Part shown: piece after piece, positions 1 to 46,526 of the stretch
Position numbering within the stretch: position 1 is the first letter of the stretch
Layout of the letters: the number at the start of each line of letters is the position of its first letter
NCBI GenBank assembly: GCA_017436785.1
Contig: JAFSCK010000122.1
Span: 1-46,526 of the forward strand
Length of the DNA: 46,526 bases
Source: Oscillospiraceae bacterium
GTDB taxonomy: Bacteria > Bacillota > Clostridia > Oscillospirales > Oscillospiraceae
Direction: 5' to 3'
Notes under the pieces: generated by a model
What the model saw: only the letters and a program-made list of their open reading frames with translations
Told to the model about the DNA's origin: nothing
Databases searched by the model: none
Translations under genes and position numbers: made by a program

Positions 1-137
1 ATCCGCAGACAGATCGGATTTCTGCAGATACTAAGATTACATACACTTCAGAGGATGGCGTTACAGTGCGAGTAAATTTGATAGACTTGTTTGATATCAA
101 AAAATACATTGCACAGGTGCAGGAGGATCTGCGATGA
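1..137 (+). CDS. C-terminal end of an unidentified protein (5' truncated by window edge)
   Basis: An open frame enters from the left edge (frame starting at base 3) and runs to TGA at 135-137. The visible 44 residues are mixed polar and hydrophobic and end in YIAQVQEDLR; nothing in them identifies a family. The stop overlaps the start of the DUF523 gene by 4 bases (ATGA), so the two genes are probably translationally coupled. The sequence GGAG just before the overlap lies inside this gene and would serve the downstream start. Confidence 0.6.
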   Translation, partial: PQTDRISADTKITYTSEDGVTVRVNLIDLFDIKKYIAQVQEDLR

Positions 138-562
138 AAGTCTTGGTAAGTGCCTGCCTGTTGGGAGAAAACTGCAAATACAATGGCGGCAACAACTACA
201 ACGCAGCCGTGGCAGACTTTGGGAAGGGCAAGGAAGTTTTTGCCATCTGCCCAGAGATGATGGCAGGAATGGGTTGCCCCAGAACGCCTATTGAAATCGT
301 CGATGGTGTGTTGATGGACCGGAACGGAAATAATGTGGATGCCGCCATGCGTGAAGCAATTGAGAAGGCCATGGAGATAATCCGGAAGGAAGAAATCCAG
401 TGCGCTGTTCTGCAGTCCAGAAGTCCCACCTGCGGTGTGAATCAGATCTATGATGGCAGTTTTTCCGGTAAGCTGATTGATGGCTCCGGTTTGTTTGCCC
501 AGGCATTAAAAGATGCGGATTATCAGGTTATTGACGCAGAAGACATCGGAAAGTATTTATAA
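134..562 (+). CDS. DUF523 family protein
   Basis: A 142-residue protein of full family length. It begins with MKVLVSACLLGENCKYNGGN, the conserved opening of DUF523 (YbbK-like) proteins, and has the later conserved blocks AICPEMMAGMGCPR and LQSRSPTCG, with several cysteines that could bind metal or a cofactor. The biochemical role of DUF523 is not settled. The ATG at 134 overlaps the stop of the preceding gene by 4 bases and has GGAG upstream within that gene. A hairpin follows the stop at 574-605. The product is probably cytoplasmic, as there is no signal or membrane segment. Confidence 0.85.
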   Translation: MKVLVSACLLGENCKYNGGNNYNAAVADFGKGKEVFAICPEMMAGMGCPRTPIEIVDGVLMDRNGNNVDAAMREAIEKAMEIIRKEEIQCAVLQSRSPTCGVNQIYDGSFSGKLIDGSGLFAQALKDADYQVIDAEDIGKYL

Positions 563-573
563 AAGATCCAGTG

Positions 574-605
574 GAGGAATCGCATACATTTTGGTGCGAT
601 TCCTC
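574..605 (+). terminator. Hairpin after DUF523 gene
   Basis: Perfect 11-base arms GAGGAATCGCA / TGCGATTCCTC around a 10-base loop start 11 bases after the DUF523 stop. There is no strong T run on the plus side, so this is a weak terminator or an mRNA 3' end stabiliser. Confidence 0.5.
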
Positions 606-773
606 TATAAGGCATAAAAGAGGCAAAAAAGTAACGGGGCAAGCAATGCCTGCTGGTACCCATACGGTTAAAATGCTTGTTGAGGCTGCCTGCCCCAAGC
701 CCCGTGCGGACATAAATTGTCCTGGGTAACGCAGCCCTTCGGACTGCGGCAACGCGATTGATAATCGCTGAGA
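606..773. other. Non-coding stretch, no gene seen
   Basis: Between the DUF523 hairpin and the minus-strand terminator there are small local inverted repeats (for example GCGATTGATAATCGC) but no convincing open frame. It may belong to the debris of the element whose integrase tail follows. Confidence 0.4.
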
Positions 774-821
774 AAAACAAAAAAGAGCCCCCGACGAGAA
801 TGTGAAAATTCTCATCGGGGG
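774..821 (-). terminator. Rho-independent terminator (minus strand)
   Basis: Arms of about 13 bases at 788-800 and 809-821 (CCCCCGACGAGAA / TTCTCATCGGGGG, one mismatch) are followed on the minus strand by a T-rich run at 774-787. It sits just behind the stop of the integrase remnant and would end minus-strand transcripts. Confidence 0.8.
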
Positions 822-830
822 CGTTAAATG

Positions 831-1001
831 TTAGGCTTCTCTCAAGACGGAGAAGACTCCTGCACGAACACCGCGTGCCTCGGCGCGGGCCCGGGCAATC
901 TGGTGTGCGTAGATAGCTTGGGTGGTATTTGCGTCTGCGTGACCAAGTCCGTTTGCGGTGGTCACGGGATCGATACCGTTGGCGTTCGCTATCAGAGCCA
1001 G
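831..1001 (-). pseudogene. C-terminal remnant of a tyrosine integrase
   Basis: On the minus strand, in a frame shifted from the ParB-like part upstream, about 56 codons ending in TAA at 831-833 read as the end of a phage or ICE integrase. LGHADANTTQAIYAH carries the conserved His of the GH motif and the catalytic Tyr, and an Arg/Ala-rich tail follows. The N-terminal domain and the catalytic Arg and HxxR boxes are missing, so it cannot act. It is fused directly to a truncated ParB gene, which marks a deletion junction in an old integrated element. Confidence 0.75.
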
Positions 1002-1425
1002 CTTCACTCAAAACTTTGACACTCCACTTCTCGCCAACTTGGCGAGAAGTTTTTCCTTGATGGCTGGTAGCGTCCATCTTCATTTTATAAGCATGAGCCT
1101 TCTCACTGGGCAGCAAACGCTCCCGGTGCAGGTTACTATCCACCAGTGCGATGATAGCAGCGTCCCGATCCATGGAATAAATTAAGGCAGGAACCGTTTC
1201 GATTCCTGCCTTTGGGCATGCCCGTAATCTCCGGTGGCCGGAGATCACTTCATATTCATCTGTATCGGTGGCCCGCACCGTGATGGGAGTCAGCAGTCCC
1301 TGGGTGAGAACGCTGAAGACCAGCTGATCCATTTCGTCATCGTCCTTCACTTGGAAGGGATGATCCTCGAAGGGCCTTAGCTTGTCGATGGGTAAGTATT
1401 CCGCCTTGGGCGGTGATGTGTTCAT
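1002..1425 (-). pseudogene. ParB/Spo0J-family N-terminal remnant
   Basis: Begins at ATG 1425 with AAAGGAG upstream on the minus strand. Residues 1-110 match the ParB nuclease-like domain: PIDKLRPFEDHPF, the core VISGHRRLRAC, and DSNLHRERLLPSEKAHAYKMKM. Past about residue 140 the protein stops resembling ParB, and an integrase tail follows in another frame. The DNA-binding helix-turn-helix and C-terminal dimer domain are lost. ParB-like genes of this type are common in clostridial conjugative elements, so this is probably element debris and not the chromosomal segregation gene. Confidence 0.75.
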
Positions 1426-1571
1426 AAAAAAACTCCTTTGATGTGTTGACAGGAGCCTGTGAACAAGGCCCGAAAGACCTGTTTCGGATAGTAGGTCAGA
1501 TGAGTCGTTGAAAACTGAATGGCCTCACGTGAAGGATAAAAGTAAAAAAGATATATTGAAGCTAATGACAT

Positions 1572-2144
1572 ATGAAGAATAGAAAAGCGATAAAAACGAC
1601 ACCCAAGCCAATCGTAAATTATGAGAAAAAACATTTGTCCGACCACATGATTGGTGTGGAGTGGGAAGATGCAACGGAATATTGCTGGAGATGTGGATAC
1701 AAGCGCAGATTGCAGCGCTGCCATATTATTCCGGATTCTATGGGAGGGAGAGAGGAACCATCCAATATGGTGCTGCTATGTGAAACTTGCCATAGTGAAG
1801 GTCCGAATACTGATGATCCGGAGGTAATGTGGGAATGGATTAGCGCATATCGTGTTCCATTTTATGACACATTTTAGACGATTCAGGGAATGAGAGAATT
1901 CGAATATATCTGTGGTACATCTATGGAGCAAGATGTAAGCGATATTTTAGTCTTGGCAGGTGCTGGAGAACTGTCAATGGAAGAACTTAAAAAATATTTA
2001 GAAAGAGCAATGCCGCGTTGCAGTGTCCATTTTGGGCAGATTTACCCCAATGCAGCAACGATAGCAGGTATGTTAAGAATAATGGTTAAGACAAACGCCG
2101 ATGATTATGGAGTCCAGTTCCCGTTGCAAAGTGTAAGGAAATGA
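1572..2144 (+). pseudogene. HNH nuclease-like gene interrupted by one in-frame TAG
   Basis: The frame from ATG 1572 encodes a zinc-type HNH protein: CWRCG, then CHIIPDSMGG, then CETCH supply the paired cysteines and the H of the fold. TAG at 1875-1877 stops it after 101 residues, but the same frame continues without any other stop to TAA... at 2144 (TGA at 2142-2144) and looks coding (TIQGMREFEYICG onward). The simplest view is one gene of about 190 codons with a nonsense mutation. The stop could instead be read through; other genes in this window also carry in-frame TAG. Relatives would be needed to tell which residue (Trp or Gln seem likeliest) stood there. No strong ribosome site precedes the start. 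Confidence 0.65.
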
Positions 2145-2212
2145 TGCGTTGCAGCAGGTGTTGTAATGTATTAAACTGTAAAATTGTATCAACATGATGT
2201 AGGCTCCACAAA

Positions 2213-2246
2213 GAACCGCCTAAATCGTTTGATTTAGGCGGTTTTC
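2213..2246 (+). terminator. Rho-independent terminator
   Basis: ACCGCCTAAATC / GATTTAGGCGGT with a 4-base loop followed by TTTT. Nearly perfect stem 70 bases after the HNH gene. The A-rich left side makes it usable from both strands. Confidence 0.8.
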
Positions 2247-2549
2247 CACGTCTCGTTGCCGCTGGAGATTCAAACCTGATAAGTTTGCACCCCGATTTTC
2301 CCCTAATTGGTGTTTTGAAAAGGTAAAAATATGGGGGAATGCTAAATAAAACAAGGAAAACAGAAATGCAATGCGCGAATCTTGGGAGATTATAATAGAC
2401 TATGTGGTCATTTCAAGGCTGTTTCAATATTTGAACAGCTTTTCCTAAAAATGTGGAGATAATGAAAATTAACAGAGTAAGCTATTGACAGCAAAGAAAC
2501 GGGCAGTCCTGCATTGCGAGGATTATTGCAGTTCTGATGAGATTACATG
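2247..2549. other. Intergenic stretch, nothing recognised
   Basis: About 300 bases of AT-rich sequence. I looked for an S-box (SAM) riboswitch or a T-box ahead of the SAM-cleaving enzyme and saw neither core motif. No open frame longer than about 20 codons has a ribosome site. Confidence 0.4.
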
Positions 2550-2577
2550 TTGACTTTTATCCAGATTATTTTATAAT
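2550..2577 (+). promoter_or_regulatory. Sigma-A type promoter of the SAM hydrolase-ECF operon
   Basis: TTGACT at 2550-2555, 16-base spacer, TATAAT at 2572-2577. The start codon is 32 bases downstream, leaving a very short leader with AAGGAGG at 2595-2601. Confidence 0.8.
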
Positions 2578-2609
2578 ATTCTTGTATTATAAATAAGGAG
2601 GTTTGTCCT

Positions 2610-3458
2610 GTGAATCCTTTGGTTTTTCAGACTGATTTTGGTCTGGTTGATGGCGCTGTCAGTGCCATGTATGGCGTTGCTTACTCTGTTGAACCGGAGC
2701 TGAAGATCCATGATCTGACCCACGACATTACTCCGTTTCATATCTGGGAAGCCAGCTACCGTCTGATCCAGACCATCAACTACTGGCCTGAGGGAACTGT
2801 CTTTGTGTCTGTGGTCGATCCCGGTGTCGGTTCTGACAGAAAGAGCATTGTAGTGAAAACCAATTCCGGACGTTACATTGTTACTCCTGACAATGGCACT
2901 CTGACCCATGTGATCCGTCTGGAAGGCATTGAGACTGTCCGGGAAATTGACGAGAATATCAACAGACTACCCCGCTCTGGTGAGAGCTATACTTTCCATG
3001 GCCGGGACGTTTACGCCTATACCGGTGCCCGCCTGGCTGCCGGGATCATTGATTTTGAAGGTGTTGGCCCTGAGCTTCCTGTGGATTCTCTGGTGAGCCT
3101 GCCTATCGTGGAGCCTTATATTGAAGGCAATGCCGCCTGCGGTACCATCGACGTGCTGGACGTCCGTTTCGGCAGCCTCTGGACCAATATTCCCCGTACT
3201 CTGTTCCTGGAAACCGGTATCAAGTACGGCGACCGTGTCAGCATTACCATTGAGAATGATACCCGCTGCGTTTACCGCAATATCATCCTGTTTGGCAAGA
3301 GCTTTGCCGATGTCTATGTGGGTGAAGCACTGGCCTATGTGAACAGTCTGGACTGTGTGGCGGTTGCCATCAACCAGGGTTCCTTTGCCCGGGCTTATAA
3401 TGTTGGCACCGGCAACTCCTGGCGGATCCGTATTGAACCCTTTAGGGGTTTCTTCTAA
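2610..3458 (+). CDS. SAM hydroxide adenosyltransferase (DUF62 family)
   Basis: A 282-residue protein of normal length for the DUF62/SAM hydroxide adenosyltransferase family, which cleaves S-adenosylmethionine with water or hydroxide to adenosine and methionine. Family marks are FQTDFGLVDG at the N-terminus, HDLTHDITPF, the loop VSVVDPGVGSDR, VTPDNGTL and TFHGRDVYA. GTG at 2610 is the start, set by AAGGAGG 8 bases upstream. It is the first gene of an operon with a complete ECF transporter whose S component is UPF0397. This pairing suggests uptake or recycling of a SAM-related compound such as methionine, adenosine or a derivative. The substrate is inference. Confidence 0.88.
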   Translation: MNPLVFQTDFGLVDGAVSAMYGVAYSVEPELKIHDLTHDITPFHIWEASYRLIQTINYWPEGTVFVSVVDPGVGSDRKSIVVKTNSGRYIVTPDNGTLTHVIRLEGIETVREIDENINRLPRSGESYTFHGRDVYAYTGARLAAGIIDFEGVGPELPVDSLVSLPIVEPYIEGNAACGTIDVLDVRFGSLWTNIPRTLFLETGIKYGDRVSITIENDTRCVYRNIILFGKSFADVYVGEALAYVNSLDCVAVAINQGSFARAYNVGTGNSWRIRIEPFRGFF

Positions 3459-3507
3459 TGTATTTTTGGCGTTTGCCTGAAATAGAAAGATTATGGAGGT
3501 AGAAACC

Positions 3508-4056
3508 ATGAAGAAGTTTTCCGTAAAATCCATCGTGGCAATCGGCATTGGCGCTGCTCTGTTCTTTGTTCTGGGCCGTTTCGTTGCCATTCCCAGCCCT
3601 GTTCCCAATGTGAACATTTCCACCCAGTATGGCTTGCTGGCATTCATGGCCATCGTTTATGGCCCTGTGGCCGGTGCTCTGATTGGCTTTATTGGCCATG
3701 CCCTCATCGACTTCAGCTTCGGCTGGGGTGTTTGGTGGAGCTGGGTCATCGCTTCTGCCGTATTCGGTCTGCTGGTTGGTTTTGCTGCCAAGCTGCTGAA
3801 GATGGATGAAGCTGAGATGGGCAAGAAGGGCCTGATCAAGTTCAACATCGGCCAGATCGTATCCCACGTCATCTGCTGGGGCGTTGTAGCTCCCATTCTG
3901 GACATCCTGATCTACAATGAGCCTCTGGACAAGTTGTTTGCTCAGGGCCTGATGTCCGGTGTTGCCAATGCTGTCACCACTGCCATCGTTGGATCCCTGC
4001 TGTGTGTTGCCTATGCAGCCACCAAGACCAAGGCCGGCAGCCTGACCAAGGAGTAA
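3508..4056 (+). CDS. ECF transporter S component, UPF0397 family
   Basis: A 182-residue hydrophobic protein with about five or six membrane segments and the UPF0397 signature near the N-terminus (IGIGAALFFVLGRF, then PVPNVNISTQYG and VYGPVAGALIGFIGHALID). It is the substrate-binding subunit of an energy-coupling-factor importer in the cytoplasmic membrane. An ATG lies 15 bases upstream, but GGAGGT at 3495-3500 fits the ATG at 3508. The UPF0397-double ATPase-EcfT arrangement has been annotated elsewhere as a methionine-regulated ECF transporter (MtsABC). That name fits the neighbouring SAM-cleaving enzyme but was not checked here. Confidence 0.85.
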   Translation: MKKFSVKSIVAIGIGAALFFVLGRFVAIPSPVPNVNISTQYGLLAFMAIVYGPVAGALIGFIGHALIDFSFGWGVWWSWVIASAVFGLLVGFAAKLLKMDEAEMGKKGLIKFNIGQIVSHVICWGVVAPILDILIYNEPLDKLFAQGLMSGVANAVTTAIVGSLLCVAYAATKTKAGSLTKE

Positions 4057-4073
4057 TTATGCATATTTTGAAG

Positions 4074-4092
4074 GGCAGGCCCGGTGCCTGCC
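4074..4092 (+). terminator. Intercistronic hairpin between S component and ATPase
   Basis: GGCAGGC / GCCTGCC with a 5-base loop followed by TTTC. It is too weak for full termination but could lower expression of the ATPase relative to the S component or protect the upstream mRNA. Confidence 0.4.
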
Positions 4093-4115
4093 TTTCTTCG
4101 TAGGAGGAAGATCCA

Positions 4116-5825
4116 TTGGAAAACGAAGCGATTATTTCCTTTGAGGATTTTGGGTTCCAGTATACCGCTCAGGCGGAACCAACCCTCTATGATATCAATT
4201 TGCAGATCCGCAAGGGTGAGAAGGTCCTGATCGCTGGCCCTTCCGGCTGCGGAAAATCCACCTTGGCCCATTGTATCAACGGCCTGGTGCCCAATTCCTA
4301 CCCCGGTAAGGCTACCGGTAAGCTGACCATTAGCGGTCAGGATGCTCTGAAGCTGGGCCTGTTTGGCCTTTCCAAGATCGTGGGCACGGTCTTGCAGGAC
4401 TCTGACGGTCAGTTCATTGGTCTGACGGTTGCAGAGGATATTGCCTTCGCTCTGGAAAATGACTGCATTCCCACAGAAGAAATGCACCGGGAAGTGGAGC
4501 GGATCGCGGAACTGGTGGATGTCAAGCGGGTTCTGAAGCATGCGCCTCACGAGATTTCCGGCGGTCAGAAGCAGCGTGTTGGTTTGGGCGGTGTTATGGT
4601 CGGACAGGTAGATGTGCTGCTCTTCGATGAACCCCTTGCCAATCTGGATCCGGCTACCGGCAAGCAGGCCATCGTGCTCATTGATGAGATCCAGAAGCGC
4701 ACCGGCTGCGCCGTCATCATCATCGAGCACCGTGTGGAAGATGTTCTGTACTGCCCTGTGGACCGGGTCATCGTCATGGGCGATGGACGGATCCAGTATG
4801 ACGGCGATCCGGATACGCTGCTGTGCTCGGAACTTTTGCAGCGGAAGGGTATTCGGGAACCGCTGTATGTTACTGCACTGAAATATGCCGGCGTGGAATT
4901 GACGGCGGATATGCGGCCATCCTACCTGCCGGAACTGAAGCTGTCCCAGCAGCAGAAGGTACAGGTCCGGGGCTGGTTCGATAAGCAGCCTGCGCCGGAG
5001 GCAGCACATGAACAGGATGTGCTGCTGAGAGCGGAGAATCTGGATTTTACTTACGAAGGCGGCCACCATGCCCTTCGCGGAATCAACGCCATCGTCCATA
5101 AAGGTGAGATGCTCAGTATCGTTGGCACCAACGGTGCCGGTAAATCCACCTTCTCCAAAGTAGTCTGCGGCTTTGAAAATGCCCAGAGCGGCATCCTGGA
5201 GCTGGAGGGTGTGGACTTGAACACTTTGTCCATCAAGGAGCGTGCCGACCACATCGGCTACGTTATGCAGAACCCCAACCAGATGATCTCCAAGACCCAG
5301 ATCTTCGACGAAGTGGCTCTGGGCCTGCGCAACCGGGGCATTTCTGAAGAGGAGATCCGCCCCAGAGTCGAGGAGACTCTGAAAATCTGCGGTCTGTATC
5401 CCTTCCGCAACTGGCCGGTTTCCGCTTTGAGCTATGGACAGAAGAAACGTGTCACAATTGCCTCCATTCTGGTGCTGAAGCCGGAAATGATCCTGCTGGA
5501 CGAACCCACCGCCGGTCAGGATCTGAAGCACTATACGGAAATCATGGACTTCCTCAGCGAGCTGAACCGGCAGGGTGTCACTGTGGTGCTGATCACCCAC
5601 GATATGCACCTGATGCTGGAGTATACACCCAGAGCCATCGTCTTCAACGCCGGTCAGGTCATTGCGGATAAATCCGCGGCAGAGGTTCTGAATTCCCCGG
5701 ACATCGTGGAAGCTGCCCACTTGAAAGAGACATCTCTTTACCACCTGTCCGCGGCCTGCGGCATTACAGATGCTGAGGAGTTTACACGGCGTTTTATCGC
5801 ACGGGATCGGGAGGTGCGCAAATGA
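4116..5825 (+). CDS. ECF transporter double ATPase with DUF3744 linker
   Basis: 569 residues with two ABC ATPase domains in one chain. Domain 1 has Walker [10 protein letters not shown] (residues 41-49), signature ISGGQKQRVG and Walker B VLLFDEP. Domain 2 has Walker A GTNGAGKST near residue 338, a variant signature LSYGQKKRV (Tyr in place of the first Gly) and Walker B MILLDEP. Between them, around residues 245-290, is the DUF3744 linker seen in ATPases that partner UPF0397 S components. The start is TTG at 4116 with AGGAGG at 4102-4107. The stop overlaps ecfT by 4 bases. It powers import by the neighbouring S and T subunits. Confidence 0.9.
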   Translation: MENEAIISFEDFGFQYTAQAEPTLYDINLQIRKGEKVLIAGPSGCGKSTLAHCINGLVPNSYPGKATGKLTISGQDALKLGLFGLSKIVGTVLQDSDGQFIGLTVAEDIAFALENDCIPTEEMHREVERIAELVDVKRVLKHAPHEISGGQKQRVGLGGVMVGQVDVLLFDEPLANLDPATGKQAIVLIDEIQKRTGCAVIIIEHRVEDVLYCPVDRVIVMGDGRIQYDGDPDTLLCSELLQRKGIREPLYVTALKYAGVELTADMRPSYLPELKLSQQQKVQVRGWFDKQPAPEAAHEQDVLLRAENLDFTYEGGHHALRGINAIVHKGEMLSIVGTNGAGKSTFSKVVCGFENAQSGILELEGVDLNTLSIKERADHIGYVMQNPNQMISKTQIFDEVALGLRNRGISEEEIRPRVEETLKICGLYPFRNWPVSALSYGQKKRVTIASILVLKPEMILLDEPTAGQDLKHYTEIMDFLSELNRQGVTVVLITHDMHLMLEYTPRAIVFNAGQVIADKSAAEVLNSPDIVEAAHLKETSLYHLSAACGITDAEEFTRRFIARDREVRK

Positions 5826-6649
5826 TCAATTTATTTAACTACATTGACCGGCCTTCCCAGATCCACCGGCTCACCGGTGCTTGTAAGCTGGTGTGTCTGA
5901 TCACCTGGAGCCTGGCTGCCATGACCAGCTTCTATACCCCGCTGCTGATTGCCCTGACCATTGGCTCCTTTATCCTGTTCCGGGTAGCAAATCTGAAGGT
6001 GAAGGATATTTCCTTCATGCTGGGCATCATGTTTGCATACATTGTCCTGAACAATGTGCTGATTTTCCTGTTCAGCCCGGATCATGGCACCAGCATTTAC
6101 GGAACGGAAACCGTGCTCTTTAAGCTTTTCGGCCCCTATGTGGTCACTGCGGAGCAGCTGTTCTACCATTTGAACGTGATTCTGAAGAATGCCTGCACCA
6201 TTCCTATCGTTCTGCTGTTTATCTGTACCACCAATCCTTCTGAGTTCGCAGCATCCCTGAGCCGAATCGGTGTCAGCTATAAAATCAGCTATGCTGTAGC
6301 TCTGGCCCTGCGCTATATTCCCGATATTCAGAGAGAATACCGGGATATTTCCTTGGCCCAGCAGGCTCGTGGTACGGAAATGAGCAAGAAAGCAAGCTTG
6401 GTTGACCGGCTGAAGGCAGCCAGCTCCATTCTGATCCCCCTGATCCTTTCCTCCATGGAGCGGATCGAGACCATCTCCAATGCCATGGAGCTGCGGGGCT
6501 TCGGCAAGGGGGCAAAGAGAACCTGGTATTCCGGCAGAAAGTTCTCGAAGATGGACGTTATCAGTATCGTTATCTGCACTGCTCTGATGGTCCTGTCTCT
6601 GCTGATCACCTTCCTCAACGGCAGCCGGTACTTTAATCCCTTTATTTAG
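5822..6649 (+). CDS. ecfT: ECF transporter T component (CbiQ/EcfT family)
   Basis: 275 residues, several membrane segments, and the two cytoplasmic coupling-helix signatures of EcfT: QQARGTEM and MELRGFG, whose Ala-Arg-Gly-type motifs contact the ATPases. It links ATP hydrolysis to the S component. ATG overlaps the ATPase stop (ATGA). It ends in TAG; reading past that stop gives no protein-like sequence, so TAG is a genuine stop here. That matters for the TAG-containing genes elsewhere in the window. A strong terminator follows at 6775. Confidence 0.9.
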   Translation: MINLFNYIDRPSQIHRLTGACKLVCLITWSLAAMTSFYTPLLIALTIGSFILFRVANLKVKDISFMLGIMFAYIVLNNVLIFLFSPDHGTSIYGTETVLFKLFGPYVVTAEQLFYHLNVILKNACTIPIVLLFICTTNPSEFAASLSRIGVSYKISYAVALALRYIPDIQREYRDISLAQQARGTEMSKKASLVDRLKAASSILIPLILSSMERIETISNAMELRGFGKGAKRTWYSGRKFSKMDVISIVICTALMVLSLLITFLNGSRYFNPFI

Positions 6650-6774
6650 TCAAAAGGCTATCAGCGGTTTTGCGGAGGATTGCGAAGAGAAAACAAGAAA
6701 AATTACTGCCCTGAAATTTGAAAAGACGTTAGTATGACTTGTTTTTTAAAGTTCTAAAAGAACACTCATACCAT

Positions 6775-6816
6775 AAAAAGCACCGGATTTCGAAAGAAAT
6801 CCGGTGCTTTTCTGAT
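6775..6816 (+). terminator. Rho-independent terminator of the ECF operon
   Basis: AAGCACCGGATTTC / GAAATCCGGTGCTT with a GAAA loop, flanked by A and T runs. Strong and usable in both directions. Confidence 0.9.
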
Positions 6817-7182
6817 TTTTGGTAAAATAGAACGACAAAATCGCCTGTGGTGTTAGTTTTGGTGTTAGGCAGCCATTTGTGCGGTTTGAATATGGCTCAT
6901 GGAAGACGAAGGATTTGTTGATTTTTTCGGCATTACGCTAGAAAAATCAGATAGACCCTAATGCTGGTTCTCATGACATTAAGAATAAAAATGGGGGGTC
7001 ATTACTTTTTGCAATATTTTAGCAGCCTGCTTGTGGTAAGCGGCTGCTTTTTTGTGTCCTTTGAAATGAGAGGAGATTGGATAAAACAAGGTGGAATCAT
7101 TGCAAAAGTCCGTTTTATTGGACAAGAGAACTGCTAAAATGGTAGCATCGGGAAAGAAAAATACCATTTGGGAGGTAGCAGT
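6817..7182. other. Intergenic stretch with one further terminator
   Basis: About 365 bases without a supported gene. It holds a terminator-like hairpin at 7021-7053. Upstream of the SWIM gene I see no promoter with two good boxes. Confidence 0.4.
7021..7053 (+). terminator. Terminator-like hairpin with no visible gene before it
   Basis: AGCAGCC / GGCTGCT arms followed by TTTTTT. The transcript it would end is unknown: the ECF operon already has a terminator 210 bases earlier, so an unannotated small RNA between 6816 and 7021 is possible. Confidence 0.6.
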
Positions 7183-7998
7183 ATGGCATTCAGAATAGGG
7201 TTTATGGCAGAGCGTTCGGAAAAGAAGGAACTGAGAGAGAATGCGTCCGTGCAGGAGGCGATGGTGGTTCCGAAAAGGTCTGTGGTTCAGGTGCGATTCC
7301 CTGACAGGGGCGCTGCTCTGGCTTATTATAACGATCAGTTTGACTTGCACGAAGGGGATCTGGTCTATGTGGATGGAAAGCTGGAGGGCATTCAGGGGCG
7401 TGTGGTAGATGTCAGCTATAACTTTAAGATCAAGGTATCCGAATACAAAAAGGTCATTGCGGTGGCAGATACACAGGTCAAGGGCGAGCTGTTTATGGCG
7501 GGCAGCCATTTCGTGACCTTCGATGCCAACGTGCTGCCCTATAGCAAGGTGCGCAGCTGGTTCAAGGCACCTGCCAAGGAGGATGAGGAATATGCCAGCG
7601 GCAATGATGATACCGCTTTCCCGCTGTGTGATCTGAGTCAGCTGAAGGTCAGTGCTGCCATTGCCCAGCGGGGACAGAACTATTATCTTGACAACAAGGT
7701 CCGATATCTTTGCCTCGACGGTACCCGGGGTCGGGCCATTGTGGAGGGTACGGAAACCTATGAGGTGGAGTTCTGCTATCAGGAGGGTCAGATCAGCGAT
7801 CTGGTTTGTGATTGCTACTGTACATACCACTGCAAGCACGAGGTCGCAGCTCTGCTTCAGCTGAGAGAAACACTGGAACTGATCGAAAAGAAGTATCCGG
7901 AGAAAATGGCAGAAAATCAGTATTTTGCGGCAGTGTGCAAGCCTACGTTATTCCTGTATGCCATTGACAGCAGAGAAACGGGCAGCCTTATTTTATAG
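7183..7998 (+). CDS. SWIM zinc-finger protein
   Basis: 271 residues. Near the C-terminus (about residues 208-220) is CDCYCTYHCKH, the CxC...CxH pattern of the SWIM zinc finger, a DNA- or protein-binding fold. The N-terminal 180 residues resemble nothing I can name; the ATPase domain that often accompanies SWIM in SWI/SNF-type proteins is absent. ATG 7183 is chosen over an upstream TTG because GGAGGT at 7171-7176 is well placed. The gene ends in TAG and converges on the AraC gene 11 bases away. Confidence 0.75.
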   Translation: MAFRIGFMAERSEKKELRENASVQEAMVVPKRSVVQVRFPDRGAALAYYNDQFDLHEGDLVYVDGKLEGIQGRVVDVSYNFKIKVSEYKKVIAVADTQVKGELFMAGSHFVTFDANVLPYSKVRSWFKAPAKEDEEYASGNDDTAFPLCDLSQLKVSAAIAQRGQNYYLDNKVRYLCLDGTRGRAIVEGTETYEVEFCYQEGQISDLVCDCYCTYHCKHEVAALLQLRETLELIEKKYPEKMAENQYFAAVCKPTLFLYAIDSRETGSLIL

Positions 7999-8009
7999 GA
8001 GAGCGGTGC

Positions 8010-8843
8010 TTATCTTACGCTTTGGCGGTATTCCATAGGTGTGATGCTCTGGGTCCTGCGGAAGACCTGAGAGAAGTAGCTCAGAGAGGAGAAGCCCAGC
8101 AGCTGGGCGATCTGGGACATGGACAGGTCTGTTTCTGCCAGCAGGTATTTGCTTTCCTCGATCCTGCGGGAGATCATGTAATTGATGGGGGAGACACCAT
8201 ATTCCCGCTTGAAGGCGTGGGAAAGGTAGTATTTGTTCATGTGGGCTTCCTCCGCCAGCTGTTCCAGCGTCAGGGCCTCCTTGAAATGCAGGTCGATGTA
8301 TCGACGGACGGCGGCACACTGGCGGTTGCCGGAGACAAACTGTGGTTCTGCCGGCACAGCCAGTGAGGTGCTGCGCATCAGACGGATGATGAGGATCTCC
8401 ATAAAGGCCTGACAGACATCCTCATAGCCGGTGTTTTTCTGCTCCATTTCCCGGAGGATGTTTCGCAGACAGGAGGAGATATCTACGCTCTCAAAGTGGT
8501 CCAGAAGGCAGAACTGACCATTGGAATTTTCGCTGGTGGCCAATTCGATGCCTTCAATGCCCAGCACGATATACTCCAGCGGCTGGGCATTCAGACTGTC
8601 CTCTGTGTGGGTGACATTGGGATTGATGATGACCAGATTGTTGACATCCACAGGAAAAACCTGATCCTCGATCAAAAACTGCCCTTTGCCGCCGACAATG
8701 TAAAACAGCTCAGTATGGTTGTGGGTATGGGGCACGGAATGCCAGTCGCCGCCATACCGGGAACTGGCCACATTCAGCAATTTTACGGTACCGCGAATGG
8801 TGAAGGCCTGATCCTTATCCAGACTGTAATAATATCTGCTCAT
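8010..8843 (-). CDS. AraC-family transcriptional regulator of the glycan operon
   Basis: 277 residues. The N-terminal cupin-like sensor (about residues 35-95) has the pattern HTHNHTELFYIVGG. The C-terminal part has two helix-turn-helix motifs (LTLEQLAEEAHMNKYYLSHAF and MSQIAQLLGFSSLSYFSQVF) typical of AraC/XylS activators. ATG 8843 fits GAGGG upstream; an ATG 20 codons earlier has no ribosome site and lies within the promoter. It is divergent from the solute-binding protein gene of the galacto-N-biose/lacto-N-biose operon and is the likely activator of that operon in response to the imported sugar. Confidence 0.88.
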   Translation of the reverse strand: MSRYYYSLDKDQAFTIRGTVKLLNVASSRYGGDWHSVPHTHNHTELFYIVGGKGQFLIEDQVFPVDVNNLVIINPNVTHTEDSLNAQPLEYIVLGIEGIELATSENSNGQFCLLDHFESVDISSCLRNILREMEQKNTGYEDVCQAFMEILIIRLMRSTSLAVPAEPQFVSGNRQCAAVRRYIDLHFKEALTLEQLAEEAHMNKYYLSHAFKREYGVSPINYMISRRIEESKYLLAETDLSMSQIAQLLGFSSLSYFSQVFRRTQSITPMEYRQSVR

Positions 8844-8874
8844 AAAAGAAACCCTCGTTTTTAAGTATATTGAT

Positions 8875-8903
8875 ATTATATTATAATTTCTTGCTTTTAT
8901 CAA
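8875..8903 (-). promoter_or_regulatory. Promoter of the AraC regulator gene
   Basis: On the minus strand, TTGATA (8898-8903), exactly 17 bases, TATAAT (8875-8880). Confidence 0.75.
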
Positions 8904-8971
8904 TATAAAAGAAACAAGAATTGATGCAGGAAAATGAGGGCGCTATACTCTATATTTCACAAAGTTATACG

Positions 8972-8997
8972 ATATGCACAAAAAATGATGTGCATAT
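8972..8997. promoter_or_regulatory. Palindrome in the divergent regulatory region
   Basis: ATATGCAC and GTGCATAT separated by 10 bases, about 60 bases upstream of the transporter promoter. It is a candidate binding site for the AraC regulator or a second sugar-responsive factor. Confidence 0.5.
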
Positions 8998-9051
8998 TGA
9001 ACGAAATGCTGAAAATGGTTCGGAAGCAATATTTATAAAAAACTACGCAAG

Positions 9052-9086
9052 ATATTCCTTGTGAAAACAAGGATATTTTGTATACT
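9052..9086 (+). promoter_or_regulatory. Promoter of the glycan transport operon with overlapping inverted repeat
   Basis: TTGTGA at 9059-9064, 16-base spacer, TATACT at 9081-9086. The inverted repeat CCTTG/CAAGG with flanking ATAT (9052-9076) covers the -35 box, which suggests repressor or activator contact there. Confidence 0.65.
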
Positions 9087-9142
9087 TAAGACAAGTGAGA
9101 GAAGGCTTTCACGAAAACTAAAATACTATGGAGGAATAACAA

Positions 9143-10504
9143 ATGAAGAAGATCATTGTACTTCTGCTGGCTCTGGCCATGGTTATGTCTCTGGCTGCCT
9201 GCGGCGCTTCTGAGAAGCCCGCTGAGACTGAGGCTCCCAAGGCTGAGGCTCCCGCTGCTACTGAGGCTCCCGCAGCCGAAGCTGTGACCATCAAGGTCGC
9301 TGCCATCGAGACCGCTTACGGCTCTCAGGTCTGGGCTGACGTTGCTGCCGCTTTCGAGGCTGAGACCGGCATCAAGGTTGAGCTGACCACTGACAAGAAC
9401 CTGGAAGACGTTCTGACCGGTCCCATGCAGAACGGCGAGTACCCCGATGTTGTCCATCTGGCTACCGGCCGTCCCGCTGGCCTGACTGAGCAGCTGGTCA
9501 AGGCCAACGCTCTGCACCCCCTGACCAACACCCTGTCTCTGACCATCCCCGGCGAGTCCGTGAAGGTTGCTGACAAGATCGCTGGCGGCTTCACCGACAA
9601 CAACATCGTTGCTCCCTACGGCGACGGCGTGACCTACATGGCTCCCATGTTCTACTCTCCCTGCGGCCTGTTCTACAACGCAAAGCTGTTCGAGGACAAG
9701 GGCTGGGAAGTTCCCACCACTTGGGACGAGATGTGGGCTCTGGGCGATGTGGCCGCTGCTGAGGGCATCGCTCTGTTCACCTACCCCACCGCTGGCTACT
9801 ACGACGCTTTCATGTTCGCTCTGATGAACGCCATCGGCGGTCCTGAGTTCTTCAACGCCATCACCACCTATGAAGAGGGTGCATGGGACTCCGAGAACGG
9901 CAAGACCCTGCTGTCCATCCTGGACAAGCTGGCTGACTACACCCATCCTTCCACTCCCGCTCAGGCTAACAATCAGGACTTCACCAAGAACCAGCAGATG
10001 CCCATGAACGGCTCCGCTCTGTTCATGCCCAACGGCACCTGGATCACCGGTGAGATGGCTGACTACGCAGCTACTCTGGACAACTTCGCATGGGGCATGA
10101 CCGCTGTTCCCGCTGCCGGCACCGCTCCCTACTCCTTCTGCTGGTTCGAGCAGGCTTGGATCCCCGCCGGCGCTGAGCACATCGCTGAGGCTGAGCAGTT
10201 CGTGGCCTTCCTGTACTCCGACAAGGCTGCTGAGATCTTCGCTTCCGCTGGTGCTATGCAGCCCATTCTGGGCATCGCCGACATGCTGGAGGGCGAGAAC
10301 GTCATGTTCTACTCCATCTACGACAACGGCGCTAAGGCTGCTATGGGCGGCTTCGCTGCCTTCGGCGAGATCCCCGGTGTTGACGTTTCCGGTACCTTCT
10401 TCGCTCCCATCGACTCTCTGGTCGCTGGCACCATCACCATCGAGGATTACGCAGAGCTGGTCAAGACCAACTCCGCTCTGATGGCTGCTGCTAAGCTGGG
10501 CTAA
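9143..10504 (+). CDS. Sugar ABC transporter solute-binding lipoprotein
   Basis: 453 residues. Residues 1-20 form a lipoprotein signal with lipobox LAAC (Cys20), followed by an Ala/Glu/Pro-rich linker to about residue 50, then a family 1 extracellular solute-binding domain. It is anchored outside the membrane and delivers sugar to the two permeases encoded next. GGAGG lies just before the ATG. Position beside a GH112 phosphorylase gene indicates galacto-N-biose/lacto-N-biose I as ligand; this is inferred from context. Codon use is strongly biased to one set of codons, suggesting high expression. A terminator-like hairpin after it would favour this subunit over the permeases. Confidence 0.88.
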   Translation: MKKIIVLLLALAMVMSLAACGASEKPAETEAPKAEAPAATEAPAAEAVTIKVAAIETAYGSQVWADVAAAFEAETGIKVELTTDKNLEDVLTGPMQNGEYPDVVHLATGRPAGLTEQLVKANALHPLTNTLSLTIPGESVKVADKIAGGFTDNNIVAPYGDGVTYMAPMFYSPCGLFYNAKLFEDKGWEVPTTWDEMWALGDVAAAEGIALFTYPTAGYYDAFMFALMNAIGGPEFFNAITTYEEGAWDSENGKTLLSILDKLADYTHPSTPAQANNQDFTKNQQMPMNGSALFMPNGTWITGEMADYAATLDNFAWGMTAVPAAGTAPYSFCWFEQAWIPAGAEHIAEAEQFVAFLYSDKAAEIFASAGAMQPILGIADMLEGENVMFYSIYDNGAKAAMGGFAAFGEIPGVDVSGTFFAPIDSLVAGTITIEDYAELVKTNSALMAAAKLG

Positions 10505-10539
10505 TCCCATCTTCCAAGAGACCGCACTGTAAGCAATTT

Positions 10540-10576
10540 GGGTGGCAGTGACTTCTGTCACTGCCACCCGTTTTTT
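10540..10576 (+). terminator. Hairpin terminator/attenuator between binding protein and permeases
   Basis: GGGTGGCAGTGAC / GTCACTGCCACCC, 4-base loop, then GTTTTTT. Partial read-through would give the usual excess of binding protein over membrane subunits. Confidence 0.85.
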
Positions 10577-10678
10577 GCGGTATGCCCTACAGTCTTCTAA
10601 TAAGGTACTTTCCCTTGAACAGGCATGACCTGTCCAGTGGAAAATACCTTAATCAAAAAAATAAGGAGTTGGTTCAAG

Positions 10679-11560
10679 ATGAAAAGCAATTTCAAGCGCA
10701 CGGGTTTCCTCTTCGCGTGCGTGGGGCCTGCGGTGGTGCTGTTCGCCATTTTCATGGTGGTGCCCACCTTTAACGTATTCCGTCTGTCTCTGTATCAGCG
10801 AAGCACCTTCAATCCCAATGAAGTCTTTATCGGTCTGAAGAACTTCCAGATGCTGATGCGGGATGCGAACTTCATCCGGTCCATGCAGAATATGCTGCTG
10901 CTGATCGTCATGGTCACGGTGTTCACCATGGCAACTGCCCTGATTTTTGCGGGTATTCTGACCCGGGAAAAGCTGAAGGGACAGGATTTCTTCCGCGTTG
11001 TGTTCTACATCCCCAATATTCTGTCCGTGGTCGTTATCTCCGGTATCTTCTCTGCCATCTATGATATCGACCGGGGCCTGCTCAACAGCATCCTGAACCT
11101 CTTCGGTAAGGAGGGCATCCTCTGGAAGGGCGAGGAGCATGTCATCATGAGCCTTGTGATCGCCATGGTCTGGCAGGCCATCGGCTATTACATGGTCATG
11201 TACATGGCTTCCATGTCCGCAGTTCCCGGCTCTCTGTATGAGTCCGCCGGTCTGGACGGCGCGGACCGCATCACCCAGTTCTTCCAGATCACCATTCCGC
11301 TGATCTGGACCAACATCCGCACCACCCTGACCTTCTTCATTATCTCCACCATCAACATGGCCTTCCTGTTCGTCAGCGCCATGACCGGCGGCGGCCCCAA
11401 CAATGCGTCCAACGTGGCCCTGCTGTATATGTACAACCAGAAGAATCTGGGCGGCGGCTACGGCTACGCTATGGCCATCGGCGTGGTGATCTTCTTGGTG
11501 TCCTTCGGCCTGTCCGCTCTGGTGAACAAGGTCACGGAACGGGAAGTTCTGGAATACTAA
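10679..11560 (+). CDS. Sugar ABC transporter permease 1 (MalF-like)
   Basis: 293 residues from the ATG at 10679, preceded by AAGGAG at 10662. An upstream ATG in frame at 10625 has no ribosome site. Six hydrophobic segments and the binding-protein-dependent permease EAA-type loop (YESAGLDGADRITQFFQITIP) near residue 200. It forms the membrane channel with the next gene product, 12 bases downstream. Confidence 0.9.
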   Translation: MKSNFKRTGFLFACVGPAVVLFAIFMVVPTFNVFRLSLYQRSTFNPNEVFIGLKNFQMLMRDANFIRSMQNMLLLIVMVTVFTMATALIFAGILTREKLKGQDFFRVVFYIPNILSVVVISGIFSAIYDIDRGLLNSILNLFGKEGILWKGEEHVIMSLVIAMVWQAIGYYMVMYMASMSAVPGSLYESAGLDGADRITQFFQITIPLIWTNIRTTLTFFIISTINMAFLFVSAMTGGGPNNASNVALLYMYNQKNLGGGYGYAMAIGVVIFLVSFGLSALVNKVTEREVLEY

Positions 11561-11572
11561 GGAGGTGCTGAT

Positions 11573-12457
11573 ATGAGATTGAATCAAGAAAACAGTGCCG
11601 AGCGGCTGTATAAAATTTTCATTTATCTGGTTCTGGGAATCTTAGCTGTGCTGATCCTGATCCCTGTTCTGTGGGTCATGGTGGCTTCTGTGAAGGAAAC
11701 CTCTGAGCACTACGGCAGCCCTTGGGCGCTGCCCAGCCACATCCACTGGCAGAACTTTGCCGATGCTTGGACCAAGGCCAACATGGGCGGCTATATGCTC
11801 CACTCTGTGATGATCACGGTGCTGGCGCTGGGGATCCTGCTGGTGGTGGCGCTGCCTGCTTCTTACTGCTTGGCAAGATTCCAGTTTGTGGGCGGCAAAT
11901 TCCTGAACACCTGCTTTATGGCAGGCCTGTTCATCAACGTCAACTACATCGTGGTGCCCATTTACCTGATGCTGTCTGACGGCGACAAGTGGCTCAAGGG
12001 CATCTTGGGCAGCGGCTTCCTGCTGAACAATCACATCGTGGTGGCGGTGGTCTACGCAGCTACAGCCCTTCCCTTTACCATTTACCTGCTGTCCAGCTAT
12101 TTTGCAACGCTGCCCCATGACTTTGAAGAGGCTGCCTATATTGACGGTGCCGGTTATTTCCGGACCATGATGCAGGTCATCTTCCCCATGGCAAAGCCTT
12201 CCATCATCACCGTCATTCTGTTCAATTTCCTGTCCTTCTGGAATGAGTACATCATCATCAAGACGCTGGTCACGGACAAGGACCAGTGGACCCTGCCTGC
12301 CGGCCTGCTGAATCTGATGCAGGCACAGCAGTCTGCTGCGGAATATGGCCCCATGTATGCCGGCCTGGTGCTGGTGATGCTGCCTGTTCTGATCCTGTAT
12401 ATCTGCGTCCAGAAGAACCTGACCAAGGGCATGACTGTCGGCGGTCTGAAAGGCTAA
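11573..12457 (+). CDS. Sugar ABC transporter permease 2 (MalG-like)
   Basis: 294 residues, AGGAGG 8 bases before the ATG. Six membrane segments and an EAA loop (FEEAAYIDGAGYFRTMMQV) near residue 190, the site that docks the ATPase. No ATPase gene follows, so the transporter must borrow one; the MsmK/UgpC-type ATPase at 43661-44857 is the obvious candidate in this window. Confidence 0.9.
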   Translation: MRLNQENSAERLYKIFIYLVLGILAVLILIPVLWVMVASVKETSEHYGSPWALPSHIHWQNFADAWTKANMGGYMLHSVMITVLALGILLVVALPASYCLARFQFVGGKFLNTCFMAGLFINVNYIVVPIYLMLSDGDKWLKGILGSGFLLNNHIVVAVVYAATALPFTIYLLSSYFATLPHDFEEAAYIDGAGYFRTMMQVIFPMAKPSIITVILFNFLSFWNEYIIIKTLVTDKDQWTLPAGLLNLMQAQQSAAEYGPMYAGLVLVMLPVLILYICVQKNLTKGMTVGGLKG

Positions 12458-12466
12458 GGTGAGTGT

Positions 12467-12655
12467 ATGAATTTTTGGAAAGAGCATGCAACTTTGCGGG
12501 GCGTTCTGATCGCGCTGTTCTTTGTGATCGGCATGGTGCTGACCATTGCAGGCTGGAAAATGACCGGCAAGCTGGAAGGTCTGGGGATCATGCTGGTGGG
12601 GATCGTGTTCCTGCTGACTGCCCTGTTTGTGTATAACGCAGCGTATAAAAACTAA
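12467..12655 (+). CDS. Small membrane protein of the glycan operon (DUF6903-like)
   Basis: 62 residues with two membrane helices (about residues 11-31 and 37-57) and a short polar turn between. It starts 9 bases after the permease 2 stop with AGGTGAG upstream, so it is part of the operon. Short proteins of this shape occur beside GH112-type transport operons in Clostridia and I believe carry the name DUF6903; the family name is from memory. The function is unknown; a transporter accessory or assembly subunit is possible. Confidence 0.7.
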   Translation: MNFWKEHATLRGVLIALFFVIGMVLTIAGWKMTGKLEGLGIMLVGIVFLLTALFVYNAAYKN

Positions 12656-12657
12656 TG

Positions 12658-12688
12658 AAATGGGGAGGGAGGATTCCCTCCCCATTTA
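12658..12688 (+). terminator. Terminator after the transporter genes
   Basis: ATGGGGAGGGA / TCCCTCCCCAT, 4-base loop, then TTTATT. Separates the transporter genes from lnpA, which has its own promoter. Confidence 0.7.
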
Positions 12689-12712
12689 TTAAGAAAAATT
12701 TTGAAATTTGTA

Positions 12713-12741
12713 TTGATTTTTGTCTGTATAGAGGATAGAAT
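12713..12741 (+). promoter_or_regulatory. Promoter of the GH112 phosphorylase gene
   Basis: TTGATT at 12713-12718, 17-base spacer, TAGAAT at 12736-12741, 62 bases before the start codon. Confidence 0.6.
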
Positions 12742-12803
12742 TAGGAACAGAATAGGATTTCTGAAAAATAACGCCATTTCAGTTCCATAAGGAGTTTACC
12801 AAA

Positions 12804-14969
12804 ATGAATGATAACAAGCTGTATGGTCGGGTAACGATCCCTACCGATCTGGACGTGGTTCCCGAGACTCTGGAAATTATGAAGCGCTGGGGCGCTGATG
12901 CCATCCGTGACTGCGACGGCACCGATTTCCCTGCAGAGCTCCAGAACCAGAATGCAAAGATCTACTCCACTTACTATACCACCCGCAAGGACAATGTCTG
13001 GGCCAAGGCCAATCCCGATGAGGTCCAGCAGTGCTACATCATGACCGGCTTCCACACTGCCACCGAGGGCGCGCTGGAGATCCCTCTGATGAAGGGTATC
13101 AGCCCGGAACTGATGGAGGTCAACACCCGGGATGACATCAAGCGCTGGTGGGAAGTTGTGGACCGCACCACCGGTGAGGTTGTTTCTACCGATGCGTGGG
13201 ACTACAATGCCGAGACTGGCTGTGTGGTCATTGCCAAGCCCGATGCTTTCCACGAGTATACCGTGGCATTTCTGGCCTACCTGATCTGGGACCCCGTTCA
13301 CATGTATAACGCAGTCACCAACAACTGGCAGAACTTCGAGCACCAGATCACCTTCGATGTCCGTCAGCCTAAGACCCACAAGTTCACCATGGAACGCCTG
13401 CGCAAGTTCATCGCAGACCACCCCTATGTCAATGTCATCCGCTACACCACCTTCTTCCATCAGTTCACTCTCATGTTCGACGAGCTGAAGCGGGAGAAAT
13501 TCGTGGACTGGTACGGTTATTCCGCCTCCGTCAGCCCCTACATTCTGGAGCAGTTTGAGAAGGAAGTGGGTTACAAGTTCCGTCCTGAGTACATCGTGGA
13601 TCAGGGCTACTACAACAACCAGTACCGTGTTCCCTCCAAGGAGTTCAAGGACTTCCAGGCCTTCCAGCGCCGGGAGGTTGCCGCCCTTGCCAAGGAGATG
13701 GTGGACATCACCCATGAGCTGGGCAAGGAAGCCATGATGTTCCTTGGCGACCACTGGATCGGCACCGAGCCCTTCATGGAGGAGTGGAAGACCATCGGCG
13801 TGGATGCCGTGGTTGGCTCTGTGGGCAACGGTTCTACCCTGCGCCTGATCTCCGACATCCCCGGTGTCAAGTACACCGAGGGCCGGTTCCTGCCTTATTT
13901 CTTCCCGGATACCTTCCACGAGGGCGGCGACCCCGTGAAGGAAGCCAAGGAAAACTGGGTCACCGCACGCCGTGCCATCCTGCGCAAGCCCATCGACCGG
14001 ATTGGCTACGGCGGCTACCTGAAGCTGGCGCTGCAGTTCCCTGAGTTCATCGACTATGTGGAGTCCGTCTGCAATGAGTTCCGGGAACTGTATGAGAACA
14101 TCAAGGGCACCACTCCTTACTGCGTCAAGACTGTTGCCGTTCTGAACAGCTGGGGCAAGATGCGTGCATGGGGCTGCCATATGGTCCACCATGCCCTGTA
14201 CCAGAAGCAGAACTATTCCTACGCCGGCATCATCGAGGCTCTGTCCGGCGCTCCCTTCGATGTGAAGTTCATCTCCTTCGACGATATCCGAAACGACGCA
14301 TCCATTTTGGATAACATCGATGTCATCATCAATGTCGGTGACGGTGACACTGCCCACACCGGCGGTGCCGAGTGGGAGGATGCAGCGATTTCCTCCGCCA
14401 TCCGGAAGTTCGTCCATAACGGCGGCGGCTTCATCGGCGTGGGTGAGCCCTCCGGCCACCAGTATCAGGGCCGCTACTTCCAGCTGGCCAAGGTGCTGGG
14501 CGTGGAGAAGGAAACCGGCTTCACCCTGAACTACGACAAGTATAACTGGGAAGAAAAGCCCGGACACTTCATTCTGGAAGATGTGAAGGGCGATGTGGAC
14601 TTCGGCGAGGGCAAGAAGAGCATCTACGCCTACGAGGGCACGGACATTCTGGTTCAGAAAGACAAGGAAGTCCAGATGGCTGTCAATGCCTTCGGCAGCG
14701 GCCGCTCCGTCTACATTTCCGGCCTGCCCTATTCCTTCGAGAACAGCCGCGTTCTGTACCGCGCCATCCTCTGGGCCGCCCACGGCGAGGAGATCCTGCA
14801 CAAGTGGTTCTCCACCAACTACAACGTGGAAGTCCATGCTTTCGTTGCCAACGGCAAGTACTGCGTGGTCAATAACACCTATGTACCTCAGGATACCACT
14901 GTCTACACCGACAACGGCAGCTTCCAGCTCCATCTGGATGCCAACGAGATCAAGTGGTATAATCTGTAA
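12804..14969 (+). CDS. lnpA: 1,3-beta-galactosyl-N-acetylhexosamine phosphorylase (GH112)
   Basis: 721 residues, full length for GH112. The enzyme splits galacto-N-biose or lacto-N-biose I with phosphate to galactose 1-phosphate and GalNAc or GlcNAc in the cytoplasm. The N-terminus (YGRVTIPTDLDVVPETLEI, WGADAIRDCDGTDFP) and the motif MFLGDHWIGTEPF are typical; Asp316 in that motif lies where the known family's general acid is found (Asp313 in the bifidobacterial enzyme, from memory). Residues about 460-640 form the Rossmann-like domain. AAGGAG precedes the ATG. Codon bias is strong, as in the transporter genes. Galactose 1-phosphate would feed the Leloir route, whose genes are not in this window. 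Confidence 0.95.
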   Translation: MNDNKLYGRVTIPTDLDVVPETLEIMKRWGADAIRDCDGTDFPAELQNQNAKIYSTYYTTRKDNVWAKANPDEVQQCYIMTGFHTATEGALEIPLMKGISPELMEVNTRDDIKRWWEVVDRTTGEVVSTDAWDYNAETGCVVIAKPDAFHEYTVAFLAYLIWDPVHMYNAVTNNWQNFEHQITFDVRQPKTHKFTMERLRKFIADHPYVNVIRYTTFFHQFTLMFDELKREKFVDWYGYSASVSPYILEQFEKEVGYKFRPEYIVDQGYYNNQYRVPSKEFKDFQAFQRREVAALAKEMVDITHELGKEAMMFLGDHWIGTEPFMEEWKTIGVDAVVGSVGNGSTLRLISDIPGVKYTEGRFLPYFFPDTFHEGGDPVKEAKENWVTARRAILRKPIDRIGYGGYLKLALQFPEFIDYVESVCNEFRELYENIKGTTPYCVKTVAVLNSWGKMRAWGCHMVHHALYQKQNYSYAGIIEALSGAPFDVKFISFDDIRNDASILDNIDVIINVGDGDTAHTGGAEWEDAAISSAIRKFVHNGGGFIGVGEPSGHQYQGRYFQLAKVLGVEKETGFTLNYDKYNWEEKPGHFILEDVKGDVDFGEGKKSIYAYEGTDILVQKDKEVQMAVNAFGSGRSVYISGLPYSFENSRVLYRAILWAAHGEEILHKWFSTNYNVEVHAFVANGKYCVVNNTYVPQDTTVYTDNGSFQLHLDANEIKWYNL

Positions 14970-14973
14970 TCAA

Positions 14974-15011
14974 AACCTCCTGTGAAGCTTTAGCTCCACA
15001 GGAGGTTTTTT
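14974..15011 (+). terminator. Rho-independent terminator of lnpA
   Basis: AACCTCCTGTG / CACAGGAGGTT with loop and TTTTTT tail, directly after the stop. Confidence 0.9.
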
Positions 15012-15040
15012 GCGGGATGACCTTTTTTGCCGCCCCAACG

Positions 15041-15084
15041 GCGTGCCATGTTTATGGCACGCTAAAATGGCAGCAGGCCATTTT
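15041..15084. other. Two adjacent perfect hairpins
   Basis: GCGTGCCAT/ATGGCACGC (15041-15062) and AAAATGGC/GCCATTTT (from 15064) follow each other in the gap before the hydrolase gene. They may form a leader structure or a small repeat; I cannot assign a role. Confidence 0.5.
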
Positions 15085-15152
15085 ATCAAAAAATAGTATG
15101 ATTTTCTTAGGGTTGGTGGTACAATGGAGAAAACAGAAAGGTCGTGGATCGT

Positions 15153-16109
15153 ATGTGGGTATTTTTGGGAATTTCAGCGGTGGCGGCAGCGGTGCTGGGG
15201 GTGTCCTATGGGTGCTTTCGGATGGCCTTTCATGTGCCGCCCCGGAAGCAGATCGATCCGGAGGCCATTGAACTGCCGGAGGGGGCAGCGTATGAGCCCT
15301 ACTGGCCGGATATGGAGCGGTGGATCCGGGAATCCCGGGCAATGCCCCGGGAGCATATGACCATCAAGAGCTTCGATGGCCTGACACTGCATGGCACTTA
15401 TTACGAATATGCCCCCGGTGCGCCCATTGAGCTGATGTTCCATGGCTATCGGGGCAGCGCAGAGCGGGATCTGTCCGGTGGTGTCCAGCGGTGCTTCCGG
15501 TTGGGCCGGTCAGCGCTGATCGTAGACCAGCGGTGCAGCGGGCGCAGTGAAGGCAGTGTGATCTCCTTCGGCATCAGGGAACACCGGGACTGCCTAAAAT
15601 GGGTAGAATATATGCTCCGGCGGTTTGGCCCGGAGGTAAAGATCATCCTCACCGGCATTTCCATGGGGGCAGCCACGGTGCTGATGGCATCGGACAAGGA
15701 CCTGCCGCCCAATGTCATCGGTATTCTGGCGGACTGCGGCTACAATTCCCCGAAGGATATCATCTGTACGGTAATGGAGGGGATGGGGATCCCGCCGAAG
15801 CTGGGTTACCCCTTTGTGAAGCTGGGGGCGAAGATATTCGGCCGCTTTGATTTGGAAGCGGATGCCCCTGAGCGGGCAGTGCAAAATGCCAAGGTGCCGG
15901 TGATCTTCTTCCATGGGGAAGCGGATAACTATGTGCCCAGTTATATGAGCCGGGTGGTTTATGATGCCTGCGCTTCCCGGAAACAGCTGGTGCTGGTGCC
16001 CGGCGCAGCCCATGGCCTCAGCTATCCTGTGGATATGGAGGGCTATCTGAGCACCGTGCGGGCATTTTTCGGCCCAGAGACCAGTGCAGATCGGGAGGAA
16101 TCGGCATGA
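15153..16109 (+). CDS. Alpha/beta hydrolase, membrane-anchored
   Basis: 318 residues from ATG 15153 (a GTG three codons upstream sits too close to the AAAGG ribosome site). One N-terminal membrane helix (about residues 2-20), then an alpha/beta hydrolase domain: oxyanion region MFHGYRGSAERD, nucleophile elbow GISMGA with Ser near residue 170, acid in HGEADNYVP, and His in PGAAHGLSY. All three catalytic residues are present. The substrate is unknown. It resembles YqkD-like hydrolases. The stop overlaps the glycerate kinase start by 4 bases, so both are co-translated. Confidence 0.85.
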   Translation: MWVFLGISAVAAAVLGVSYGCFRMAFHVPPRKQIDPEAIELPEGAAYEPYWPDMERWIRESRAMPREHMTIKSFDGLTLHGTYYEYAPGAPIELMFHGYRGSAERDLSGGVQRCFRLGRSALIVDQRCSGRSEGSVISFGIREHRDCLKWVEYMLRRFGPEVKIILTGISMGAATVLMASDKDLPPNVIGILADCGYNSPKDIICTVMEGMGIPPKLGYPFVKLGAKIFGRFDLEADAPERAVQNAKVPVIFFHGEADNYVPSYMSRVVYDACASRKQLVLVPGAAHGLSYPVDMEGYLSTVRAFFGPETSADREESA

Positions 16110-17326
16110 ATATGCGAATGCAGGCGGAAACCATGATCCATACCGCCATCGGCGCGGTGCTGCCGGATGCAGCCGTGATCCGGGCGCTGGAAGGAAAACA
16201 GTTTCCCGGCCGGGTGATTCTGGTGGCGGTGGGAAAAGCCGCATGGCAGATGGCAAAGGCAGCGAAAAGCTGCTGCAGGCTGGACGGCGGCATCGTCATC
16301 ACCAAGTACGGCCATGTGCGGGAGCCGTTGGAGGGGTTGGACTGCCGGGAGGCGGGGCATCCCATCCCGGATGAAAATTCCTTTGCAGCTACGCAGGCTG
16401 CGCTGGAACTGACAGAAAATCTGAAAGAAAGGGATACGGTGCTGTTTTTGCTGTCCGGAGGCGGCAGCGCACTGTTTGAAAAGCCCCTGATCTCCGGGGC
16501 AGAATTGCAGGACATCACAGCCCAGCTTCTGTCCTGCGGGGCGGAGATCACCGAGATCAATACCATCCGTAAGCGGCTGTCTGCCGTCAAGGGCGGCCGA
16601 TTTGCCCAGCATTGTGCCCCGGCACAGGTTTTTTCAGTTGTACTGTCGGACATCATTGGCGATCCGCTGGATATGATCGCCTCGGGACCTGCCTATCCTG
16701 ACAGCAGCACCTGCGGTCAGGCGCTTGCCGTTGCAGAAAAATATGGGCTGCGGTTGTCAGACGAGGCACGGCGGTGTCTGGAAAGGGAAACGCCCAAGGT
16801 GCTGACCAATGTGCAGACCCAGATCACCGGCTCTGTCCGGGAGCTTTGCGCTGCAGCTGCCAGCGCGGCGGAAAACTTAGGGTATGTCCCGTACATTTTG
16901 ACGGACCGGCTGAATTGTCAGGCCAAGGAGGCCGGGGCATTTCTTGGTGCCATGGCAAGGACTTACCATAACTGCGGCAAAAAGCTGGCCTTCCTTGCCG
17001 GGGGAGAGACGGTGGTGAAGCTGACGGGCTCCGGTAAGGGCGGACGGAATCAGGAACTGGCACTGTCGGCAGCTGCGGCTATCGAGGGCTTGGAGAATGT
17101 ATGTATTTTCAGCATCGGCAGCGATGGCACCGATGGCCCCACCGATGCTGCCGGCGGCTACGCTGACGGCAAAACCGCACAGTCTCTTCGGCAAATGGGT
17201 ATTTCCATCCATGCTGTTTTACAGCAGAACGATGCCTATCATACCCTGCAAAAAACCGGAGGACTTATCATCACCGGCCCCACAGGCACCAATGTCAATG
17301 ACGTGGCGGTGGTGCTGATCGGATAA
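16106..17326 (+). CDS. Glycerate 2-kinase, MOFRL (DUF4147) type
   Basis: 406 residues. The N-terminal DUF4147 domain has VGKAAWQMAKAA, GHPIPDENS, and LLSGGGSALFEKP; the C-terminal MOFRL domain has LAGGETVVKLTGSGKGGRNQ and IGSDGTDGPTDAAGG. Members phosphorylate D-glycerate to 2-phosphoglycerate, linking glycerate or hydroxypyruvate to glycolysis. The ATG overlaps the hydrolase stop (ATGA). The two-gene operon suggests the hydrolase might release glycerate or a related acid from an ester, but nothing in the sequence proves it. Confidence 0.9.
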   Translation: MNMRMQAETMIHTAIGAVLPDAAVIRALEGKQFPGRVILVAVGKAAWQMAKAAKSCCRLDGGIVITKYGHVREPLEGLDCREAGHPIPDENSFAATQAALELTENLKERDTVLFLLSGGGSALFEKPLISGAELQDITAQLLSCGAEITEINTIRKRLSAVKGGRFAQHCAPAQVFSVVLSDIIGDPLDMIASGPAYPDSSTCGQALAVAEKYGLRLSDEARRCLERETPKVLTNVQTQITGSVRELCAAAASAAENLGYVPYILTDRLNCQAKEAGAFLGAMARTYHNCGKKLAFLAGGETVVKLTGSGKGGRNQELALSAAAAIEGLENVCIFSIGSDGTDGPTDAAGGYADGKTAQSLRQMGISIHAVLQQNDAYHTLQKTGGLIITGPTGTNVNDVAVVLIG

Positions 17327-17334
17327 AAACGTAC

Positions 17335-17406
17335 AGACTTTGCCTAAAGAATAAGGCGGTAAAGCATAAATCTATTGCTAAACCAGTTAAAAATCTAATT
17401 TCTCAT
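17335..17406 (-). pseudogene. Decayed 5' end of a second spo0A-site integrase
   Basis: On the minus strand the ATG at 17406 follows AGGAG within a hairpin, exactly as at the intact integrase start (28900). The next 19 codons share about 70 percent of bases with the integrase and keep its pattern (M-x-N at the start, W at codon 8, F-M-L-Y at codons 13-16), but TAG occurs at codon 4 and again near codon 21. The remnant runs into the 3' end of the glycerate kinase gene. It implies an earlier element of the same family at this site. Confidence 0.65.
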
Positions 17407-17411
17407 AGAAA

Positions 17412-17461
17412 AACACTCCTGCTTTCTTGGGCGGCTTATGCCCCAATAAAGCAGGAGTGTT
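17412..17461 (-). terminator. Terminator behind the displaced spo0A 3' end
   Basis: AACACTCCTGCTTT / AAAGCAGGAGTGTT, perfect 14-base arms, with TTTTTC on the minus strand after it. It shares arms and part of the loop (CCCAATAAAGCAGGAGT) with the hairpin at 28907-28955 behind the intact spo0A. Confidence 0.85.
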
Positions 17462-17573
17462 CCCTTAGTTGGCGAAGCTGCATGGAGGGATCTTCGTGCC
17501 GAATATCTGCTTAGCAGTAACGAAAGTGCGCAGATCCTTCGACTCGCTTTGCTCCCTCAGGCTAACAGAATGG

Positions 17574-17822
17574 TCAGAAGTTTGCCACTTCCGAGGACTT
17601 TAACTGCAATTGCAGCTTATCTGCAATAAGCGCAATAAACTCCGAATTGGTGGGTTTTCCTTTGGTATTACTGACCGTATACCCGAAAAATCTTTGCAGG
17701 GTATCCAGGTCGCCCCGATCCCAGGCTACTTCGATGGCGTGGCGGATAGCCCGCTCCACGCGGCTTGGCGTTGTTTGGAATGTTTTGGCGACTTGGGGGT
17801 AGAGTACCTTGGTGATGGCATT
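17574..17822 (-). pseudogene. spo0A: Displaced 3' end of spo0A (last 82 codons)
   Basis: The minus strand encodes the last 82 residues of Spo0A, starting at [10 protein letters not shown] and ending SSEVANF before TGA at 17574-17576. The amino-acid sequence is identical to residues 178-259 of the full-length Spo0A at 29072-29851, yet the DNA differs at about 50 of 249 bases, all silent. It contains most of the DNA-binding domain but no receiver domain. To its right, homology ends abruptly at 17822/17823. It is best explained as the original 3' end of spo0A pushed away when the element entered. Not expected to be a functional protein, although an outward promoter lies upstream. Confidence 0.88.
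17812..17822. repeat. Left attachment-site core of the spo0A element
   Basis: GTGATGGC plus three bases (one mismatch) is the last sequence shared with 29310-29320 before the two copies diverge. It lies at the Ile-Asn-Ala-Ile codons of spo0A. The exact crossover could be anywhere within a nearby identical block. Confidence 0.55.
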
Positions 17823-17944
17823 CACGGGCTTGTCAGCCCGTTGGAGGGGCTTCCAGAAGCGGGTAATTTGGAAGGGTTTTTGTGAAGGATTGATAGCTTT
17901 ATTCGTTGCCCGGTGTTTCCTTTCTTCATCGGGCTTGTAGTTAT

Positions 17945-17973
17945 ATTATAGTAGATTTCAATTTTTGAGTCAA
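17945..17973 (-). promoter_or_regulatory. Outward-facing consensus promoter at the element's left end
   Basis: Minus strand: TTGACT (17968-17973), 17 bases, TATAAT (17945-17950). It reads out of the element across the junction into the displaced spo0A 3' end. In an excised circle it would instead read across the joined ends into the element's own spo0A module and then the integrase. Confidence 0.75.
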
Positions 17974-18371
17974 GTTTCACCCCAATGAACATCTGAAAAA
18001 AGTTTTTTTGAGACTTTTTGAACTAAATTTTACTGTAATTGACCAAACTGCACAGAATAAGGACTTACTACCAACATTCGGAAGCCTTTTGCAAAATCGA
18101 AAACGCCATCTAATCCATAAGATACAGAAAATTATCATCTTTTTTACATCTTTTATTCCAAAAGCAAACATTATTTTATGAGGTTTCCAACAAGTTAATA
18201 ACATCTTTTTTACAACTGCGGAAAGACCTTGCTATGTGGCACATCGAAGTGCTGCCCCGAAGAAAGTTGAACAGCCGCCACCCTGTCGGCAAAGCAAGGG
18301 GATTATTCCTCAAATTCTTCTGTATTTCAGGAAAACAAGTCATGTAAAAACGACCGATTATAGGAAACCGT

Positions 18372-18380
18372 TGATATAAT
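18372..18380 (+). promoter_or_regulatory. Extended -10 promoter of the left operon
   Basis: TGATATAAT gives a TG extension plus perfect TATAAT (18375-18380), 70 bases before the first gene. No good -35 box is present, as is usual for extended -10 promoters. Confidence 0.5.
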
Positions 18381-18450
18381 AGGCTCATAACAAAGGGGAA
18401 AACAAAGACCCCAAAATAAATCAGAAACAATAAAATTGGAGGAATAAAAA

Positions 18451-18840
18451 ATGTATATCAACGAAAAGAAGATGGCTATTGAGATGACTAAGAAGTTTGC
18501 TTCCGCTGCCCGCAAGTTCGGTACTCAGGAGTACAGAAACCTTCAGGAAGCCCGCCGGGATTATCCCAACTTTAAGGTAGTCACCATCACCCGCAAGGCT
18601 CCTGCAAAGGATACCTTCAAGGGTCTGAACTATCCCTTTATGGAGAGCTACATCGAGAAGCACGATGATGCAAACCAGACCATTATGAAGGAGTATCTGA
18701 ACCTCCGTGGTCTGTCTGAGGATGCCAAGGACAATCTGGTAGAGCCTTACGACTACGGCAAGATGAAGAAGTGGTTCCTGAAGAAGTACCCTTCCATCGC
18801 CAATTTCCACAAGCAGTGCGACGATCTTGTTGCCGCTTGA
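18451..18840 (+). CDS. Unknown element protein A
   Basis: 129 residues, basic and rich in Lys and Tyr, with no signal or membrane helix. I do not recognise the family. It shares a clear pattern with the next gene: EY..LQ near residue 27, then KDTFKGLNYPFMESYI around residues 53-68, and KMKKWFLKKYPSIANF around residues 105-120. The tandem pair is therefore a duplication. GGAGG lies 10 bases before the ATG. Base composition is like a highly expressed host gene (many CTG, GGT codons), unlike the AT-rich leader. Small cytoplasmic nucleic-acid-binding protein is a guess from the charge only. Confidence 0.7.
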   Translation: MYINEKKMAIEMTKKFASAARKFGTQEYRNLQEARRDYPNFKVVTITRKAPAKDTFKGLNYPFMESYIEKHDDANQTIMKEYLNLRGLSEDAKDNLVEPYDYGKMKKWFLKKYPSIANFHKQCDDLVAA

Positions 18841-18884
18841 TCCGTATATCATTGACTGGCAACATTGTTTTGGAGGATATAAAG

Positions 18885-19367
18885 ATGATGAATGCTAAGA
18901 GTAGAATGAGAGTTTTTTATGCAGAGGGTGTAATTGAAATGAACACTACCTTTGCTAAGATGATGCAGAATCCTCTGTCCGACGAATACGCCCTGCTCCA
19001 GAAGATCCGCATGGAGAACCCCACCTTTTCTGTGCGCCGCCGTCAGATCAAGAGCAACCCCAAGAAGGATACCTACAAGGGTCTGACCTATCCTTACATG
19101 GAATATTATATCAGTACCCACGAGCCGGAGGATAAGGTAGATGCAGTTCTGGCACACTTTGAGGAGCTGAAGCTGATCTCCCAATGCCATGGTAAACGGC
19201 TGCGCTACCCCACCATCAAGAAGTGGTTTCTGGCTAGATACCCTGAGGTTGCCAAGTTTGGCATGGAGTTTGTTGCAGACGAAGACCCCGCTGCTTCTCA
19301 GGAGCCGATTCCTTTTGCGCCCAATGCTGCCATGCCTGAAGCTGCTGAACTGAAGGAGAGCGCTTGA
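18885..19367 (+). CDS. Unknown element protein B (paralogue of A)
   Basis: 160 residues from ATG 18885, with GGAGG at 18872-18876. An in-frame ATG upstream lies inside gene A and has no ribosome site. Residues about 40-130 align with protein A: EYALLQKIR, KKDTYKGLTYPYMEYYI, and TIKKWFLARYPEVAKF. The C-terminal 25 residues are acidic and Ala/Pro/Glu-rich and are not in A. No known family. The stop overlaps the following small frame (TGATG), so the genes form one operon. Confidence 0.7.
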   Translation: MMNAKSRMRVFYAEGVIEMNTTFAKMMQNPLSDEYALLQKIRMENPTFSVRRRQIKSNPKKDTYKGLTYPYMEYYISTHEPEDKVDAVLAHFEELKLISQCHGKRLRYPTIKKWFLARYPEVAKFGMEFVADEDPAASQEPIPFAPNAAMPEAAELKESA

Positions 19368-19465
19368 TGTATATGATGGTTAAGTTAATGGTGGATGGGC
19401 ATGGTATGACTGCTCAGGTAATCCATGCCCTCCCTGAGAGCTTTTGCGGGAGGGGTTGGCTATGA
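19367..19465 (+). CDS. Possible 32-residue protein
   Basis: ATG 19367 overlaps the stop of protein B and has AGGAG 8 bases upstream; its TGA at 19463-19465 overlaps the start of the next gene by 4 bases. The frame encodes a Met-rich peptide (MYMMVKLMVDGHGM...). The double coupling is the only evidence; it may act as a translational coupler and not as a protein. Confidence 0.45.
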   Translation: MYMMVKLMVDGHGMTAQVIHALPESFCGRGWL

Positions 19466-20025
19466 CGGAATATGTTGTGTTCTACGATGAATGGCTCCCC
19501 CTTCCAAAACCGGAGTTCAATGTGCTGGCTATGGTTGCGGAACAGGGTGGTGCGTACGTCGGAAACTTTTCTGATATGTGCCGATACTTAAATGTGACCC
19601 CACAGAGCCGCAACAGAGAACAACTTCGTTCTGCCATTGAATCCTTAACTTCAAAAGGTTTTCTTACTTGTGACACCAGAGGACGCACCCACCATCTGAA
19701 GGTGATTCCAAGAGAAACAGAAGTGAAGCTCCCCCGGCTCTGGGTGCAATCTGTCATCCGCCACGATTATTCTTCTGAGAAGGTAGCCTTTGCCCAAGTG
19801 CTGAAGGTATTCATGTGGATCACGCAGAACCGTATGAACGTTGTTACAAACGCCATGATTGCGGCGGAGCTAGGCATCTCAGAATCCACGGTCTGCGCTG
19901 CCAAGAATGTTCTGCAACATGAGTATGAGAACATCACCAAAAGGAAGGTATCTGAGAAATGGGGCAGCAGCTTCCGTTCTCTGGGACAGGAGCTTGCGGC
20001 AAGTGCATTGTGGATGGATATATAA
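19462..20025 (+). CDS. Helix-turn-helix protein, replication-initiator-like or regulatory
   Basis: 187 residues. Two winged-helix-like segments are suggested: residues about 15-75 (LAMVAEQGGAYVGNFSDMCR, then SAIESLTSKGFLTCDTRG) and about 110-170 (LKVFMWITQNRMNVVTNAMI, ESTVCAAKNVL). This layout is seen in plasmid initiators and in element transcription factors, and I cannot decide between them. ATG 19462 is set by GGGAGGGG upstream and the 4-base overlap. Last gene of the left operon, followed by a strong hairpin. Confidence 0.55.
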   Translation: MTEYVVFYDEWLPLPKPEFNVLAMVAEQGGAYVGNFSDMCRYLNVTPQSRNREQLRSAIESLTSKGFLTCDTRGRTHHLKVIPRETEVKLPRLWVQSVIRHDYSSEKVAFAQVLKVFMWITQNRMNVVTNAMIAAELGISESTVCAAKNVLQHEYENITKRKVSEKWGSSFRSLGQELAASALWMDI

Positions 20026-20090
20026 AAAGAGTTACTTTTTGCCTGATAATAAATTAAGAGAATTATTACCGGGCAAAAAGTAACTCTTTA
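20026..20090 (+). terminator. Long terminator hairpin of the left operon
   Basis: AAAGAGTTACTTTTTGCC pairs with GGCAAAAAGTAACTCTTT over 18 bases, with an inner TAATAA/TTATTA stem. Starts at the stop codon of the helix-turn-helix gene. Confidence 0.85.
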
Positions 20091-20150
20091 ATTCTTTGTG
20101 ATTTATCTACCCTCCTTAAAAAGCATGATTCTATGAAGTAATTTGCAATC

Positions 20151-20197
20151 GCTATTTTGCTACGAACGCTGCAACAGCAGCGTCGTGCAAAAGTAGC
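20151..20197 (+). ncRNA. Structured leader RNA candidate
   Basis: A long hairpin with single-base bulges: left GCTATTTTGC..ACGA.CGCT, right AGCGTCGTGCAAAAGTAGC, closing on GCAACAGC. It precedes the short TAG-containing gene at 20233 by 36 bases. Its regular pairing over about 18 pairs suggests a conserved RNA element such as an attenuator. Confidence 0.45.
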
Positions 20198-20232
20198 GAA
20201 TGCTTAGATAGAACCCAAAAGGAGGACAAAAT

Positions 20233-20424
20233 ATGTTTGAATGGTATGACAAATAGATCCCGGACTACTACCTCACCATGTACCTGGATGGTTACACCCC
20301 GGAGCAGATTCTTCATGCTGCCCGGCGTGGAATGATGCAAAGGCACCGGGAGCGCAATGCAGAACAGGCAGTAAAGACTTAGGTTGAAGCAGCTTTACGG
20401 GATGTGTTCAAGGACTTCAAATAA
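20233..20424 (+). pseudogene. Small gene with two in-frame TAG codons
   Basis: From ATG 20233 (GGAGGAC 6 bases upstream) the frame reads MFEWYDK, TAG, IPDYYLTMYLDGYTPEQILH..., TAG at 20380-20382, VEAALRDVFKDFK, then TAA at 20422-20424. With both TAGs read as one residue each the product would be 63 residues, acidic-basic and helical, and plainly protein-like throughout. Gln would fit both positions by context. No family is known to me. Either a pseudogene with two nonsense changes or a gene needing amber read-through. Confidence 0.6.
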
Positions 20425-20431
20425 CAAATGC

Positions 20432-20482
20432 GGCAGCCACTTTTCCAATCAACAGAGGTTGGAAAGGTGGCTGCCTTATTTT
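20432..20482 (+). terminator. Rho-independent terminator
   Basis: GGCAGCCAC-TTTTCCAA / TTGGAAA-GGTGGCTGCC followed by TTATTTTG, 8 bases after the TAA of the small gene. Confidence 0.85.
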
Positions 20483-20548
20483 GTTTTTATAAAAATATTT
20501 TGGTATAATTATTATAAATTGAAAATTAACTTTCAAGGAGGTGAGGTC

Positions 20549-20971
20549 ATGGCAAAAACCTATGCAGAAAATGTATGCGCCATGCTGCGCCGGAAGGGGC
20601 TTGCGCCCAAGTATGAGCATCCCGGTATTTACTGTATCAAAGTGGGCGGTTAGATCGTTTATATAGGCAAGAGCGAAAATATGCTGAAGCGTGTAGCATC
20701 CCATTATGTCGGCATTAAAACAAAATCAGAAAAGAAATACCGTCTGCTGTCCGAAATCCAGAGCAATGGATACGGGATAGAATTTGATGTTCTGTACTAT
20801 GCACAGTCAACAGGAACAGCAGCTATCCGGGAAGAGATCGGCAGAAAAGAGGGAGAATACATCCGATAGTACAAACCCGCACTGAATACCCAGATTCCCA
20901 AGGCAGAGAATTGGCACAAATGGGAAACCAATACTGTGGATGCGGCGGAAGTATTGCAGCAGTTCCTTTGA
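20549..20971 (+). pseudogene. GIY-YIG nuclease gene with two in-frame TAG codons
   Basis: ATG 20549 has a near-perfect ribosome site (AAGGAGGTGAGG). The frame runs to TGA at 20969-20971 with only two interruptions, TAG at 20651-20653 and 20867-20869. Read through, it gives 140 residues with GIY at about 31-33 and YIG 9 residues later, the basic helix NMLKRVASHY, and the conserved end KEGEYIR-x-YKPALNTQIP containing the catalytic Glu. The first TAG falls inside the GIY-YIG core, so the truncated product would be inactive. In such domains the residue before YKPxLN is often Gln or Lys. Frame, spacing and ribosome site are otherwise intact. Confidence 0.7.
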
Positions 20972-21298
20972 TCCTCCGTTTCGTCCCTCTTGGATCGTCC
21001 TGACGGGATAGATGTAAATTGTCGCACACGGGCGGGAAAACCGTTTTCTGAAATAAAAATGCAACTTCGTGGGAGTGTGGGTCACACAATTCCATGGTTA
21101 GGGAACGAAAATTTTTTATCCCGAATACCATCCCCCACCCCCTGACGATATAGGAAAACGACAACGGGAGAGGCAGCAATTGGCTGTCCCTCCCGTTTTA
21201 TCTGTTCAATTAAACAATTCGTTTACTTCGCACTTTTGGAACAACCAAAAGCAGCGGAAATCTGTTCAAACAAAGGCTGTTTCTGTTCACGAAAGAAA
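20972..21298. other. Intergenic stretch with terminator
   Basis: About 325 bases between the GIY-YIG frame and the 3' end of the XRE gene. Apart from the hairpin at 21163-21200 I see no gene or regulatory element. Confidence 0.4.
21163..21200. terminator. Bidirectional terminator
   Basis: AACGGGAG-AGGCAGC / GGCTGTCC-CTCCCGTT with T runs on both strands; separates the GIY-YIG gene from the convergent XRE gene. Confidence 0.75.
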
Positions 21299-21526
21299 TC
21301 AGACCGTTTCGTGGACATCTTCCCTTTTTACATACTCCATGAGATCACCGGGCTGGCAATCAAGGTATTCACAGAGACTTTCAATGGAACGGGTATCCAC
21401 ATGACCTGTTCCCTTTCTCATTTTTTCCAGTGTTGCGGTTCCTACAATTTTGTCCTTCCGCAAATCGTACATGGTTTTTTTCTTCTCTTTCAAGAGGTCA
21501 AAGAGTTTATTATAGACAATAGGCAT
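21299..21526 (-). CDS. XRE-family repressor (YozG/Cro-like)
   Basis: 75 residues from ATG 21526, which has AAGGATGGTG upstream; an earlier in-frame start lacks a ribosome site. Helix-turn-helix of the short XRE type: YNKLFDLLKEKKKTMYDLRK, IVGTATLEKMRKGTGHVDTR, LCEYLDCQPGDLMEYV. The divergent promoter region contains three matching 16-base palindromes, one of them inside the promoter of the rightward genes. It probably represses the rightward operon (21781 onward) and itself. Confidence 0.85.
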   Translation of the reverse strand: MPIVYNKLFDLLKEKKKTMYDLRKDKIVGTATLEKMRKGTGHVDTRSIESLCEYLDCQPGDLMEYVKREDVHETV

Positions 21527-21565
21527 ACTATCACCATCCTTGCGGTTGATTATAACACACAAAGA

Positions 21566-21581
21566 GCACTAAAGCTAGTAC
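21566..21581. promoter_or_regulatory. Operator 1 of the XRE repressor
   Basis: GCACTAAAGCTAGTAC, an imperfect palindrome near the repressor gene's own promoter (TATAAT on the minus strand at 21549-21554). Confidence 0.65.
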
Positions 21582-21600
21582 AAAAATTGCACAACAAAAC

Positions 21601-21616
21601 GCACTAGAATTAGTAC
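21601..21616. promoter_or_regulatory. Operator 2 of the XRE repressor
   Basis: GCACTAGAATTAGTAC, same pattern as operators 1 and 3 (GYACTAnnnnTAGTRY), centred 35 bases from each. Confidence 0.7.
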
Positions 21617-21627
21617 ATAATGCCATA

Positions 21628-21656
21628 TTGACTATGTACTAGCTCTAGTGTATAAT
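21628..21656 (+). promoter_or_regulatory. Repressor-controlled rightward promoter with operator 3
   Basis: TTGACT (21628-21633), 17 bases, TATAAT (21651-21656). The spacer is filled by the operator GTACTAGCTCTAGTGT (21636-21651), so bound repressor would block polymerase. Confidence 0.8.
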
Positions 21657-21671
21657 ATAGACATGAAGAAC

Positions 21672-21709
21672 AGGGGAACCCAATTTCAACACCGCTTGTT
21701 GTAACCCCT
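21672..21709 (+). other. Leader hairpin of the rightward operon
   Basis: AGGGG/CCCCT outer arms and CAACA/TGTTG inner arms in the 5' untranslated region just after the promoter. Possible attenuator or RNA stabiliser. Confidence 0.45.
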
Positions 21710-21780
21710 ACACCAAACACAAAGAGGCGGAGGCAGCCGGAGAGACGGCAACAAATTCAAATCACAAAGGAGAAAATAAT

Positions 21781-22056
21781 ATGTCTACCATCGAAATCAC
21801 ATCCAAGATCGAAGCTCTGAAGGAACTGGAAGCCCTGATCGACGAAGCCAAGGCAGAAGCCGAAGCCCTCCGGGACGAGATCAAAGCGGAAATGCTGAAC
21901 CGCAACACTGAAGAAATGGAAGTTGGTCAATACATTGTCCGCTGGACTTCGGTTCTCAGCCAGAGATTCGACAGCACCGCATTCAAGAAGGTCATGCCGG
22001 ATGTGTACAAGAGCTTCATTAAGCAGACCGCAAGCCGCCGCTTCTCCATCAACTAA
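21781..22056 (+). CDS. Small element protein with N-terminal coiled coil
   Basis: 91 residues. Residues about 3-45 form a charged coiled coil (KIEALKELEALIDEAKAEAE); the C-terminal half GQYIVRWTSVLSQRFDSTAF...SFIKQTASRRFSIN is compact and basic. Proteins with this C-terminal pattern are common in clostridial phage and island early regions, but I know no function. AAGGAG lies 9 bases before the ATG. First gene under the XRE-controlled promoter, so probably an early or excision-related function. Confidence 0.7.
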   Translation: MSTIEITSKIEALKELEALIDEAKAEAEALRDEIKAEMLNRNTEEMEVGQYIVRWTSVLSQRFDSTAFKKVMPDVYKSFIKQTASRRFSIN

Positions 22057-22063
22057 TAAAAAA

Positions 22064-22095
22064 GCCCTTGTCAGAGCGGCAACTCTGACAGGGGC
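22064..22095 (+). other. Intercistronic hairpin
   Basis: GCCCTTGTCAGAG / CTCTGACAGGGGC around CGGCAA (one G-T pair), directly after the coiled-coil gene. No T run follows. GGGGCAG here can also pair with CTGCCCC at 22150-22156, giving alternative folds before the SprT-like gene. Confidence 0.5.
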
Positions 22096-22180
22096 AGCCC
22101 AAGAAAAACTCACGACAGTCAATCAAGGGGTACGCTTATTATAAGCCTCTGCCCCTCCAAAATCAAGGAGGAAAATTCCC

Positions 22181-22831
22181 ATGAAACAACTGACCAGCTA
22201 CAACCGTGTCGCCGGATATCTCAATAAGGTTTTCGACCTTCTGAACGCTGAGTTCTTTGAAAGTGAGCTTTCAAGACCCACCATCACCATCCAGTCCACC
22301 CCCAAAGCCTACGGGCATTTCTCTCTGCGGGAAGATACCTGGGTGTCGAAGCTGGGCGGCACCCACGAAATCAACATTGGAGCCGGAACCCTGTCCCGTC
22401 CCATCGAAGAGGTTGCCGCAACACTGCTGCATGAGATGGTACACTACCACAATTATCTGCATGGTGTGCAGGATTGCAGCCGGGGCAACACCTACCACAA
22501 CCGCAAGTTTAAGGCTGCGGCAGAGGAACGGGGGCTGATCGTCACCCACTCCGACAAATACGGCTGGTCACATACTTCCCCTTCTGACCGCCTGTTGGAG
22601 TTCATTCTGGACAATGACCTGACCGACATTCTGATAAACCGCAACGAGTTTGGCGGCTTCCGCATCACTGGCACGGGTACTCACAGCGGTGTAACCTACG
22701 GCGGTGAAGCTCCCCGGAAATCCAGCAGCCGCAAGTATGTTTGCCCTTGCTGCGGTATGAGTGTCCGGGCTACGAAGGTTGTAAACATCGCTTGCATGGA
22801 CTGCGACGAACAACTGCTTTTGGTTGGATGA
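22181..22831 (+). CDS. SprT-like zinc metallopeptidase domain protein
   Basis: 216 residues. The HExxH motif LLHEMVHYHN (His84, Glu85, His88) with a third potential ligand in GNTYHNRKFK identifies a SprT-like (Spartan-type) domain. The C-terminus carries a zinc ribbon CPCCGMSV...CMDCDE. SprT domains cut DNA-crosslinked proteins in eukaryotes; in phage and islands the role is unproven. AAGGAGG precedes the ATG. The stop overlaps an ATG of the next gene region. Confidence 0.85.
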   Translation: MKQLTSYNRVAGYLNKVFDLLNAEFFESELSRPTITIQSTPKAYGHFSLREDTWVSKLGGTHEINIGAGTLSRPIEEVAATLLHEMVHYHNYLHGVQDCSRGNTYHNRKFKAAAEERGLIVTHSDKYGWSHTSPSDRLLEFILDNDLTDILINRNEFGGFRITGTGTHSGVTYGGEAPRKSSSRKYVCPCCGMSVRATKVVNIACMDCDEQLLLVG

Positions 22832-22845
22832 AAAGGGGGAAAATC

Positions 22846-23115
22846 ATGCGGATATTAGAAAAATTCTGGAAGGGAGAAGTGGCACCGGGCGAACGGTGCC
22901 ATATCTCCAAAGGGGAGTATTCCAAGAGCTATGCAGCAATGGTAGACAGTGAAGAATATTTGCAGAAGAATTTGACCGGGGAGGACTTGCAGCAGTTTCA
23001 GCAATTCCGGGACGCTGAACTGAACATGAGCCGCCTGTCAGACTTCGATAACTTTGCAGAGGGCTTCCAGCTGGGTGTGCTGCTGATTCTGGATATATGG
23101 GAGGGGACAGCATGA
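22846..23115 (+). CDS. DUF6809-like small protein
   Basis: 89 residues from ATG 22846 (GGGGG 8 bases upstream); an ATG at 22828 overlapping the previous stop is an alternative start adding 6 residues. The pattern LEKFWKGEVAPGERC at the N-terminus and DNFAEGFQLGVLLILDI at the C-terminus matches DUF6809 as I remember it, a family found in clostridial mobile elements without known function. The stop overlaps the recombinase start (ATGA). Confidence 0.7.
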   Translation: MRILEKFWKGEVAPGERCHISKGEYSKSYAAMVDSEEYLQKNLTGEDLQQFQQFRDAELNMSRLSDFDNFAEGFQLGVLLILDIWEGTA

Positions 23116-23699
23116 ACCGGGGATACAGCCGCTGCTCCACCAATGAGGGCAAGCAAGACATAAACCGCCAAGTCCGGGAGCTGAAGGAAGCTGGTGCCGA
23201 TGTGGTCTATATGGAGTATGAACACGGGGATGCCAAGGTGAAGAGCCAGCAGCAAGCCATGTTCGCAGAAGCAGAACCGGGAGATACCATCATCGTTCTG
23301 GAAGTCTCCCGGCTTGCCAGAAGTACACAGCAGCTATGTGAGATTATCGAACGAATCCGGGAAAAGCGGCTGCGGCTGGTGATCGTAGGCAGCATTACCC
23401 TTGATTGCCGGGATGGACAGGCTGATCCCATGAGCGAAGCATTTTTGCAGATGGCGGGTGTATTCAGCCAATTGGAGCTTGCCATGATCCGGGCAAGGGT
23501 GCTTTCTGGAATGGCAAACGCCGCCGCCAAGGGAGCCAAGATCGGCAGACCGCAAGTGACCGCTGATAATCTCCCGGCAACCTTCCTGCGGCACTACCCG
23601 GCGTATAAGAAAGGGCAGTTGAATGTGTCGGAACTGGCAAGGGTCTGTGATCTGAGCCGGACTACGGTTTATAAGTATATTGCGCTTTTGGAAAGATAA
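23112..23699 (+). CDS. Serine recombinase, resolvase/invertase type
   Basis: 195 residues, the length of a classical small resolvase. N-terminal catalytic domain: GYSRCSTN with catalytic Ser9, EVSRLARSTQ with the active-site arginines, and QLELAMIRAR. C-terminal helix-turn-helix: LNVSELARVCDLSRTTVYKY, for DNA binding. It probably resolves or inverts DNA of the element; the integration itself is likely done by the tyrosine integrase. ATG 23112 overlaps the previous stop by 4 bases. A strong hairpin follows. Confidence 0.9.
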   Translation: MNRGYSRCSTNEGKQDINRQVRELKEAGADVVYMEYEHGDAKVKSQQQAMFAEAEPGDTIIVLEVSRLARSTQQLCEIIERIREKRLRLVIVGSITLDCRDGQADPMSEAFLQMAGVFSQLELAMIRARVLSGMANAAAKGAKIGRPQVTADNLPATFLRHYPAYKKGQLNVSELARVCDLSRTTVYKYIALLER

Positions 23700-23729
23700 A
23701 AAACAGGGAGTTTCACTCTCCCTGTTTTT
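23699..23729. terminator. Bidirectional terminator
   Basis: AAAAACAGGGAG / CTCCCTGTTTTT with a short loop. Ends the recombinase operon and, from the other strand, the RCC1-DUF4365 operon. Confidence 0.9.
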
Positions 23730-23733
23730 CTGA

Positions 23734-24249
23734 TTATACGGCTTTAGGCAATCCGTCTTCTTGCGGCTTATATATCGTAGTTGCTAATCGCTGTAGGTTA
23801 CTATCTTCTTTTGCCACAATTTGATTTTTGGGGATTCGTATGTTGATTGTCCGTTGATCTGAAGATAATTTATCAAGCAGATTTGGGTTTGCGACAACGT
23901 ATTCTTGAATCGGTTGATAGTAAACGATTTCATTCGTAGTATCTACTACGAACAACACAAATGCAACGGGTGATTGCAGTGCGTAGTTGATAGTTTTTAC
24001 TTCCAACGGAAAAGATATGTATTTACCGTCCAGTATTTCAACAGGCTTCTGCTTACCTTTAATCTGACCTTCGATTTTATGATTTTTCCACTGGTCATTC
24101 TCCGCAAGTTCTAAGATGCAATCTCTTCCCACATCGCTTCCTGTTTCCAACTTATAATCCCAATGGTCAGAATCTAAGGTATAGACCAGTATCTTCGCAC
24201 TTTTCCTGCTTACTTTTTGTTGTTCTGTATCTTTTGGATATACGGACAT
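23734..24249 (-). CDS. DUF4365-like protein (predicted PD-(D/E)xK nuclease-type)
   Basis: 171 residues. The core SDVGRDCILELAEN followed by EGQIKGKQKP resembles the D...E-x-Q/K arrangement of PD-(D/E)xK nucleases, as proposed for DUF4365; then PVAFVLFVVDTTNEIVYYQPI is the typical next strand pair. No membrane segment. It lies 20 bases after the RCC1-repeat gene on the same strand, so the two form an operon. DUF4365 domains occur in defence-associated proteins. Nuclease activity here is inferred from motif order only. Confidence 0.7.
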   Translation of the reverse strand: MSVYPKDTEQQKVSRKSAKILVYTLDSDHWDYKLETGSDVGRDCILELAENDQWKNHKIEGQIKGKQKPVEILDGKYISFPLEVKTINYALQSPVAFVLFVVDTTNEIVYYQPIQEYVVANPNLLDKLSSDQRTINIRIPKNQIVAKEDSNLQRLATTIYKPQEDGLPKAV

Positions 24250-24269
24250 GGTATCTCTCCGTCTTTTGC

Positions 24270-26123
24270 TTACGCATTTAACTTTTTCAGTTCATCATCA
24301 ATAGCGGCAATCTGTGCTTCCAATTTCTTTTTCTTACCAGAAGAAAAAATCCCCTTGATGTTTGGTAACTCAGCTTGTAATGCCAGCTTTTCTTTTTGAA
24401 GTTCTGCTATACGAGCCTTACGCCTTTCTTCTGCGGCTTTTTCCTCGGCAATTCTGTGTTCTTCTGCGGCTTTTTCTGCTGCGATTCGTAAAGCCTTATT
24501 CCTTACGATATTCCTATCAAGATCTGCCACATCATTAAACAGCTTCAATCCAGAGCAATTCAATTTTCCTGTATTCGGACCTTCTCCACAACTAACTACA
24601 GTTCCATCTGCACAAATGCCGATTGTTAAAAGGGCACCATTTGTCTTGATTGCAACAATATCTTTCCAGTCAGAAACGTTGCATTCTCCCCATTGATTTT
24701 CGCCACACGCAACAACTGTACCACTTTGTGTTAACCCGACTGCGTAACTCGCACCACTATCAATTGCAACAATATTGCTCCAATCATCCACTGACAATTT
24801 ATTTTCATCATCTTTCCACGTGAATACGGTTCCATCGTCTCTTAGGCATATTTTTGTTACGAACGGACCACATATACTTTTAACGTCTCTCCACACTGCG
24901 CTCCGTCCATCAGAGCTAATCAGTTCAACATCACCGTTTTGAGAAAATGCCGCAAACTGATAGCTCACCGCCTTAATATTAGTCACATCACGCAGACTTG
25001 AAATATAAGAATTGGCATTAGCATTCGTATTGCCGTATTTAACTGTGCCATCTCGACATAGTCCAACGGCTACATTAGTAGTTGCATCAACTGCAACGAT
25101 ATCTTTCCATTTGTTAGCGTTCCTGACAATTAAATCCCATTTTTTATCATCAAATCCCAATCCATTACTTCCACAAGCCACCACAGTTCCGTCCATCCGC
25201 AAACCGATGACAAATTCACCCGCAATACGAAGTGCCTTGATATCTCTCCATTTTGAAACAGTGTTATTGATAGTGGTATTTTCGCCGCAAGCGACAACTG
25301 TTCCATCCGCACGAAGACCTACGGTATTACTATAACCTATACCAATGGATATCAGGTTGTTCCATTTTGCTGGGTCGTATGCACCATCCCGGTTATTACA
25401 GACTTGAATTGAACCATCTGCACACAGAGCAACCAGATGTCCGTCTATAACATCAATCATTACAGAACAGTCAGGGTCATTCAGTCGTTCACGAATTTCA
25501 GCCAGCCGCTTTACACTATTCTCTGCATTTCCGCAAAGTGTCGTTAGCTGGTTTACCAGCGTATCATTTCCGTAACGAATTGCTTTTTGGTAGTTCCTGC
25601 TTTCGGATAGCGGTTCTTTACATTGAGCAAGTTCCTCTAAGGTATGAGCCTTCTTTTCGACCATCAGCTTTGCAAGATATGCTTCTGCCAATTCGGGATC
25701 TCTATCAAGGCAAGATTCACTATAGGCATTTGCAGATGCCCAATCGCCATCCTCTAAGAAAATAAAAGCTCTTTTGAGTAATGCTTCTGTTGAAGCGGTA
25801 GTGTTGATATTGATTGCCGGGGATACTGGTGCCTCAAGCGCAGGAGAAGAATGACTATGCTTTTTTTCTTCACCAAAGTAAGGGGATAGGTTGCGAGAAT
25901 GACAATGAGGACACTGGTTAAAATCAATTACTTTGTCGTTGTATCGATCCGCTTGCCCTTGTAAATGATGTGTTTGAAGTACACTTCCACCTCCTAATAT
26001 CGATGCTAATGCTCCGACGGATTCTAAAGCAGCAATACCGGCATTACTTGCGTTTTTCTTTAGGTCTTCATCCGTATAGCAGAATATGTGACCACATACA
26101 TTACATTTCATTTTATATTCCAT
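24270..26123 (-). CDS. RCC1-like repeat protein with zinc ribbon and coiled coil
   Basis: 617 residues. Order: N-terminal zinc ribbon (CNVCGHIFCYTD ... QCPHCHSRN, residues about 8-75); a short TPR-like helical part (about 110-170); eight RCC1-like repeats (about 220-530), each with a variant of ADGTVVACGEN preceded by a W-x-DIVAI strand; and a charged C-terminal coiled coil (about 545-617). The repeats should fold as a beta-propeller, a binding surface. No enzyme motif is seen. GGAGG precedes ATG 26123. It is followed by the DUF4365 gene, and its promoter carries a palindrome also found before the WYL regulator gene. A sensor or scaffold partner for the nuclease-like protein is my inference. 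Confidence 0.75.
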   Translation of the reverse strand: MEYKMKCNVCGHIFCYTDEDLKKNASNAGIAALESVGALASILGGGSVLQTHHLQGQADRYNDKVIDFNQCPHCHSRNLSPYFGEEKKHSHSSPALEAPVSPAININTTASTEALLKRAFIFLEDGDWASANAYSESCLDRDPELAEAYLAKLMVEKKAHTLEELAQCKEPLSESRNYQKAIRYGNDTLVNQLTTLCGNAENSVKRLAEIRERLNDPDCSVMIDVIDGHLVALCADGSIQVCNNRDGAYDPAKWNNLISIGIGYSNTVGLRADGTVVACGENTTINNTVSKWRDIKALRIAGEFVIGLRMDGTVVACGSNGLGFDDKKWDLIVRNANKWKDIVAVDATTNVAVGLCRDGTVKYGNTNANANSYISSLRDVTNIKAVSYQFAAFSQNGDVELISSDGRSAVWRDVKSICGPFVTKICLRDDGTVFTWKDDENKLSVDDWSNIVAIDSGASYAVGLTQSGTVVACGENQWGECNVSDWKDIVAIKTNGALLTIGICADGTVVSCGEGPNTGKLNCSGLKLFNDVADLDRNIVRNKALRIAAEKAAEEHRIAEEKAAEERRKARIAELQKEKLALQAELPNIKGIFSSGKKKKLEAQIAAIDDELKKLNA

Positions 26124-26190
26124 GCAAACATTCCTCCATCAATGTAGTCTTAAAAATGTTGAAACAACGTTTTTCGACTTTAACAAAACT

Positions 26191-26219
26191 ATAATAACAT
26201 TTTGAAAAGTGCATTTCAA
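26191..26219 (-). promoter_or_regulatory. Promoter of the RCC1-DUF4365 operon
   Basis: Minus strand: TTGAAA (26214-26219), 17 bases, TATTAT (26191-26196). Its -35 and spacer are covered by the palindrome at 26202-26219. Confidence 0.65.
26202..26219. promoter_or_regulatory. Operator A of the cargo module
   Basis: TTGAAAAGTGCATTTCAA, palindrome with TGCA centre. The same site, inverted, occurs at 26608-26625. Probably bound by the WYL or XRE regulator encoded next to it. Confidence 0.65.
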
Positions 26220-26247
26220 GCGTTATCGCATTTTTATAACGAATGAT

Positions 26248-26275
26248 TTGCTATAAAAATGCTCTATTCTATACG
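26248..26275 (+). promoter_or_regulatory. Possible promoter of the XRE-WYL genes
   Basis: TTGCTA, 16 bases, TATACG, 18 bases before the start codon. Weak match; an alternative uses TATAAA at 26252. Confidence 0.35.
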
Positions 26276-26292
26276 GGAAGGGAGTTGACCGT

Positions 26293-26604
26293 ATGGATAT
26301 TGAATTTGTCCGGGAACGGATTACGCAACTGCGGCTGCAAAAGGACGTATCAGAATACAAAATGAGCTACGATTTAGGTCACAGTCGGGGCTATATCAAC
26401 AACATCTCTTCTGGAAAAACGCTGCCCTCCATGACAGAGTTTTTTGCAATTTGTGATTATTTCGAAATCTCTCCCGCCGAGTTCTTCAGTGCCAAAACCG
26501 AAAATCCCAAGCTGTCCCGTACAGTTACGGAGCTTTTGGAACAGCTTGACCAAGAGGATCTGGAGTTGACCCTAACCAACATCCAGCGACTACTGCGCAG
26601 ATAA
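26293..26604 (+). CDS. XRE-family regulator of the cargo module
   Basis: 103 residues. Helix-turn-helix in residues 5-65: VRERITQLRLQKDVSEYKMS, GHSRGYINNISSGKTLPSMT, FFAICDYFEISPAEFF. The rest is a short acidic helix that may dimerise (LEQLDQEDLELTLTNIQ). GGGAG upstream of the ATG. It is divergent from the RCC1-DUF4365 operon and 34 bases ahead of the WYL gene, with which it is probably co-transcribed. Confidence 0.85.
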   Translation: MDIEFVRERITQLRLQKDVSEYKMSYDLGHSRGYINNISSGKTLPSMTEFFAICDYFEISPAEFFSAKTENPKLSRTVTELLEQLDQEDLELTLTNIQRLLRR

Positions 26605-26607
26605 TTT

Positions 26608-26625
26608 TTGAAAATGCACTTTCAA
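26608..26625. promoter_or_regulatory. Operator B of the cargo module
   Basis: TTGAAAATGCACTTTCAA, the inverted counterpart of operator A, between the XRE stop and the WYL start, touching the WYL ribosome site (AAAGGGG at 26624-26630). Suggests autoregulation. Confidence 0.65.
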
Positions 26626-26638
26626 AGGGGTTGCCGCA

Positions 26639-27826
26639 ATGGCTGAAGAAATCATCTATAAAAAAGTAACCCGTAAAGCAGACAAGGGTTTGGAAGGGAA
26701 GATCATTGCTAAGCACGGCAAGCAGAAGGATCAGAAGCTGAAACCCTACCTTGTGCTGCAATACCTTCTGAAATACTCTGACGAGAATAACACCCGAACA
26801 GCCTATGACATTATCGGCTATTTGGAGGGCTGCGGCATACACGCCGAACGCCGTTCCATTTACAAGGATGTTGAGGACATTAACCGTATTTTGCTCATGC
26901 TCCAAGAGGATGTAGACCTTGAAGAAGCGGATATGATGATTGCGGAAGCGGAGGAATCCGGGGATGAAGAGGAAATTGCCGAACTGAAAACGATCCGCTA
27001 TGACCGCTCCAAGAAAGGCTTTTATGTCCGGCAGCGGAAATTCGATGTAAACGATATGCGTCTGCTGGCTGAGTGCGTGTATGCTGCAAAATTCATTGCA
27101 GAGGGTCAGGCGAAGCGGCTGGTGGATGTGGTCTGTGATTTTGTCAGTGAGGAACAGGCTCAGAGAATCAGACACAACGCATTTCTGACGGATAGAGTTA
27201 AGACCGACAACAGAAGCGTTCTAAATAACATTTCCGCCATTAACGAAGCCATGAGCCGACACATCGACGGGCAACCCCACACCCCGGAGAAAATCAGCTT
27301 CAAGTACCTGAAGCATTCCGTTAGCGATATGAGCAAGCAAGTGGAACGCAAGGCTGGCTCCCGGTACAAGGTCAGCCCTTTCCAGTTACTTATCAATGAC
27401 GGTAACTACTATCTTCTGGCTTTTGCAGATTACGCTCAGGATATGAGAACCTATCGTGTTGACCGTATGAAGGATATCCGTTTCACCGGGGAGCCGAGAG
27501 ATGGAGACGAAATATTTAAGACAATTGATATAAAATCCTACACCAAACGGGTATTCTCTATGTTTGGCGGTGAGCGAAAGTTGGTAGAAATGCACTTTGC
27601 AAACGCACTTCTGGATGCAGTTGTTGACCGCTTCGGCACAAAATACGTCCAGTATGGCAGAGTAGACGAAGATCATTTCAGTGTAACCGCAACAGTGGAG
27701 ATCAGCGATCAGTTCTATGGCTGGCTGCTGGGTTTTGGTGATAGTGCAAAGCTAACCTACCCGGAGGAGCTTGTGGAGAAATTCCGGGCGTATCTGGATA
27801 AGATTAGAGCCTTGTACGGAAGTTGA
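26639..27826 (+). CDS. WYL-domain transcriptional regulator
   Basis: 395 residues. The N-terminal winged helix covers about residues 25-90 (KPYLVLQYLLKYSDENNTRT, GIHAERRSIYKDVEDINRI). The WYL domain follows at about residues 205-300 (KYKVSPFQLLINDGNYYLLAF, RTYRVDRMKDIRFTGEPR), and the WCX-type C-terminal domain ends the protein. WYL proteins sense nucleic acid or nucleotide ligands and often control phage-defence loci (BrxR-like, CapW). Its position beside the RCC1-DUF4365 operon, with shared palindromes, makes it the likely switch for that operon. Confidence 0.9.
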   Translation: MAEEIIYKKVTRKADKGLEGKIIAKHGKQKDQKLKPYLVLQYLLKYSDENNTRTAYDIIGYLEGCGIHAERRSIYKDVEDINRILLMLQEDVDLEEADMMIAEAEESGDEEEIAELKTIRYDRSKKGFYVRQRKFDVNDMRLLAECVYAAKFIAEGQAKRLVDVVCDFVSEEQAQRIRHNAFLTDRVKTDNRSVLNNISAINEAMSRHIDGQPHTPEKISFKYLKHSVSDMSKQVERKAGSRYKVSPFQLLINDGNYYLLAFADYAQDMRTYRVDRMKDIRFTGEPRDGDEIFKTIDIKSYTKRVFSMFGGERKLVEMHFANALLDAVVDRFGTKYVQYGRVDEDHFSVTATVEISDQFYGWLLGFGDSAKLTYPEELVEKFRAYLDKIRALYGS

Positions 27827-27837
27827 ATAAAAGATGT

Positions 27838-27879
27838 TAAAAAGGAGTAAGAATCTTGCTTGATTCTTACTCCTTTTTG
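27838..27879. terminator. Bidirectional terminator between WYL and integrase genes
   Basis: AAAAGGAGTAAGAATC / GATTCTTACTCCTTTT with a 5-base loop. It ends the WYL transcript from the left and the integrase transcript from the right. Confidence 0.9.
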
Positions 27880-27913
27880 CTTATGGAGTTGTTAAATAGT
27901 TGAATGTTAAGAT

Positions 27914-28900
27914 TCAAAAGTTGTTCATTGGGCTGGCTCTGTGGTACTGCTTGCTAATATCGTCGTCGGTCAGATCCAAATATGCTTTTTCAGTAACCTC
28001 CACGCTGGAATGTCCGAGAATCTTACTGAGGGTAAAAATATCCATGCCGTTCATCAGACACCTTTTGGCAAAATTATTTCTCAGACAATGGGGCGTGTAC
28101 GCTTCGTTCAATCCGGCACGAAGGATGTATTTCTTGAAGTTGCTTTCAAAGTTACCCACGCCGATGGAGCCGCCGTGTTCTTTGACAGGGAAGAGGTAGT
28201 CACTCTCCACATACCTGTCCTTAAATTGCAGCCATCGCCGAAGCACAATTTCCGTCTTGGGGGAGAAGTACACTGTCCTGTCTTTTCTGCCTTTGGTTTC
28301 TTCGGCTCTGAGGTTGATTCTCTTTCTGCCCAGTTCCAGATCCGTCACAAGAACCGTGGAACATTCGCCCAGACGCATACCACTGTCAAGCATGAGCATG
28401 ACCATTACATAATCCCGATGTTCTGTGAAATAGGACTTATCAAATTTGGAAAGTAGCTTCTTCAGATCTTCGTCCGAGAGGAAGACTTTCGCCTGTCGGT
28501 TATGTTTCAGTTGGCGGATTCGCTTCATAGGATTCTTGCGGATGATATACTCTCGTTCCATCCAATTAAAGAATACTCTGATATTGCGGATGTAATTGTT
28601 AATGGTGGTAACGCTGACAGGCTTGCGGTAATCCCTTCTGCGGTCTGGACAGTTCTTGCTTTTGGAAAGATCGTTGACATAGAAGGTGTATTTTCCCCGC
28701 AACATTAAGTCGTCAATGTACTTGCGGATCACATTCTCCGTAATCTTATCCACAGTGTAAATCTTCAGTTCATCGGACAGCCAACGACCGAACAAATGAA
28801 GGGTTTGTTCATAGCTGCTCATGGTTTTTTCTCTCAATTGGGTACTGCGGCAATAAAGCATAAATTCATCGGTAAGCCACTCAAAATCTAAATTTTTCAT
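27914..28900 (-). CDS. int: Tyrosine integrase of the spo0A element
   Basis: 328 residues, XerC/D-like. A SAM-like core-binding domain (about 5-125) is followed by the catalytic domain with all active residues: Arg176 in SGMRLGE, Lys203 in ETKGRKDR, His271 and Arg274 in PHCLRNNF, His297 in LGHSS and Tyr307 in TEKAYLDL. ATG 28900 has AGGAG at 28911-28915; an ATG 7 codons upstream lies inside the hairpin and has no site. The gene is 172 bases behind spo0A on the same strand, and its ribosome site is buried in the spo0A terminator. It presumably integrates the element into the spo0A coding sequence and, with partners, excises it. Confidence 0.92.
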   Translation of the reverse strand: MKNLDFEWLTDEFMLYCRSTQLREKTMSSYEQTLHLFGRWLSDELKIYTVDKITENVIRKYIDDLMLRGKYTFYVNDLSKSKNCPDRRRDYRKPVSVTTINNYIRNIRVFFNWMEREYIIRKNPMKRIRQLKHNRQAKVFLSDEDLKKLLSKFDKSYFTEHRDYVMVMLMLDSGMRLGECSTVLVTDLELGRKRINLRAEETKGRKDRTVYFSPKTEIVLRRWLQFKDRYVESDYLFPVKEHGGSIGVGNFESNFKKYILRAGLNEAYTPHCLRNNFAKRCLMNGMDIFTLSKILGHSSVEVTEKAYLDLTDDDISKQYHRASPMNNF

Positions 28901-28906
28901 ACAAAA

Positions 28907-28955
28907 AATACTCCTGTTCATTGGGGTGATTTTGACCCAATAAAGCAGGAGTATT
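28907..28955 (-). terminator. spo0A terminator that overlaps the integrase ribosome site
   Basis: AATACTCCTG / CAGGAGTATT outer arms, ATTGGG/CCCAAT inner arms, then TTTTTTG on the minus strand. The integrase AGGAG lies in the outer arm, so in read-through RNA it would be masked. Confidence 0.85.
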
Positions 28956-29071
28956 CATTGGTACAACGAAAAAAGTTCATCGGTATGAAAACCCGATTTT
29001 ATACCTATCAATCACATCTTCATTGCATTGGCAAGCCAAAAGAAAAAAGCCGAAAACCTGTTGCGGCACAA

Positions 29072-29851
29072 TCAGAAATTGGCAACCTCGGAAGACTTCA
29101 GCTGAAGCTGCAATTTGTCAGCGATAAGGGCAATGAACTCAGAATTCGTTGGCTTTCCCTTGGTATTGCTGACCGTATACCCAAAGAATCTTTGCAAAGT
29201 ATCCAGGTCCCCTCTGTCCCAGGCTACCTCGATGGCGTGTCTGATTGCCCGTTCTACGCGGCTGGGTGTGGTCTGGAATGTTTTCGCCACCTGAGGGTAC
29301 AATACTTTTGTGATGGCGTTGATGACATCCATATCATTGACGGCGATGATGATAGCCTCTCTTAAATACTGATAGCCCTTGATATGGGCGGGGACGCCGA
29401 TCTCGTGAATGATGCTGGTGACGAGGCTTTCGATATTATTCTTGTCCATCCGGCGGCGGTCGGGGTACCGGAGGCTCTCCCCGCCCCGGATCTCTTCCAA
29501 CCGCTCCACCAGCGCGGTCATATCGCAGGGCTTCAGCATCAGATACCGGACCCCTAGATTGGCAGCGGCGGCGGAAACATATTCAGTAACAAAGCCGGAG
29601 GTAGCCAGTGTGATGGGCTTCCGGTCCAGATTGGCAATGGTTTTCAAAACGCTGATGCCGTCTTTTTTGGCAAGCATCAGGTCCAGCACCAGAACATCGG
29701 GTCTTCTTTCTTCGATCATGCGGATGGCCTGCTCCCCATCAGAGGCTGTCCCCACTACCTGAAAACCGTCGGTCCGCTGCAATGCGGCAGTCAGCCCGGT
29801 GCAAAAGTCCTCAGCGCTGTCGGCGATGAGAACGGTGGTTGCATGTTCCAT
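29072..29851 (-). CDS. spo0A: Sporulation master regulator Spo0A (hybrid, 3' end supplied by element)
   Basis: 259 residues, normal length. The receiver domain (1-120) has the phospho-acceptor Asp57 in VLVLDLM and Lys107 in LMLKPCD. The Spo0A DNA-binding domain (about 140-250) has [30 protein letters not shown] and [21 protein letters not shown] 29851 is set by AGGAG 7 bases upstream. Codons 178-259 duplicate those at 17574-17822 with only silent changes; the element border falls at codons 177/178, so the gene is a chromosomal 5' part joined to an element-borne 3' part. It controls entry into sporulation. Integrity of the hybrid protein suggests selection to keep it working. Confidence 0.95.
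29310..29320. repeat. Right attachment-site core of the spo0A element
   Basis: GTGATGGC plus three bases, counterpart of 17812-17822. Sequence to the right (29321 onward) is found only here and belongs to the host spo0A 5' part. Confidence 0.55.
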
Positions 29852-29916
29852 ACATTCCTCTCCTGTCATGTAAATTCTCCCCAGTACGCGGCGGTTGTGC
29901 CGCGTGCGACACCTAA

Positions 29917-29945
29917 AGAATAGCATGAAGTACACTGATTTGCAA
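29917..29945 (-). promoter_or_regulatory. spo0A promoter
   Basis: Minus strand: TTGCAA (29940-29945), 17 bases, TATTCT (29917-29922), 66 bases before the start. A CGCGGC/GCCGCG hairpin lies in the leader near 29886-29903. Confidence 0.6.
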
Positions 29946-30115
29946 GAAGAAATCGAAACAATCGCTCGTCAAAATATGCGGTATTTTTACAAATACCTGT
30001 CGAAAAAATTACTTTTCAGAAGAAAAAGGGAGAAAGGACGGAGCCCGCAGACACAGGTTGACGGGAGGCATGTTCTGGTGTAAAATAATCTCATACAAAA
30101 AAGGAGGAACGCAAC

Positions 30116-31870
30116 ATGAAAGACGTATGGAATTTGGACCGAATCTACAAGGGCTTTGAGGATCCTGCCTTTGCTGCGGACATGGACACCCTGCGGGCGC
30201 TGGTAAAGCAGTACAATGCATTTGCTGAGGGGCTCGAGAGCATGGAGGATCTTGCCGGACTGCGGCAGGGCATTGAACTGGAGGAGAAGCTGATGCAGCT
30301 GTTCATGAAGCTCATCAGCTATGCCCAGCTGCGCCAGTCCGTCAGCACCCGGGATTCCGAGTGCGGTTCCCGACTGGGTCAGATCCTGCAGCTGCTCAGC
30401 GCCATTGCCGGTGCTGAGGCCACTTGGAAAGCATGGGCTGCCAAGCAGGAGGGACTTATGGACATGGTGGCCAATGACGAGCTGCTGAAGGAATATACCT
30501 TCCGCTTTGAGAACCTGCGCAAGGAGAGCACCCATCTGCTGGGCTCTCTGGGTGAGGAGATCGCGGCCCGGATGCAGCTGTCCGGCGGAAATGCATGGAG
30601 CGAGATGCACGGCTATCTCACCAGCACCGTTCCCGTGGAGTATAACGGCGGAATCACCAACCTGTCTGCCATACGCAACTTGGCCTATGATGCGGATCCC
30701 GCCGTCCGCAAGGCTGCCTATGAAGCGGAGATCGCCTGCTATGACAAGATCAAAGCGCCTGTGGCCTACGCCCTGAACTCCATCAAGCTGGAGACCATTT
30801 CCGACTGCCAGCTTCGGGGCTATGCATCCCCTCTGGACCGGACACTGGCGCAATCCTACATGAAGCGGGAGACGCTGGAGGCCATGCTTGGCGCTATGGT
30901 GGAATACCTGCCTAAGTTCCGCCAGTATCTGAAGGCCAAGGCTCAGCTGCTGGGTCATGAAAATGGTCTGCCTTGGTACGATCTGTTTGCCCCCGTGGGA
31001 ACTTCCGGCAGAAAATACAGCACCGAAGAAGCACGGGACCTGCTGGTGGAGCTGTTCTCCGGTTTTGATGCCCAGATGGCCCAGATGATCCGCACTGCTT
31101 TTGATGAGGAATGGATCGATTTCTTCCCCCGGGACGGAAAGTCCGGCGGTGCCTTCTGTGCCGACGTGGACTGCATCGGCGAGAGCCGCATCCTTGCCAA
31201 CTATGACGGCCTGTTCACGGATATCGATACCCTTGCTCATGAGCTGGGACATGCCTTCCACAATGAATGCGTCCGCAGCCACCGGGCATTGAACAAGGAC
31301 TATTCCATGCCCGTTGCGGAAACTGCATCCATCTTCAACGAGTGCGTGCTGATGAACGCTGCCATTGCCAAGACTGAAGATAAGCAGGAAAAGCTGGCCC
31401 TTATCGAGTCCCAGCTGCAGGACGTGACCCAGATCATCGTGGATATTTATTCCCGCTTCCGTTTTGAGGCCATGGTCTTCGAGAACCGGGAGCAGCAGTT
31501 CATGGATGCGGATGCCCTGTGCGGCATCATGCTGAAGGCGCAGGAGGAATCCTACGGCGACGGCCTGAATCCCGATATCCGCCATCCCTTCATGTGGATT
31601 TGCAAGAGTCACTATTACGGCCCCACCTTCTATAACTTCCCCTATGCCTTCGGCGGCCTCTTCGCCCGGGGCCTGTATGCCCAGTACGAGAAGGAGGGCG
31701 CAGCCTTTGTGCCCAAGTACAAGAAGCTGCTCTACACCACTCCCATCGCCACTGCCGAGGATGTGGCAAAGGTGGCAGGCATCGACCTGACCGACAAGAA
31801 TTTCTGGCGCAGCGCCCTGCAGACCGTGGCGGATAAGATCGACGCCTTCTGCCAGCTGGTGAAGGAATAA
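30116..31870 (+). CDS. pepF: Oligoendopeptidase F
   Basis: 584 residues, usual length for M3B peptidases. The zinc site HELGHAFHNE lies near residues 375-384, with the downstream Glu in PVAETASIFNE. The N-terminal helical region (KDVWNLDRIYKGFEDPAF) is typical. It cuts oligopeptides of roughly 6-20 residues in the cytoplasm. AAGGAGG precedes the ATG. Divergent from spo0A. The next gene is another peptidase, separated by a MITE-like repeat. Confidence 0.92.
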   Translation: MKDVWNLDRIYKGFEDPAFAADMDTLRALVKQYNAFAEGLESMEDLAGLRQGIELEEKLMQLFMKLISYAQLRQSVSTRDSECGSRLGQILQLLSAIAGAEATWKAWAAKQEGLMDMVANDELLKEYTFRFENLRKESTHLLGSLGEEIAARMQLSGGNAWSEMHGYLTSTVPVEYNGGITNLSAIRNLAYDADPAVRKAAYEAEIACYDKIKAPVAYALNSIKLETISDCQLRGYASPLDRTLAQSYMKRETLEAMLGAMVEYLPKFRQYLKAKAQLLGHENGLPWYDLFAPVGTSGRKYSTEEARDLLVELFSGFDAQMAQMIRTAFDEEWIDFFPRDGKSGGAFCADVDCIGESRILANYDGLFTDIDTLAHELGHAFHNECVRSHRALNKDYSMPVAETASIFNECVLMNAAIAKTEDKQEKLALIESQLQDVTQIIVDIYSRFRFEAMVFENREQQFMDADALCGIMLKAQEESYGDGLNPDIRHPFMWICKSHYYGPTFYNFPYAFGGLFARGLYAQYEKEGAAFVPKYKKLLYTTPIATAEDVAKVAGIDLTDKNFWRSALQTVADKIDAFCQLVKE

Positions 31871-31885
31871 ATTATAAGTTAACGC

Positions 31886-32012
31886 ATGTCATTGCGAGGA
31901 GCGAAGCAACGTGGCAATCTCCCGCAAATTTCCGTTTGGTATCGTTTTACGGTCCTGCGAGGTTTTTTAAGGGGATTGCCACGCCAGTGTGCGCACTGGC
32001 TCGCAATGACAT
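31886..32012. repeat. MITE-like palindromic repeat, copy A
   Basis: 127 bases bounded by perfect 12-base inverted ends ATGTCATTGCGA / TCGCAATGACAT. Internal blocks GCGAAGC, GGCAATCTC, GGGGATTGCC and CGCCAGTGTGCGCACTGGC are shared with copy B at 35792-35929. Lies between two genes, no coding capacity. Confidence 0.8.
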
Positions 32013-32063
32013 ACATTGGTCGATAGTACGATAAACGATGATTTACAGCAAAGGAGACATGCT

Positions 32064-33344
32064 ATGAACCACCGCATTGCCGCATTATGTGATTTTTTGA
32101 ACGCCTCCCACAGTCTGTACCATGCTCAGCAGTACCTGCTGGACCTGCTCTTGGAGGATGGCTATACCCGGCTGTATGAGCATGAAAGCTGGGATCTAGT
32201 GCCCGGCGGCAAATATTGCCTGCTGCGGGGCGGCACGGCCCTGATCGCCTTCCGGATCCCTCAGAACCTGCCTCAGGGCTTTTTGATGAGCGCCAGCCAC
32301 TGCGACCGCCCCTGCTTTAAGGTGAAGGAAAACTTTGAGCTGGGGGGCAACTATACCCGGATGGCCGTTGAGCGCTACGGTGGCCAGCTGCTGTTTACTT
32401 GGCTGGACCGGCCTCTGTCCCTTGCCGGCCGGGTCACAGTGGAAACGGAGAATGGCATTGAAAACCGCCTCCTCGACATCGACCGGGACCTGCTGCTGAT
32501 CCCCAACGTAGCCATCCACATGAACCGGCAGGTCAACGATGGGTATAAATGGAATCCCGCAGTGGATACGCTGCCGCTGATTGGCGGTAAAGAAGCTGCC
32601 GGAAAGCTGCAGAAGCTGCTGGAAACCGAGGCCGGCGGCAGAATATTGGGCCATGATCTGTACCTGTATGTTCGCCAGAAGGCCAGTATCTGGGGCATGG
32701 AGGAAGAATATATCTCCAGCCCTGCGCTGGATGATCTGGAATGTGCCTGGGGGTGTACACAGGGCTTCCTGAACGCCGGGGACAGTGATTCTGTTCCTGT
32801 ACTGTGCGTCTTTGACAGCGAGGAAGTGGGCTCCGGCAGTGTGCAGGGTGCAGGCTCCATGCTGCTGCCGGATACGCTGCGCCGGATCTGCGTGTCGATG
32901 GATTGGGATCTGGATCGAATGCTGGCACAATCCTTTATGATTTCTGCAGACAACGCCCATGCAGTCCACCCCAACCACCCGGAGCTGGCGGATGCTACCA
33001 ATGCGCCGGTGATGGGGGAGGGCATCGTTTTAAAGCACAATGCCAACCTTAGCTACTGCACAGATGGGGTTTCCGGTGCTATTTTCCGGAAAGTTTGCGA
33101 AAAAGCGGGGGTAAAAGTTCAGACTTATTACAACCGGGCGGATATTCCCGGCGGATCCACACTGGGACGCATTTCTCTCGGAAAAGTTAGTGTTTTGACC
33201 GCAGATATCGGTTTGGCTCAGCTTGCAATGCATTCTTGTTATGAAACTGCGGCCTGTGCCGATGCCATCGCGCTGGAGGAGGCTATGTCGGTTTATTACG
33301 GACTCACGCTGAAAGCCACGGAAAATGGCTTTATCCTCGGCTAA
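32064..33344 (+). CDS. M18 family aminopeptidase
   Basis: 426 residues from ATG 32064 (AAGGAGA 6 bases upstream); an in-frame start 16 codons earlier lies at the edge of the repeat and has no site. M18 metal and catalytic motifs: ASHCDRPCFKVKEN (first His), SPALDDLE (bridging Asp), DSEEVGSGSVQGAGS (catalytic Glu pair), SADNAHAVHPNHPE, and a final His in AMHSCYE. It removes N-terminal residues, often acidic ones, from peptides in the cytoplasm, so it could finish what oligoendopeptidase F starts. Confidence 0.92.
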   Translation: MNHRIAALCDFLNASHSLYHAQQYLLDLLLEDGYTRLYEHESWDLVPGGKYCLLRGGTALIAFRIPQNLPQGFLMSASHCDRPCFKVKENFELGGNYTRMAVERYGGQLLFTWLDRPLSLAGRVTVETENGIENRLLDIDRDLLLIPNVAIHMNRQVNDGYKWNPAVDTLPLIGGKEAAGKLQKLLETEAGGRILGHDLYLYVRQKASIWGMEEEYISSPALDDLECAWGCTQGFLNAGDSDSVPVLCVFDSEEVGSGSVQGAGSMLLPDTLRRICVSMDWDLDRMLAQSFMISADNAHAVHPNHPELADATNAPVMGEGIVLKHNANLSYCTDGVSGAIFRKVCEKAGVKVQTYYNRADIPGGSTLGRISLGKVSVLTADIGLAQLAMHSCYETAACADAIALEEAMSVYYGLTLKATENGFILG

Positions 33345-33360
33345 ATACGACAAAAGATAT

Positions 33361-33391
33361 GGGCAACAGACGTATCGTCTGTTGCCCTTTT
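33361..33391. terminator. Terminator between aminopeptidase and pilus operon
   Basis: GGGCAACAGACG / CGTCTGTTGCCC, 3-base loop, then TTTT. Convergent genes on both sides. Confidence 0.9.
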
Positions 33392-33405
33392 CGTTATATT
33401 TGTGC

Positions 33406-33987
33406 TCATTTTACATCAAAAACGCATCGTATGACAATGTAATTTCCGGCGGAGGTCCTTGCAAAGAGGGTCAGAGGATAATTTCCTTCGGAAAGCTTCC
33501 CGTAGTCAGGGGCATCGGCCCGGTCGATGCGTTCCACCGCGCAGGGAAACTGGGTGCCCTGCATATCGGTGATGAGGATCCTCTCGCCAAGGTCCAGCCT
33601 CTCGCAGAAATCGAATTGCCCGGCTCCGCTGCTGCCGCCGAGGATCAGGGTGCCGTCGTAAATGCTGCCCCAGTAACGGCAGGGGTAGGAGGCCAGCTTC
33701 CCATCCTCCCAGAGGGCGTGTATGGGCAGTGCTGCGCCAAAGGAGGGTACTTCTATCAGCCCCAGAAAATCCTCTCCCTGAAGCTGCCAAACGGGCATGG
33801 CGGGATCGGAGTAATCTGCCGTGGTTCCCTCTGTCCGTGGAGGAAGAAGCTGCGCGATCTGGACCGCCAGCGCTTTGGCCTCGGTACCGCGTTGATGAGT
33901 GAGGATCTGAGAGCCAAGCAGCAGTGCGCTGCTGAGGAGGATCAGGACAATGCCTAGGATCTGAAACAGCTTTCCTTTTCCTTTCAT
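33406..33987 (-). CDS. Sortase-like protein lacking catalytic His and Cys
   Basis: 193 residues. One N-terminal membrane helix (about 8-26), then a sortase-like beta-barrel: LGLIEVPSFGAALPIH, GTLILGGSSGAGQFDF, LGERILITDMQGTQFPCAVERI, and LTLFARTSAGNYIVIRCVF. In active sortases the third strand has GHN or AHR and the last motif is TLxTC...R. Here the His position reads GGSS and the Cys position reads FAR, while the final Arg remains. It is therefore probably a pseudoenzyme or regulator. Last gene of the pilus operon; its ATG overlaps the minor pilin stop by 4 bases. Confidence 0.7.
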   Translation of the reverse strand: MKGKGKLFQILGIVLILLSSALLLGSQILTHQRGTEAKALAVQIAQLLPPRTEGTTADYSDPAMPVWQLQGEDFLGLIEVPSFGAALPIHALWEDGKLASYPCRYWGSIYDGTLILGGSSGAGQFDFCERLDLGERILITDMQGTQFPCAVERIDRADAPDYGKLSEGNYPLTLFARTSAGNYIVIRCVFDVK

Positions 33988-34907
33988 TTTTTGTTCCTCT
34001 GATACCAGATGCCCAGCGCCAGCAAGCCCAGACCGGAAAGGGCCATAATCAGCAGATACTGGGTCAGGGGGAAGTCATCGCCGGTCTGGGGCGGCGTGTC
34101 GGGCGGCGTGGTGGGGTAGGTGTTGGTGACGGTGAAGGTGGTCTCGGCGGCGGTGACGACTACGGTGTAGCCATCCGGGATATCCCGTTCCACCACAGTC
34201 CAGCGGTCGCCGTTTTTTTCGACTTCCCAAACATAGGTCCAGTCATTGTCGGGACGGAGACTGACAGTCTCGTAGACCACACCGTTTCGAAGAATCTCCA
34301 CAAGAACACCGTTGGGGCGCTTATGGTTGGCGTGGCTGTCATTCCACAGCTTGACGACCTGATAGCGGACGTTTCCCGGGACTACAGGAGGCGGCGTACG
34401 GACGTACTTGGGCTTGGCGGTCATATCGTAATCCAAGGTGCCGTCGTCTCGGGGGGTGGGCAGGAAGATGCAGAAGTTTTCAAAGGTGTAGATGCCATCC
34501 TCTGTTTCGGCGGTAATGCCCAGCACCAGATAAAGCCCCTGAGAAAGGTCGGAGAAATGGGCGAAGCCGTTTTCGTCGGTTTTCCCGGTGGCAGTGGGTA
34601 CGATGCTGTCGGCGGCAATGTAGGCTGCCAGTGTGGAAGCGGCATCCCGCCATTCCTTCTGGGAGGTGATGCCGTGGATCTTCACTGGGTAGCCGGTAAA
34701 AGGACCGGTGAGCGCATAGGTGCCGTCAGGGACATAGGCGGCCACCTGAAAGATTTCGATTTCCAGACCGGAAATTCCGGAATAATCCAGCGTCAGGGAG
34801 CATTCCCGGCTGGGGTCCAGCACCTGCGCTGCCTGAGCGGACAGGGGCTGGCACAGGAGGCAGAACAGGAGCAGAGCGCTCAACAGGGTGCGCAGTGATT
34901 TTCTCAT
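33984..34907 (-). CDS. Minor (basal) pilin, SpaA-like
   Basis: 307 residues. Signal peptide (1-26, cleavage near AQA-AQ), an N-terminal pilin domain (about 30-165) with the pattern GLYLVLGITAETEDG, one Cna B-type domain (about 180-265: YQVVKLWNDSHANHKRPNGV to FTVTNTY), a proline-rich stretch and a sorting signal TPPQTGDD with a membrane helix and NKK tail. PPQTG departs from LPxTG and is typical of wall-anchored base pilins. It probably anchors the pilus to peptidoglycan through a housekeeping sortase not found here. Overlaps the sortase gene by 4 bases. Confidence 0.82.
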   Translation of the reverse strand: MRKSLRTLLSALLLFCLLCQPLSAQAAQVLDPSRECSLTLDYSGISGLEIEIFQVAAYVPDGTYALTGPFTGYPVKIHGITSQKEWRDAASTLAAYIAADSIVPTATGKTDENGFAHFSDLSQGLYLVLGITAETEDGIYTFENFCIFLPTPRDDGTLDYDMTAKPKYVRTPPPVVPGNVRYQVVKLWNDSHANHKRPNGVLVEILRNGVVYETVSLRPDNDWTYVWEVEKNGDRWTVVERDIPDGYTVVVTAAETTFTVTNTYPTTPPDTPPQTGDDFPLTQYLLIMALSGLGLLALGIWYQRNKK

Positions 34908-35737
34908 GGCAGATCCTCTCCTAAGCTTTCTTTTTTGACGGGGGCGAACATGACGTAGATCATCAGCAGGGCGATGATGGGCAGGGCCACGATGGGCATG
35001 ACGATAAGGCTGTCTACCCGGTAGGCCTCGTTGGCGATATAGATATTGCGCTTCATGGTCTCATCGATCTGATGGCCCCGGACCAGCAGCCGCTGGGTGT
35101 TGATGCCGTAGGGGGTGCAGGTCAGCAGGGTGCAGTAGTCCTTGCCGGGCTCAGCCTCGATGAGGCTGACATCGTGGGGCTCCACGATGCGGATCTGGTC
35201 CACCTCATAGGTAAAGGTGCGGTCCAGAATGGTGAAATAGAAGGTGTCACCGATCTCCAGACGGTCCAGATGGGTAAAGAGGGTGGCGGTGGGCAGGCCG
35301 CGGTGAGCGGAGATAACGCTGTGGGTGCCCTCGCCGCCTACGGGGAGGCTGCTGCCCTGAAAATGTCCCGCGGCGAAGGCCAGCACGCTGTCGCTGGTGC
35401 CATGGTAGACGGGCAGTTCCTGAGAGATCTTTTTGACGGTGACATAGCCCATCATGCCGGTGCCGCTGATGTCCAGTGTCTCCCAGTAGCCTTCCACCTG
35501 CTCATGGTTGCGGAAGGGCTCCTCAATCTGGGAAAGACGGCGGTTATAATCCTCGGCGGCTTCAAAAATGGGCGTATAATCCTCGGGCTTATACATAGCC
35601 AGCATGGCCTCGTAGTCCACGATGACCTCGCTCTGGGTTCTGGAGTTCCAGTAGCTGCTGATCGCGGGGTATAACAGCACGGACAGGCCTATGAAGAAGG
35701 AAACAAGTAGGATAAGGGTGGATTTTCTGCTCTGCAT
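34904..35737 (-). CDS. Class C pilus sortase
   Basis: 277 residues from ATG 35737 (GGGAG upstream). The longer frame to 35857 would start inside a repeat and is rejected. N-terminal membrane helix (about 5-25), catalytic domain with His in VISAHRG (about residue 144), Cys in TLLTCTPYG (about 206) and Arg in LLVRGHQ (about 215), and a C-terminal membrane helix, as in class C enzymes. A Tyr-Trp region before the domain (ISSYWNSRTQS) could form part of the lid. It joins pilin subunits covalently at LPxTG. Confidence 0.9.
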   Translation of the reverse strand: MQSRKSTLILLVSFFIGLSVLLYPAISSYWNSRTQSEVIVDYEAMLAMYKPEDYTPIFEAAEDYNRRLSQIEEPFRNHEQVEGYWETLDISGTGMMGYVTVKKISQELPVYHGTSDSVLAFAAGHFQGSSLPVGGEGTHSVISAHRGLPTATLFTHLDRLEIGDTFYFTILDRTFTYEVDQIRIVEPHDVSLIEAEPGKDYCTLLTCTPYGINTQRLLVRGHQIDETMKRNIYIANEAYRVDSLIVMPIVALPIIALLMIYVMFAPVKKESLGEDLP

Positions 35738-35791
35738 AGGCTTCTCCCTGATGTTATGGGTGTGGGGGCGGAAGGAAACGGCAAGTTCAAT

Positions 35792-35929
35792 AGCTGTCAT
35801 TGCGAGGAAGGCGAAGCCTGACGCGGCAATCTCCTGCAAAGTTCCGGAATGTGTCATTTGGCAGTTCTGCGCGGACCTTTGGAGGGGATTGCCGCGCCAG
35901 TGTACGCACTGGCGCGCAATGACATAGCT
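35792..35929. repeat. MITE-like palindromic repeat, copy B
   Basis: About 138 bases with ends AGCTGTCATTGCG / CGCAATGACATAGCT. Same internal blocks as copy A (GCGAAGC, GGCAATCTC, GGGGATTGCC, CGCACTGGC). It lies between the sortase gene and the backbone pilin gene, inside the pilus operon. Confidence 0.8.
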
Positions 35930-35959
35930 TTTCGGTTGCTGTGCTATAAAATTTACGTA

Positions 35960-35997
35960 CAGGGGGCGATGCGAGGCATCGCCCCCTGTTTATTTTG
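35960..35997. terminator. Hairpin downstream of the backbone pilin gene
   Basis: CAGGGGGCGATGC / GCATCGCCCCCTG with a 3-base loop. On the minus strand the T run is poor, so it is likely to end only part of the transcripts, favouring backbone pilin over the sortase. Confidence 0.7.
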
Positions 35998-36011
35998 CGG
36001 GGAAAGAGGAA

Positions 36012-37520
36012 TTACTCCTCGATCATGGACATTCTCTTCTTGGTGACCAGCAGGACACCGGTGGTCAGCATGACGAACATACCGAAGGCAATGAACATGG
36101 CAGTGCCGGTAGCACCAGTTTCGGGCAGCATGGTGCCGGTCTTGTTAACAACATGGACACCGGAACCGGTGGAGTAGATGCCGTCGGTGAATACGGAATC
36201 CAGATTTGCATCTGCAATGGTGAACTGCTGGCGGGCAGTCAGTTTGTTGTAACCAGCGGGAGCTTCGGTTTCCTGCAGGTAGTAGACACCATTGTCAAAA
36301 CCAACTACGGTAACCTTGCCGTCTTTGACTTCGATCTCTACACCGGTCTCATCGGTTCTGGCACGGCGATACATGGGATTGCCATTCGCATCCAAAACAG
36401 GAGTGGAATTATCAGCAGCCAGCAGAGGAACAACAGCGACTTCGTTGCCATCAGTTGCGGCATCGTAGATTTTGAATTTAGCACCATCAATCAGCTTGTT
36501 GGAGGAATCGGTCTTGACAATATCGATAGAGAAAGTGTAGGTAGTGGTTTTATCCTCAGTGGTAAAATGATTTTCGCCATACTCAAGCTGGGTCTTGTTC
36601 TCATTGCCATCTTCTTCGATAACAGCGTAACGGTTAAGCATGGCATTGTAGTAAACCAGCAGTCTGTCGTTGGGCTTCAAGGTTTTAACGAAATCAGCCT
36701 TAAAGGTAACAACAAAGTCGCAAGAAGAATGATCGCTGCAAGAGGTACTGACAGTATAGTCGGAGCCCTCGGTCAGGACGGTTTCTACACCCAGACTGTT
36801 CACATGCTTGATTTCGGTGACACCTCTGCCGCTGACGGTATTATGTTCGAAGGTCAGACCGTCGCTCATAGTGTCGTGCAGGACGTAGTTTTCAGCACCG
36901 GACTGCACGTGGATGATGGACATAAAGTTGACGATCTGACCAATGTCAGCAGTGTTGACATCGCCCCACATGCCAGTCAGGTCTTCCTGAACCTGCTTGT
37001 CAACGGTGGGAACCTTGTTCTTGGCGTTGATGACGGCATCTGCATCGGTGGTGGTCAGACCACACAGAGCGCCAGCAGTGGAATCAACCAGATACCAGCC
37101 CAGCTCCAGATTGGAGAACTTGCCGGAGGTTCCGGTAATAACGAATTCTCCAGTATTCTTAGAAGACTTTACAGGCGCAATACCATTCGTCTTCGCATAA
37201 TCCAGCGCCTTCTGTGCAAAGGCTGCTACAGTAGTGTCATCTTCGGAGGCAACCCAAGTTACATAGTTTGCGGTATCAAAGGTTACATAATCTTTGCCAG
37301 CGCCGGTGGTAAAGAATGCGTTCCATTCGGAGTTAACTTTGTAGGAGTATGCTGCGCCCTTGCTGAAGCTTTCCAAATCCATAAGCTTGTAGATTTCGTA
37401 AGTAGTGTCTTCAGAAATGCCGTTGATGGTAATAGAGCCGGTTTCACCTGCTGCAAAAGCCACGGTTGCCAGAGAGAGGACCATCATGAGTGCCAGAAGG
37501 AGGGAAATCAGTTTTTTCAT
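36012..37520 (-). CDS. Major (backbone) pilin, isopeptide-forming
   Basis: 502 residues. Signal peptide 1-23 (cut near AFA-AG), then D1 domain, a pilin-type lysine in TVDKQV near residue 173, a D2-type fimbrial domain (VNFMSIIHVQSG... onward), and a C-terminal Cna B-like domain (about 340-455) with an E-box YYLQETEAPAGYNK. The sorting signal LPETG is near residue 466, followed by a membrane helix and a basic tail. The conserved Lys and LPETG Thr would be joined by the class C sortase to form the shaft. Silent codon pattern is AT-richer than neighbouring pilus genes. A short AT-rich gap with AAAGAAAGGAAT upstream carries its ribosome site. Confidence 0.9.
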   Translation of the reverse strand: MKKLISLLLALMMVLSLATVAFAAGETGSITINGISEDTTYEIYKLMDLESFSKGAAYSYKVNSEWNAFFTTGAGKDYVTFDTANYVTWVASEDDTTVAAFAQKALDYAKTNGIAPVKSSKNTGEFVITGTSGKFSNLELGWYLVDSTAGALCGLTTTDADAVINAKNKVPTVDKQVQEDLTGMWGDVNTADIGQIVNFMSIIHVQSGAENYVLHDTMSDGLTFEHNTVSGRGVTEIKHVNSLGVETVLTEGSDYTVSTSCSDHSSCDFVVTFKADFVKTLKPNDRLLVYYNAMLNRYAVIEEDGNENKTQLEYGENHFTTEDKTTTYTFSIDIVKTDSSNKLIDGAKFKIYDAATDGNEVAVVPLLAADNSTPVLDANGNPMYRRARTDETGVEIEVKDGKVTVVGFDNGVYYLQETEAPAGYNKLTARQQFTIADANLDSVFTDGIYSTGSGVHVVNKTGTMLPETGATGTAMFIAFGMFVMLTTGVLLVTKKRMSMIEE

Positions 37521-37604
37521 GTCTGTTTATTCCTTTCTTTAATAAAATACTTGTTGATTCGGAGTCGGATTCGCGGCGCATGGTTTACCGCGATTTTAGA
37601 AGGC

Positions 37605-40600
37605 TTATTTCATCCTCCTTTCCCGCTTGCGCCTTGATCCGATGCCGTATGCCAGCGAAGTCAGCATAATGCTGCCTCCGCAGAGCAGATACATCAGCCG
37701 TGCTGCCGTGCCGGTGGAGGGCAGCTCGGGACCACCCATGCCCCAACGGTACTGGTTGGTGACGGTGGTGCTGTAGGTGGGGTTGGAAGTGCCGGAAGAA
37801 GTGACGGGGCCGTAAGAGGGGAGCCAGTCATCGTTGTGCCAGATTTCTTCCACGGTGTAGGTGATGGGGTTGCCGTTTTCGTCAGCGTAGGGCAAGCCAC
37901 GGAAATAATCCGTCCAGTTGTTCCGCAGGGTCAGGGTGACGGTGCGGCCGGTGTCACGGCCGTTGGCAAGGAGCTTCACCGTGACCTGATACTGATTGTG
38001 CAGACCGCTGGCGGTGCTGTGACCGTAATCCCATACCTTCTGGACCCGGACGTAGGTTTCCTGTTCCAGAGGCGTGTTGGTGATGCGGTAATAGTGGTCG
38101 CCGTCCGCAGGCTGCTCAGGCTCCGGCTGGGCGTAGGTCAGCTTGTGGAGGGTGAGGGGGAGGGCTTCATTGGTGTTGTTGGCTGCATACAGCTGATAGT
38201 TATATTGGATGTTTGAGAAGATATCTCCGGAGTCTCGGATGTACTGGGTTTCCTGCCAGCTTCCGTGGTCGATGTAGCAGGAAATGTAACCGTTGGAAAA
38301 GCGGAGATTTCTGTGTTGCCCTGGAGCGGTGGAGGCAAAATAGCCATAATTGTTATAATACAGGGTATGGCCCAGTTTGTTGGTCAGGGTCACGGTACCG
38401 TCAGCGTTGACCGTGGCATTCCACAAAGCGGCATCTGTTGTCGTGGCGGTAGCCGAATCCGTGTGGAGCTGCAACTGTTCACTGTATGCGGCGAGGTAGC
38501 AGCTGTATTTGCTGCTGTAGAGCAGATAAGTCTCGCCGTTTTCAAAGGCGGTGACGGTGGTGGTACCGCTGACAGTGCCGCTGCTGCCGCCGCTGGAAGC
38601 GGGCGGGCCTTGGGCGGATTCAATGCGGCCCAGATAGCCGGGGACGTAGGCTTCCTCCACACCGTAGGCGATGGGATTGCCGTTGGCATAGTATTTGGGG
38701 AGGTTGTCCCAAATGTGATTCCAGTTATTGGCTTCGCCGAGGACGGCCTCCTGAATCCGGCGGACGGTTCCGTCGGGGTCCGTCACCGTCAGATAGACGG
38801 TAATAGAATCGCCGCTGTGATTTTTGGTGTCGTTCCAGACTTTCCAAGCCTGTACGGAAGTGGTGCCCTGCAGGGAGGAATCGGCGTTGGTTGCAATGAT
38901 ATAGGCCTGCTGGGTCTCCTCGTCGATGCGAATGCCGTGGACGGTAAAGCCGCTGGAAATGGTGTCGGAGGCATTCTTGATCATATCCACATGGTAGCTG
39001 GCAGTGCCAGACTTATCCAAGGTCAAGCGGATGATGCCGCTGGACATGGAATAACCGGCCTGTTCCGGGGGGCGGGTTTCCTTAATGTAATAGGTATTGC
39101 CTGCGCCCAGACCCCACATGGTGGCGATACCGTCTTCCACTGTGAAGACGTTGGTGGATTCCTCACCCCGGTCATGGGCAGTCTCGCTGGTCCAAAGCTG
39201 GGCGGGGGTGGTACAGGCTTCGTCGGTGTAGACGGAGAACTGGGCACCGTTCAGCAGGTCCCGGGTCAGGAAATCTTCCTTTTGGATGCTGAAGCTGAAC
39301 CGAGGGGCCAGATTAAAGTACAGGGCACAGTTAGACTGGGAGGAACCACGCTCCAGATAGTAGATGGTCAGGGTGTGGTCACCGGGTCCGATGGTTTTCA
39401 GGGTGTTGGACAGGTCGGTATGCACCTGACCGTCAATGGTGACAGTGCCAGTGGAGAAATTGATGTCACCGCTTTCAATGCCATGGATACCGCCAAGGTC
39501 CAGCACCAGCTTGCCGTCTACGAAGACCCAGACATCGTCATCACCGGAGAACTTGAAGTGCATGTCGTTGCCGTACAGGTCCTTGTTGCCGCCGCTGCCG
39601 GGGGCATTGGGCAGGTAGAAGTCGATATCGACGCTCATGCCGAACAGATAGTTGGCTCCCACCGGGCTGTCGCCGTTGTTTTTGGCTTCGTAGACATAGT
39701 GGGTGGTGCCGACATACTCGCCATTATCGCCATCATAGAGGTAAGTGGCGGGGGCGTTGCCATTGGTGTTGGCGTAGGGTGAGTTCAAAGGCAGGAAGTC
39801 GGAGTGGCTGCCGGCACCGCTGGAGGAGTCAGTGGAGCGCTCCAGATAGTCGTAGACATAGAAGCGCCCATCGCTCTGGTTGTAGGAAGCGGCATTCAAG
39901 GCCGAATTGTAATAATAGTAGCCGTAATGGGGGTCACTGGGGTTGGTCATCAGCTGGAACAGGTGGTCTGCGGTGCCGAGGTACTGCTTGCCGATGACAC
40001 CGGTTCCGGTGGCTGGGTCAAAGGAATTATCGGTTCCGAAGAGCAGATTTCCCAACGTATTGTTGTACAGGTTGTAATGAACGGGAATGTCTTCGTTGTA
40101 GGTGTTGTGGCTGTTGGTGTTTGCGGGGTAGGAAATATCCTCGCTGCCCCGGTCCCAGTCACGGAAAATGTAGTTCAAGGTGGGCTGATTGTTATAGGGA
40201 TTATTGCCGGAGGTCAGCAAACTCCATGTCTCGGTGTGGCTGCTGTTGTTGCTGCCATAAGAAATGCTGGGGCTTTCGGACAGGACATTGAACAATATGC
40301 CGTAGTCAAACATCCGGATGGTGACGAAGTCGCTGGTGCTGACGGTATCGGTGACATGGGCATTAAACTGGCCGATGTCATAGCTGGCGGCAGCCCAGTC
40401 TGCGTAGAAGACCATGTTGTCACTACCGTTGGTCTTGTCGGGGACGATGATCGTTGTGCCGGGAGCATAGTAACGGTTGTTGGTCACATCGTACCAGCCC
40501 CGCAGGACATAGTTGTATTTGCTGGGGGAGGTCCAAGTGGTGGGGAGGGTATAGCTCTGGCCCACAGTGACAGATATCCGATTGTTGGGGGAACCGGCCA

Positions 40601-42050
40601 GTGCCATCAGGCCGCCGTTGGTGCCATCCAGCCAGATGTAGCAGGGATCTCCTGCGGGCAGGAGCACCAGCCCCGGCTCGGAGGGAAGCAGGCCGTAGCC
40701 CAGAATGACGGGGTCATCCATGGCGTAGAGGGTTTGGGCTACCCGGTCCTGCAGAATCTCCCCGGAAAGGGCTTCGTCAGGAAGGACATCCTCCAATGCT
40801 CCCGCGGTCATGTAGGAGAAATGACCGCTGGGCGGGGCGGGGGATTCTTCATCAGACAGTGTTACATCACCGATCTGGGTTACAGGCTTATCAAGGTCGC
40901 CCTCGATGGTGAACAGGACATTTTCTTCCAGCTTGGTGAGTATGGCAACGGCATCTGCTGCGCCGTTTTCATCCTTGTCAAGGAAGACAAGATCGCCGGG
41001 GATGGGAGTGGTTCCTTCGGAACCTTCATACAGTCCGGCGGCTTCCCACTGTGTCCGCATGGATTCAGGGCCAGAGTTCAAGGGGACGTCCATGACACCT
41101 GCATAGTCTAAGCAGAAGGAAACGAACATGGCAGACCAGTCGCCATAGGGATTGCCGTACCACTGGCCATAGCGGGTGATGCCACGGCGGAGGCCGGTGT
41201 CATCCACCTGAAAATTAAGACTGCTTTCCGAATATCCCAACTGAGACTGGGCTACCATGATGACATTTTCTGCGGTGACGGAGCTGCGCATCATGCCTGC
41301 CAAGGTCATTTCCCAGTCATCGGCAGTCTCGAGATCGGCATTCACATCGCTGTAGCAGTTAGCGGTGTGGATATGCTCTTCCAGCGTACAGGTTTCTGCA
41401 CTGGAGTAGCATTCGTCGGTGTGGCGGTGGCCTTCCGTCTCTTCCAGACCGCACAGGAAACCGTCGGAATTGAGGGTGTAGCAGTCCTCCGTATGGAAAT
41501 GGGCTTCCACTGCCTCAAGACCGCAGGTATAGGTGGGGTCGGGGGAGTAGCAGCCTTCGCCGTGGGTATGGTTTTCCGGCTGGGTGCAGGTCAGCACCGA
41601 TTCCATACAGGCATCCGTATGGCTGTGCTCCTCGGATTCCTCCAGACCACAGGCAGCATAGAGGATGCTGCAGTCAGGGCCATGGACATGCTCGCCCTCG
41701 GCCAGCGGACAGGTCAGGTGGTACAGGGTGCATTCCGGTGTGTGGGTATGGCCCTCCTGTTCAGCAAGGGTACAGGTCAGGGTCCGGTCCAGACAGTCCG
41801 GTCCATGGGTATGGGCATCTGCCTCCGGAAGGGTGCAGGTCAATTCTCTGGGGGAGCATGCTTCCGTATGAACATGCTCATCAAAGCCGCAGAAGGCTTC
41901 ACCGGCCATGGTGATGCCGGTAAGCTTCAGTCCCCAGAAGACACTGAAAACCACCATCAGGGAAAGCAGTGGCAGAACGCTGCGGAAGCGGTGGGCGGAC
42001 CGGCTGCTTGCTGTTATTTGAGATAAATAGGCTTCAACGCTTTTCTGCAA
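37605..42050 (-). CDS. Giant tip pilin/adhesin with HxHxxxC repeats
   Basis: 1481 residues from TTG 42050, chosen because AAAGGAGGG lies 7 bases upstream; the frame is open to 42167 but without a site. Membrane-type signal at about 22-45. Residues about 59-232 hold nine HxHxxxC modules (HVHTEAC, HTHGPDC and so on), each followed by a further Cys. Next is a CHAP-like domain (about 262-400) with the catalytic Cys and His replaced (DWSAMFVSFC; DAVAILTKL). Then a fibro-slime/PA14-like domain (about 690-917, SGDDDVWVFVDGKLVLDLGG), three Cna B domains (about 930-1015, 1065-1145, 1330-1420), a ricin-like insertion (about 1160-1305), and LPSTG near 1444. Likely pilus tip adhesin. Confidence 0.85.
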   Translation of the reverse strand: MQKSVEAYLSQITASSRSAHRFRSVLPLLSLMVVFSVFWGLKLTGITMAGEAFCGFDEHVHTEACSPRELTCTLPEADAHTHGPDCLDRTLTCTLAEQEGHTHTPECTLYHLTCPLAEGEHVHGPDCSILYAACGLEESEEHSHTDACMESVLTCTQPENHTHGEGCYSPDPTYTCGLEAVEAHFHTEDCYTLNSDGFLCGLEETEGHRHTDECYSSAETCTLEEHIHTANCYSDVNADLETADDWEMTLAGMMRSSVTAENVIMVAQSQLGYSESSLNFQVDDTGLRRGITRYGQWYGNPYGDWSAMFVSFCLDYAGVMDVPLNSGPESMRTQWEAAGLYEGSEGTTPIPGDLVFLDKDENGAADAVAILTKLEENVLFTIEGDLDKPVTQIGDVTLSDEESPAPPSGHFSYMTAGALEDVLPDEALSGEILQDRVAQTLYAMDDPVILGYGLLPSEPGLVLLPAGDPCYIWLDGTNGGLMALAGSPNNRISVTVGQSYTLPTTWTSPSKYNYVLRGWYDVTNNRYYAPGTTIIVPDKTNGSDNMVFYADWAAASYDIGQFNAHVTDTVSTSDFVTIRMFDYGILFNVLSESPSISYGSNNSSHTETWSLLTSGNNPYNNQPTLNYIFRDWDRGSEDISYPANTNSHNTYNEDIPVHYNLYNNTLGNLLFGTDNSFDPATGTGVIGKQYLGTADHLFQLMTNPSDPHYGYYYYNSALNAASYNQSDGRFYVYDYLERSTDSSSGAGSHSDFLPLNSPYANTNGNAPATYLYDGDNGEYVGTTHYVYEAKNNGDSPVGANYLFGMSVDIDFYLPNAPGSGGNKDLYGNDMHFKFSGDDDVWVFVDGKLVLDLGGIHGIESGDINFSTGTVTIDGQVHTDLSNTLKTIGPGDHTLTIYYLERGSSQSNCALYFNLAPRFSFSIQKEDFLTRDLLNGAQFSVYTDEACTTPAQLWTSETAHDRGEESTNVFTVEDGIATMWGLGAGNTYYIKETRPPEQAGYSMSSGIIRLTLDKSGTASYHVDMIKNASDTISSGFTVHGIRIDEETQQAYIIATNADSSLQGTTSVQAWKVWNDTKNHSGDSITVYLTVTDPDGTVRRIQEAVLGEANNWNHIWDNLPKYYANGNPIAYGVEEAYVPGYLGRIESAQGPPASSGGSSGTVSGTTTVTAFENGETYLLYSSKYSCYLAAYSEQLQLHTDSATATTTDAALWNATVNADGTVTLTNKLGHTLYYNNYGYFASTAPGQHRNLRFSNGYISCYIDHGSWQETQYIRDSGDIFSNIQYNYQLYAANNTNEALPLTLHKLTYAQPEPEQPADGDHYYRITNTPLEQETYVRVQKVWDYGHSTASGLHNQYQVTVKLLANGRDTGRTVTLTLRNNWTDYFRGLPYADENGNPITYTVEEIWHNDDWLPSYGPVTSSGTSNPTYSTTVTNQYRWGMGGPELPSTGTAARLMYLLCGGSIMLTSLAYGIGSRRKRERRMK

Positions 42051-42150
42051 ATGCTTCCCTCCTTTCTTTGGGCTTTGGGTGTGAAGCAGTGGGTGAAACG
42101 TTTTGTTATAACGGTAGGGTGGGGAAAATCTCAGACCTATGGTCTCATAT

Positions 42151-42738
42151 TCAGCCCATCCATTCAAATTCTGACAGGGGCCAGACCTTACAGAGAATCT
42201 TTCCGATGATCTGATCCTCGGCGATGCAGCCGATGACGGAGCTGCGGCTGTCGATAGAGGTCTCCCGATGGTCGCCCATCATAAAATAACTGTTTTCCGG
42301 CACCTGATAGGGAAATTCCACATCACACTCGCCTAATGCCTTTTCGGATACGTAAGGCTCGGGCAGCTCGGTGCTGTTGAGGTAAACGGTGCCGTCGGGA
42401 TTGATCCACAGGTAATCACTGGGGGTGCCAATGATCCGTTTGATCAATATCTTGTTAGAATAGTAGAAGGCGCAGAGGTCGCCGGTTTCCAGCCGGTCCG
42501 TTTTTACCAGCAGGACGATGTCGCCGTCCTTCAGGCTGGGCTCCATGCTGGTGCCGGCAATCTGCAGGACCGGCAGCACTAGTGTGGCGATGAGGGCCGC
42601 AATGGCGGCTACCACGATGAGGGCGTTGACGGTGCTGCGCAGCAGGCGGCGGAAGCGGCGCTTATAACGCTCCCGCTTTAATTCTTTCTGCAGGAGAGCA
42701 AGCTCCGGCAGTTCATAATCCCATCTTTTTCTTCCCAT
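42151..42738 (-). CDS. Signal peptidase I of the pilus operon
   Basis: 195 residues. A basic N-terminus and one membrane helix (about 35-57) precede the S26 domain: catalytic Ser in GTSMEPSL (about residue 64), catalytic Lys in ILIKRIIG (about residue 98), then MMGDHRETSIDSR. Pilus loci often include a dedicated signal peptidase that processes or chaperones pilins. It lies 23 bases after the coiled-coil gene. Its stop TGA (42151-42153) is within the open region upstream of the tip gene. Confidence 0.9.
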   Translation of the reverse strand: MGRKRWDYELPELALLQKELKRERYKRRFRRLLRSTVNALIVVAAIAALIATLVLPVLQIAGTSMEPSLKDGDIVLLVKTDRLETGDLCAFYYSNKILIKRIIGTPSDYLWINPDGTVYLNSTELPEPYVSEKALGECDVEFPYQVPENSYFMMGDHRETSIDSRSSVIGCIAEDQIIGKILCKVWPLSEFEWMG

Positions 42739-42761
42739 AGGTTACATCTTATACATTATAA

Positions 42762-43103
42762 TTAGGAAGTGCCGGCGTTCTGCCTTGCGGCGCGGAGGAG
42801 CTCCTGCGCCTGACGGCGGGCCTGCTCTAAAATAGCGGCAGCTTCGGCTTCCATGGCATCAGCCCGGTCCTTGGCGGCGCTGAGATACATATCCGCAGCG
42901 GTCTGGGCGGCATCGAAAACACCGCTGAGCTGCAGGGAGGCTTCTGCGATGGAACCGATGACGGTCATCTGGACTTCCCGGGCATTGAGCTGCTCCTGTG
43001 CCTGCTCTAACTGGCGCTGGAGATCATCGGCCCGCTCGGTCTGGATGATGAGCATTTCCAGAAGCTGGTATCGATTTAGCTTTCTCAGGTCTTTTTCTGT
43101 CAT
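42762..43103 (-). CDS. Coiled-coil protein, first gene of the pilus operon
   Basis: 113 residues with no membrane segment. N-terminal KDLRKLNRYQLLEMLIIQTE, then long heptad-like stretches (about 25-45 and 70-110, rich in Ala, Glu, Gln, Arg). Similar small proteins open pilus operons in related Clostridia, with no known function; it may organise the assembly site on the inner side of the membrane, DivIVA-like in shape only. GGAGGGG precedes the ATG. Confidence 0.7.
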   Translation of the reverse strand: MTEKDLRKLNRYQLLEMLIIQTERADDLQRQLEQAQEQLNAREVQMTVIGSIAEASLQLSGVFDAAQTAADMYLSAAKDRADAMEAEAAAILEQARRQAQELLRAARQNAGTS

Positions 43104-43441
43104 ACCAGCCCCTCCTTAGCACGCAGCTGTGGATAAAATTAACCAAATATTGTCAGTCCTTTTTATTCTATGCCCCTGATTTTGACAATTCAACATCAAA
43201 TAGTAACAATTTGGAGTGGTCAAAATATTTGGCTTTTTCGGAAAAATACGCGTTTTCGTGATGTTTCGGGGTGAGATGTAACAAAAATGAAAAAAATTGA
43301 GACAATAACGAGAAAATGGCAAATGTAAATAAACTGTAAATTTTTTAGAACAACGATAACGTTTTCGAAAAACGGAAGAAGTAAAGTGGATACATGGCAG
43401 AATACACAAATCAAAACACACAAAACTGTCAAAATCCCACA

Positions 43442-43470
43442 TTGCCAGTGGCTGGAAAGTATGGTATCAT
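43442..43470 (+). promoter_or_regulatory. Promoter of the sugar ATPase gene
   Basis: TTGCCA (43442-43447), 17 bases, TATCAT (43465-43470). The start codon is 190 bases further, leaving a long leader. Confidence 0.6.
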
Positions 43471-43539
43471 TACCGTATCCAGGTGGATTCTGCCTACTCC
43501 ACAAAATAGGCATCGTCCACTAAAAATAAAGGAGGAAAT

Positions 43540-43643
43540 ATCCGTCTGACGCACGGTGCGGCAGTGTGGAGACCTGTCGTAATGCTCCCGCAGATTGGTT
43601 ACTATGCGGGTATGTGAGAACGTACGCGAAATGGTAGGTACGT
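43540..43643 (+). other. Structured 5' leader of the sugar ATPase gene
   Basis: AAGGAGG at 43530-43536 is followed by no start codon. Then come small stems CGCAC/GTGCG near 43551, CCCGCA/TGCGGG (43587-43610) and ACGTAC/GTACGT (43620-43643) just before the ATG. The arrangement suggests post-transcriptional control. Confidence 0.45.
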
Positions 43644-43660
43644 TTAGCGTCGAAAAAATT

Positions 43661-44857
43661 ATGGCAAGCTTAACCCTAAAGAACATCACCAAGATCTACC
43701 CCCACTCCGGCGACGACGCCAAGAAGCAGAAGAAGGCCAAGAAGGGCGAGGAGCCCGAGAAGAAGAAGTCCAACCTGAAGGTTACCGCTGAAGGCGTTAT
43801 CGCTGTTCAGGAGTTCAATCTGGACATCGCCGACAAGGAATTTATCGTTCTGGTCGGTCCCTCCGGCTGCGGTAAGTCCACCACTCTGCGTATGGTCGCT
43901 GGTCTGGAAGAGATCTCCGGCGGCGAGCTGTACATCGGCGACAAGCTGGTCAACGACGTAGCTCCTAAGGATCGTGACATCGCCATGGTCTTCCAGAACT
44001 ACGCTCTGTACCCCCACATGACTGTTTATGATAACATCGCTTTCGCACTGAAGCTGCGCAAGACCCCCAAGGACGAGATCGACCGCAAGGTTAAGGAAGC
44101 TGCTGAGATTCTGGACATCACCCAGTATCTGGGCCGTAAGCCCAAGGCTCTGTCCGGTGGTCAGCGTCAGCGTGTCGCTATCGGCCGCGCTATCGTCCGT
44201 GAGCCCAAGGTTCTGCTGATGGACGAGCCTCTGTCCAACCTGGACGCCAAGCTGCGTAACCAGATGCGTGCAGAGATCATCAAGCTGCGTCAGCGTATCA
44301 ATACCACCTTCATTTACGTTACCCACGACCAGACTGAGGCTATGACTCTGGGCGACCGCATCGTCATCATGAAGGACGGCGAGGTCCAGCAGATCGGCAC
44401 TCCTCAGCAGGTCTTCAACCATCCCTACAACCTGTTCGTTGCTACCTTCATCGGCACTCCTCAGATGAACCTGTTCGAGAACGCCAAGCTGCTGAAGGAA
44501 GACGGCCAGTATGTTGTCGAGCTGAACGACTACAAGGTCGCTCTGTCTGCTGAGAAGCAGGAGAAGCTGGCTAAGAACAACGTCGCTCCTCAGGACATCG
44601 TTCTGGGCGTCCGTCCCGAGCACATCGAGCTGGGCGCTGGCATCGATGGCACCGTCGACGTCTCCGAGCTGATGGGTTCCACTGTCCACCTGCACGTTTC
44701 CTCCATGGGCCGCGATGTGGTCATGGTCGTTTCCACCATGAACATGACCGGTGCTGAGGTTGCTGCTCTGGCCAACGGCAAGCCCCTGTCCTACAACTTC
44801 GCAGGCCATGTCTGCCACGTCTTCTCCAAGGAGACCGGCATCAACCTGGAAGCCTAA
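43661..44857 (+). CDS. Sugar ABC transporter ATPase, MsmK/UgpC type
   Basis: 398 residues from ATG 43661, chosen because [14 protein letters not shown] is the family's usual start; no clear ribosome site precedes it and upstream in-frame ATGs exist at 43595, 43604 and 43631. Walker [10 protein letters not shown] (66-74), signature [10 protein letters not shown], Walker [13 protein letters not shown], switch THDQTEAMT, and a C-terminal MalK-type regulatory domain. A Lys/Glu-rich insertion at about 18-40 is unusual beside the E. coli protein. Such single ATPases energise several sugar importers. The galacto-N-biose transporter in this window lacks one. Codon bias is extreme, as in the binding protein gene. 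Confidence 0.92.
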
Positions 44858-44873
44858 TATCACAATATTCCAT

Positions 44874-44910
44874 AGCACCAGCTGGGCACGCCTACCCAGC
44901 TGGTGCTTTT
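44874..44910 (+). terminator. Rho-independent terminator of the ATPase gene
   Basis: AGCACCAGCTGGG / CCCAGCTGGTGCT, 8-base loop, then TTTTATAT. Confidence 0.9.
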
Positions 44911-45044
44911 ATATATAAACCACGGGTCGATGACTACCGACTAAATACATTTTATGCAAATAACGTTAGCTTTTCTGATTTGGGAGGCTTTCAAAACGAT
45001 CATGAAGGGGCGGTCCAATAAAACAGTTTCACAATTGTTGTCGG

Positions 45045-45077
45045 AAAACGGCATGATTTCGGTCATGCCGTTTTTCC
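45045..45077. terminator. Hairpin terminator at the end of the decayed element
   Basis: AAAACGGCATGA / TCATGCCGTTTT with a TTTCGG loop, overlapping the stop of the serine recombinase remnant. Confidence 0.7.
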
Positions 45078-45190
45078 GTTGTGCAAATCATAGAGTAATG
45101 TGGCAGGAAGAATACCGATGTAGTTGTAACTGATTTTCACATCCTGCACCCGGTGTCCACCGGAATTGTCTGGGGCATGAACATAGACTG
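45063..45190 (-). pseudogene. C-terminal tail of a large serine recombinase (DUF4368-like)
   Basis: Minus-strand frame ending in TGA at 45063-45065 reads VYVHAPDNSGGHRVQDVKIS, then YNYIGILPATLL. This matches the end of TnpX/Tn4451-type recombinases (DUF4368: HxR.Q.v.I.YN.IG) as I know them. About 40 codons remain; the catalytic domain is gone. It is joined out of frame to the fragment upstream. Confidence 0.6.
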
Positions 45191-45357
45191 CCTTGCTCGT
45201 CATCTTCGGTAGGCTGGCAAAGTTGCGGATATTTTGCTGCGTATTCCCTCAGCTGCCGCTTTAGCTTCATATCGTAGGTGTAAATCTCTGCTGTTGTGTC
45301 TTTAGCGTTGAAATAAAGCGCTGTAACCTTCTGCTTTTTCGTAAGACGTGTTTTCAT
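45191..45357 (-). pseudogene. Truncated small element protein
   Basis: ATG 45357 with AAAGGAGG upstream begins a basic protein (MKTRLTKKQKVTALYFNAKD) of about 55 residues that ends at the join with the recombinase tail. Proteins with this start occur in clostridial conjugative elements; function unknown. Left partial by a deletion. Confidence 0.5.
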
Positions 45358-45375
45358 GGAATTTCCTCCTTTCTG

Positions 45376-45412
45376 CATGAAAAAACAGCAGCCACAAAAA
45401 TGTGACTGCTGT
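45376..45412 (-). terminator. Rho-independent terminator (minus strand)
   Basis: ACAGCAGTCAC / GTGGCTGCTGT (minus strand, one G-T pair) then TTTTTT; separates the two fragments. Confidence 0.7.
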
Positions 45413-45734
45413 CTAAGCTGCATAGTGGGAGCAGCTTCTGGGAATCTCCCGGTAATTGCCCTTGCGGTCTTTCACCTCGAAGAATTGCCATGCCGCCCAG
45501 GAATAGCAGTCCCAGACCAGCATTCAGCATATCGCTTTTTGCTACGGCACCATAGCTTCCCTCATACAGGACTTCGTAAGGACAACGTGGACTTTTCAGC
45601 GAATCCGGATATTTTTCTGCCAGTTCCTTGGGGAGCGCATAGAAAAGTGTCAACCAGGAAATATCATCATCCTGGGCAATCTCGACGATCTCACCGGGCA
45701 GCTCAACGACGAATCCTTGCGGGGATTTTGCCAT
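45413..45734 (-). pseudogene. Frameshifted element protein
   Basis: ATG 45734 (GGAAG upstream) starts an acidic protein, MAKSPQGFVVELPGEIVEIA followed by DDDISWLTLFYALPKELAEK. After about residue 85 the coding signal moves to another frame (WQFFEVKDRKGNYREIPRSC, ending in TAG at 45413-45415). Both halves look genuine, so a single frameshift is the simplest reading. Function unknown; probable conjugative-element debris. Confidence 0.5.
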
Positions 45735-45738
45735 TGCT

Positions 45739-45940
45739 TCACTTCCTGTCTTCGATAGCAGAATACCCCTCTACTATATACATGGCTTGAGAACGGTCAA
45801 ATTGTTCCAATGCTCGCGAAAATTTATTAATATTTTTTCTGAAACCTAATGCATGCAATCTTTATAGCAAAAGTCATGTAATATTTCCAGTTCTGTGAAT
45901 GCGCCCGTCTTTTCAAATAAAGCAGGAAGGCATTCCTTGG
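45739..45940 (-). pseudogene. 3' fragment of another element protein, frameshifted
   Basis: Minus strand. ECLPALFEKTGAFTELEILH in one frame continues as ALGFRKNINKFSRALEQFDR and SQAMYIVEGYSAIEDRK in a second frame, ending in TGA at 45739-45741, 4 bases before the next gene's start. The 5' part is missing where the TetR promoter region begins. Function unknown. Confidence 0.5.
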
Positions 45941-45942
45941 TA

Positions 45943-45971
45943 TTGACAATTCGACTATGTCCAGTTAATAT
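45943..45971 (+). promoter_or_regulatory. Promoter of the TetR-family gene
   Basis: TTGACA (45943-45948), 17 bases, TAATAT (45966-45971), 40 bases before the start codon. Confidence 0.7.
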
Positions 45972-46011
45972 ATAAACATGGTTATATAAAATAATTTATG
46001 GAGCTGATATA

Positions 46012-46526
46012 ATGGGACGAAAAACGCAGATCACAAAGGAAATCATACTTGAGACTGCATTGCAGATGTTAATTCGTGACGGCTATGGGGCCATTACCGT
46101 CAAGACGCTTGCTGCTGAGATTGGCTGTTCTACTCAGCCCATTGTTTGGCATTTTGAGAATATGATTGGTTTCCGCAAGGCATTCTTTGAATACTGCATC
46201 GACTACGCAAAGAGCCAGTTTACCGTGTGGAACGGCAGCCTGGATGACCTGCTGACAGAAACTGCCCGGGGATATATCACCATCGCCTGCAATATGCCGA
46301 ATCTGTTCTGTTTTGTATTCGTGGATAACAAGGACGAGTGCAAGAATTCCGATGTGGTACAGAAGCTACAGTTGGATAATACCAGGAAAATCGTTGAACT
46401 TCTGTGTCAGGAGAAAGGCTTGAGTGAGCAGCAGGCGGCATCTTTTCTGATGAACTATGAGTTCTACATCCACGGCATTGCGTCCTATACGGCCAGCGGT
46501 TTTGTGAATTACCCGGAGGAAGAGAT
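46012..46526 (+). CDS. TetR/AcrR-family transcriptional regulator (3' truncated by window edge)
   Basis: 171 residues are visible. N-terminal TetR helix-turn-helix (about 7-53): ITKEIILETALQMLIRDGYG, ITVKTLAAEIGCSTQPIVWH, then FENMIGFRKAFF. The ligand-binding helices follow. GGAG precedes ATG 46012. The frame is still open at the window end; TetR proteins of this type are about 190 residues, so little is missing. The target is probably a gene beyond the edge. Confidence 0.85.
   Translation, partial: MGRKTQITKEIILETALQMLIRDGYGAITVKTLAAEIGCSTQPIVWHFENMIGFRKAFFEYCIDYAKSQFTVWNGSLDDLLTETARGYITIACNMPNLFCFVFVDNKDECKNSDVVQKLQLDNTRKIVELLCQEKGLSEQQAASFLMNYEFYIHGIASYTASGFVNYPEEE

Follow-up and report, generated by a model that had tools for sequence, protein, structure and literature searches.

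An integrative element of an Oscillospiraceae bacterium that appears to target the spo0A coding sequence and to restore its 3′ end

Introduction

A 46,526-nt contig of an Oscillospiraceae bacterium (GCA_017436785.1, JAFSCK010000122.1; the whole contig is hereafter called the window) carries a full-length spo0A, the gene of the sporulation master regulator, together with a second copy of the spo0A 3′ end. How one gene came to have two ends, and whether either of them is the host's own, is the question raised by this locus. The original prediction, made from the sequence alone, was that a mobile element had inserted in the spo0A coding sequence and brought a replacement 3′ end with it.

Results

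The two spo0A 3′ ends and the element between them

The full-length Spo0A matched TIGR02875 (E 7.8e-85) and contains Response_reg and Spo0A_C domains, and its reading frame is intact with the element in place (Table 1). A same-strand direct repeat of 249 nt of the spo0A 3′ end flanks the element at a spacing of 11,498, and the 11,498-bp span between the live 3′ end and the displaced fragment is led by the tyrosine integrase. Comparison of the two ends revealed 80% identity over 249 nt: 51 positions differ, 44 of them third codon positions, and no amino acid is changed, in agreement with the roughly 50 silent differences and 82 shared residues predicted. The likeness starts at codon 178 (live, GTC ATC / AAC GCC ATC AC; displaced, CCC GTG / AAT GCC ATC AC), where a sharp limit at codon 177/178 had been proposed, and the tyrosine integrase expected directly behind the intact gene lies 171 nt behind it (Phage_integrase, E 8.9e-30). 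The bases flanking the core GCCATCAC on either side differ between attL and attR. We consider it highly probable that positions 17823-29320 are an 11.5-kb site-specific integrative element, belonging to a family with a Xer-like tyrosine integrase that targets the spo0A coding sequence.

The independent genome G049 has the same two-ended arrangement, which makes an assembly artefact very unlikely. Its integrase is 99% identical to that of the window in protein and about 92% in DNA, and two further stretches of the element, 5.8 kb together, are 95.6% identical. As for the cargo, none of 10 window proteins scanned against PHROGs was a head, packaging or tail protein; genes for such proteins are present in one relative, L163. 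The scanned proteins of the window likewise included no product of a relaxase or conjugation gene. Members of the cluster of the small serine recombinase occur in 12 of the 26 elements compared.

Table 1. Features of the spo0A locus in the window
Feature	Position	Strand	Remarks
Scar of a probable earlier insertion	17355..17462	-	hairpin and initial codons of a related, older integrase, decayed
Displaced spo0A 3′ end	17574..17822	-	
attR core	17812..17819	-	GCCATCAC
Right end (tail) of element	17823..18430	-	apparently non-coding; CCNATRAA at 17925-17932 and inverted at 17982-17989
SprT-like protein	22181..22831	+	
Small serine recombinase	23097..23699	+	invertase/resolvase-like
DUF4365 protein	23734..24249	-	variable cargo
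RCC1-like repeat protein	24270..26123	-	variable cargo; G049 has other genes there
XRE-type helix-turn-helix regulator	26293..26604	+	
WYL/WCX regulator	26639..27826	+	
Tyrosine integrase	27914..28900	-	Xer-like, 328 aa, spo0A-associated family
Five CCNATRAA motifs	28865..28983	-	28976-28983, 28954-28961, 28937-28944 (inverted), 28917-28924, 28865-28872
Hairpin	28907..28957	-	pairs integrase Shine-Dalgarno (AGGAG), then T run
Element-borne spo0A 3′ end	29072..29320	-	codons 178-259 and stop
attL core	29310..29317	-	GCCATCAC; crossover placed within this stretch common to both ends (codons 179-181)
Intact chimeric spo0A	29072..29851	-	codons 1-177 resident, codons 178-259 carried by element

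The integrase leader and the element ends

The integrase is likely to start at ATG 28900, which gives the 328-aa product, and not at 28921, since the Shine-Dalgarno sequence AGGAG precedes 28900. The hairpin is conserved: the integrase Shine-Dalgarno sequence is paired in 50 of 64 leaders, and on 22 leaders picked for like geometry the covariation score was 0.572 against 0.310 when shuffled, with none of 500 shuffles as high. It would have a regulatory role, probably as the terminator of spo0A and as a translation gate of the integrase. The CCNATRAA motifs are candidate sites of the recombinase or of an accessory protein, a role that is unsure because the domain scan recognised no arm-binding domain in the integrase. 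They are common to the tails and heads of elements and absent from both ends in 6 of 37 elements; as element heads served to define the motif, its enrichment in heads is circular, and that in tails less so.

Relatives of the integrase adjoin spo0A from Bacilli to Clostridia

Among 89 fetched relatives of the integrase, all 70 informative ones have spo0A within 500 bp upstream, as a full-length match in 64 and as a 3′ piece in 6, and the carriers range from Paenibacillus and Neobacillus to Clostridium, Desulfosporosinus and Oscillospiraceae. Cultured carriers include Agathobaculum butyriciproducens DSM 100391, Oscillibacter valericigenes An860 and Neobacillus sp. SuZ13. In 64 of 65 loci, the spo0A next to the integrase is an open frame of 252-284 codons; the sole exception is Mesobacillus zeae, whose spo0A has an early stop. 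Downstream, a displaced same-strand 3′ fragment was found in 40 of the 65 loci with spo0A (26 in the fetched flank and 14 among 20 loci with a whole-genome search). The fragment is not on the same contig in 25 loci, 21 of which were searched in the fetched flank only and 4 as whole genomes; one of these four has it on another contig and three have none. The crossover codon varies by lineage; two Neobacillus elements with similar tails, for example, cross over at codons 188 and 202. No neighbouring spo0A was found for the distant recombinases L016, L017 and L077 (about 25-31% identity), and no relatives of the integrase were found in phage records at E 1e-25 or in plasmid records at E 1e-40. 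Spo0A itself was matched in 14 and 16 phage records; these are unannotated faecal contigs, apart from one weak hit in an annotated phage.

Occupied and empty sites, and possible transfer and excision

In the integrase-less congeners G093 and G020, an opposite-strand PPIC rotamase/C39 peptidase gene ends 58-60 nt past spo0A, and in G084 and G030 it ends 71-110 nt past the displaced fragment; by this comparison, G030 and G084 represent the occupied and G020 and G093 the empty state. The original prediction had looked to element-free relatives, and such pairs were indeed found among congeners, though not as an empty-site twin of the window: in none of 30 congener loci examined was its left flank (DUF4147/MOFRL gene) seen to follow spo0A. 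The relatives, the occupied and empty congener sites and the family-wide pattern together uphold its central claim of an insertion in the spo0A coding sequence with an element-borne 3′ end.

Between Oscillibacter valericigenes An860 and Pseudoflavonifractor phocaeensis An901, nt 1-360 of spo0A show about 61% identity and the integrases 93-96%, a contrast that suggests transfer; in this pair, identity climbs gradually across the conserved C-terminal domain, with no sharp step at the crossover. One relative, and not the window, yielded a viral contig with the attP-type junction that excision to a circle would produce; the two ends of this contig fail to join, and it could be a tandem integration.

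Origin of the displaced end and alternative explanations

The purely silent divergence of the two ends had been ascribed to recent selection on both copies, an explanation that the comparison with other genomes does not support. The 80% identity matches that between the live 3′ end of the window and the average congener (mean 0.791, n=27), so that the two ends differ as much as those of two species, and an 84-residue Spo0A end is identical in five other genomes. These two observations make strong constraint on this domain a sufficient explanation of the silent-only divergence, which is ordinary for it.

Behind the displaced fragment, positions 17355-17462 are a degenerate version of the live spo0A-integrase junction (local score 112; the highest of 500 mononucleotide shuffles reached 39), and the remnants of hairpin and integrase start follow in the order of the live copy and at nearly equal distance. 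A like remnant, with about 200 nearly identical bases, follows the displaced fragment of G076. Since the remnant of an older integrase comes after it, the displaced fragment is probably element-borne too, a 3′ end left by an earlier element. This departs from the original prediction, which took the fragment as the host's original end; moreover, across 27 congeners that lack the integrase, neither 3′ end of the window tracks the 5′ part of the gene (rho 0.23 and 0.28). A host-original end, with an integrase-like remnant that is coincidental or arose by other means, would fit G030, G084 and G076, where the displaced end is nearer than the live end to L060 and L062, two closely related congeners with empty sites (3/3), and would fit the 27 of 34 occupied sites with enough sequence that have no further integrase or spo0A piece behind the fragment. 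We nevertheless regard it as unlikely in view of the order, spacing and score of the remnants in the window and of the matching stretch in G076. A genus-wide silent-site test of 3′-end shuffling gave no support, with rho 0.105 between two 5′ segments and a higher value, 0.321, between the site-adjacent 5′ segment and the 3′ segment, the silent sites being near saturation.

Two further explanations dispense with an element that restores its target. The integrase might have stood beside spo0A since long ago without moving, and a tandem or segmental duplication might have produced the fragment; the position of the integrase beside spo0A in all informative loci would allow this. Such an origin is very improbable, given that displaced fragments with a complete left end in the genus of the window all begin at the same codon and come after tails of two related types, that these tails have motifs in common with the heads, that near-identical integrases lie behind different spo0A 5′ parts, that most congeners lack the integrase (10 of 136 hold it or a piece thereof), and that the live and displaced ends of the window are as far apart as described above. 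Even less credible is that the element splits spo0A as skin does sigK, so that Spo0A could be produced only after its excision. The recombinases of skin and yin are of the serine type, whereas the spo0A element uses a tyrosine enzyme. Skin, vfbin, the gerE element and yin are known to interrupt sporulation genes, and skin-type elements occupy sigK, spsM, spoVFB, gerE and yabG (PMC10747680); the spo0A element resembles them as a mobile element with a sporulation gene as its site. Those elements interrupt the gene until excised, whereas spo0A is whole while the element is in place, in the window and in 64 of 65 loci, and the intact frame in the integrated state contradicts this explanation.

Discussion

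The architecture read from these genomes is a chimeric spo0A with a dead fragment on the far side and with stacked scars. For an element that restores spo0A, the following cycle may be proposed, in which the action of the integrase, excision and the mode of transfer are presumed from sequence comparison. On the circular element, attP would consist of the tail, then a short core and then a working spo0A 3′ end, with the hairpin and int behind it. The integrase would recombine the attP core with the corresponding codons in the resident gene, joining the resident 5′ part in frame to the 3′ end of the element, so that Spo0A stays whole, and displacing the former 3′ end of the resident to the far side as a dead fragment. 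The hairpin would terminate the spo0A transcript and hide the ribosome-binding site of the integrase from read-through. A later element could then insert in the new 3′ end, and elements and scars would pile up.

In E. coli, icd is a target of prophage e14 and of phage 21. Prophage e14 inserts in this conserved coding gene and supplies it with a new 3′ end, while a displaced 3′ fragment of 163 bp, icd′, stays behind (PMC6379469). To that extent the spo0A element is alike, since it too sits in a conserved coding gene, restores the 3′ end and leaves a displaced fragment; its integrase gene lies at the end adjoining the restored gene, and a same-strand repeat flanks it. In contrast to e14, the target here is the sporulation master regulator, and the integrase clade spans Bacilli to Clostridia. 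The spo0A elements also display a varying crossover codon, serial scars and a conserved hairpin over the integrase ribosome-binding site; the comparison with e14 covers the target and the breadth of the integrase clade. Relative to the e14-in-icd type, the novelty would lie in the target, the breadth and the shifting site. Among the literature matches listed, on spo0A and on similar elements, no report of an element restoring spo0A was found. TIGER/Islander placed 43.4% of about 1.75 million mapped islands in protein-coding genes (PMC12424338); these may include spo0A-type islands, and the text of that paper does not mention spo0A.

A broader picture, for and against which we see the case as evenly balanced, is that spo0A is an ancient Bacillota-wide docking gene for one Xer-like integrase clade, whose attachment point creeps along the coding sequence with the frame restored each time. 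Once an element has decayed, its 3′ end would remain as the permanent terminus of the host gene; mobile DNA would thus repeatedly pass the DNA-binding domain of this regulator between species, and the element would be locked in because loss of its left end would break sporulation. The Spo0A C-terminal Pfam family is enriched in gut mobile elements, and the part of that study considered here offers no reason in terms of element-borne ends (PMC6907783); spo0A-restoring elements are a candidate reason. Our findings suggest that the gene of the sporulation master regulator is widely used as an integration site, provide dozens of natural cases for the study of integrase specificity shifts inside one gene, and warn that spo0A 3′ ends can come by horizontal acquisition. 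Integrases of this kind might place cargo in a gene conserved among spore formers without breaking it.

A second spo0A 3′ end in the window

Besides a whole spo0A, the window carries a second copy of the last 249 nt of the gene (the displaced fragment), with the element lying between the two. Comparison of the live and displaced 3′ ends revealed 51 differing positions, 44 of which are third codon positions, and no amino-acid difference; the similarity starts at codon 178. The stretch common to both junctions is GCCATCAC in the window, and its counterpart in congeners (other genomes of the genus) extends up to more than 20 bases. A tyrosine integrase adjoins spo0A on the 3′ side in the same direction. 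These results bear out the original prediction of about 50 silent differences in 249 positions, a sharp limit of similarity at codon 177/178 and a tyrosine integrase directly behind the intact gene. An assembly error is very unlikely to lie behind this arrangement, since an independent genome, G049, repeats it. G049 and the window share 99% identity in integrase protein, about 92% in integrase DNA and 95.6% in the other stretches of the element that can be aligned, but only 76% in the 5′ part of spo0A.

Coordinates of features in the window
Feature	Position	Strand	Remark
spo0A	29072–29851	−	encodes entire Spo0A
Displaced fragment	17574–17822	−	last 249 nt of spo0A
Element	17823–29320		11,498 bp
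Scar	17355–17462		decayed hairpin and first integrase codons
Small serine recombinase	23097–23699		element cargo
RCC1-repeat protein	24270–26123		element cargo
Lacto-N-biose phosphorylase	12804–14969
Solute-binding protein gene	9143–10504
malK-I cis-regulatory RNA	43479–43666		Rfam RF03069, 109 bits

The integrase family is tied to spo0A

Within the window's genus, 10 of 136 genomes (its own included) contain a close relative of the integrase or part of such a gene; in nine it follows a complete spo0A, and in G117 it follows a piece of the Spo0A C-terminus. Counting the window's genome each time, 6 of 400 genomes of the family sample and 4 of 394 of the order sample gave a match, and all the new matches except that in G561 (31% identity) adjoin spo0A or a spo0A piece. 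Scans of named genomes (the best 80 of 93 matches) and of viral contigs afforded 77 and 12 loci, respectively, some near-identical to one another or from genomes already seen. Seventy of these 89 loci retain the integrase start and 350 bp or more of sequence ahead of it; the remaining 19 are uninformative. The results showed that all 70 informative loci from these best 80 of 93 matches and viral contigs have the end of a spo0A match no more than 500 bp upstream of the integrase, the match being full-length in 64 and a 3′ piece in six. Of the latter, L153 is interrupted by the contig end and L163 is a viral junction contig; the other four (L098, L099, L135, L154) have the appearance of elements buried behind further ones. 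Among the hosts are Paenibacillus, Gorillibacterium, Neobacillus, Mesobacillus, Clostridium, Desulfosporosinus, Agathobaculum and Oscillibacter. In the listed assembly of Mesobacillus zeae (L180/L131), the integrase-adjoining spo0A has an early stop codon, which may reflect a pseudogene, a restart or a sequencing error.

Element sizes, cargo and crossover points

A nearly complete spo0A match is present at 65 loci. In 26 of them, the fetched flank (up to 10 kb) contains a displaced 3′ fragment on the same strand, an additional short opposite-strand match in L145 being left out. The count rose to 40 of 65 once 20 of the genomes were searched whole; these searches found the fragment on the same contig in 16, on another contig in one and nowhere in three. 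Measured by the displaced fragment, the elements are 1.5 to 39.5 kb long; the integrases of L142 and L146, which are among the shortest, are broken. Direct repeats of 90, 123 and 128 nt in Clostridium sp. KNHs214, Clostridium sp. DSM 17811 and UBA10612 are 100% identical, suggesting that these elements inserted recently.

The integrase is the only cluster common to all 26 compared elements, five of which were represented by 11-kb stretches whose right end is unmapped. Another cluster, a small serine recombinase, recurs in 12 of the 26 (the window and 11 others), although the integrase is a tyrosine enzyme. Among the cargo tested in some elements were a type III restriction enzyme, a UvrD-type helicase with a TmtA-like protein next to it, and another helicase that matches DpdF and a possible alternative Cas3 model. 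The window's element encodes WYL, XRE, RCC1-like, DUF4365, invertase-like and SprT-like proteins; neither structural nor conjugation genes turned up among its scanned proteins. Two distant hosts, the window's and that of L137 (14070–16262 there), have elements whose cargo includes RCC1-repeat proteins of the same cluster. Alongside the element, the Lacto-N-biose phosphorylase and solute-binding protein genes possibly form a host-glycan use locus.

The crossover point, taken as the displaced-fragment start in window residue numbers (give or take a few codons), lies at 176–182 in the window's group, L091 and three Paenibacillaceae, at 188–205, 209–219 and 222–234 in other loci, and at 131 in one. 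Two Neobacillus elements with 93% identical integrases and homologous tails (the ends adjoining the displaced fragment) join spo0A at codons 188 and 202; either the enzyme may accept different points or later events may have reset the ends. In the G117 locus (L098/L193), the integrase is preceded by the Spo0A C-terminal domain alone (residues about 131–252), which may mark either a buried element or an attachment point at the domain boundary.

Occupied and empty sites

In two congeners without the integrase (G020, G093), an opposite-strand PPIC rotamase/C39 peptidase gene ends 58–60 nt past spo0A, and in G002 it ends 389 nt past spo0A. A relative of this gene ends 71–110 nt past the displaced fragment in G084 and G030, 406 nt past it and beyond an old scar in G076, and 3,355 nt past it in G049. 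The window's left flank holds a different gene, DUF4147/MOFRL, and therefore no matching empty site was found for it among the congeners. Relatives with intact spo0A and no element, as envisaged originally, thus exist among congeners (G020 and G093 versus G084 and G030), but none of those compared matches the window's flank. A short integrase start or spo0A 3′ piece lies downstream in 5 of 27 integrase-less genus loci, each counted once, most of the 27 being covered over 1.5 kb only and one of the five, G077, being added because its piece was already known. Behind the full spo0A of G025 and G129, the integrase is reduced to its first 69–79 residues. Consistent with transfer, spo0A nt 1–360 are about 61% and the integrases 93–96% identical between Oscillibacter valericigenes An860 and Pseudoflavonifractor phocaeensis An901; since identity climbs gradually across the conserved C-terminal domain, there is no abrupt change at the crossover.

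Older scars, stacked elements and a circle-like junction

Behind the window's displaced fragment, remnants of a hairpin and integrase are ordered as in the live junction, with a start-to-start offset of 11,494 versus 11,498 between the spo0A ends. Their local alignment to the live junction scores 112, and the highest score among 500 mononucleotide shuffles was 39. Because of this remnant, the displaced fragment is most likely a 3′ end brought by an earlier, since-lost element rather than the pristine host end. In G076, the sequence behind the displaced fragment is identical to the live junction for about 200 bases, up to the break in the old integrase, and the coding ends differ only within the first 180 of 249 nt; such a mosaic would be expected from homologous exchange between two 3′ ends. 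Protein searches revealed a further integrase or spo0A piece at 6 of the 34 occupied sites with enough sequence (7 counting the window's own) and none at 27. L096 holds two elements in tandem. L135 (Paenibacillus macquariensis) has Spo0A 3′ pieces in two separate positions, both with integrase sequence after them and with frame shifts, and may be a stacked array.

L163, a 13.9-kb IMG/VR record with terminase, portal and head genes, runs from element interior through tail and spo0A 3′ piece to integrase. L161 and L162 carry the same element beginning at the integrase, and identity among the three is 99–100% over most aligned stretches, with one 1.4-kb stretch at 84% and others at 94–97%. L163 is a circular permutation of L161 and L162, as would be expected of an excised circle or of a tandem pair; its ends show no overlap. 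Another viral record (L160/L207, G898; 17.8 kb) has spo0A 3′ pieces at both ends, seemingly identical by eye.

Hairpin and end motifs

In 50 of 64 leaders, which are not all independent, the Shine-Dalgarno sequence is paired, with at most one base left out, in a hairpin that lies immediately ahead of the integrase; 10 leaders lack a recognised Shine-Dalgarno sequence, and in four it is less fully paired. Leaders of L083, L089 and L090 fold little better than shuffles. In 22 of the 64 leaders, selected by eye because their geometry is alike, compensatory changes occur in 10 of 13 pairs, pairing cells reach 92.6% versus 79.3% shuffled, and the covariation score is 0.572 versus 0.310 shuffled (0/500 as high; slid versions 0.11–0.25). 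With the T run behind it, the hairpin is likely the spo0A terminator. Its stem contains conserved TTTATTGGG. CCNATRAA occurs per 220 nt at 2.35 in heads (the spo0A/integrase ends), 1.30 in tails and 0.064 in the interior of 37 elements, and is absent from both ends in six; since the motif was derived from heads, the value for tails alone provides a test that is partly independent. Both TTTATTGGG and CCNATRAA may be protein-binding sites.

Relation to known systems

The spo0A-related literature matches listed include no description of spo0A as an integration site that is restored, and the passages covered of PMC12884075, PMC11063209 and PMC10538166 contain nothing on elements in spo0A. The novelty of spo0A as a restored site is put forward for the literature covered, which takes in the paper on the TIGER/Islander island database rather than the database entries. 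The closest known case is e14 in icd (PMC6379469), the sporulation-gene elements reported so far interrupt their genes (PMC10747680), and Spo0A_C has been reported as enriched in gut mobile elements (PMC6907783). The window's host genome contains spoIVA besides spo0A, which is consistent with a spore former.
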